Shown here one piece after another: positions 1 to 28,737 of a stretch of 28,737 bases of DNA. Position 1 is the stretch's first letter. Each line of letters begins with the position of its first letter. The notes under the pieces are model-generated. The model was not told where the DNA came from and ran no database searches. It saw only the letters and a program-made list of their open reading frames with translations. Location of the stretch: positions 1 through 28,737 of the IMG/VR virus record IMGVR_UViG_3300032271_001622, one strand, 5' to 3'. This DNA comes from a virus. A program made the translations under genes and the position numbers.

Positions 1-558
1 GTGCATGAACCCAGTGAATCTCACATGCAGCAAGCTGTGCAGCAATTGAAACTTGAACTTGAAAGCATATCACACGAACCCAATCCAGATCTTGGATACC
101 ATGCAATTGATGCTGTGATGCAACGCATTTGTAGCAGTTACCACTGCAGTGTACCACAGTTGCACGACAGCTTTGTTGATGCAGTGGGCATGACACCCGA
201 CGACTGGGCGGCCACACAATATTATTACATGAGCAACCAGCGTTCGGTGCATGACCAACCACAACAGTTGAACGAAGCCATGTATCACGGACGCAGGGTA
301 CAGCTGAACAAACCACAGCGCGGTGGCAAGAAAAAGTTTTTTGTGTATGTGCGAGATCCCAAGACCGGCAATATCAAGCGTGTGAGCTTTGGTGACAAAA
401 ACATGGAAATCAAACGAGACGATCCCCAGCGTCGAGCCAGTTATCGTGCCAGACATGGCTGCGGCACTGCTCGTGCCAGTGATCGAACCCGTGCTGAATA
501 TTGGAGCTGTAGAATGTGGGGTACCAAAAGTGTGTCCAACATTCTACGAGGCAAATAG
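1..558 (+). CDS. Modular phage protein of unknown function, 5'-partial
   Basis: The frame is open from the first base of the window, so the gene probably starts upstream and the GTG at position 1 need not be the true start. Two conserved-looking modules are visible. Around residues 35-70 there is a helical segment ending in a TPDDW-type motif (AIDAVMQRIC...LHDSFV...GMTPDDW). Residues 105-175 carry a basic, beta-rich domain (KKKFFVYVRDPKTG...VSFGDKNMEIKRDD) that ends in RARHGC and AEYWSCRMW. I recall both modules from T4-like marine phage proteins, mixed and matched with others, but I know of no proven function. The Cys and Trp residues near the C-terminus suggest a small folded or metal-binding unit, which is inference. 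It ends 3 bases before the nucleotidyltransferase gene, so the two are probably cotranscribed. Confidence 0.7.
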   Translation: MHEPSESHMQQAVQQLKLELESISHEPNPDLGYHAIDAVMQRICSSYHCSVPQLHDSFVDAVGMTPDDWAATQYYYMSNQRSVHDQPQQLNEAMYHGRRVQLNKPQRGGKKKFFVYVRDPKTGNIKRVSFGDKNMEIKRDDPQRRASYRARHGCGTARASDRTRAEYWSCRMWGTKSVSNILRGK

Positions 559-561
559 CAC

Positions 562-1164
562 ATGAAACTGCTGGATGTTATTTCAACAGATGCTGTTGGT
601 CACAATCCCACCACTGTGGCAGTGTTCCCAGGAAGATTTCAACCATTTCATCGCGGACATGCCATGGTATTTGAATACCTGCAGCATCAATATGGCGATC
701 ATGCATACATAGCAACCAGCAACACAATGGGACCCAACAGTCCATTTTCTTTTGATGAAAAGAAAGAATTGGCTGCAGCAGCAGGAGTCGATGCCAATCG
801 AATTGTGTACACCCGCAGGCCATATCAGCCACATGAACTGTTGCAGTATTATCAAGCTGGTCAGGACCGTTTGGTCATGGCACTCAGCTACAAAGATCAT
901 GACAGATTCAAATTCACTGCTGGATCATATTTTCAGCCCTGGCATGAAGACACTGCGATGTTGCCTTTCAACCAACATGCATACATCATGGCAGTGCCCA
1001 CTGTGGATTTCATGGTTGGTGGACAAGCGTTGCGGTCAGCAACTGCCATACGCAATTTTTATGCCATTGCCACAGATAGTCAACGCTGGCGCATAATCAA
1101 CGATCTTTATGGACATCGAGATCCCAAGATCAAACACTTGTTTGATCGCAAACTTGCAATCTAA
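562..1164 (+). CDS. NMNAT/cytidylyltransferase-fold nucleotidyltransferase
   Basis: This 200-residue protein has the HxGH nucleotidyltransferase signature in GRFQPFHRGH (about residues 24-33). It also has a C-terminal SATAIR segment resembling the ISSTxIR motif of nicotinamide-nucleotide adenylyltransferases. Members of the superfamily move an AMP or CMP group onto a small phosphorylated acceptor, and NadM/NadR-like members make NAD from NMN. The HxGH class is clear, but the acceptor cannot be read from sequence. The gene follows the previous one after 3 bases, with a GAGG about 10 bases before the ATG. The small membrane protein at 5689 has faint PnuC-like features, so a role in pyridine nucleotide salvage is possible but unproven. 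Confidence 0.85.
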   Translation: MKLLDVISTDAVGHNPTTVAVFPGRFQPFHRGHAMVFEYLQHQYGDHAYIATSNTMGPNSPFSFDEKKELAAAAGVDANRIVYTRRPYQPHELLQYYQAGQDRLVMALSYKDHDRFKFTAGSYFQPWHEDTAMLPFNQHAYIMAVPTVDFMVGGQALRSATAIRNFYAIATDSQRWRIINDLYGHRDPKIKHLFDRKLAI

Positions 1165-1180
1165 CTTTTGCATTGCACAC

Positions 1181-1188
1181 AATAAATA
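1181..1188 (+). promoter_or_regulatory. T4-type late promoter (AATAAATA)
   Basis: AATAAATACT lies in the gap between the nucleotidyltransferase and the next gene. It fits the T4 late consensus TATAAATA plus CT, which is read by host polymerase with phage sigma gp55. The start site would be near 1194, about 23 bases before the ATG at 1217. Similar boxes at 4357, 21694 and 23346 support the call. Confidence 0.6.
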
Positions 1189-1216
1189 CTCAAGCATATG
1201 ATACCAAGAGAATACC

Positions 1217-1561
1217 ATGACCAGCAATGCATACTCGATCACTTACGAATGGTCATTTCCGGCACTGGAAGTGAGACCAAATATTTTCAATTTTACCGAC
1301 TCAGTTTGTGCGGTACATTGGAACTTAGCCGGCACCGACACACTGGGCAACAGCGTGTTTAGCATGGGCACTGTGCCCATTCCAGATCCCACCAGTGCTA
1401 GTGATGCATTTATTCCCTACGAAAACTTAACCAAAGCCATAATCATTGAATGGGTCACCAATGAACTTGATGTGCCAGCTGTTGAACAAGATATTGTGTC
1501 GCGTATCAATAGCATCATTAATCCGACACAAGTGGTTCTAGCACCACCTTTCAGCCAATAG
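1217..1561 (+). CDS. Conserved small phage protein, unknown function
   Basis: The 114-residue product has a beta-rich N-terminal half (YSITYEWSFPALEV...VCAVHWNLAGTD) and a C-terminal helix-rich part (FIPYENLTKAIIIEWVTNEL, then a segment ending INPTQVVLAPPFSQ). The pattern resembles small proteins I recall from T4-like marine phages, but I cannot name a function. A late-type promoter box immediately upstream suggests late expression and perhaps a virion or assembly role, which is inference from position. The Shine-Dalgarno sequence is weak (AAGAGA). The next gene starts 11 bases after its stop. Confidence 0.7.
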   Translation: MTSNAYSITYEWSFPALEVRPNIFNFTDSVCAVHWNLAGTDTLGNSVFSMGTVPIPDPTSASDAFIPYENLTKAIIIEWVTNELDVPAVEQDIVSRINSIINPTQVVLAPPFSQ

Positions 1562-1572
1562 GTAGCACACAT

Positions 1573-3663
1573 ATGGCACGCAGGCTTGATGAAATGTTGC
1601 GCAAGGTACACGGCAAATGGGCCTTGGTCAGTCGTCGTGATCCAAGCCGTGTGCTGCAATACTATCATGGACTGCATGATCAAAAACCCAGTGCAGCATG
1701 GGCTAGCAAAGTGGAAAGGCGGGTACATGCTGCACAGGCTCAAGGTAGATCTCAACTGAACGAATTGTTTGATAAACCCTTGCCAGTCAAATGGCACAGT
1801 ATTAGAAACGGTCAACGAGGAGATTTTGTACTAACTGTTACTGATCCCAGCACTGGCAAAGAAACAGTTCATGATTATGAACTGGAAATTTACTACAGTG
1901 ATGAATATAACATAGATCAAAACATAATAATTTCTCCAACACGCATGAACAGCTTTATCAGGCAACATAAAAAACAAGGTCTAATAGTAAGTTTTAGTCG
2001 TTGGATAAATGATAATCATAACGAGTATGATCTAACTGGTGATCTAGGGCCTGCGGCTGCTCAAGTATTGGCCACAGTGATTCACCATGTGGTCAGGTTT
2101 GTTAAAGATACAAATACCACCTGGATTACATTTACCGGCAGCGGTGAAAGCAGGCGCAAACTTTATCAATTACTAGCCAAAAGAGTGTCTGCTCAAATGG
2201 GTTGGGTCAGTAGACAATGTAGAATAGGCGACAGCGACACTGCTCAATTCATGGCATGGACGCCTGCACTTGATCATGAGTATTGGCAGGGATGTCATCC
2301 AATCGTTCAACCCATACCGGGTACTGCTCAATTTGAATCTCATGTGCATGTGGAGGAATCCATAAACACTGCCTATCCCTGGACCTGGCAGTATCAAGAA
2401 CCGCGCATGTACACTGCCAACTTCACCACAAGAGACAATGACACGATCGAATTCAAAGCCTATCGTGATCTATTGGGTACCAACAGATCATGGGAAATAT
2501 ATTTTGATGCCAATAGATCATATGAGCTTACCAAACGCAACGATGCTCGTCGCATACTGGCCACCATAGTGGACATCATGCTGGACTTGGTTCGTCAGAC
2601 CAATATTGATATCATGTATTTCACTGCCATGGAACCCAATCGTTTTCGAGTATATCATCAATTGGCTAAAAAATTCAGCAATAGAACAGACTATCAGGTC
2701 ATCACTGAAAGAAAACTTTTGCGCAAAATTGATCCTACCCTGGCCAGCGAAGGTGTTATTGCTGTGTGTAAACCTGCAGTGTTGCAGTCTATTGGCACAG
2801 TGATGGAATCATTTGACTCCACATACAGCTGGCAGTGGACTCAGCAGGAAGTATATTGTTGGAAAACTGAGTTCACCACACGCAATCATGACGTCATACG
2901 TTTCATGGCATTTGACGAAACCCACTATGGAATGCCCAACACCTGGAGTATTGAATTTAAATCCAATGGTGCATACGAACTCACTCACATGCATGACATT
3001 CAAGTCTTGAGCACCATTATCAGCATTGCGAGAAGTTTTGTTCAAGCCAAAACACCAGAATTGTTGGTGTTCACTGCCACGCATCGACGCATCAAGCTGT
3101 ACATGCGAATAATCGATCGATTGATAAATGATTTTGAATATGTGCAGGTGCACGACCGACACATATTGAAACATCTGCAGCTTGATGACCAAAGCACTGT
3201 GGTGTTGGCACATGAACCTGTTTATCGTCAACTGCTGGACACTGTGGCATTGCTGGAATCCAGAGAACACACACATGAATGGCATTGGGCCAGCAGTGCT
3301 GAAAAAAACTTAGTTGCAGAGTTTTGCACAGAGGATCATGGCACAGTACAAGTGCACTTTGATCGCACCATTGAATTGCGCGACGGTGTCAATGTGCCCA
3401 CATGGCGCATCAATTTTTTAAGAGACGGTCATCAACACATTGCATCAAGAGGCAATGCTGCAATCATGTTTGACACCATCAGCAGCATACTGGATGCATT
3501 TGTTGGCAGATTTGAACATGCACCCATGCATTTGGCATTTGTAGCATACGAGCCTGCCAAGCGAGAATTGTATCGACAACTTGTTGAAACATTTGCAGAA
3601 AATAATGGATATTCTATAGAAATAGCCGGTGCGCATCAATTTAATCTTGACCAGCAGGATTGA
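1573..3663 (+). CDS. Large protein with four tandem ~150-residue repeats, unknown function
   Basis: This 696-residue protein starts with a basic module (KWALVSRRDPSRVLQYYHG, about residues 15-33) and is then built almost entirely from repeats. Three clear copies begin at residues 268 (YPWTWQY), 418 (YSWQWTQ) and 568 (HEWHWAS), exactly 150 residues apart. A more diverged copy covers about residues 70-265. Each copy has a W-x-W start, a beta-rich section, a helix with a DLTG, YELT or YELTH-like entry, then a strand and helix of the form FTA-x(2,3)-R-x(2,3)-LY-x2-L. The first copy uses noticeably more A/T-rich codons (1860-2030) than the others. The unit faintly resembles acetyltransferase-like phage proteins, but I see no catalytic signature and assign no function. 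It overlaps the promoter of the HAD gene. Confidence 0.75.
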   Translation: MARRLDEMLRKVHGKWALVSRRDPSRVLQYYHGLHDQKPSAAWASKVERRVHAAQAQGRSQLNELFDKPLPVKWHSIRNGQRGDFVLTVTDPSTGKETVHDYELEIYYSDEYNIDQNIIISPTRMNSFIRQHKKQGLIVSFSRWINDNHNEYDLTGDLGPAAAQVLATVIHHVVRFVKDTNTTWITFTGSGESRRKLYQLLAKRVSAQMGWVSRQCRIGDSDTAQFMAWTPALDHEYWQGCHPIVQPIPGTAQFESHVHVEESINTAYPWTWQYQEPRMYTANFTTRDNDTIEFKAYRDLLGTNRSWEIYFDANRSYELTKRNDARRILATIVDIMLDLVRQTNIDIMYFTAMEPNRFRVYHQLAKKFSNRTDYQVITERKLLRKIDPTLASEGVIAVCKPAVLQSIGTVMESFDSTYSWQWTQQEVYCWKTEFTTRNHDVIRFMAFDETHYGMPNTWSIEFKSNGAYELTHMHDIQVLSTIISIARSFVQAKTPELLVFTATHRRIKLYMRIIDRLINDFEYVQVHDRHILKHLQLDDQSTVVLAHEPVYRQLLDTVALLESREHTHEWHWASSAEKNLVAEFCTEDHGTVQVHFDRTIELRDGVNVPTWRINFLRDGHQHIASRGNAAIMFDTISSILDAFVGRFEHAPMHLAFVAYEPAKRELYRQLVETFAENNGYSIEIAGAHQFNLDQQD

Positions 3664-3689
3664 CAACCACATGCGGTGTATGCTATTGT
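3660..3689 (+). promoter_or_regulatory. Sigma70-type promoter, extended -10, before HAD gene
   Basis: TTGACA (3660-3665), an 18-base spacer and TATTGT (3684-3689) preceded by TGC form a host-type promoter with an extended -10. The expected start site is about 3696, which is the A of the ATG of the next gene, so its transcript may be leaderless. Confidence 0.5.
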
Positions 3690-3695
3690 ATACAC

Positions 3696-4358
3696 ATGCT
3701 CGAATTAGAAAACCAGATCATAAGCTACACAGTTGAACCAGAACTTCTGGACGATCATGTGGATTTCACACATGGCGGACTGACCATGTTTGACATGGAT
3801 GACACCCTTGTTACCAGTCAGGCACACATATTGGTTGTGGACAAGCAGGGACAACTGCTGCAGAGACTGCACAGCACCAACTATCGCAGTTATCAACTGC
3901 AGCCGGGCGAACGATTTTCATATGAAGAATTTTCCAGCAGTGAAGTGTTCAAGGCCACCAGCCAACCCATTGAGCGCATGGTGTCTCGTGCATGTGAAAT
4001 ACTGCATCACATTGCACATCGTCCCCGGAGTCAAGTGATAATACTGACTGCTCGCAGTGACTTTGACAATAACCTTGTGTTTTTGCAAAGCTTGGCTGCA
4101 CATGGCATTGACACCAACAAGATTCATGTGGAGTTTGCTGGCAACCTCACTTGTCCAGCCCCTGAAGCCAAGGCACGCATCACATCCAGATATCTCAACA
4201 GTGGCAAGTTTGATCGTGTGCGATTGATCGATGATCATGTGGACAATCTTGTGGCATTTCTCCGGCTACAACCACTGTATCCACATGTGCGGTTTTCAGC
4301 ATATCTTGTGCTGGGTGATGGAGACATACAGCCGTATGGCATCACTGCTGACATCTAA
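3696..4358 (+). CDS. HAD-superfamily phosphatase-like protein
   Basis: This 220-residue protein has HAD motif I in MFDMDDTLV (about residues 31-39), motif II in IILTARSDF, a lysine in EAKARI and motif IV in RLIDDHVDN. These are the elements needed for aspartate-nucleophile phosphate hydrolysis. Substrates in the superfamily range from nucleotides to polynucleotide 3'-phosphates, and T4 Pnkp has a HAD domain, but no kinase domain is present here. I prefer the ATG at 3696 over a TTG at 3660, because the TTG lies inside the -35 box. An ATG at 3786, immediately before motif I, is a further alternative and would remove about 30 residues. The stop overlaps the late promoter of the next gene. Confidence 0.8.
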   Translation: MLELENQIISYTVEPELLDDHVDFTHGGLTMFDMDDTLVTSQAHILVVDKQGQLLQRLHSTNYRSYQLQPGERFSYEEFSSSEVFKATSQPIERMVSRACEILHHIAHRPRSQVIILTARSDFDNNLVFLQSLAAHGIDTNKIHVEFAGNLTCPAPEAKARITSRYLNSGKFDRVRLIDDHVDNLVAFLRLQPLYPHVRFSAYLVLGDGDIQPYGITADI

Positions 4359-4364
4359 TAAATA
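4357..4364 (+). promoter_or_regulatory. T4-type late promoter (AATAAATA)
   Basis: AATAAATA overlaps the stop codon of the HAD gene. The start site would be near 4370, about 25 bases before the ATG at 4395. It is the same kind of box as at 1181, 21694 and 23346. Confidence 0.55.
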
Positions 4365-4394
4365 TGCAGTAACTAACTCACCTGTACCAGTCTC

Positions 4395-5333
4395 ATGCTC
4401 ATCACAATTGGCAATTTATATGATAGATTTTTCAGCGTAAGTGGCATTTCCACATCAACAGATGCTGCAGTATGGAGTACAGCAGTTGAAGGACCGTTTG
4501 CTCCCTATGTGCGGGCTGCTAGCCTGGCTGGAGTTCAAGGGCTGTATGCAGCAGGCAGCAGTGTGGGCACTGCTGCAGTCAGCAACGACCTGCACACATG
4601 GCGCACAGGCACAATTGCCAGTGATGGGAATTTCATTGCCAACAGCATGGTTCGAGCAAATGGTATATTTCTAGCAGCTGGCATGCACAAATATACCATG
4701 CCCAATGGTCCCTATCGGTCCTTGGATGAAGCAGCTGAAATATACTTGAGTGAGTCGGCAGAACCCAACACATGGCGCTTGGTGTTCAGCGAATTCATCA
4801 CCAACAGTGTGTTTTATAACATACACTACACCAACGGCATGTGGATAGCTGTGGGACAAGCAAATGGTGTGGGTATCATACACTACAGTTTGGACAATGC
4901 ATACTCTTGGGTGCGAGTCACAGTGCCTGCGGATATCACTGTGATCACCGATGTTGCAGTGTACAACGGTGTGTACTATTTCAGTGCCAATGGCCTGATA
5001 CTGTATACCAATGATTTGGTATCACCCACATGGCAACGCAGCAGTCAGCTGGATCAAGATCGCAACAACACCATCACTGCAATTGCCAGCAATGGCCTGG
5101 GACAATTGGTGGCAACCAACAGTCATGGCATCTACAGCAGTCAGGATCTCTTGACCTGGAGCAGCTATCCATTTCGAGGCTATAACTTCAAAAGTCCAAT
5201 CTATTACCGCAATACATGGACAGTGGGCTGCTATACCAATCTCAGTGAGTACACCTATTTCCGCAGTATAGATTCTATCAACTGGACTGGCGGCAACAAC
5301 GGCATACACGATCAAGCATTTCTTGTGGTCTAG
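4395..5333 (+). CDS. Beta-propeller-like protein with Asp-box-type repeats, probable virion protein
   Basis: The 312-residue protein is almost all beta strands. It repeats an S-x-D-x(2,4)-W pattern: STDAAVW, SNDLHTW, SLDNAYSW, TNDLVSPTW, SQDLLTW and SIDSINW. Between them are NG-I/M-W/F-x-A-x-G-type turns (NGIFLAAG, NGMWIAVG, NTWTVGC). This resembles the Asp-box (BNR/sialidase-like) propeller blades seen in phage adhesins and other surface proteins. No enzyme active site is evident. A late-type promoter stands directly upstream and the Shine-Dalgarno is poor. A structural or host-binding role on the virion is likely but inferred. A hairpin after the stop may end the transcript. Confidence 0.7.
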   Translation: MLITIGNLYDRFFSVSGISTSTDAAVWSTAVEGPFAPYVRAASLAGVQGLYAAGSSVGTAAVSNDLHTWRTGTIASDGNFIANSMVRANGIFLAAGMHKYTMPNGPYRSLDEAAEIYLSESAEPNTWRLVFSEFITNSVFYNIHYTNGMWIAVGQANGVGIIHYSLDNAYSWVRVTVPADITVITDVAVYNGVYYFSANGLILYTNDLVSPTWQRSSQLDQDRNNTITAIASNGLGQLVATNSHGIYSSQDLLTWSSYPFRGYNFKSPIYYRNTWTVGCYTNLSEYTYFRSIDSINWTGGNNGIHDQAFLVV

Positions 5334-5343
5334 CAAGAGCAAA

Positions 5344-5373
5344 TTGACTTTGCCTCCTGGTGGGTGGCATATT
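5344..5373 (+). promoter_or_regulatory. Possible sigma70-type promoter before dsbA-like gene
   Basis: TTGACT (5344-5349), 18 bases and CATATT (5368-5373) give a fair match. It overlaps a predicted hairpin, so either reading could be wrong. Confidence 0.3.
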
Positions 5374-5376
5374 TTG
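5351..5376 (+). terminator. Possible intrinsic terminator after the beta-propeller gene
   Basis: TGCCTCC (5351-5357) and GGTGGCA (5363-5369) pair with one T-T mismatch around a TGGTG loop, followed by TATTTTG. It sits 18 bases after the stop of a putatively late gene. The U-tract is short, so efficiency is uncertain. Confidence 0.35.
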
Positions 5377-5408
5377 TTACAGCTAGTATTTTTAATAGGA
5401 AAAACACC

Positions 5409-5684
5409 ATGTCCATAAATTCGTTAAATGCAGACGATCGAGCTCGTCTCAAGAACTTGATTGACAGTGCAATCACTGCCATGCACGATGTTGCGGCCAT
5501 CAAGGAAGGCCTCAAAGAAACAGTCACTGCAGTGAGTGAAGAACTGGAAATTGACAAAAAGGTTCTAAACAAGGCCATTCGCATTGCATTCAAGCTGAGC
5601 CAAAATCAAAACGACTTGGAATCAGCCAGACAAGAACTTGACAATGCCGAGCAGGTGCTGCTGGGTGCAGGACAAAAGATATAG
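5409..5684 (+). CDS. dsbA: DsbA-like double-stranded DNA-binding protein
   Basis: The 91-residue product matches T4 DsbA (89 residues) in length and layout. It is an all-helical protein whose centre reads IKEGLKETVTAVSEELEIDKKVLNKAIRIAF, the counterpart of the T4 IKDIRIRAKDELGVDGKMFNRLL region. T4 DsbA binds double-stranded DNA and is linked to late transcription. The start at 5409 has a good AGGA upstream, and earlier in-frame codons are unlikely. It heads the replication block and lies 4 bases before a small membrane protein gene. Similarity is by pattern only, because the family is short and diverges fast. Confidence 0.65.
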   Translation: MSINSLNADDRARLKNLIDSAITAMHDVAAIKEGLKETVTAVSEELEIDKKVLNKAIRIAFKLSQNQNDLESARQELDNAEQVLLGAGQKI

Positions 5685-5688
5685 CCGC

Positions 5689-5961
5689 ATGTTGCAAAAC
5701 ATAATCAGCGGCTGGGTGCATGACTGGCGCTGTCACCGAGTGCAATTCATACTGGAAATCACAGGTACCTTGTGCTCAATGACAGCCAGTCTCATGCTGG
5801 CTGCCACATCAATCAACATCATGATAATTTTTTCCACATGGTTGGTGGGCAGCACAGCATTGGCAGTGTCAAATCACATGAGAAAAAGCTACTGGATGTT
5901 TTTGCTCATGAGCTTTTATACTGTGATCAACATTGTTGGTCTTTATAATCACTTGCACTAA
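5689..5961 (+). CDS. Small membrane protein, faintly PnuC-like
   Basis: The 90-residue protein has three hydrophobic segments: about residues 18-38 (QFILEITGTLCSMTASLML), 40-58 (NIMIIFSTWLVGSTALAV) and 68-86 (YWMFLLMSFYTVINIVGLY). The order E-x-x-G-T near the start, W-L-x-G-S in the middle and FYTVINIVGLY at the end recalls short PnuC-type nicotinamide riboside transporter fragments in phages. The protein is much shorter than full PnuC (about 200 residues or more), so transport is speculative. It would sit in the inner membrane. It follows dsbA by 4 bases and ends 30 bases before the polymerase gene. Confidence 0.65.
   Translation: MLQNIISGWVHDWRCHRVQFILEITGTLCSMTASLMLAATSINIMIIFSTWLVGSTALAVSNHMRKSYWMFLLMSFYTVINIVGLYNHLH
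5944..5949 (+). promoter_or_regulatory. Possible -10 box before DNA polymerase
   Basis: A perfect TATAAT lies inside the end of the membrane protein gene, about 43 bases before the polymerase start. The -35 region 17 bases upstream (CTGTGA) is a poor match, so an activator-dependent middle promoter is possible. Confidence 0.3.
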
Positions 5962-5991
5962 AATACACATATACCAGTTGGAGATACTGTA

Positions 5992-8811
5992 TTGAGTTAT
6001 ATTGACGCTGTGTTGGAAAAAGACAAGAACCGTATATTGGTGGTGGAAAGAACTGTTGGCGGACAACGCAAAATAGTGGAATATACCACCAAGTATGAAG
6101 CCTATTGGCCTGATCCCAGAGGCAAGTACAACAGCATCTATCCCAATGTCAAGTTGAACCGATTAACTGAAACCAATGGCAGCAAGTTTCAAAAAGAAGT
6201 GCGCATGCTGCAGGGGCGTGTACACGAAGCAGACATCAATCCAGTGTTTAGATGTTTGTATGAAAACTATCGCGACAAGCCACTGGAAAACTTGCACATT
6301 GGATTTTTGGACATTGAAACGGACTTTGATCCAGTGCTGGGATTTTCTTCCACAGAAGAAGCATTCAGTCCCATTACTGCCATCACTGTGTATTGCACAT
6401 GGTTAGAGCGTAACTTTACCTTGGTGTGCAAACCCAAGACCTTGAGTGTCAAACAAGCACAAAGCATTGTGGATGAATTTGAAGACACAGTGTTGTGTGC
6501 TGATGAAAAAAGCCTGTTGGAAGCATTTCTTGTGCTGATTGAAGATGCAGACATCTTGAGCGGATGGAACAGCGAGGGATATGATATGCCCTATATCCAC
6601 AATCGCATACTCAAGATCCTGGGTCGTGATGAAACTCGCAAACTGTGCTTGTGCGGCAAACTGCCCAAAAAGCGCGAGTACGAACAGTATGGTAAAATGC
6701 AAATCACCTGGGACATTGTGGGACGAGTGCACTTGGACTACCTGCAACTGTATCGCAAACACACATATCACGAGATGCACAGTTATCGCTTGGACTTTGT
6801 GGGTGAATATGAAGTGGGTGAAAAGAAGATTCACTATGAAGGCACATTGGACCATCTCTACAACAACGACTTCAAAAAGTTTATCGAGTACAACCGACAG
6901 GACGTCATGCTCTTGGTTAAACTGGACAACAAACTCAAGTTTATTGAACTCAGCAGCAACCTTGCGCATGACAACTCGGTGCTGTTCAACACCACCATGG
7001 GTGCAGTGGCACTAATTGACCAAGCCATTGTGAATGCTGCATGGGAAAAAGAACTCAAGGTTCCGGTGCGCAAACGAGACCAAAATCAAGGTCAACAGGA
7101 AGTGGATTTTGAACAAGAACTGTATGGTCAGTTTGACATGGTGGATGATGACGACAACGATGATGAAATACGAGCCAAGATCACAGGTGTGGCTGGAGCA
7201 TATGTTGCACAGCCGCAGGTGGGACTGCATGATTGGATAGGCACCATGGACATCAACAGTCTATATCCCAGTGCAATTCGTGCACTGAACATGAGTCCAG
7301 AATCCATTGTGGGACAGCTGAGGCTCACTGCCACCAACAGCTTGATTTTCAGTCGCATGAAATTGGACAAGGCAACATTTGCTGCAGCATGGGGTGACCA
7401 ATTTGGCACCATTGAATATAGACAGGTGATGGGTCAGGACGACACAACCATCACCATTGATTTTGAAGATGGCAGTGAACTCACTGTGCCGGCTGTGGAT
7501 GTGTACAACATGATATTTGACAAAAAGAGTGATCTCATACTGAGTGCCAATGGCACCATGTACAACAAGAGCAAGGTGGGTATCATACCGGGTCTGCTGG
7601 CAGAATGGTACAGTGGTAGAAAAGTCATGCAAAAAGAATCCAAGAAATATGCACAAATGGCTGACGAACACAGGGATCAACCAGAAAAATATCAAGAGTA
7701 TAAAAAGCTGGCAGCATACTGGGATCAAAGACAGCTGATAAGAAAAATTCTCTTGAACTCCACATATGGAGCACTGGGCAATGCTGGATCTAGATGGTTC
7801 GATGCCCGGCTGGCACAAAGTACCACACTCACTGGCAGATGCATTGCCAAGCACATGCACTCCAAAACCAATGAAATCATTGCTGGCACATATGACCACA
7901 CAGGTCCAGCAATCATATATGGTGACACAGACTCCTCCATGTTTTCTGCATACAAAATCATGCGATCCATGCCCGAATTTGCCGACTTTGAGTGGACCAA
8001 GGAAAACATCACCAATCTCTATGATCAAATCACTGACATTGTGAACAACAGCTTTAGTGATTTCATGCAGGTTGCATTCAATTGCACTGCAGATCAGGGA
8101 TCAGTTATACGTGCTGGTAGAGAGCTGTGCGCAATCAAGGGTTTGTTTATCACCAAGAAACGCTATGCTGTGTTGGTGTATGACAAGGAAGGCAAGCGCA
8201 AGGATCAAAATGGTGCTGCAGGTGAAATCAAGGCCATGGGCTTGGATCTCAAGCGCAGCGACACACCCAAGCCAGTGCAAGAATTCTTGAACCAAGTGCT
8301 GGAAAAAGTGTTGACCACATATGATCAAGCTGAAATACAGGACTATATCAAGAACTTTAGAGATCAATTTCGTGATTGGGATCCCTGGCACATGGGATCA
8401 CCCAAGCGTGTGAACAATCTCACACGCTATCAGGGCATACTGGCAGAAATGCGAGACATTGACTTGAAAAATCGTGCATACAGTGGTAGAAAAACCATTC
8501 CCGGACATGTGATGGCCAGTTTGAACTGGAATCAATTGAGAACAGTGTACAATGATCATTACAGTATAAAAATACAAGATGGTGCCAAGGTCATTGTGTG
8601 CAAGCTGCGCAACAACACACATGGTATCAACAGCATTGCATACCCAGTGGATGAAATGCAGTTGCCCGATTGGTTCAAGAGGTTGCCATTTGATCGAGAA
8701 GCCATGGAAGCAGCACTTATTGACAAAAAACTTAAAAATCTATTGTCGGTGCTGGATCTAGACATCAGTGACAAAAATGACACGACATTTAATCAGCTGT
8801 TCACATTTTGA
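5992..8811 (+). CDS. 43: DNA polymerase, family B (T4 gp43-like)
   Basis: The replicative DNA polymerase, 939 residues (T4 gp43 has 898). The 3'-5' exonuclease motifs are intact: Exo I FLDIETDFD (D107, E109), Exo II GWNSEGYDMPYIHNR and Exo III YNRQDV. The polymerase motifs follow: A MDINSLYPSAI (catalytic D420), B KILLNSTYGALGN and C YGDTDS (D645, D647). It should therefore synthesise DNA and proofread. The C-terminus is where T4 gp43 contacts the clamp gp45, and a gp45-like gene lies 295 bases downstream. The start is a TTG, supported by GGAG eight bases upstream and by the lack of any ATG nearby. The weak start codon may limit expression. No intein or split is seen. Confidence 0.98.
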   Translation: MSYIDAVLEKDKNRILVVERTVGGQRKIVEYTTKYEAYWPDPRGKYNSIYPNVKLNRLTETNGSKFQKEVRMLQGRVHEADINPVFRCLYENYRDKPLENLHIGFLDIETDFDPVLGFSSTEEAFSPITAITVYCTWLERNFTLVCKPKTLSVKQAQSIVDEFEDTVLCADEKSLLEAFLVLIEDADILSGWNSEGYDMPYIHNRILKILGRDETRKLCLCGKLPKKREYEQYGKMQITWDIVGRVHLDYLQLYRKHTYHEMHSYRLDFVGEYEVGEKKIHYEGTLDHLYNNDFKKFIEYNRQDVMLLVKLDNKLKFIELSSNLAHDNSVLFNTTMGAVALIDQAIVNAAWEKELKVPVRKRDQNQGQQEVDFEQELYGQFDMVDDDDNDDEIRAKITGVAGAYVAQPQVGLHDWIGTMDINSLYPSAIRALNMSPESIVGQLRLTATNSLIFSRMKLDKATFAAAWGDQFGTIEYRQVMGQDDTTITIDFEDGSELTVPAVDVYNMIFDKKSDLILSANGTMYNKSKVGIIPGLLAEWYSGRKVMQKESKKYAQMADEHRDQPEKYQEYKKLAAYWDQRQLIRKILLNSTYGALGNAGSRWFDARLAQSTTLTGRCIAKHMHSKTNEIIAGTYDHTGPAIIYGDTDSSMFSAYKIMRSMPEFADFEWTKENITNLYDQITDIVNNSFSDFMQVAFNCTADQGSVIRAGRELCAIKGLFITKKRYAVLVYDKEGKRKDQNGAAGEIKAMGLDLKRSDTPKPVQEFLNQVLEKVLTTYDQAEIQDYIKNFRDQFRDWDPWHMGSPKRVNNLTRYQGILAEMRDIDLKNRAYSGRKTIPGHVMASLNWNQLRTVYNDHYSIKIQDGAKVIVCKLRNNTHGINSIAYPVDEMQLPDWFKRLPFDREAMEAALIDKKLKNLLSVLDLDISDKNDTTFNQLFTF

Positions 8812-8837
8812 CATTGCTGTGGCATATCTTGTAAAAT
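8808..8837 (+). promoter_or_regulatory. Sigma70-type promoter before the clamp operon
   Basis: TTGACA (8808-8813), 18 bases and TAAAAT (8832-8837) form a strong host-type promoter. The -35 overlaps the end of the polymerase gene. The start site would be near 8844, about 22 bases before the ATG at 8866. Confidence 0.6.
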
Positions 8838-8865
8838 CTAACAACGCATTTGGAATGGAACACAC

Positions 8866-9087
8866 ATGACTACCAAGAGTACCACTAACACTGCACTGTA
8901 CACTGCTGAAGAACTGCGTCAACTGTTTGAAGCATTGCATGCAGCTCCCGGTTATATCAGCAAGAGATTTATCTTGCAGCATCTCTGTGGTTGGAGCGAA
9001 GACATGATAAAGAACAACCAGCAGATGAAACAGCAAGAACTCGATGCAAGCAAAACTGGCGATCGAGTCAAGGGATACACATCGTAA
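8866..9087 (+). CDS. Small phage protein, unknown function
   Basis: The 73-residue product is helical. Its middle, FILQHLCGWSEDMIKNNQQMKQQE (about residues 36-60 region), loosely recalls the C-terminal segment of T4-like portal proteins, where a short helix is followed by an S/T-E/D-x-x-I motif and a charged helix. That resemblance is from memory and may be coincidental. It is the first gene behind a good sigma70-type promoter and lies 18 bases before the clamp gene, so early expression with the clamp is likely. GGAA precedes the ATG. Confidence 0.65.
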   Translation: MTTKSTTNTALYTAEELRQLFEALHAAPGYISKRFILQHLCGWSEDMIKNNQQMKQQELDASKTGDRVKGYTS

Positions 9088-9105
9088 TTTTCAAAAGGAA
9101 CCATC

Positions 9106-9861
9106 ATGACTAACACAATTACCATCAAGAGCGCAGTGCAAGACTTGGTCAAGAACATTTCGTCCACTGGGTTTTTTGACAAGATCAAAATCACAGCCAC
9201 CAACCAACAGGTGCTGATCGAAGCACTGGAAAGAGAAAAGGAAGTGGTGTTCAAGGGCGAAATCAACAAGCCAGTGGACAATCTTGTGGGCGAATTTGGC
9301 TTGAGCAATCTTGGACTGCTGGGACACATCATCAACGACAGCGATTTCAACAATGCTGACAGCACACTGGCAGTCAATTATGAAACACGCAACGCACAAT
9401 CTGTGCCAGTGGAACTTGCGTACAAGAACCGCAACAGCAGTGAAATAGTTTATCGTTTCATGAGCACACAGCTGGTACCACCACAACCCAAGTTCATTGA
9501 ACCCAAGTGGGATGTGACCATTACTCCCAGCAAGACCAGTGTGCAGCAGTTTACCTGGGCGGCCAATGGCTTGAGCAGCTATGAACAATACTTTATTCCC
9601 AAGATTGTCAATCAAGAACTCAAGTTTTTCATTGGTGATGACACTGCAGCCAACCAACGAGGTGCAGTGCTGTTTGCCAGCAACACTGCTGGCAAGCTGG
9701 ATGGCAAGCACAAGTGGAAGATATCTCATCTACTGAGTGTGCTCAAGCTTGCTGACAACACTGACTGCAGCATGAGCTTTAGCAATCAGGGTGTGATACA
9801 AGTCACCATCAACACTGGACTGGGTGTGTACAAGTATATCTTTTTGGCCAAGGCAGTCTAA
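9106..9861 (+). CDS. 45: Sliding clamp, T4 gp45-like
   Basis: This 251-residue protein resembles T4 gp45 (228 residues), the trimeric ring that tethers gp43 to DNA and activates late transcription. Matching points in order are: an N-terminal helix (VQDLVKNI) followed by a strand; VDNLVGEFGLSNLGLLGHII (T4 has DLNGFLGILSLVND); the linker PPQPKFIEPKWDVTIT (T4 has PNKPIPFPVASVVTEI); FTWAANGLSSYEQYFIP (T4 has LLRVSRGLQIDTIAI); and a closing strand YKYIFLAKA (T4 has YKLLLWAKG). A strong AAGGA precedes the ATG. Identity to T4 is low, so the call rests on fold pattern, length and proximity to the polymerase. Confidence 0.82.
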   Translation: MTNTITIKSAVQDLVKNISSTGFFDKIKITATNQQVLIEALEREKEVVFKGEINKPVDNLVGEFGLSNLGLLGHIINDSDFNNADSTLAVNYETRNAQSVPVELAYKNRNSSEIVYRFMSTQLVPPQPKFIEPKWDVTITPSKTSVQQFTWAANGLSSYEQYFIPKIVNQELKFFIGDDTAANQRGAVLFASNTAGKLDGKHKWKISHLLSVLKLADNTDCSMSFSNQGVIQVTINTGLGVYKYIFLAKAV

Positions 9862-9863
9862 AC

Positions 9864-10316
9864 ATGACCAACTCAATTGATCTAAACAAGTACAGTCAGT
9901 TTGTTGGCACAGTGACCAGCAAAGAAAGTAATGATCTCACTGCATTTATGAATCGGCTTGATCGGCTGGATGGCAACTATGAGTTGTTTGATGGAGAAAC
10001 TGAGATGCGTCACGGTCCAAATATCAATGTTCCGCTGCTGATCACTGCAGCACTGGGTCTAGGCAGCGAGTCCGGCGAATTTCAAGAGATAGTCAAGAAA
10101 CTGCTGTTTCAAGGCAAGCCACTCACTGAAGAAAATCACTTTCACATGACGCGTGAATTAGGAGACATCATGTGGTATTGGATCAATGCATGTCGTGCAC
10201 TGGAGCTTGATCCAAATCAAGTCATTGCTGAAAATGTGCGCAAGTTAGAAAGCCGTTATCCGGGAGGCACATTTGACCCATATTACAGTGAACATCGACA
10301 ACAGGGAGATGTATAA
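9864..10316 (+). CDS. mazG: MazG-like nucleotide pyrophosphohydrolase
   Basis: The 150-residue protein is an all-alpha NTP pyrophosphohydrolase. The Mg-binding EXXE pair lies in LGSESGEFQEIVKK (about residues 69-82) and the second acidic motif is ELGDIMWYW (E/D about residues 97-105). It ends in ENVRKLESRYPGGTFD, typical of phage MazG-like proteins. The family hydrolyses (d)NTPs to (d)NMPs and pyrophosphate. In phages it has been proposed to clean up non-canonical nucleotides or act on alarmones. The ATG is 2 bases after the clamp stop with no strong Shine-Dalgarno, which suggests translational coupling. Confidence 0.9.
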   Translation: MTNSIDLNKYSQFVGTVTSKESNDLTAFMNRLDRLDGNYELFDGETEMRHGPNINVPLLITAALGLGSESGEFQEIVKKLLFQGKPLTEENHFHMTRELGDIMWYWINACRALELDPNQVIAENVRKLESRYPGGTFDPYYSEHRQQGDV

Positions 10317-10363
10317 TCGCAATCAAATCATGTGTAACAGAAAAGAAATTTCCAGGGGGCAGC

Positions 10364-10606
10364 ATGCAATATCATGAATCCACACTTACTTTTGCCAATA
10401 AAGAAATTGTTATAAAGATGCAAAGGGTAGAGGACGACACACTGTTCCCTGCCAACATCAAATGGCATATTGACCACATGCTCACATCCAACAATCAGGC
10501 TGCCATGATGTTTGAACAATGCACAGTTGCTGAAACATGGATCATGCACAAATGCCAAGAGCTGTGGCCCAACCGAGCAGTTGTGGTTTCAATCCACCCA
10601 CTCTAG
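10364..10606 (+). CDS. Hypothetical protein
   Basis: The 80-residue product has a beta-rich start (STLTFANKEIVIKMQRVED) and two helices (ANIKWHIDHMLT, NQAAMMFEQCTVAETWIMHKCQELW). I do not recognise the family. A GGGGG run 4-8 bases before the ATG is a good ribosome site. It lies in the run of small genes between mazG and the QueD-like gene. Confidence 0.6.
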   Translation: MQYHESTLTFANKEIVIKMQRVEDDTLFPANIKWHIDHMLTSNNQAAMMFEQCTVAETWIMHKCQELWPNRAVVVSIHPL

Positions 10607-10641
10607 GCAGTATCAACCCATTACAATACAAGGACAACACC

Positions 10642-10806
10642 ATGACCACAGAATCAACCAAAGAACGACCACGTGCTGTGTTCAGCACCATGGACATTGA
10701 CATGATCAAACAGCTGATCACAGACAAGCTGAATTCAAACACAGCAACTGAAGATGAGTCAACCAAGTTGAGTGCACTATATCATAGACTTAGGAGAGTA
10801 TCATGA
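10642..10806 (+). CDS. Hypothetical small protein
   Basis: The 54-residue, charged, helical protein starts at the ATG at 10642, which has AAGGA at the right distance. A longer reading from 10537 would overlap the previous gene and lacks a ribosome site. Its end overlaps the next gene by ATGA, so translation is probably coupled. No function is recognised. Confidence 0.55.
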   Translation: MTTESTKERPRAVFSTMDIDMIKQLITDKLNSNTATEDESTKLSALYHRLRRVS

Positions 10807-11024
10807 GCCATCAACAGCGCATTGAAAACATTCAACGTAGAATCCGTGAGTTTCAGAATCAAATCAAAAATAATCCTCTATCCGAAATTGAGTTGCAGCA
10901 AGCAGAAAGATCTGTTGTACAACTTGAAACATTAGTTACTCAACTCGAAGCAACTTATATTGACGAATCTCCTGCAGACAAGCCACAATTGATTGAAGAT
11001 ATACGAGGCGGGAAAACCATATGA
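10803..11024 (+). CDS. Hypothetical coiled-coil protein
   Basis: The 73-residue product is highly helical (QQRIENIQRRIREFQNQI, then LQQAERSVVQLETLVTQL), which suggests a coiled-coil hairpin. It has a strong Shine-Dalgarno (AGGAGA) and ATGA overlaps at both ends, so it sits inside a coupled cassette ending with the QueD-like gene. From this gene on, codons are more A/T-rich and lack the frequent CACTG/CAGTG runs of the neighbours, hinting at recent acquisition. Confidence 0.65.
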   Translation: MSHQQRIENIQRRIREFQNQIKNNPLSEIELQQAERSVVQLETLVTQLEATYIDESPADKPQLIEDIRGGKTI

Positions 11025-11218
11025 GTGATGAGATTCACGGCGAAGTCCAAATTAACGATGGTACAGGCCGGGCCCTTAAATATACCTTTACTAAAGAAGT
11101 AATAGATGGATTAATCAAGCAAGGGATTGATGTCCAAAAAGAAATTGAACAAGCATTAACACTTGCACTAGAAGAAGAAAATATTATACAAAACAACCAA
11201 GGCAAACAAACACTATGA
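11021..11218 (+). CDS. Hypothetical small acidic protein
   Basis: The 65-residue product has a short beta part (EVQINDGTGRALKYTFTKE) and an acidic C-terminal helix (DVQKEIEQALTLALEEEN). No family is recognised. GAGG lies upstream of the ATG, and ATGA overlaps join it to both neighbours. Base composition is as in the preceding gene. Confidence 0.65.
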   Translation: MSDEIHGEVQINDGTGRALKYTFTKEVIDGLIKQGIDVQKEIEQALTLALEEENIIQNNQGKQTL

Positions 11219-11592
11219 CACAAAAGACATTCGTATATTGTACCTTTCAAAAAGAAGGTTATCACTATTTCCCTGGCGCGGATAAAAATCCATTATATGC
11301 TACCGGCGATGATTATGACGTATCTCATTTAGGATATCGGCATATGCATTATTTTAATTTTAAAGTTTGGGTACAAGTTACGCACAACAATAGAGACATT
11401 GAATTCATTCAGCTTCGGCGTTGGATTGAAAAGCAATACGGTGATGGAGTTTTAGAAATAGACCACAGATCTTGCGAAATGCTTGCAGAAGATCTTTATG
11501 ATAAACTTTCTGAAAAATATCCTGGTATGGAAATCAGAATTGACGTAAGTGAAGAAGGGGTCAACGGCGCATACGTTGAATTTCTCCCATAA
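11215..11592 (+). CDS. queD: QueD/6-pyruvoyl-tetrahydropterin synthase-like T-fold protein
   Basis: The 125-residue protein follows the QueD/PTPS layout. Likely Zn-binding histidines are H17 (in EGYHYFPGA) and the HMH pair H43/H45. Next come IEFIQLRRWIEK (the DF-x-x-LK segment), LEIDHRSCEMLAEDLYDKL (the DH...PT-x-EN-x-A segment) and a final strand IRIDVSEEGVNGAYVEF. QueD turns dihydroneopterin triphosphate into 6-carboxytetrahydropterin (CPH4), the substrate of QueE, and folE and queE are downstream. The usual catalytic Cys a few residues before H-x-H is not present, because that stretch reads DYDVSHLGYR. Activity is therefore likely by context but not proven, and another pterin-related reaction is possible. 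It is the last gene of an ATGA-coupled cassette with A/T-rich codons. Confidence 0.75.
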   Translation: MTQKTFVYCTFQKEGYHYFPGADKNPLYATGDDYDVSHLGYRHMHYFNFKVWVQVTHNNRDIEFIQLRRWIEKQYGDGVLEIDHRSCEMLAEDLYDKLSEKYPGMEIRIDVSEEGVNGAYVEFLP

Positions 11593-11608
11593 TTTCATTT
11601 TTATTCAG

Positions 11609-11636
11609 TTGACATAGTTAAATAATATGCTATGTT
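11609..11636 (+). promoter_or_regulatory. Sigma70-type promoter, extended -10
   Basis: TTGACA (11609-11614), 16 bases and TATGTT (11631-11636) preceded by TGC make a strong host-type promoter for the 11660 gene. The start site near 11643 leaves a leader of about 17 bases holding AAAGGA. TTAAATAA (11618-11625) lies in the spacer. Confidence 0.6.
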
Positions 11637-11659
11637 AACTGACGGGAAAGGATACGATC

Positions 11660-12553
11660 ATGAGACAGGATCTTAACAAACTGCTGTGCGAACGCGAGCG
11701 TTTTCGTTCCCGGGATCACTACAAGAACTATCGCAAGCTCAAAAAGTTCAATGCCAAAACTGACGAAGATGATTCTGGTCGGCCTGCTCTTGAAGGCATG
11801 CGTATTCGTTATGGTTGGGACCGCAAACAGTTCAATGAAAACCTCAATCCTCTCAAGGGCATTCTTCGCAAGGCTGTGGGCAGTCCCTGGGACAAATTCT
11901 ACAGCGACCTCTGTAAAACTTTTGACATGCACAGCGTGATCAATCAACACATTCTTCAACACCTCTATGATTATATCTGCGTAGACAGTGTCAAGATCAG
12001 CGACGATGGTGAGACTTGGGTGTGTCATCATCTCTGGAGTCGCTACGAACTGCTGCAGGATAGCTATTTCTTGTACTATGTTGATCCTCGCGATGGAATC
12101 ATCAAGACTAACACCAATTACAAGACCCATCGGCAGCGCAATCGAGAGATTAATCTTCAGCGTGCTGAACATCGCAGAAAAAACAATGTCTGGATTGATA
12201 GAAAGAACATCCTGCATCAGATCGAGGGTGTTTGGTATCACTACACCTTGGAACCTGTTCCCGAAGGTCGTATCATCTATGTCAAACCGCATGGAAAAGA
12301 AGTTTTCAAGGACAGGCGAGGACGAGATGTAAGCTGGGAAAATCTTGACCATCTGTTGAAGGTTAGTCAGGGACACGCAGAGTTTGAAGGTAATGCTGCG
12401 TTTGATCTCTATACTGAACAAACTGTGTACACCAATAACAATCGCGTGTTTGCTCGGTCTGGAGATACTATTCGATTCAATAATGATTACTATCATGCTA
12501 CCAAAAAGACTGCAAGCCACAAAACTTTGAAAAAGGTTGGACTGGCCGAGTAA
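11660..12553 (+). CDS. Conserved protein of unknown function
   Basis: This 297-residue basic protein is hydrophilic with no membrane segment. The most conserved-looking region is LKGILRKAVGSPWDKFYSDL (about residues 68-87) followed by VINQHILQHLYDYICVD. I recall this 'G-x-PWDK-x-YS-x-I/L' family from bacterial accessory regions and phages, but without a known role. The middle is rich in Arg and Lys (HRQRNREINLQRAEHRRKNN), compatible with nucleic-acid binding. It has its own strong promoter and a very good AAAGGA ribosome site. Codon use differs from the flanking phage genes (more CTC, CGC and ATC), so horizontal acquisition is plausible. A long antisense frame covers it but is judged a shadow. 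Confidence 0.75.
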   Translation: MRQDLNKLLCERERFRSRDHYKNYRKLKKFNAKTDEDDSGRPALEGMRIRYGWDRKQFNENLNPLKGILRKAVGSPWDKFYSDLCKTFDMHSVINQHILQHLYDYICVDSVKISDDGETWVCHHLWSRYELLQDSYFLYYVDPRDGIIKTNTNYKTHRQRNREINLQRAEHRRKNNVWIDRKNILHQIEGVWYHYTLEPVPEGRIIYVKPHGKEVFKDRRGRDVSWENLDHLLKVSQGHAEFEGNAAFDLYTEQTVYTNNNRVFARSGDTIRFNNDYYHATKKTASHKTLKKVGLAE

Positions 12554-12673
12554 TAGTATTTGACTCGAAGAAAATGTCTGTAATCTAGAATTCTTTTTTG
12601 TGCATGTAGGCATCATGCATGAATGCAGATACAAAATGAAAAGACAACATCTTCCAGACATTTTCATAAATTT
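12554..12673. other. Intergenic stretch before the glycosyltransferase gene
   Basis: I find no gene here. A 6-base inverted repeat TGCATG/CATGCA with a 7-base loop lies near 12602-12622. The T-run lies before it rather than after, so it is not a good rightward terminator. Confidence 0.4.
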
Positions 12674-12703
12674 TTGACTATCCTCTGCAGTACCATGTAT
12701 AAT
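12674..12703 (+). promoter_or_regulatory. Sigma70-type promoter of the modification block
   Basis: TTGACT (12674-12679), 18 bases and a perfect TATAAT (12698-12703) lie before the glycosyltransferase gene. The start site is near 12710, and a strong AGAGGA precedes the ATG. It could drive the glycosyltransferase and dpdA together. Confidence 0.65.
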
Positions 12704-12729
12704 AAGCAGTACGTGTAAGAGGAAATACA

Positions 12730-13911
12730 ATGTCTTTTAGAAAACTGGGTTATGTGTGTTTGGAAAAATATGAAGGTCGCTATACCTTGCAATTGCAAGA
12801 GTGGAACGAACAGGTGTTTCAACGCCGCGGTATTGATTATGTTGTGGTTGATGGTGAAACACTGGACACCAGTCAAAGCATTGTGACTGGCCAAGTACTG
12901 GACGCACATGGTAGAAGCTATTTCTCACTCACACAGATGGCCAACTTGGTGCGCATGCTCAAGCAAGGCGTGTTCAACAGAGAAGACGTGCTGTATTTTG
13001 AAGACATGTTCACTCCCGGTATTGAAAGTTTGCCTTATATCTTTGATCAAATTCCCGCACAGTATCGACCCATGGTGGCAGTGCGTTGTCTAGCACAAAG
13101 CATTGATCCAGATGACTTTGTGCATGTGTGGGGCATGCAGCAGTGGATGGCCACATATGAACGCATGGTAAATGAATTTGCAGACATAATACTGGCCAGC
13201 AACGAAGAAATGGTCTCTCACATGCGCATAGCTGGATGGACAGCACCCATTTATAACATTGCTGGTTTGGCATTTGGACGAAGCGAAGTGCAAGGTCGAG
13301 TCAGTGAAATCAAGCCGTTTGATCAAAAACGCCCGCGTGTGGCATTTGCATCCAGATGGGATCAAGAAAAGAATCCTGACTTTTTCATGGACTTAATTGA
13401 AGCATGGTATCTCAAGCATCCCGGCAGCACAGTGGAGTTTGCACTGTTTTCAGGATCCAAGCTCAAGTCAAACAATGTGTCTTACATGGCACGAACTCAA
13501 GATCTTGCCCATCGAGGTCAATTGGCCATATACGAAGATCTCAAAAAGAACGAATACTATGAACTGCTGAACGATTCGCGAGTGCTGTTTAACTCTGCCA
13601 GCCAAGACTGGACTTCCAACACAGTGAGCGAAGCTGATGCACTGGGAGCAAATGTGTTGTTCCCAGCATATAGATCGTTTCCAGAAATATTTGCCAATGA
13701 TGCTGAGCGCATGTATGTGCCCTGGTCCATGGATGATGCACTGGCCAAGCTGGAAAAACTGTTGCAACAGCCGCATGCCAACATGGGCAAGATCAGCACT
13801 TGGACAGATGGCACAGTGGATCGAATACTGGATATTTTGATGGGACAGGGCGAATGCTGGAATAGATCATCAACAGACTATAGAAAGTATTTGCTGGAAA
13901 ACAAATACTAG
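12730..13911 (+). CDS. GT-B (GT4-like) glycosyltransferase
   Basis: The 393-residue protein has a two-domain GT-B outline. The N-terminal half carries acceptor-side Rossmann elements, and IILASNEEMVSHMRIAGW is the usual 'ladder' before the linker. The C-terminal half has ASRWDQEKNPDFF (R209 and K214 in the donor-phosphate region) and NSASQDWTSNTVSEADALG, which aligns with the EX7E motif of retaining GT4 enzymes. Here the first Glu is an Asp (D293) and E301 is kept. The protein should move a sugar from a nucleotide donor. The acceptor is not evident. The gene directly precedes dpdA by 34 bases, so a modified DNA base is an attractive acceptor, by analogy with T4 glucosylation of hydroxymethylcytosine. 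That is inference; a virion or host-surface acceptor is also possible. Confidence 0.85.
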   Translation: MSFRKLGYVCLEKYEGRYTLQLQEWNEQVFQRRGIDYVVVDGETLDTSQSIVTGQVLDAHGRSYFSLTQMANLVRMLKQGVFNREDVLYFEDMFTPGIESLPYIFDQIPAQYRPMVAVRCLAQSIDPDDFVHVWGMQQWMATYERMVNEFADIILASNEEMVSHMRIAGWTAPIYNIAGLAFGRSEVQGRVSEIKPFDQKRPRVAFASRWDQEKNPDFFMDLIEAWYLKHPGSTVEFALFSGSKLKSNNVSYMARTQDLAHRGQLAIYEDLKKNEYYELLNDSRVLFNSASQDWTSNTVSEADALGANVLFPAYRSFPEIFANDAERMYVPWSMDDALAKLEKLLQQPHANMGKISTWTDGTVDRILDILMGQGECWNRSSTDYRKYLLENKY

Positions 13912-13945
13912 TATACTATCGCAACACAATCCGGAAAGAAACACA

Positions 13946-15583
13946 GTGTTTAACTTTAACAATAATTTGTCCAAGAATACTGCTGCTAGAGATTTCAGTG
14001 TATCTCAGCAGGACTATGCTGTGTTCTTGCCCAGCATCAGTGCCATTTACGCTTATATTGTCAGCATGGACACATACAAAATGCGTGACCAGTTGCCAGC
14101 AGGATTGGCCAATGGATTGAAGGATCTAGATTTTCTTGATCCCATGAACAGCATGTTTTATTATCCTGCTGCACTGTACAGTGCTGGTCATGCAGTGCTG
14201 GATGTCAATGAATCGTACACTGCTGAACGCATGATACAACAGCGTGATCGTGCCAACACTGTGATGGTGGGTGATAGTGGAGGATTCCAAGCAGCAACTG
14301 GTGTGCTGAAATTTCCCTGGACTGCCAAGAAAAATCAGTCTGCACAAGACCATGCACAGGATCAAGATGCATTTCGCATGCAGATTCTCAAATGGTTAGA
14401 AGCCACTGCAGACTACAGCATGCTGTTGGATTGGCCGCCATTCAGCATGACCAAGGCAGGATTTGATCCCACCACTGGTATCAGTTATCATCCAGGCTTG
14501 AAAAGTTTTGCTGACTGCTTGAATGGCACACTGGAAAATCACAAATTCTTTATCAAACATCGCACTCCTGGTGCCACCAAGTTCATGAACGTGCTGCAGG
14601 GACTCAACATCACAGAGGGTGACATTTGGTGGGAAGCTGTAAAAGACTTGCCCTTTGAAGCTTGGGCATTTGGTGGATTTCAAGGACACAACTTTGCTTT
14701 CAACATTCGCAGACTCATCATCATGCGCGACACTGGATACTTGCAGGGTAGAGAATGGTTGCACTATCTTGGCAACGGCAAGGTCAAAGCTGCTTGTGCC
14801 ATGACCACACTGCAGCGCACTTTGAGAAAGCATGTGGATCCAGAACTCACCATCAGCTTTGATGCTGCCAGTCCATTTGTGATGACAGCCAAGGGGCAAA
14901 TCTACTATGGTCAGTTGCACTCGCCCAACAAGCTGGGATTCAAGGGCGGCAGCATGCCCGATGACAAAAATTTCAAAGGGTCCAAGCTGTTGCTCAATGA
15001 CTGGATTGCACAAATGAGCGGTGCTGCTACAGATGTGCGTTCAAGAATGGGAGACAGTGTCTCGCTGGGAGACATCTGTGTGCGAGGTTATCAAGATCTT
15101 GAATACAAGAAAATTGCCTGGAGCAAAAAAGAACTGCAAGATGGCACATATGCTTGCAGTCCAGAAGCAGCAGCAAATGATCGATTCAAATGGACTCGTG
15201 CCTACAAAGAATATCTCACGCACAGTGTGCACAATGGAGGTGCATTTGATTTTGGTAATCAGGACTTTGCACTGGAATATGAAAAGTATCAAGTGAAATG
15301 GCCCAGCAGCATGGATGGATTCAGTTATTTGCTGGCCATGAATCACAACACTGAAATACACATCAATGCCATTCAAGCAGCTTGCCATTGGCAGGATCAA
15401 CCACTTCATATAGCAACCAATTATATCCCACAAGACTTGTTGGAATTCAAAGATATTTGTGAAGAAATTTTCACAAGTGAAACTCCCATGGACATTATCA
15501 ACAGACACGAAGTGTTGCTGCGCAACATCACGGGTATTGATGCCGAAATGAGCATGAGCATTGATTTGGACAGTTTGGCGTAG
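13946..15583 (+). CDS. dpdA: DpdA-like DNA-guanine transglycosylase (TGT paralog)
   Basis: This 545-residue protein belongs to the TGT-like superfamily. The substrate-binding DSGGFQ motif is at D110, a GGFQGH element (near residue 248) stands where TGT has its GGLAVGE loop, and SFDAASPF places D306 as the probable nucleophile (FDC-x-x-PTR in TGT). The Zn site (CxCxxC...H) of bacterial tRNA TGT is not visible, and the protein is much longer than tRNA TGT (about 375 residues). Phage DpdA enzymes exchange guanine in DNA for 7-deazaguanine bases and protect the genome from restriction. folE and queE downstream and a QueD-like gene upstream supply the precursor. The start is GTG, with GGAAAG eight bases before. 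The long C-terminal region (residues 370-545) has no recognised domain. Confidence 0.88.
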   Translation: MFNFNNNLSKNTAARDFSVSQQDYAVFLPSISAIYAYIVSMDTYKMRDQLPAGLANGLKDLDFLDPMNSMFYYPAALYSAGHAVLDVNESYTAERMIQQRDRANTVMVGDSGGFQAATGVLKFPWTAKKNQSAQDHAQDQDAFRMQILKWLEATADYSMLLDWPPFSMTKAGFDPTTGISYHPGLKSFADCLNGTLENHKFFIKHRTPGATKFMNVLQGLNITEGDIWWEAVKDLPFEAWAFGGFQGHNFAFNIRRLIIMRDTGYLQGREWLHYLGNGKVKAACAMTTLQRTLRKHVDPELTISFDAASPFVMTAKGQIYYGQLHSPNKLGFKGGSMPDDKNFKGSKLLLNDWIAQMSGAATDVRSRMGDSVSLGDICVRGYQDLEYKKIAWSKKELQDGTYACSPEAAANDRFKWTRAYKEYLTHSVHNGGAFDFGNQDFALEYEKYQVKWPSSMDGFSYLLAMNHNTEIHINAIQAACHWQDQPLHIATNYIPQDLLEFKDICEEIFTSETPMDIINRHEVLLRNITGIDAEMSMSIDLDSLA

Positions 15584-15622
15584 TACACTATATTTGATAA
15601 CAAACAGGGAACAATAAACGCA

Positions 15623-16144
15623 ATGAAACGCATGTACACACAGGGAGAGCACAGCGACACTGTGTTCTTTGTTGGTCGCGAAGTTGAACATACTCCTGCA
15701 CATGGTGAAAAAACACTGTTTGTGGTGGGAGTGCATGTGCTGGATGCACACATCGAGGACATACTGCTGAGAGCCAAAATCAATAACTGCACCCACATCT
15801 ATTGCGGTGCCAATCAAAGTTTTGTTCCCAGTTCTCACTGGGAGCACATGGTAACCCAGCTGCTGAAACAATTCTCAGGCATGGTCACACTGGATTTTGA
15901 TCATGCGCACTGTGCCTGGGTCATTGAATCAGGCTTTTGTGAATATCAAAATTTTATACCACAACTGTCAATTAAATTGCCATATGCACAACTGCTAGGC
16001 TATAATGCTACTATCAAGATTGATGATGCTGGCTTCAATGCAAGCAATCCCGGAGTATGGTGTCATCAATTGCACAACCTAATGGATCGGGCACAATTCA
16101 CTGCCTGGCAAGAATACAGCAAGGATGAAATTTTACCACCATGA
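15623..16144 (+). CDS. Conserved phage protein of the deazaguanine block, unknown function
   Basis: The 173-residue protein reads as an alpha/beta domain. Its N-terminus (YTQGEHSDTVFFVGREVEHTP, residues 5-25) and C-terminal part (FIPQLSIKLPYAQLLGYN, then IKIDDAGFNASNPGVWCH) are the kind of long, ungapped conserved blocks I recall in T4-like marine phages, often near folE/queE. No catalytic signature that I know is present, although the acidic pairs (TLDFDH, KIDD) and His/Cys residues could form a metal site. AGGGA precedes the ATG. It overlaps the next gene by ATGA. Its position between dpdA and folE makes it a candidate for deazaguanine synthesis or regulation. Confidence 0.8.
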   Translation: MKRMYTQGEHSDTVFFVGREVEHTPAHGEKTLFVVGVHVLDAHIEDILLRAKINNCTHIYCGANQSFVPSSHWEHMVTQLLKQFSGMVTLDFDHAHCAWVIESGFCEYQNFIPQLSIKLPYAQLLGYNATIKIDDAGFNASNPGVWCHQLHNLMDRAQFTAWQEYSKDEILPP

Positions 16145-16398
16145 CCATCAGCAAAAAAACCGTCGAAGAACTCACCAATGATGAACTTGAAAACCTCAAG
16201 ATTGAATTTTCTCCGGGCTGCTTTGACAGCTTTGAAGGCACACAGCAGCAGCTGGACGAGCTTGTGGAAGAAATCACTCGCATGATCAAATCTGGCGAGT
16301 TTGTCAATGGTTCGTCTAGCGAAATTGAATTCATTGAGCTTGATATCGAAGATGCAGAAGACTATTTGGATCTAGATCAGGGTAGAACCATTCAATGA
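16141..16398 (+). CDS. Small acidic conserved phage protein
   Basis: The 85-residue, very acidic protein contains LTNDELENLKIEFSPGCFDSFEGTQ followed by QLDELVEEITRMI, a pattern I recognise as a small conserved family of T4-like phages without known function. The acidic tail (IEFIELDIEDAEDYLDLD) could mimic nucleic acid or bind a basic partner, which is inference. It overlaps both neighbours by ATGA, so it is translated with them. Confidence 0.75.
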   Translation: MTISKKTVEELTNDELENLKIEFSPGCFDSFEGTQQQLDELVEEITRMIKSGEFVNGSSSEIEFIELDIEDAEDYLDLDQGRTIQ

Positions 16399-16874
16399 CC
16401 ACAGTTGCCAACACTGCAGTTGTAGACACATCAAGAGAAAACTATGTTGCACGATGGCGTGCACTCAAAGATCAGTATGCCATGTACCAGGAACAAATAA
16501 ATGCACTGGAAAGACTCAAGAGTGAAATTCACACTCGAGGTGCTGAACTGATAACACAGTACGAACACATGCGAGCCATCATCACCATCATGGCATTGGA
16601 AAACATTGACCCCGTGCAGGCTGAACTGCGGCATGGCACTGATGACATAGTTAAAAATTTGAAAACCAATGCCACAGGCGTCTACAATGGTATTGGACTA
16701 AATTCTTCAATCAACAACAATTTGTATGTGCCCAATCAGACACATAATTTATTTCACATCAGTGACATTTATTCACACAACAACCAACTTGACTCGGCCA
16801 TTAGATATAGTTTGCAATCGCACACCATGTCATGCAACAATTCAATTAACAGATATCATCAAGGAAATCTTTAG
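16395..16874 (+). CDS. Hypothetical protein with N-terminal coiled coil
   Basis: The 159-residue product has a helical N-terminal half (residues 15-75, likely coiled coil) and a polar, Asn- and Ser-rich C-terminal half with no regular structure evident. No family is recognised. It begins in an ATGA overlap and ends 3 bases before folE, so it belongs to the same transcription unit. Confidence 0.65.
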   Translation: MTTVANTAVVDTSRENYVARWRALKDQYAMYQEQINALERLKSEIHTRGAELITQYEHMRAIITIMALENIDPVQAELRHGTDDIVKNLKTNATGVYNGIGLNSSINNNLYVPNQTHNLFHISDIYSHNNQLDSAIRYSLQSHTMSCNNSINRYHQGNL

Positions 16875-16877
16875 ACC

Positions 16878-17573
16878 ATGACAGTACAACACACTCCCAT
16901 TAGCGAAATCATTCGCAACAGACTGCTGAATTCTGACGACGACAGTAGATTTTTTGCCAATGACAATATTTCTCATGCTATCCTACCTGGTGAGCTTGAT
17001 CAGCTGGTCGACGAAGTTGCTGAGCAAATGCAACATGTGCTAAAAAGCCTAGTGATTGATGTGGAAAACGACCACAACACCCGAGACACTGCACGCCGAG
17101 TGGCCAAAATGTATATCACGGAAACATTCAGTGGCAGATATCGTCCAGTGCCCACAGTCACTGCATTTCCCAACATGGGCTATAAAAGCTTGTACACCAC
17201 TGGTCCCATCAGTGTGCGCAGCACATGTGCTCACCATTTGCAAAATGTGGTGGGCAAGTGCTGGGTGGGTATTGTGCCTGAGCATGATGTAATTGGTTTG
17301 AGCAAGTTCAATAGACTGGTGCATCACATTTGCGAACGTCCGCAAATTCAAGAAGAAATGACCACACAGATTGCCGAAGCACTGCAGGAATATGCCAAGA
17401 CCGAGCATGTGGCAGTGGTGGTCAAGGCCGAACACTTTTGCATGACCCAGCGAGGTGTGCGCGAGCACGAATCAGACATGACCACTGCAATCATGCTGGG
17501 TGCATTCCTTAGTGATCCTGCTCTCAAAAAGGAATTCTATGACATTTGCCTGAGCATGAAGGGTCATAGATAA
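16878..17573 (+). CDS. folE: GTP cyclohydrolase I
   Basis: This 231-residue FolE converts GTP to 7,8-dihydroneopterin triphosphate, the first step of both folate and 7-deazaguanine synthesis. Zn ligands are in place: C117 and H120 in STCAHHLQNVVGK, and C188 in EHFCMTQRGVREHES. RDTARRVAKMYIT and GLSKFNRLVHHICERPQIQE match the conserved core. The length is close to the bacterial enzyme (222 in E. coli). The N-terminal 40 residues are variable, as usual. AAGGA lies upstream. Next to dpdA and queE, its product should feed deazaguanine rather than folate, and a phage copy could lift supply during infection. Confidence 0.95.
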   Translation: MTVQHTPISEIIRNRLLNSDDDSRFFANDNISHAILPGELDQLVDEVAEQMQHVLKSLVIDVENDHNTRDTARRVAKMYITETFSGRYRPVPTVTAFPNMGYKSLYTTGPISVRSTCAHHLQNVVGKCWVGIVPEHDVIGLSKFNRLVHHICERPQIQEEMTTQIAEALQEYAKTEHVAVVVKAEHFCMTQRGVREHESDMTTAIMLGAFLSDPALKKEFYDICLSMKGHR

Positions 17574-17584
17574 AGGTTATCAAC

Positions 17585-18136
17585 ATGCTGGATCTTGACA
17601 ACAACACAGCAACACACAGTAACTTGGTGGTGGGCGGCGGGTACACGAGCACGGACATTTCATCCCTGTCCATGAGCACAAGTGGGCACACATCTGCCAA
17701 CATTGTGAGCATACCATCAAGCACTGTGTATGCCGCAACTGGATCCATCAGTGCCGGTGGTATGAGTTTTAACAGCTCAACCACTAACATTGCCATGATT
17801 TCCATCCACAGCAATCGCAAAGACAAAGACGATGTGTTCATGGAAATCAACAATGCCTGCGGTAATCGTTTGCTGGAGATCACCAACAATGGGCAGGTAC
17901 GCTGGCTGGGCAATGCTGGCGAAGCTGCCGACCATTTGGTAAAACAGCTCATGACCAGCATCAACAAACAGGCTGTGACCAATCGAGCTCGAGAACAATT
18001 TGAATTAGCTGTGGCCAAACAGCTATTATTGTTGGTAGAGTCTGCAGCATCCATGGATCAATTGCAGCAGCATCTCGAGGATATCATTTCTCAACATGAA
18101 TCCCACATTGTTGAACGAATATTAACAGAACTATAA
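17585..18136 (+). CDS. Conserved hypothetical protein between folE and queE
   Basis: The 183-residue protein has a Ser/Thr-rich N-terminal 60 residues. A small beta unit follows (MISIHSNRKDKDDVFMEI...LLEITNNGQVRWLGNAGEAADHLVKQL), then a helical C-terminus. The middle resembles short phage proteins that pair a 'LEI-x-x-NG-x-V-x-W' hairpin with a helix; function unknown. The ATG follows folE by 11 bases with AAAGG, and queE follows by 11 bases, so it is firmly inside the operon. The N-terminal part looks like a linker or surface-exposed tail. Confidence 0.7.
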   Translation: MLDLDNNTATHSNLVVGGGYTSTDISSLSMSTSGHTSANIVSIPSSTVYAATGSISAGGMSFNSSTTNIAMISIHSNRKDKDDVFMEINNACGNRLLEITNNGQVRWLGNAGEAADHLVKQLMTSINKQAVTNRAREQFELAVAKQLLLLVESAASMDQLQQHLEDIISQHESHIVERILTEL

Positions 18137-18147
18137 AAAGGAACAGT

Positions 18148-19023
18148 ATGTTTGGTAAAAATGAAATTGTTGGATTAAAGTATTTCAAGGACCGTGCAGC
18201 AGATGTGATGTTTGTCACCAGCATGTTCATGACCTTGCAAGGCGAAGGACCATTTAGAGGAGAGCCAGCATTTTTTATTAGACTGGCCAAGTGCAATCTT
18301 GCCTGCAGCTTCTGCGATACCTTCTTTGATGACGGCGATTGGATGACTTTCGACGAAATTGAACAGGCTATTGACAAAACCATCAATGACTATTTTGATG
18401 GTGAAGTTCCAGCATATGCACAATACACCCTCAATGAGGATGCTCAGCATCGGCGACAGATGGTGTTGGTCATGACTGGTGGAGAACCCATGTTGCACAC
18501 CAATATTGGTGCATTTTTATCACGCATGGAACAGGTGTTTGCGCACACTCAAATTGAAAGCAACGGCACACTGGTACAAGACATTCCCAACAGCACAGTG
18601 CTGGTGGTGAGTCCCAAGTGTGCTGAAAAAAATGGTGTAGTGCTCAAGTATTTGGTACCCAAGGAAGAAATGTTAGCACGTGCCAGCTGTCTCAAGTTTG
18701 TGATGTCAGCTGATCCCACAAGCCCCTACAGCAGCATACCAGACTGGGCACATGAGTGGCAAGTGGCCACTGGTAAACCAGTTTATATCAGTCCCATGAA
18801 CATGTATAATACTCATCCACAGCGCAGCAAGCAGTTGAGGTCTGAGAAAAACAGCATAAGTATTCAAGAACGCAGCACAGTTGACGAAGTGATTTCTTTT
18901 TGGGAACCAGGTTTGTTGAACATGCAGGAAAATCAGCTCAACCATGAGTACACTGCAAGATTTTGTGTACAACATGGATACACGCTGAATCTTCAGTTGC
19001 AACTGTATGCAAGTTTGGCCTAA
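18148..19023 (+). CDS. queE: 7-carboxy-7-deazaguanine synthase, radical SAM
   Basis: QueE rearranges 6-carboxytetrahydropterin to 7-carboxy-7-deazaguanine (CDG). The radical SAM cluster motif is CNLACSFC (C49, C53, C56, CX3CX2C), preceded by the QueE hallmark LQGEGPFRGEPAFFIRLAKC. MTGGEPML is the GGE motif that binds SAM, and ESNGTLV and SPKC follow as in the family. At 291 residues it is longer than typical QueE (about 210-250), with an insert near residues 70-105 between the cluster and GGE. AAGGA precedes the ATG. It is downstream of folE in the same run of genes. Confidence 0.95.
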   Translation: MFGKNEIVGLKYFKDRAADVMFVTSMFMTLQGEGPFRGEPAFFIRLAKCNLACSFCDTFFDDGDWMTFDEIEQAIDKTINDYFDGEVPAYAQYTLNEDAQHRRQMVLVMTGGEPMLHTNIGAFLSRMEQVFAHTQIESNGTLVQDIPNSTVLVVSPKCAEKNGVVLKYLVPKEEMLARASCLKFVMSADPTSPYSSIPDWAHEWQVATGKPVYISPMNMYNTHPQRSKQLRSEKNSISIQERSTVDEVISFWEPGLLNMQENQLNHEYTARFCVQHGYTLNLQLQLYASLA

Positions 19024-19035
19024 AAGGAAACACAC

Positions 19036-19755
19036 ATGCCCGTAAGAAAAAACCTAATACCATTTGCATGGTTACCAGCCAGTTGGGGATTGAGAGGGCG
19101 CAGCCGTGCCATTGCTGAAGCTGAGTATGAATATGACGGTATTGACCTAGATCGCAAACTGGTGGAAATTGAGCATGCACATGACCCCCAGCAGCTGAAA
19201 AAGTCTCTTGCAGCCATAGATTGCAAACATGGCATGATCAGCAGCTATGAGCGAGACATAGTTGCAGCCGAAGTTGAGCATGCACAGGATCCTGCTGCAT
19301 TGGCCATTGCCAAGATCAAGATTGGCTTGCAGCATCAAAAAATCACTCAGTATGAACATGATCAACAGCTGGCAGAGATTGAAATTGCTGATGAGCAACA
19401 GCGCAAACTGGCTCAGTTGGCAATTGATCTCCGGCACGAGCGCATCAGTGAACAACAATATGAGCGCAAGGTCAGCGACATCAAAGAAGAACCCTGGGTG
19501 GCCATGCCACGCATCAGCTGGGACCCTGTGGACAGCAGCAAAACCTTTCTTGAAATTGACTACAATGACCATTTTGTTGAGCACTTGAAAGCCAATGGTT
19601 ATCAAGGCAGTGAAACACAAATCATTGACACATGGATCAACGATGTGTGTTCTTCAGTGGCTAACGAAATGAATCACATGTCCACAGCTGACAACTTTGT
19701 CACAACTGGTAAACGAGCCAAAGCAACAGACAGCGGTTTTACTGAGCATCATTGA
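19036..19755 (+). CDS. Conserved phage protein with SHOCT-like helical repeats
   Basis: The 239-residue protein opens with FAWLPASWGLRGRSRAIAEAEY. It then has at least three copies of a roughly 40-residue helical unit, of the type DP-x2-L-x3-L-A-x-I-D-x3-G-x-I-x3-Y-E-x4-A-E-I (about residues 38-160). This resembles SHOCT-type short oligomerisation units. The C-terminal part (EPWVAMPRISWDP...FLEIDYNDHFVEHLKANGYQG) looks like a separate conserved domain. I recall the whole architecture from T4-like phages without a function. It could act as a scaffold or oligomer. AAGGA lies before the ATG, 12 bases after queE, so it closes the modification block. Confidence 0.75.
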   Translation: MPVRKNLIPFAWLPASWGLRGRSRAIAEAEYEYDGIDLDRKLVEIEHAHDPQQLKKSLAAIDCKHGMISSYERDIVAAEVEHAQDPAALAIAKIKIGLQHQKITQYEHDQQLAEIEIADEQQRKLAQLAIDLRHERISEQQYERKVSDIKEEPWVAMPRISWDPVDSSKTFLEIDYNDHFVEHLKANGYQGSETQIIDTWINDVCSSVANEMNHMSTADNFVTTGKRAKATDSGFTEHH

Positions 19756-19792
19756 TAATAAAATACCACAGTACCAATACCAATATCCAACA

Positions 19793-19821
19793 TTGCATTT
19801 GATACTGGTACATGTTATACT
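19793..19821 (+). promoter_or_regulatory. Sigma70-type promoter, extended -10, before rnh
   Basis: TTGCAT (19793-19798), 17 bases and TATACT (19816-19821) preceded by TGT form a host-type promoter. GTACCA (19771) and TGGTAC (19806) flank the -35 as an inverted repeat, a possible operator. TTAAATAA lies at 19825-19832, just upstream of or over the start site. Confidence 0.55.
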
Positions 19822-19855
19822 TTATTAAATAACTCAACCATGGCGCACAGTGCAA

Positions 19856-20854
19856 ATGACTCGTTACATACTGATTGACACACAAAATTTATTTTTGAGA
19901 ATACGGTTTGGTGTGAGAGCGCCAGACATTGACAGTCAGGTGGGCATGGCCCTGCACATTATTTTTCAAAGCATCAAAAAGGTGTGGAATCAGTTTGACA
20001 GTGACCATAGACATGTGGTGTTTTGTCTTGAAGGACGATCCTGGCGTAAAGACGTTTATAAACCCTACAAGGCCAATAGACGAGTTGCTGCTGCGGCCCG
20101 CACAGCTAGAGAAGTTGAAGAAGACACTGTGTTTTTTGAAATCATGGATCAATTCATTGCCTTTGTTCGAAACAAAACCAATTGCACAGTGTTGAAGCAT
20201 GTGGAAGCCGAAGCTGATGACATGATTGCTCGATGGATACAGTTGCACCCTGACGGTAATCATGTGATCATCAGCACTGATAGTGATTTTCAGCAGTTGA
20301 TTGCCGAAAACGTCATGTTGTACAATGGCATTGCAGGATTGCTGTATACCAAGCAGGGCATCTATGACACAGATGGCAAAATTGCCAAGAACAAGCATGG
20401 TCAAGACCTACCTGTGCCAGATCCAGAATGGATACTGTTTGAAAAATGCATTCGAGGAGATCCTGGTGACAATGTGATGAGTGCATATCCCGGTGTGCGC
20501 AAGACCCGATTGCGAGAAGCGTTTGATGACCGTCACAACAAGGGGTATGCTTGGAACAATCTCATGCTGAGCAAGTGGGTTGATCATGAGCAACAAGAAC
20601 ATCGTGTGCGAGACTTGTATGAGCGCAATCGCATGCTGATAGATCTTGCTTATCAACCCACTGATCTTGTGGACAAGTTTGATTTGCACATCATTGAATC
20701 CAGCAATCAACCCTTGAATCAACAGGTGGGCATTGCACTGCTGAAATTTTGCAATCAGCATGGATTGGTGAGAATTGAAAAAACCATTGGTGAATTCAGT
20801 GCATGTTTTAGTACACCCTATCAAGGACATCTCAAACACACAATAACCAGCTGA
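19856..20854 (+). CDS. rnh: RNase H / 5'-3' FEN-type exonuclease (T4 Rnh-like)
   Basis: The 332-residue protein is a T4 RNase H-type flap nuclease (T4: 305 residues), which removes RNA primers from Okazaki fragments. Metal-binding acidic residues are in YILIDTQNLF (D8), HVEAEADDMIARW, IISTDSDFQQL and CIRGDPGDNV. The helix-hairpin element follows in AYPGVRKTRLREAF. The YKPYKANRR segment is the basic arch region. I take the ATG at 19856; a GTG at 19850 is in frame two codons earlier. No strong Shine-Dalgarno is seen, but a good promoter lies 35 bases upstream. It works with gp43 and gp45 in this window. Confidence 0.92.
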   Translation: MTRYILIDTQNLFLRIRFGVRAPDIDSQVGMALHIIFQSIKKVWNQFDSDHRHVVFCLEGRSWRKDVYKPYKANRRVAAAARTAREVEEDTVFFEIMDQFIAFVRNKTNCTVLKHVEAEADDMIARWIQLHPDGNHVIISTDSDFQQLIAENVMLYNGIAGLLYTKQGIYDTDGKIAKNKHGQDLPVPDPEWILFEKCIRGDPGDNVMSAYPGVRKTRLREAFDDRHNKGYAWNNLMLSKWVDHEQQEHRVRDLYERNRMLIDLAYQPTDLVDKFDLHIIESSNQPLNQQVGIALLKFCNQHGLVRIEKTIGEFSACFSTPYQGHLKHTITS

Positions 20855-20858
20855 ATTC

Positions 20859-20933
20859 TACCAATGGTTAAACAAATTGGTATGTTGCGTAAATAATACT
20901 GCAAAAGTAAATCGCAAAATTGAGTACGCAACA
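20859..20933 (+). promoter_or_regulatory. Two consecutive inverted repeats in the leader of the PAS gene
   Basis: TACCAAT (20859-20865) and ATTGGTA (20876-20882) can form a 7-bp stem with a 10-base loop. Directly after it, TGTTGCGT (20883-20890) and ACGCAACA (20926-20933) form a perfect 8-bp stem with a 35-base loop. The second stem ends on the base before the ATG at 20934. They could act as an RNA switch over the start codon or as protein-binding sites. No T-run follows, so a simple terminator is unlikely. Confidence 0.5.
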
Positions 20934-21659
20934 ATGTCCAGCAATCACATTGAAAACTTTGTTATATCAAATCTTGACACCATTCTCAAGGTTGTGCCAG
21001 CTGTGGCTGGTGTTGTGGCTGCCTTGTTCAACCCTCAAGTGAGAAAGTTATTTGATTTTATAATTACCCCAACTGTGTCAGTGTTCAAATGGTTGTTTTA
21101 CCCATTTAGACTGCCATTCATCATCATGCAGCAAAACACACAGATACTCAAAGAATTGTATCCCAATGGCGGAGGCAGCTTGCGAGATGCCATCAACCAG
21201 CTGAACATGCGACAAACCATGATCAATGATCGTTTGCTCAACATCATGGACCATGACAAAACTCCCATCTTTGAAACTGATGCTGGTGGTTCCATTGTGT
21301 GGGTCAACAATGCCTATATCATTGTGACCGGTCGTCCCATGCAAGAGCTGCTGGGTTACGGTTGGATCAATGGAGTATACGAACCCGATAGAGAGCGTGT
21401 GAGCACTCAATGGGATCTAGCAATTGATGAGAAACGCACCTTTGAATTGACATATTCTTATCAAAACATTGACGGATCAGTATACACTGCATTTGTGCGA
21501 GCAACACCAGTGCGCAGCAGCGGACAATTGGTGGGCTGGACTGGATATGTCACACTGCTGGATGTGAATCCTCCAGAAAGCGGGCAACCCACTGAAGCAG
21601 TGACCTATTCCATACAGCATCTCAACATTGTGAAAAGCGGCAAAAAAACTGCTGACTAA
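20934..21659 (+). CDS. Membrane-anchored PAS domain protein
   Basis: The 241-residue protein has a hydrophobic N-terminal segment (residues 16-33, TILKVVPAVAGVVAALF) and a second amphipathic or membrane stretch near 45-66 (SVFKWLFYPFRLPFIIM). A helix leads into a PAS/PAC domain at about 110-215: TPIFETDAGGSIVWVNNAYIIVTG, then LLGYGWINGVYEPDRERV, TFELTYSYQNIDGSVYTAFVRATPV and LVGWTGYVTLLD. PAS domains sense ligands, redox or partners. No kinase, cyclase or other output domain follows, so signalling would be through dimerisation or binding. The start at 20934 is chosen because earlier frames lack a ribosome site. PAS proteins are not a usual part of T4-like genomes. Its leader has striking inverted repeats. 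Confidence 0.85.
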   Translation: MSSNHIENFVISNLDTILKVVPAVAGVVAALFNPQVRKLFDFIITPTVSVFKWLFYPFRLPFIIMQQNTQILKELYPNGGGSLRDAINQLNMRQTMINDRLLNIMDHDKTPIFETDAGGSIVWVNNAYIIVTGRPMQELLGYGWINGVYEPDRERVSTQWDLAIDEKRTFELTYSYQNIDGSVYTAFVRATPVRSSGQLVGWTGYVTLLDVNPPESGQPTEAVTYSIQHLNIVKSGKKTAD

Positions 21660-21693
21660 AAAACTGTCTTGCATGATATATTTTATCAACGTG

Positions 21694-21701
21694 TATAAAT
21701 A
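21694..21701 (+). promoter_or_regulatory. T4-type late promoter, perfect TATAAATA, before dps
   Basis: An exact copy of the T4 late consensus lies in the short gap before dps. With the T4 spacing the start site would be 21707, the A of the ATG, so the transcript may be leaderless. An alternative start codon is the ATG at 21734. Confidence 0.75.
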
Positions 21702-21706
21702 CATAC

Positions 21707-22159
21707 ATGATAAAACTCTCTCTAATCAATGCAATGAAGATTTTTTATGCAAGTAATTTTCACTTGTATTACAAAACACATACTGCACATTTTAATGTAA
21801 GCGGCATGTTCTTTGAAAGCTTGCATACACTGTTGAACAATCAATACACTGACTTGCAGGAAAACATTGATACTATTGGTGAAAAAATACGTCAAATGGA
21901 TGTTTTCGTTCCTGGTAGCATAGCATGGATTCTTGAGCACAGTGTGTTTGAAGAGTTTGACAAGGTCATGAGTGCAAAAGATTATGTCACTGCACTGTAT
22001 CATGACAACGAACGCATGATCATGTTGCTGGAACATGTGTTTGATGCAGCCAACAGCGAAAACAATCAGGCCATTGCCAACTATGTAAGTGAACGATTGG
22101 ATGCACATCAAAAAAATCGATGGATGTTGAGAACTACCTTGAATCCGGTAAAATTTTAA
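21707..22159 (+). CDS. dps: Dps-family ferritin-like protein
   Basis: The 150-residue protein carries the Dps ferroxidase ligands with exact family spacing: H28, H40, D55 and E59 (12, 15 and 4 residues apart, as H31/H43/D58/E62 in Listeria Dps). They lie in THTAHFNVSGMFFESLHTLL and NIDTIGEKIRQMD. Dps proteins form 12-subunit shells that oxidise and store iron, and often bind DNA, protecting it from oxidative damage. The length is close to the usual 150-170. No long Lys-rich tail is present. A perfect late promoter stands immediately upstream, so expression is probably late, when progeny genomes accumulate. The ATG at 21707 lacks a Shine-Dalgarno. Confidence 0.9.
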   Translation: MIKLSLINAMKIFYASNFHLYYKTHTAHFNVSGMFFESLHTLLNNQYTDLQENIDTIGEKIRQMDVFVPGSIAWILEHSVFEEFDKVMSAKDYVTALYHDNERMIMLLEHVFDAANSENNQAIANYVSERLDAHQKNRWMLRTTLNPVKF

Positions 22160-22222
22160 GTTAGACTGTGTCTAGCATTAGGACTATACCGTACTACTAG
22201 AACTACAGCAGTGTAAGAAAGG

Positions 22223-22228
22223 TATAAT
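22223..22228 (+). promoter_or_regulatory. Possible -10 box (TATAAT) before the 22235 gene
   Basis: A perfect TATAAT lies 6 bases before the ATG at 22235. No good -35 is seen (TAGAAC at 22198). Transcription would start on or next to the ATG. AAAGG at 22217-22221 would be outside such a transcript. Confidence 0.35.
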
Positions 22229-22234
22229 CGTGCT

Positions 22235-22633
22235 ATGACCACTTTCGATGAACTTGACTCCCGCTGGGCACCATTTAGAATCATGTCAGTGATGAAACTG
22301 GGACACAGTCAAACTCTAGATCAAGCTAGTCGAGTGTGGGGATGGTTTTTCTACAACACTGCACACACTGTTTCTAAATTACATCATCGGCCCGCCTGTT
22401 ACACTTTTTGGGGTTACACCAATACCAAGTTGAATTTTTCATGCCACCATGTGTACGATGGTCATCGCATGCAGTGCATAATTGATAAAAAAATAACAAA
22501 CAACTATGTCAACTGCAGTCTCAACGAAGTGATTGAATTTTGGCCAGAATTTCAAAACCACTTGCGAGAACACTTTTTAGCAAGTATAATGTCAGAGAAA
22601 GTGTTTCTACTTAGATCAAAAGATTTAATATAA
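22235..22633 (+). CDS. Hypothetical protein
   Basis: The 132-residue protein is rich in His, Trp, Cys and aromatic residues (RVWGWFFYNTAHTVSKLHHRPACYTFWGY, then FSCHHVYDGHRMQC), which could bind metal. It ends in a helix (LNEVIEFWPEFQNHLREHFL). I recognise no family. It follows dps by 75 bases and is followed by another unknown gene after 12 bases. Confidence 0.6.
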   Translation: MTTFDELDSRWAPFRIMSVMKLGHSQTLDQASRVWGWFFYNTAHTVSKLHHRPACYTFWGYTNTKLNFSCHHVYDGHRMQCIIDKKITNNYVNCSLNEVIEFWPEFQNHLREHFLASIMSEKVFLLRSKDLI

Positions 22634-22645
22634 AGTTTGACCAAC

Positions 22646-23350
22646 ATGTCCAAAATTGCACAATCCAAGACCTCACACCAGATCATTCATACTCACATCT
22701 CCAAGCTGTATTACAACCAGTATGCATACAGAGTGATGCTGAGGTTTGACACCAAAAAGGATTGCCGCCGTGCAACGAGTGACCTTGCTTGTGCCATGTC
22801 CGGCAAACAATATCGCACCATGTGCTCCAGAGTTGGCAGTAGACAGAGTACCAGATACAATCTCACAGCTTATTTGCTGGACCAGCAGGATCACGACCAT
22901 GTGATAAACCTGTTTGCCAGCAATGTTTGTCAACACAGTACTCCATATAATAGTCAACAACTTGTTGATCTCAAAACACGACCCAACATACTGTATAGAA
23001 AAAGCTTTTTTTACAACAAATACCGCTATCGCATCAGTTTCAAACGCACACGCATGAATGGTCAAGAATCAGCCAGCATGGGTTTGCCTCCACCATCAAG
23101 CTACTTTGCCAATCTAACTCATTTGAGTTTTTATTCTGGCGGCCACAGTTATCATTGGTATCTCAACAGCATAAAAGATCACTATACCACTGATGAAATA
23201 AAATGGCATCCAAATTACTACAAATACAAGCAATTTGAACACCATCACAATCAATGTCTTTATACATCAGATCAAGGCATTGTGATGCAATGTTCCATGA
23301 GTATTCCCGAATACATCAACAAAATAGATGAAGTGTTTTTGGTACCATAA
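22646..23350 (+). CDS. Hypothetical phage protein with internal duplication
   Basis: The 234-residue basic protein appears to hold two related halves. One begins LYYNQYAYRVMLRFD (about residues 18-32) and the other ILYRKSFFYNKYRYRISFKR (about 113-132). Both pair a YN-x-Y-x-YR core with a beta strand. The protein ends in SIPEYINKIDEVFLVP, a tail I recall from marine phage unknowns. Function is unknown, and the many Lys, Arg, His and Tyr residues suggest nucleic-acid or protein binding. The start is the ATG at 22646 rather than a TTG at 22637; neither has a good ribosome site. Its stop overlaps the late promoter of the next gene. Confidence 0.65.
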   Translation: MSKIAQSKTSHQIIHTHISKLYYNQYAYRVMLRFDTKKDCRRATSDLACAMSGKQYRTMCSRVGSRQSTRYNLTAYLLDQQDHDHVINLFASNVCQHSTPYNSQQLVDLKTRPNILYRKSFFYNKYRYRISFKRTRMNGQESASMGLPPPSSYFANLTHLSFYSGGHSYHWYLNSIKDHYTTDEIKWHPNYYKYKQFEHHHNQCLYTSDQGIVMQCSMSIPEYINKIDEVFLVP

Positions 23351-23353
23351 ATA
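23346..23353 (+). promoter_or_regulatory. T4-type late promoter (CATAAATA)
   Basis: CATAAATA overlaps the stop of the upstream gene. The start site would be near 23359 and the ATG is at 23383. Confidence 0.6.
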
Positions 23354-23371
23354 TCAAGAACAGTTCTTGAT
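23353..23371 (+). repeat. Perfect 8-bp inverted repeat at the late start site
   Basis: ATCAAGAA (23353-23360) and TTCTTGAT (23364-23371) are separated by CAG. The repeat spans the predicted transcription start, so it could be an operator or a 5'-end stem that protects the mRNA. Confidence 0.55.
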
Positions 23372-23382
23372 CGTGGACCAAC

Positions 23383-25911
23383 ATGCAACTACCAACATGG
23401 ATTACAACCGGTAATCTTGGCACATATTCAAATAGCTACAATTTCAACACCAACAATTTGGTGTTGACTTACGATGCCAGTGATGTTGCCAAGGTCAAGC
23501 TATTGAATGGATCCATACCCAGTGGGTTGGTAGCCGATGTAACACCTGGCCAAATCACCATTACTGGACAGAGCAATCAGACTGAGAGCAGCAACAACGA
23601 ATTCACATATCGCATAACCGACCAGGGCATGATTGCTGATAGAACATTTCAGCTACAATTGGTCTCTGCAAGTCCAGTGCCCAACTGGAGCAAACAACCA
23701 AGATTTTTGGGATATGCGTACAGCAATCAACATGATGCTCAATTTCAAGTTACAGCTGAAGTCACTGGCACCCTGCCAATCACATACACGCTTCTACCGG
23801 TAGTACCGGGCACTACCTTGCCAACTGGCATGAGCATCAACAGCAAGAGTGGTGTGATCAATTATTCTCCCGGAGTGGTATTTTATGACGAATTGGTCAC
23901 AGTAGTAGTGTCTGCCACCAGCGGCAACAGTGTGGCCAACATTGAATTGAGCATACAGTTGTTGTCTGTTCCGCATGCACCGGTGTGGAGTACACCCAGC
24001 GGCAACTTGACCACAATTCAACGTTCGAGATTCATTCAGCTTCAGCTGGAAGCTTTTAGTCCTGGTGTGGTCAATTCGGTTGCACAGTCTTCTGTGCATT
24101 ATTTTATATCGTCTGGTGCATTACCTCCAGGACTGTCACTGACATCAAGTGGATTGATACATGGATATACTCCCACCGTATACGGCGAAACTGTTTATAA
24201 TTTTTCAGTAACTGTCTCAAACAATGTGGGTAGTGCAACTGAATATTTTTCCATCACAGTTGTGGTTGGAAATATTTCGGCTATATTTGCATGGAACAGC
24301 AGCACCACTGATTTTGGCACTGTCACTGATGGCAACATCTATGTGTTTGATGCCGGCGCCGCCAGTGCTAGAACCAGGTTGATCAATTACAGCCTCACTG
24401 GTGGCATACTGCCCATGAACATGACCTTGGACCCCATACAGGGTAAAATATATGGATATGTGGAATTCCACACTCGTGACCGAGATTATGTGTTTGAAAT
24501 CACAGCATCTGACGGGGTTGACCGTTTGGTACGACAATACAGAATCACTGTGGTGCAACGTGCATACGATCAATATCTCACTGTGAGCATCCCTCTCAGT
24601 GGCAGCAATCTTAAAAATCTCTGGGCAGGAGATATTGGTGCAATCATGGACACTCGCATCATGATTCCCAACAGTGATGTAATACCGGGCATTGTCAATT
24701 ACCCTGAACTAACACTGATCAGTGGCTTGAGTTATGCCAATCAAAACATTGATGATCTTTACAACAACATCAAATACACACTGAAACCCATCACTGTGTC
24801 CATGGGACAGGTCAGCAACAGTGCAATTATCCACAATCAGAGCAGCATATATCGAGAAATCGCTGATCCTCAATCACTGGGCATGGACAATGTGGTGATT
24901 GATGGTAACACAGTGTCCATATCCAGTTTGCACAACTGGCGCAACAGCATCAGTAAATTTTTACCATATGTAGCCAGTGGTTTGGGCACAGCAGCCAGAT
25001 TGTCTCCCTTGATATCTGCCGGGGACGGCACCATAACTTCAGTATATGTGGTCGAAACAGGATATGGTTATTATTATCCCCCGCAGCTGACTGTGCAGGG
25101 CACAGGCACAGGTGCTGCATGCACATGTGACCTCAAAGTGGTTGCATATCAAAACATCGTGAGCGAGCAAGGCTGGGTGGTCGGCGACACAGTGTCCATA
25201 ACATTTGGCAGATACACTCGTGCTGCAGTGTTGAAGGTTTCAAAAGTGGACAACATTGGCAATATCGTTGCATTGGAAATTCTTGATGGCGGCGCATATA
25301 CTCAATTCCCACAAGGATCAAAAACCATCATACGCAACAACACTGGATACACCTGTTTGGTGCAGTTGCAATTGGGCATCAACACTGTGACAGTAACAAC
25401 TGCAGGTAGTGGTTACGCTGTGGACAACACCACTGTGGATGCACTGGGTAGAGAATTTTTACCCAATTGGACCAACAGCTGGATACCGTATTTGCCCATT
25501 GCCACCATTAGCAGCAGCAGTTTATCCACGTTTGCTGAAAACAATGTATACAACAACACGCATGACCTAGATGGTCAGCTGTGGCCCATCAACAGTGCCA
25601 TAATTGATCTACAGGGTCGTACCTGGCTGGGCGATACCGAGTTTGACTGCAGCTTTGATAACGACAGTACTCATTTGTCAGATTCCAGAGAACCAATGGA
25701 AACAGTGTTTGACCAAAATCAGTTGGTGTTTGATCACACCCATACCACATTTGACACACAGGTACATGCTGCTCTCACAGTTTATGATGCATGGAGCACA
25801 GTGGTGGTAGATCACACTGTGCCCATCGTGGACATGAACCAAACCATATTTGACTTGGCAAGTCCTGCATTATACAGTCAAACCCGATTGAGAAGAATAA
25901 TCACCTTCTAA
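23383..25911 (+). CDS. Large Ig-like repeat protein, probable tail fibre or virion surface protein
   Basis: The 842-residue protein starts with four putative Ig (He_PIG/cadherin-like) repeats. Their signature turn, LP-x-G-x-S/T-[IL]-x(4)-G-x-I, falls near residues 45, 146, 247 and 342, about 100 residues apart. Residues 400-560 form an unassigned domain. Residues 560-700 are beta-rich with GYGYYYPP and GSGYAVD turns, like fibre or baseplate-associated modules. The C-terminus (about 770-830) has degenerate short repeats (TVFDQN, LVFDHT, TTFDTQ, TVYDAW, TIFDLA) that resemble trimeric-fibre ends. The late promoter upstream fits a structural role. A host-binding fibre is most likely; a baseplate or head decoration protein cannot be excluded. 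It converges on the macro domain gene with one base between. Confidence 0.8.
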   Translation: MQLPTWITTGNLGTYSNSYNFNTNNLVLTYDASDVAKVKLLNGSIPSGLVADVTPGQITITGQSNQTESSNNEFTYRITDQGMIADRTFQLQLVSASPVPNWSKQPRFLGYAYSNQHDAQFQVTAEVTGTLPITYTLLPVVPGTTLPTGMSINSKSGVINYSPGVVFYDELVTVVVSATSGNSVANIELSIQLLSVPHAPVWSTPSGNLTTIQRSRFIQLQLEAFSPGVVNSVAQSSVHYFISSGALPPGLSLTSSGLIHGYTPTVYGETVYNFSVTVSNNVGSATEYFSITVVVGNISAIFAWNSSTTDFGTVTDGNIYVFDAGAASARTRLINYSLTGGILPMNMTLDPIQGKIYGYVEFHTRDRDYVFEITASDGVDRLVRQYRITVVQRAYDQYLTVSIPLSGSNLKNLWAGDIGAIMDTRIMIPNSDVIPGIVNYPELTLISGLSYANQNIDDLYNNIKYTLKPITVSMGQVSNSAIIHNQSSIYREIADPQSLGMDNVVIDGNTVSISSLHNWRNSISKFLPYVASGLGTAARLSPLISAGDGTITSVYVVETGYGYYYPPQLTVQGTGTGAACTCDLKVVAYQNIVSEQGWVVGDTVSITFGRYTRAAVLKVSKVDNIGNIVALEILDGGAYTQFPQGSKTIIRNNTGYTCLVQLQLGINTVTVTTAGSGYAVDNTTVDALGREFLPNWTNSWIPYLPIATISSSSLSTFAENNVYNNTHDLDGQLWPINSAIIDLQGRTWLGDTEFDCSFDNDSTHLSDSREPMETVFDQNQLVFDHTHTTFDTQVHAALTVYDAWSTVVVDHTVPIVDMNQTIFDLASPALYSQTRLRRIITF

Positions 25912-25912
25912 T

Positions 25913-26365
25913 CTAGCTTGGTAAGTCGTATACCACTGGCTGGTAGTTGCTGCTGTTGAGCTCAATGATTTCACTGATGATGTTCCAGTCCCCACCTCCA
26001 AGTCCTGCTCCAATCCTGGGCATGGCTATTTCGGTTACTTCCCAGTCCATGACCTTGTGATCAATGGTGCAAAAAACCTTGTCAATGGCTTCATAATCCA
26101 CATAGCATTGACCATCACGACCAAAACCATGCTGGGTAATGCAGTTGAGTAATAGCTTGTTGTCCATGGTTCTCACTGGAATGACTTCACCGAGCGATAA
26201 TCCAAAGGTTTGATACCTGAGATGGTAAACTTCGTATACATTGGGCCAGCGGCTGCGAACATCGCGTGCTACACCCGAACCCATTACTCCCTGTGCATTG
26301 CAGCCGTGTGCAATGGCAATTTGGCTGGCATCACAAACATTACCAACTTCGTATCTGATTTTCAT
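25913..26365 (-). CDS. Macro domain protein (ADP-ribose binding or hydrolysis)
   Basis: The 150-residue protein is a single macro domain. The ADP-ribose-binding elements are AHGCNAQGVMGSGVARDVRSR (an N-x-x-G-x-MGSG-[VI]-A loop) and MPRIGAGLGGGDW. It most resembles the ADP-ribose 1''-phosphatase / TARG1-DarG branch, which removes ADP-ribose from nucleic acid, protein or small molecules. The start is the ATG at 26365, with GGAGG seven bases upstream; a GTG at 26368 is less likely. This is the only minus-strand gene in the window and has its own promoter. Reversal of DarT-type DNA ADP-ribosylation or processing of ADP-ribose phosphate are both possible. Confidence 0.9.
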   Translation of the reverse strand: MKIRYEVGNVCDASQIAIAHGCNAQGVMGSGVARDVRSRWPNVYEVYHLRYQTFGLSLGEVIPVRTMDNKLLLNCITQHGFGRDGQCYVDYEAIDKVFCTIDHKVMDWEVTEIAMPRIGAGLGGGDWNIISEIIELNSSNYQPVVYDLPS

Positions 26366-26382
26366 CACACGGCCTCCAATGC

Positions 26383-26410
26383 AGTATAACTATTCAATAC
26401 GAGCTTACAA
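26383..26410 (-). promoter_or_regulatory. Sigma70-type promoter of the macro domain gene
   Basis: Read on the minus strand, TTGTAA (26410-26405), 16 bases and TATACT (26388-26383) lie before the macro gene. The start site would be near 26376, with the GGAGG site just after it. Confidence 0.55.
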
Positions 26411-26487
26411 TATTGCGCCTGTTGTGGTCAAGTAGAAATTCAAGGTTAAATAACAGCAGCAATTGTAATCTTGGAAAACTTATTCAC

Positions 26488-26916
26488 ATGAGAAAATATA
26501 TCACCATCATTGAAAGTGCTATAAAAGGGTGCCCTGTTGCTACTCAGAACATTGATACCAATTTGGAACATCGTCAAAAGGCAATTGATCACTACTATTA
26601 CGGTCCAGCCAATCCTCTCAAACCAGGTGCATATTGGCAACAAGCTGCCAAACGATGGAAAGTTAACGAAAGCACTGCTCGCAGCATGACCTGTGGCAAC
26701 TGTGCTGCATTTGATGCAAGCGACAGCATGCGCAAGTGCATTGCTCAAGGCATTGAGGGCGATGAGAAAAATATTGATGCAGCAGCCACTATCAATCTCA
26801 GTGACCTTGGTTATTGTAACTTTTTGCATTTCAAGTGTGCAGGATCTAGAACCTGTTCAGCTTGGGTGGTGAATGGACCAATTACTGAAAAAGACAAAAA
26901 CAAGAAAGTCAACTAG
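26488..26916 (+). CDS. Cys-rich conserved phage protein, probable metal binding
   Basis: The 142-residue protein has a conserved core starting NPLKPGAYWQQAAKRWKV, followed by STARSMTCGNCAAFDASDSMRKC (C-x2-C and a third Cys) and then DLGYCNFLHFKCAGSRTCSAWV (three more Cys). The Cys spacing suggests a Zn or Fe-S site. I recall this 'MTCGNCAAF...C...YC-x4-FKC' family as widespread in marine T4-like phages without a function. The ATG at 26488 is chosen; an upstream extension to 26413 would run through the probable promoter region. TTAAATAA lies 42 bases before the ATG. It precedes the methyltransferase-like gene by 3 bases. Confidence 0.75.
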   Translation: MRKYITIIESAIKGCPVATQNIDTNLEHRQKAIDHYYYGPANPLKPGAYWQQAAKRWKVNESTARSMTCGNCAAFDASDSMRKCIAQGIEGDEKNIDAAATINLSDLGYCNFLHFKCAGSRTCSAWVVNGPITEKDKNKKVN

Positions 26917-26919
26917 CAC

Positions 26920-27636
26920 ATGAAACACATTAGAGAAAAGTGGACCAAAAAATACAAGCGCAGCATTGATTGCAGCCATCCACGTGGATTTTCGCAAAAG
27001 GCTCACTGTGCAGCAAGACGTGCCAGACGTGCACATCGCAAGACCACTAGCCGCAGTATCACTGAATCCAGTCCCTTGACCTTTGCTGGCAGTATCACAC
27101 GAGACTTGATCATGAGCAAGATTTGGCTGTGCCAGCAGCTGGAGCACACTATGCACCAGCGCCATATCAGCAAATTGAATTCAATTTATATACTGGGCAG
27201 CTGGTACGGCAACATGAGCATGCTGTTGATAGCAAGACATCTGGCATTTAAAAAAATCATCAATGTTGATACCAATTCCAGTTGGCAAGAAACCAGCCAA
27301 TATCTACTGCACGAATTGGGATTTGGCGAGCATGTGGTGCAACACATGAATCAGGATGCCAATACCATCAACTATACACAGCTGAAAACACCCAGCTTGG
27401 TGATCAACACCAGTTGCAATGACATTGTGGGACATGCATGGTTCGACCATATACCAATGGGTACCATGGTTGCATTGCAATCAAGAGATCAAGTGCCAGC
27501 ACATGTCCAACAATGGCATTCACTTGATCAGTTTGCAACGGATTTCCCTTTAACAAAAACACTGTTTGCTGACCAGATTCAACTGCAGGATCCTGAAGTT
27601 AAATACACTAGATACATGATAATAGGTATAAAATGA
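26920..27636 (+). CDS. SAM-dependent methyltransferase-like protein with basic N-terminal module
   Basis: The 238-residue protein has two parts. Residues 1-45 are a basic module, KYKRSIDCSHPRGFSQKAHC followed by ARRARRAHRKTTS, which I recognise as a short motif shared by diverse T4-like phage proteins. From about residue 50 it reads as a class I methyltransferase: a helix region, motif I in IYILGSWYGNMSMLL, an acidic residue at the end of strand 2 in IINVDTNSSW, and VINTSCNDIVG near strand 4. The substrate is unknown; there is no DPPY or IPCQ motif typical of DNA methylases. It overlaps the next gene by ATGA. Confidence 0.75.
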   Translation: MKHIREKWTKKYKRSIDCSHPRGFSQKAHCAARRARRAHRKTTSRSITESSPLTFAGSITRDLIMSKIWLCQQLEHTMHQRHISKLNSIYILGSWYGNMSMLLIARHLAFKKIINVDTNSSWQETSQYLLHELGFGEHVVQHMNQDANTINYTQLKTPSLVINTSCNDIVGHAWFDHIPMGTMVALQSRDQVPAHVQQWHSLDQFATDFPLTKTLFADQIQLQDPEVKYTRYMIIGIK

Positions 27637-28253
27637 AAAAACAGTTGCTGGTTGAACAAAACATCACTGGACTGCTTAAAAGCTTGGTCAAAGAAAGCAT
27701 TGTGGATATAGCATTTATTCTTGGCTATATTGTTGCATATTTCAAATTGAAAAAACATGCAAACCCCTTTGATCCAGGTAGCCACAGTGCCAAGTCCTGG
27801 GACAAGGGATATGAGCAAGGAGCCGACGATGCACATCCAGTTGAAGAACCCATGCACGAAAGCTGGAGAAACGATTCTCATGGCAGTGAAATGGCTCGAT
27901 TGCAGTTGCGCAGCATCATGGCAAATGCTCAAAAATTACACGACATGCTGCATGATCAAGACCATATACCTGACTGGGTGGAGTCCAAGATCACCTTGGC
28001 TGATGATTATATTTTAACAGTTGGTGATTTTCTCTCCCACAGCGACGACACTCGCACAACACCACCAACAGCAGCAGCGGATTCTTCTACCACTATCATG
28101 GAAAAGGTTGAACCCATAGATCGAGCACTGTGGGGACGTGCAAAAGCCTGGGCCAAGAACAAATACGATGTTTATCCCAGTCACTATGCCAATCTAGGTG
28201 CAGCTGGATGGTACAAGCGTCACGGCGGTAAATGGCGCACTGTTAAAAAATGA
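27633..28253 (+). CDS. Modular phage protein of unknown function
   Basis: The 206-residue protein has a hydrophobic stretch at 22-38 (SIVDIAFILGYIVAYF), perhaps a membrane anchor. Two recognisable phage modules follow: HIPDWVESKITLADDYILTVGDFL (about residues 108-131) and a C-terminal LWGRAKAWAKNKYDVYPSHYANLGAAGWYKRHGG (about 167-200). The latter is a common ending of marine phage proteins. Function is unknown. The two modules are joined by a Thr/Ser/Ala-rich linker, as if shuffled. ATGA overlaps connect it with both neighbours. Confidence 0.75.
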   Translation: MKKQLLVEQNITGLLKSLVKESIVDIAFILGYIVAYFKLKKHANPFDPGSHSAKSWDKGYEQGADDAHPVEEPMHESWRNDSHGSEMARLQLRSIMANAQKLHDMLHDQDHIPDWVESKITLADDYILTVGDFLSHSDDTRTTPPTAAADSSTTIMEKVEPIDRALWGRAKAWAKNKYDVYPSHYANLGAAGWYKRHGGKWRTVKK

Positions 28254-28737
28254 AACTGTTTCAGCTGTTTGCAGAATCCACACTAAACGAAATATCCTTG
28301 GTTGGAAATTTTGCCGATCAAGACAGTGAGCACATGATTCGAGAGCTCATGAACTCCGCCGGCAACGACTTTGTATACGTGGATCAAATTGGATCCTATG
28401 AGCTGTATGTGGAAAGATCGCAATGGCCTTTGAAAAAATATCTATTTGATCGTCAGCATGTGGTGTTTTATCTAAGCGATCACTGGGGCAATCCAGTGGG
28501 GGTAATATTGCTTGCACACTGGGATAACCGAACCTATAGAATTTCCAATATTCAATTGCGAGCACATGTGCGCCGGCAGGGAATTGGTTTTGGCTTTTAT
28601 AGATACATACTGGATCATGGATTTAACTTGGTATCTGACCATGATCAAACACAAGGCAGTCAAGCCATATGGAGCAAACTGGCTAGATTTTATCCAGTGT
28701 ATGCTGTGCAATATCATGATCACAAGCCCACCTACAC
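28250..28737 (+). CDS. GNAT-like acetyltransferase-type protein, 3'-partial
   Basis: An open frame starts at the ATG that overlaps the previous stop (ATGA) and runs off the end of the window after 162 codons. It begins MKLFQLFAEST. The segment HVVFYLSDHWGNPVGVILLAHW, then IQLRAHVRRQGIGFGFYRYILDHG, looks like GNAT strand 4 and the R/Q-x-x-G-x-G/A acetyl-CoA loop. LVSDHDQTQGSQAIWSKLARFYPV matches the usual GNAT-like ending in phage proteins. The acetyl acceptor is unknown. The similarity is moderate and the C-terminus is missing. Confidence 0.7.
   Translation, partial: MKLFQLFAESTLNEISLVGNFADQDSEHMIRELMNSAGNDFVYVDQIGSYELYVERSQWPLKKYLFDRQHVVFYLSDHWGNPVGVILLAHWDNRTYRISNIQLRAHVRRQGIGFGFYRYILDHGFNLVSDHDQTQGSQAIWSKLARFYPVYAVQYHDHKPTY

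Follow-up and report, generated by a model that had tools for sequence, protein, structure and literature searches.

A QueC-less phage gene block that may place a sugar-bearing 7-deazaguanine in DNA

The window analysed here is a 28,737-base IMG/VR fragment of a phage genome, and a megablast search of its whole length against phage sequences returned no match. The ORFs for a QueD paralogue (here called smallT), a transglycosylase-like protein, FolE and QueE lie on a single strand within 7.8 kb (Table 1), which bears out the 8-kb grouping of these four genes in a preliminary description of this DNA. Two further genes of the block, encoding a glycosyltransferase and a protein named P173, had been overlooked there; the glycosyltransferase alters the likely end product.

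Table 1. Genes of the block in the window and the grounds for their assignment
Feature	Positions	Strand	Basis
smallT, T-fold QueD paralogue, phrog_17812, 125 aa	11215..11592	+	PHROG match, AlphaFold2, Foldseek, VIA
GT4-like glycosyltransferase	12730..13911	+	Pfam Glycos_transf_1 / Glyco_trans_1_2 family similarity
Divergent DpdA-type DNA guanine transglycosylase (jumbo-phage subfamily), 545 aa	13946..15583	+	TGT motifs, DpdA2 profile match
P173, conserved 173-aa protein, function not assigned	15623..16144	+	Recurs in module loci
FolE, GTP cyclohydrolase I	16878..17573	+	Pfam PF01227, PHROG
QueE, 7-carboxy-7-deazaguanine (CDG) synthase	18148..19023	+	PHROG QueE-like, CX3CX2C

FolE matches Pfam PF01227 (E=3e-46; 157.5 bits, cut-off 27) and the GTP cyclohydrolase PHROG (7e-51), with the metal-site residues Cys117, His119-His120 and Cys188 conserved. 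QueE matches a QueE-like PHROG (E=4e-46) and, below the equivalog cut-off, its best NCBIfam QueE model (E 7e-20); the family motifs C49-C53-C56 (CX3CX2C) and GGEP are conserved.

The smallT protein belongs to phrog_17812 (E=8e-25 in the PHROG search), to which no function is assigned, and it matches neither Pfam PTPS PF01242 at E 0.1 nor any NCBIfam model. Since PDB sequence profiles gave nothing significant for DpdA, smallT or the glycosyltransferase, folds and profile-profile comparisons were used. The AlphaFold2 model of smallT (pLDDT 95) has E. coli QueD 4ntk as its best PDB match (Foldseek E 7.8e-5; VIA Z 11.2 over 108 residues at 2.5 A), which predicts a T-fold with the PTPS/QueD structure. 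The hhalign match to phage QueD is weak (E 7.7e-5; 41 columns, in the C-terminal half only), so the kinship with QueD rests on structure. Residues H17, H43, H45, S86-C87-E88 and E113 are strictly conserved across 156 sequences. Zn-type histidines and two glutamates are retained; in 48 of 48 members there is a histidine triad of metal type, and the base-anchoring Glu has an invariant Cys beside it. The catalytic Cys before the HxH of QueD, present in all eight phage QueDs compared, is Leu in each of these 48 smallT proteins, and the Asp-His dyad of QueD is missing from all of them. With these residues lost, and with true QueD (PF01242) encoded separately in nearly all relatives, smallT is taken not to be a QueD. 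The earlier label of QueD-like is therefore kept for the fold and withdrawn for the identity. No true QueD was found within the window.

The window DpdA carries the motifs DSGGFQ-110, LDWP-161, NVLQG-215, HYLGNG-273 and ISFDAAS-303, which include the TGT active-site motifs and the nucleophilic Asp; D110, D162 and D306 are invariant in 35 relatives. Its subfamily has no Pfam, PHROG or NCBIfam match. In hhalign it is similar to the experimentally tied DpdA2 family, which includes nt-1 DpdA2 YP_008125322 (E 3.7e-8, probability 95%). The DpdA2 profile matches E. coli TGT (E 2e-6), and a direct comparison of the window DpdA profile with E. coli TGT gives borderline similarity (E 9.5e-4). From these comparisons, the protein appears to be a distant relative of nt-1 DpdA2 and a putative DNA base exchanger.

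The glycosyltransferase is 63% identical to a protein of Synechococcus phage BUCT-ZZ01. The window ORF alone falls below the cut-off of Pfam Glycos_transf_1 / Glyco_trans_1_2; as a family, these proteins have the features of GT4-type enzymes, since 8 of 21 members match PF00534 (best E 3.4e-7), the member from Xanthomonas phage X1 is above the Pfam cut-off (45.5 bits), and the donor-site residues R209, K214 and E301 are invariant. An NDP-sugar epimerase (PF01370, 184 bits) directly follows the glycosyltransferase in 75 of 109 loci. UDP-glucose/GDP-mannose dehydrogenase, phosphomannomutase and cytidylyltransferase genes recur as well; the window itself contains no NDP-sugar gene.

About 200 further viral contigs carry the module genes as a group, which argues that the block is not a product of chance. 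The transglycosylase, smallT and the glycosyltransferase are linked in about 200 loci, and separate scans, one per gene, each returned the other module genes. In loci of at least 19.5 kb, smallT and the glycosyltransferase were found in 21/21, 26/28 and 34/34 cases in separate IMG/VR scans, counts that are not independent because the loci are mutually related. The order DpdA-P173-smallT-GT-FolE-QueE is present in 62 loci. P173 was found in 200 loci; its AlphaFold2 model (pLDDT 94) has no significant Foldseek match and resembles QueE too weakly (VIA Z 5.8) for us to claim kinship, and its profile matched none of the candidate neighbours in X1, Phosso, BUCT-ZZ01 and L289.

The preliminary description had noted the lack of a QueC-like ATPase, and none was found in the window. 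As the window is only a 28.7-kb fragment, this absence is uninformative by itself, and relatives were tested instead. The complete genomes of Paride, Acidovorax phage ACP17, BUCT-ZZ01, X1 and Sinorhizobium phage Phosso share this gene set and lack a full-length QueC. Full-length QueC was found in 0 of 12 phages with smallT and in none of 50 long IMG/VR contigs, five of which have weak QueC-like PP-loop ORFs (at most 25 bits); neither QueC nor Gat-QueC, the mark of a preQ0/G+ pathway, was recovered from the window fragment, and none of full length from these phages or these contigs. The QueC-like matches in a few genomes were a degenerate SGIDS protein (D479), a protein resembling NAD synthase (X1), and PP-loop proteins of 205-221 aa, some beside a radical SAM gene; by sequence, none of them looks like a pathway QueC, and a true one among them is unlikely.

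A tblastn search of 50,697 phage records found smallT in 27, which do not include nt-1, KVP40, Moby, 9g or Vibrio phage 2.275.O. QueC is present in 2.275.O, nt-1, Moby and 9g, and among the phages checked QueC and smallT are mutually exclusive. The exchange can be seen locally, with FolE-QueC-DpdA2-QueE in Moby against QueD-FolE-P173-DpdA2-GT-smallT-QueE in ACP17. smallT co-occurs with three DpdA types. Among 70 records with DpdA2, smallT was found in four, two of ACP17 and one each of X1 and BUCT-ZZ01, and the glycosyltransferase in exactly these, so that the glycosyltransferase of DpdA2 phages is present only together with smallT. Since phiST, Ahp1, D479 and MA9V-3 have smallT and lack the glycosyltransferase, the latter is not obligatory. 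We propose from these distributions that smallT behaves as a replacement of QueC. The earlier reading of a QueC-less 7-deazaguanine block, and hence of a base other than plain preQ0, gains support from the complete relatives.

At the level of sequence, the gene content and its linkage, the absence of QueC in relatives, the fold of smallT and its lost QueD catalytic residues, and the DpdA motifs provide the parts of a pathway; we infer from them the substrate and product of smallT, the order of the steps, the action of the glycosyltransferase on the inserted base and the identity of the final base. CDG would be produced by FolE and QueE together with a QueD whose gene lies in another part of the genome. 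In the place of QueC, smallT would convert CDG to a non-preQ0 base, most likely through removal of the carboxyl group. The divergent DpdA would then exchange guanine in DNA for the smallT product, and the GT4-like glycosyltransferase would add a sugar afterwards; NDP-sugar enzymes encoded by the phage would supply this sugar in many relatives. We consider this QueC-independent route to a glycosylated 7-deazaguanine in DNA somewhat more probable than not. Plain decarboxylation of CDG would leave a product that has none of the groups used in ordinary O- or N-glycosylation (a hydroxyl, a side-chain amine or a carboxyl). If smallT only decarboxylates CDG, the sugar would have to be attached at C7 or N2, or else to the carboxyl of CDG that has not been processed. 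That the phages and a Magnetospirillum genomic island share a route from CDG via the QueD paralogue, through DpdA insertion, to GT4-like sugar addition, possibly by a carbon-carbon bond at C7, has in our judgement slightly less than an even chance. We know of no sugar-bearing deazaguanine base in DNA.

DpdA might instead insert CDG itself, with smallT as a CDG-binding carrier or feeder and the glycosyltransferase esterifying the CDG carboxyl with a sugar or acting secondarily. QueE yields CDG and no QueC follows it, the carboxyl would be a handle for the glycosyltransferase, and CDG was earlier proposed for the QueC-less phage Bipper (Hutinet 2019, PMC6884629); however, the histidine triad and the invariant Cys by Glu, kept in 48/48 members, give smallT the look of an enzyme rather than a carrier, and we regard plain dCDG as unlikely. 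The preliminary description had also offered a QueC from the host. The DNA would then contain dPreQ0, smallT would be a decayed QueD, and the glycosyltransferase would act on LPS, capsule or another target. QueC is frequent in hosts, and host participation has been discussed (Hutinet 2019, PMC6884629); polysaccharide clusters of cyanophages and jumbo phages with NDP-sugar and glycosyltransferase genes are known (PMC7824862). Yet these phages carry their own FolE, QueD and QueE and have smallT where QueC would stand, its residues are strictly conserved, and the glycosyltransferase of DpdA2 phages accompanies smallT only. The mutual exclusion of smallT and QueC, and the Magnetospirillum island, which has smallT, the glycosyltransferase and DpdA although its host encodes a full QueC (252 bits), further weaken a host supply, to which we give little credence.

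All phage DNA glycosyltransferases known to us act on hydroxymethyl-pyrimidines, as in T4 (PMC13216743). The block could accordingly be two independent parts, a QueC-less 7-deazaguanine system and a glycosyltransferase whose target is a different base, for instance hydroxymethylated cytosine or uracil. This arrangement seems improbable: in almost all loci the deazaguanine block encloses the glycosyltransferase gene, and hmC or hmU is disfavoured as its target because the complete genomes of ACP17, X1 and BUCT-ZZ01, which bear the glycosyltransferase, have no thymidylate synthase/hydroxymethylase homologue (PF00303). The window phage could also have a QueC outside the sequenced fragment, as the preliminary description allowed, and make dPreQ0 or dG+; 2.275.O, with a DpdA of the same subfamily, does have QueC. 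That phage, however, lacks both smallT and such a glycosyltransferase, and every checked relative that has both, as the window does, is without full-length QueC. The whole-genome searches of complete relatives argue against this option, which we consider very improbable indeed.

The block seems to represent a widespread, undescribed phage gene set that exchanges DNA guanine for a QueC-independent 7-deazaguanine. This base probably carries a sugar, and would hide the DNA in a chemically new way from bacterial defences that cut DNA. If so, a chemically new kind of hypermodified guanine would be present in a large unrecognised phage group, comprising several hundred IMG/VR contigs, PA5oct and Paride, a P. 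aeruginosa phage that kills dormant cells. With such a pathway, 7-deazaguanine biosynthesis would gain a branch that does not depend on QueC, and a QueD paralogue family lacking an assigned function would acquire an enzymatic role; it would also join base replacement and DNA glycosylation, two phage protection strategies, and offer new tools for DNA labelling. The model is directly testable, since module phages grow on laboratory strains, among them P. aeruginosa PAO1 and Synechococcus elongatus PCC 7942.

Cui and coworkers reportedly described, in 2023, QueC-less dCDG/dDG phages in which DpdL is a predicted CDG decarboxylase. They share the absence of QueC with the window type; to our knowledge, that description includes no glycosyltransferase, NDP-sugar genes or DpdA of the window subfamily. 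Cellulophaga phage phiST, which we take to belong to this literature, has a smallT family gene adjoining FolE, QueE and QueD. The dPreQ0/dG+ phages with DpdA or DpdA2, such as Enterobacteria phage 9g and Vibrio phage nt-1 (Hutinet 2019, PMC6884629), have in common with the window type FolE, QueE, a QueD elsewhere and a DpdA-type transglycosylase; the window type differs in having a QueD paralogue and a glycosyltransferase instead of QueC, and a DpdA subfamily outside the profile databases. In the Pseudomonas jumbo phages PA5oct and Paride (Arenbergviridae), DpdA, the glycosyltransferase, smallT and QueE form one block without QueC, and FolE and two QueD genes lie about 54 kb from it, whereas FolE is inside the block in the window. 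A deazaguanine synthesis and incorporation system was noted in PA5oct by Iyer 2021 (PMC7824862), in passages that mention neither the QueC replacement nor the glycosyltransferase link. As with T4-type DNA glucosyltransferases, the proposal is that a phage glycosyltransferase attaches sugars to modified DNA bases post-replicatively; the window enzyme is of another family (GT4-like), would act on another base, and occurs in three complete genomes without a hydroxymethylase homologue. In tRNA, queuosine is glycosylated as mannosyl- and galactosyl-queuosine, where a glycosyltransferase likewise acts on a 7-deazaguanine of a nucleic acid; the system proposed here would do so in DNA.

The window, a virus record of 28,737 bases, is a fragment; the phage collection contains no near-identical phage. 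The preliminary description grouped QueD-like, DpdA-like, FolE and QueE genes within 8 kb, and these are indeed present at 11215-19023 on the + strand, followed downstream by a virion protein and an exonuclease. In 210 loci, and likewise in the phages Paride and Vibrio 2.275.O, the phrog_12062 protein is kept between the DNA polymerase and DpdA.

Features of the deazaguanine block and its neighbours in the window
Feature	Position	Strand	Remark
Phage DNA polymerase	5992-8811		upstream of block
251-aa protein, phrog_12062	9106-9861		between DNA polymerase and DpdA
smallT, 125-aa T-fold protein	11215-11592	+	
297-aa ORF	11660-12553	+	between smallT and GT; without Pfam or PHROG match
GT, GT4-like glycosyltransferase	12730-13911	+	
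DpdA-type transglycosylase	13946-15583	+	
P173, 173-aa protein	15623-16144	+	
FolE	16878-17573	+	
QueE	18148-19023	+	
PAS-domain protein	20877-21659		downstream of block
842-aa Ig-domain (He_PIG) protein	23383-25911		downstream of block

DpdA swaps guanine in DNA for a 7-deazaguanine (PMC6884629). The window transglycosylase was matched by no Pfam, PHROG or NCBIfam model; its earlier designation as DpdA-like is borne out by its TGT motifs and by a profile match (E 3.7e-8) to DpdA2, a distantly related family whose profile includes YP_008125322, the DpdA2 named by Hutinet 2019 (PMC6884629). Direct comparison with the E. coli TGT was weak for the window subfamily and better for DpdA2. Its 13 relatives in the phage collection are the Paride/PA5oct group of Pseudomonas jumbo phages (31%), Vibrio phage 2.275.O and Sinorhizobium phage Phosso. 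Paride matches the window in its order from DNA polymerase to exonuclease, and has DpdA, GT, smallT and QueE in one block, with FolE and two true QueDs about 54 kb off; a ClpX-like ATPase lies between two distinct QueD-type proteins in this phage (L013:40495-43257).

P173 belongs to a family strongly conserved in 200 loci, with the motifs FFxGxExExTP, GANQSF and KIDD; its structure model is confident, its resemblance to QueE is weak and the model had no significant fold match. A phosphoribosyltransferase (PF00156), seen at L071:14467-15003 and in 122 other loci, lies near the module in 121 of 213 GT loci, and in Synechococcus phage BUCT-ZZ01 an annotated xanthine-guanine phosphoribosyltransferase adjoins QueE (L019:4090-4551). 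Such an enzyme could salvage the guanine displaced from DNA by DpdA.

The 125-aa protein had been described as QueD-like, but it has no PF01242 match and the catalytic residues of QueD are missing. Its AlphaFold2 model is a confident beta-beta-alpha-alpha-beta-beta T-fold (pLDDT 95), with E. coli QueD and other PTPS proteins as best PDB matches. When 48 members were aligned with eight phage QueDs, the catalytic Cys position was Leu and the Asp-His dyad was missing in 48/48; the histidines of HxH are retained along with two glutamates, and Ser-Cys-Glu substitutes the motif around the first glutamate. A separate PF01242 gene occurs in nearly all phages with smallT (the matches in D479 are weak; Roos has no PF01242 protein). 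smallT shares the fold of QueD but is not a QueD.

FolE, QueD and QueE lead to 7-carboxy-7-deazaguanine (CDG), which QueC turns into preQ0 (PMC13329287). Among 50,697 phage records searched in six frames, 27 carry smallT, and none of the 12 of these searched whole for QueC, one per kind, had a full-length match; partial matches in D479 and X1 were rejected as other PP-loop proteins. Neither the Paride nor the Phosso whole genome has QueC. The 2.275.O genome has one, and the DpdA phages with QueC (2.275.O, nt-1, Moby and 9g) all fall outside the 27 smallT records. For IMG/VR, a weak, single-sequence QueC profile had no match on the flanks of the loci kept, and PF06508 on 50 long contigs gave no full-length QueC, with five weak partial matches above the cut-off. 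The order around the DpdA2-family gene is FolE-QueC-DpdA-QueE in Stenotrophomonas phage Moby and QueD-FolE-P173-DpdA-GT-smallT-QueE in Acidovorax phage ACP17, which show a swap of QueC and smallT around the same family. From such comparisons, smallT appears to take the place of QueC. It accompanies three DpdA types: the window subfamily, DpdA2 and a shorter type assigned by motif (phiST, Chryseobacterium MA9V-3 and others).

At three loci of phages of this group (L269, L270, L295), PP-loop ATPases of 205-221 aa with SGGxDS and CxxCxxC motifs adjoin a radical SAM gene; they are weakly QueC-like and probably a separate system. Two archaeal contigs (L290:2880-7457, L291:3741-8261; Methanosarcinales, Methanoperedenaceae) carry QueD-QueE-FolE and smallT, with no DpdA or GT found nearby; smallT may act in a non-DNA pathway too.

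Scanning prokaryote genomes gave 15 loci, several of them phage-like contigs. Three Magnetospirillum genomes and one Rhodospirillaceae MAG share a compact GT-smallT-DpdA-QueD operon (L283-L287; L284:6835-10917). In M. aberrantis an integrase, a HEPN protein and a CoiA-type nuclease are close to it, and the region may be an island for bacterial self-marking or defence. FolE and QueE are absent from the Magnetospirillum block, and the host would therefore supply both. All three Magnetospirillum genomes have a full QueC, and the retention of smallT despite available host preQ0 speaks against preQ0 as its product.

IMG/VR scans with smallT, DpdA and GT each returned hundreds of loci (lower bounds for smallT and DpdA), and from every scan the 80 best were retained. 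Among these, smallT and GT co-occur in 21/21, 26/28 and 34/34 loci of at least 19.5 kb, and the order DpdA-P173-smallT-GT-FolE-QueE is found in 62 loci. GT belongs to the module. Of the 70 phage records with DpdA2, four contain both GT and smallT and the others neither, which is suggestive only, the lineages being few. In BUCT-ZZ01 another glycosyltransferase, distinct from GT, immediately precedes DpdA2 (L019:6007-7350).

Clustering of the ORFs neighbouring GT revealed at least one sugar gene in 133 of 213 GT loci: an NDP-sugar epimerase (PF01370, 184 bits) in 109, a cytidylyltransferase and a UDP-glucose/GDP-mannose dehydrogenase in 57 each, and a phosphomannomutase in 27. These genes are support rather than proof, since sugar-nucleotide genes of jumbo phages and cyanophages have been ascribed to surface polysaccharides (PMC7824862). 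The tight placement of the epimerase, immediately downstream of GT in 75 loci within the deazaguanine block, carries more weight. Three complete GT carriers have no thymidylate synthase/hydroxymethylase homologue, and the known hydroxymethyl-pyrimidine route is therefore absent there.

Gene content, linkage, folds, active-site residues and the absence of QueC in relatives are established by this analysis, and on them we propose a pathway in which CDG would be the substrate of smallT, probably a decarboxylase, and GT would decorate the base either ahead of its insertion or afterwards. The weak point of this chemistry is that plain 7-deazaguanine lacks the usual glycosylation handle, so that C7, N2 or the CDG carboxyl remain as candidate sites.

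In the literature accessible to our search, which covered few subscription papers, we found neither a link of a glycosyltransferase to phage 7-deazaguanine nor a description of the window DpdA subfamily. Cui 2023 reportedly described dCDG, dDG and DpdL, a predicted CDG decarboxylase, in QueC-less phages. The deazaguanine system of PA5oct is already known (PMC7824862), as are QueC-less phages and the CDG proposal (for Bipper, PMC6884629).
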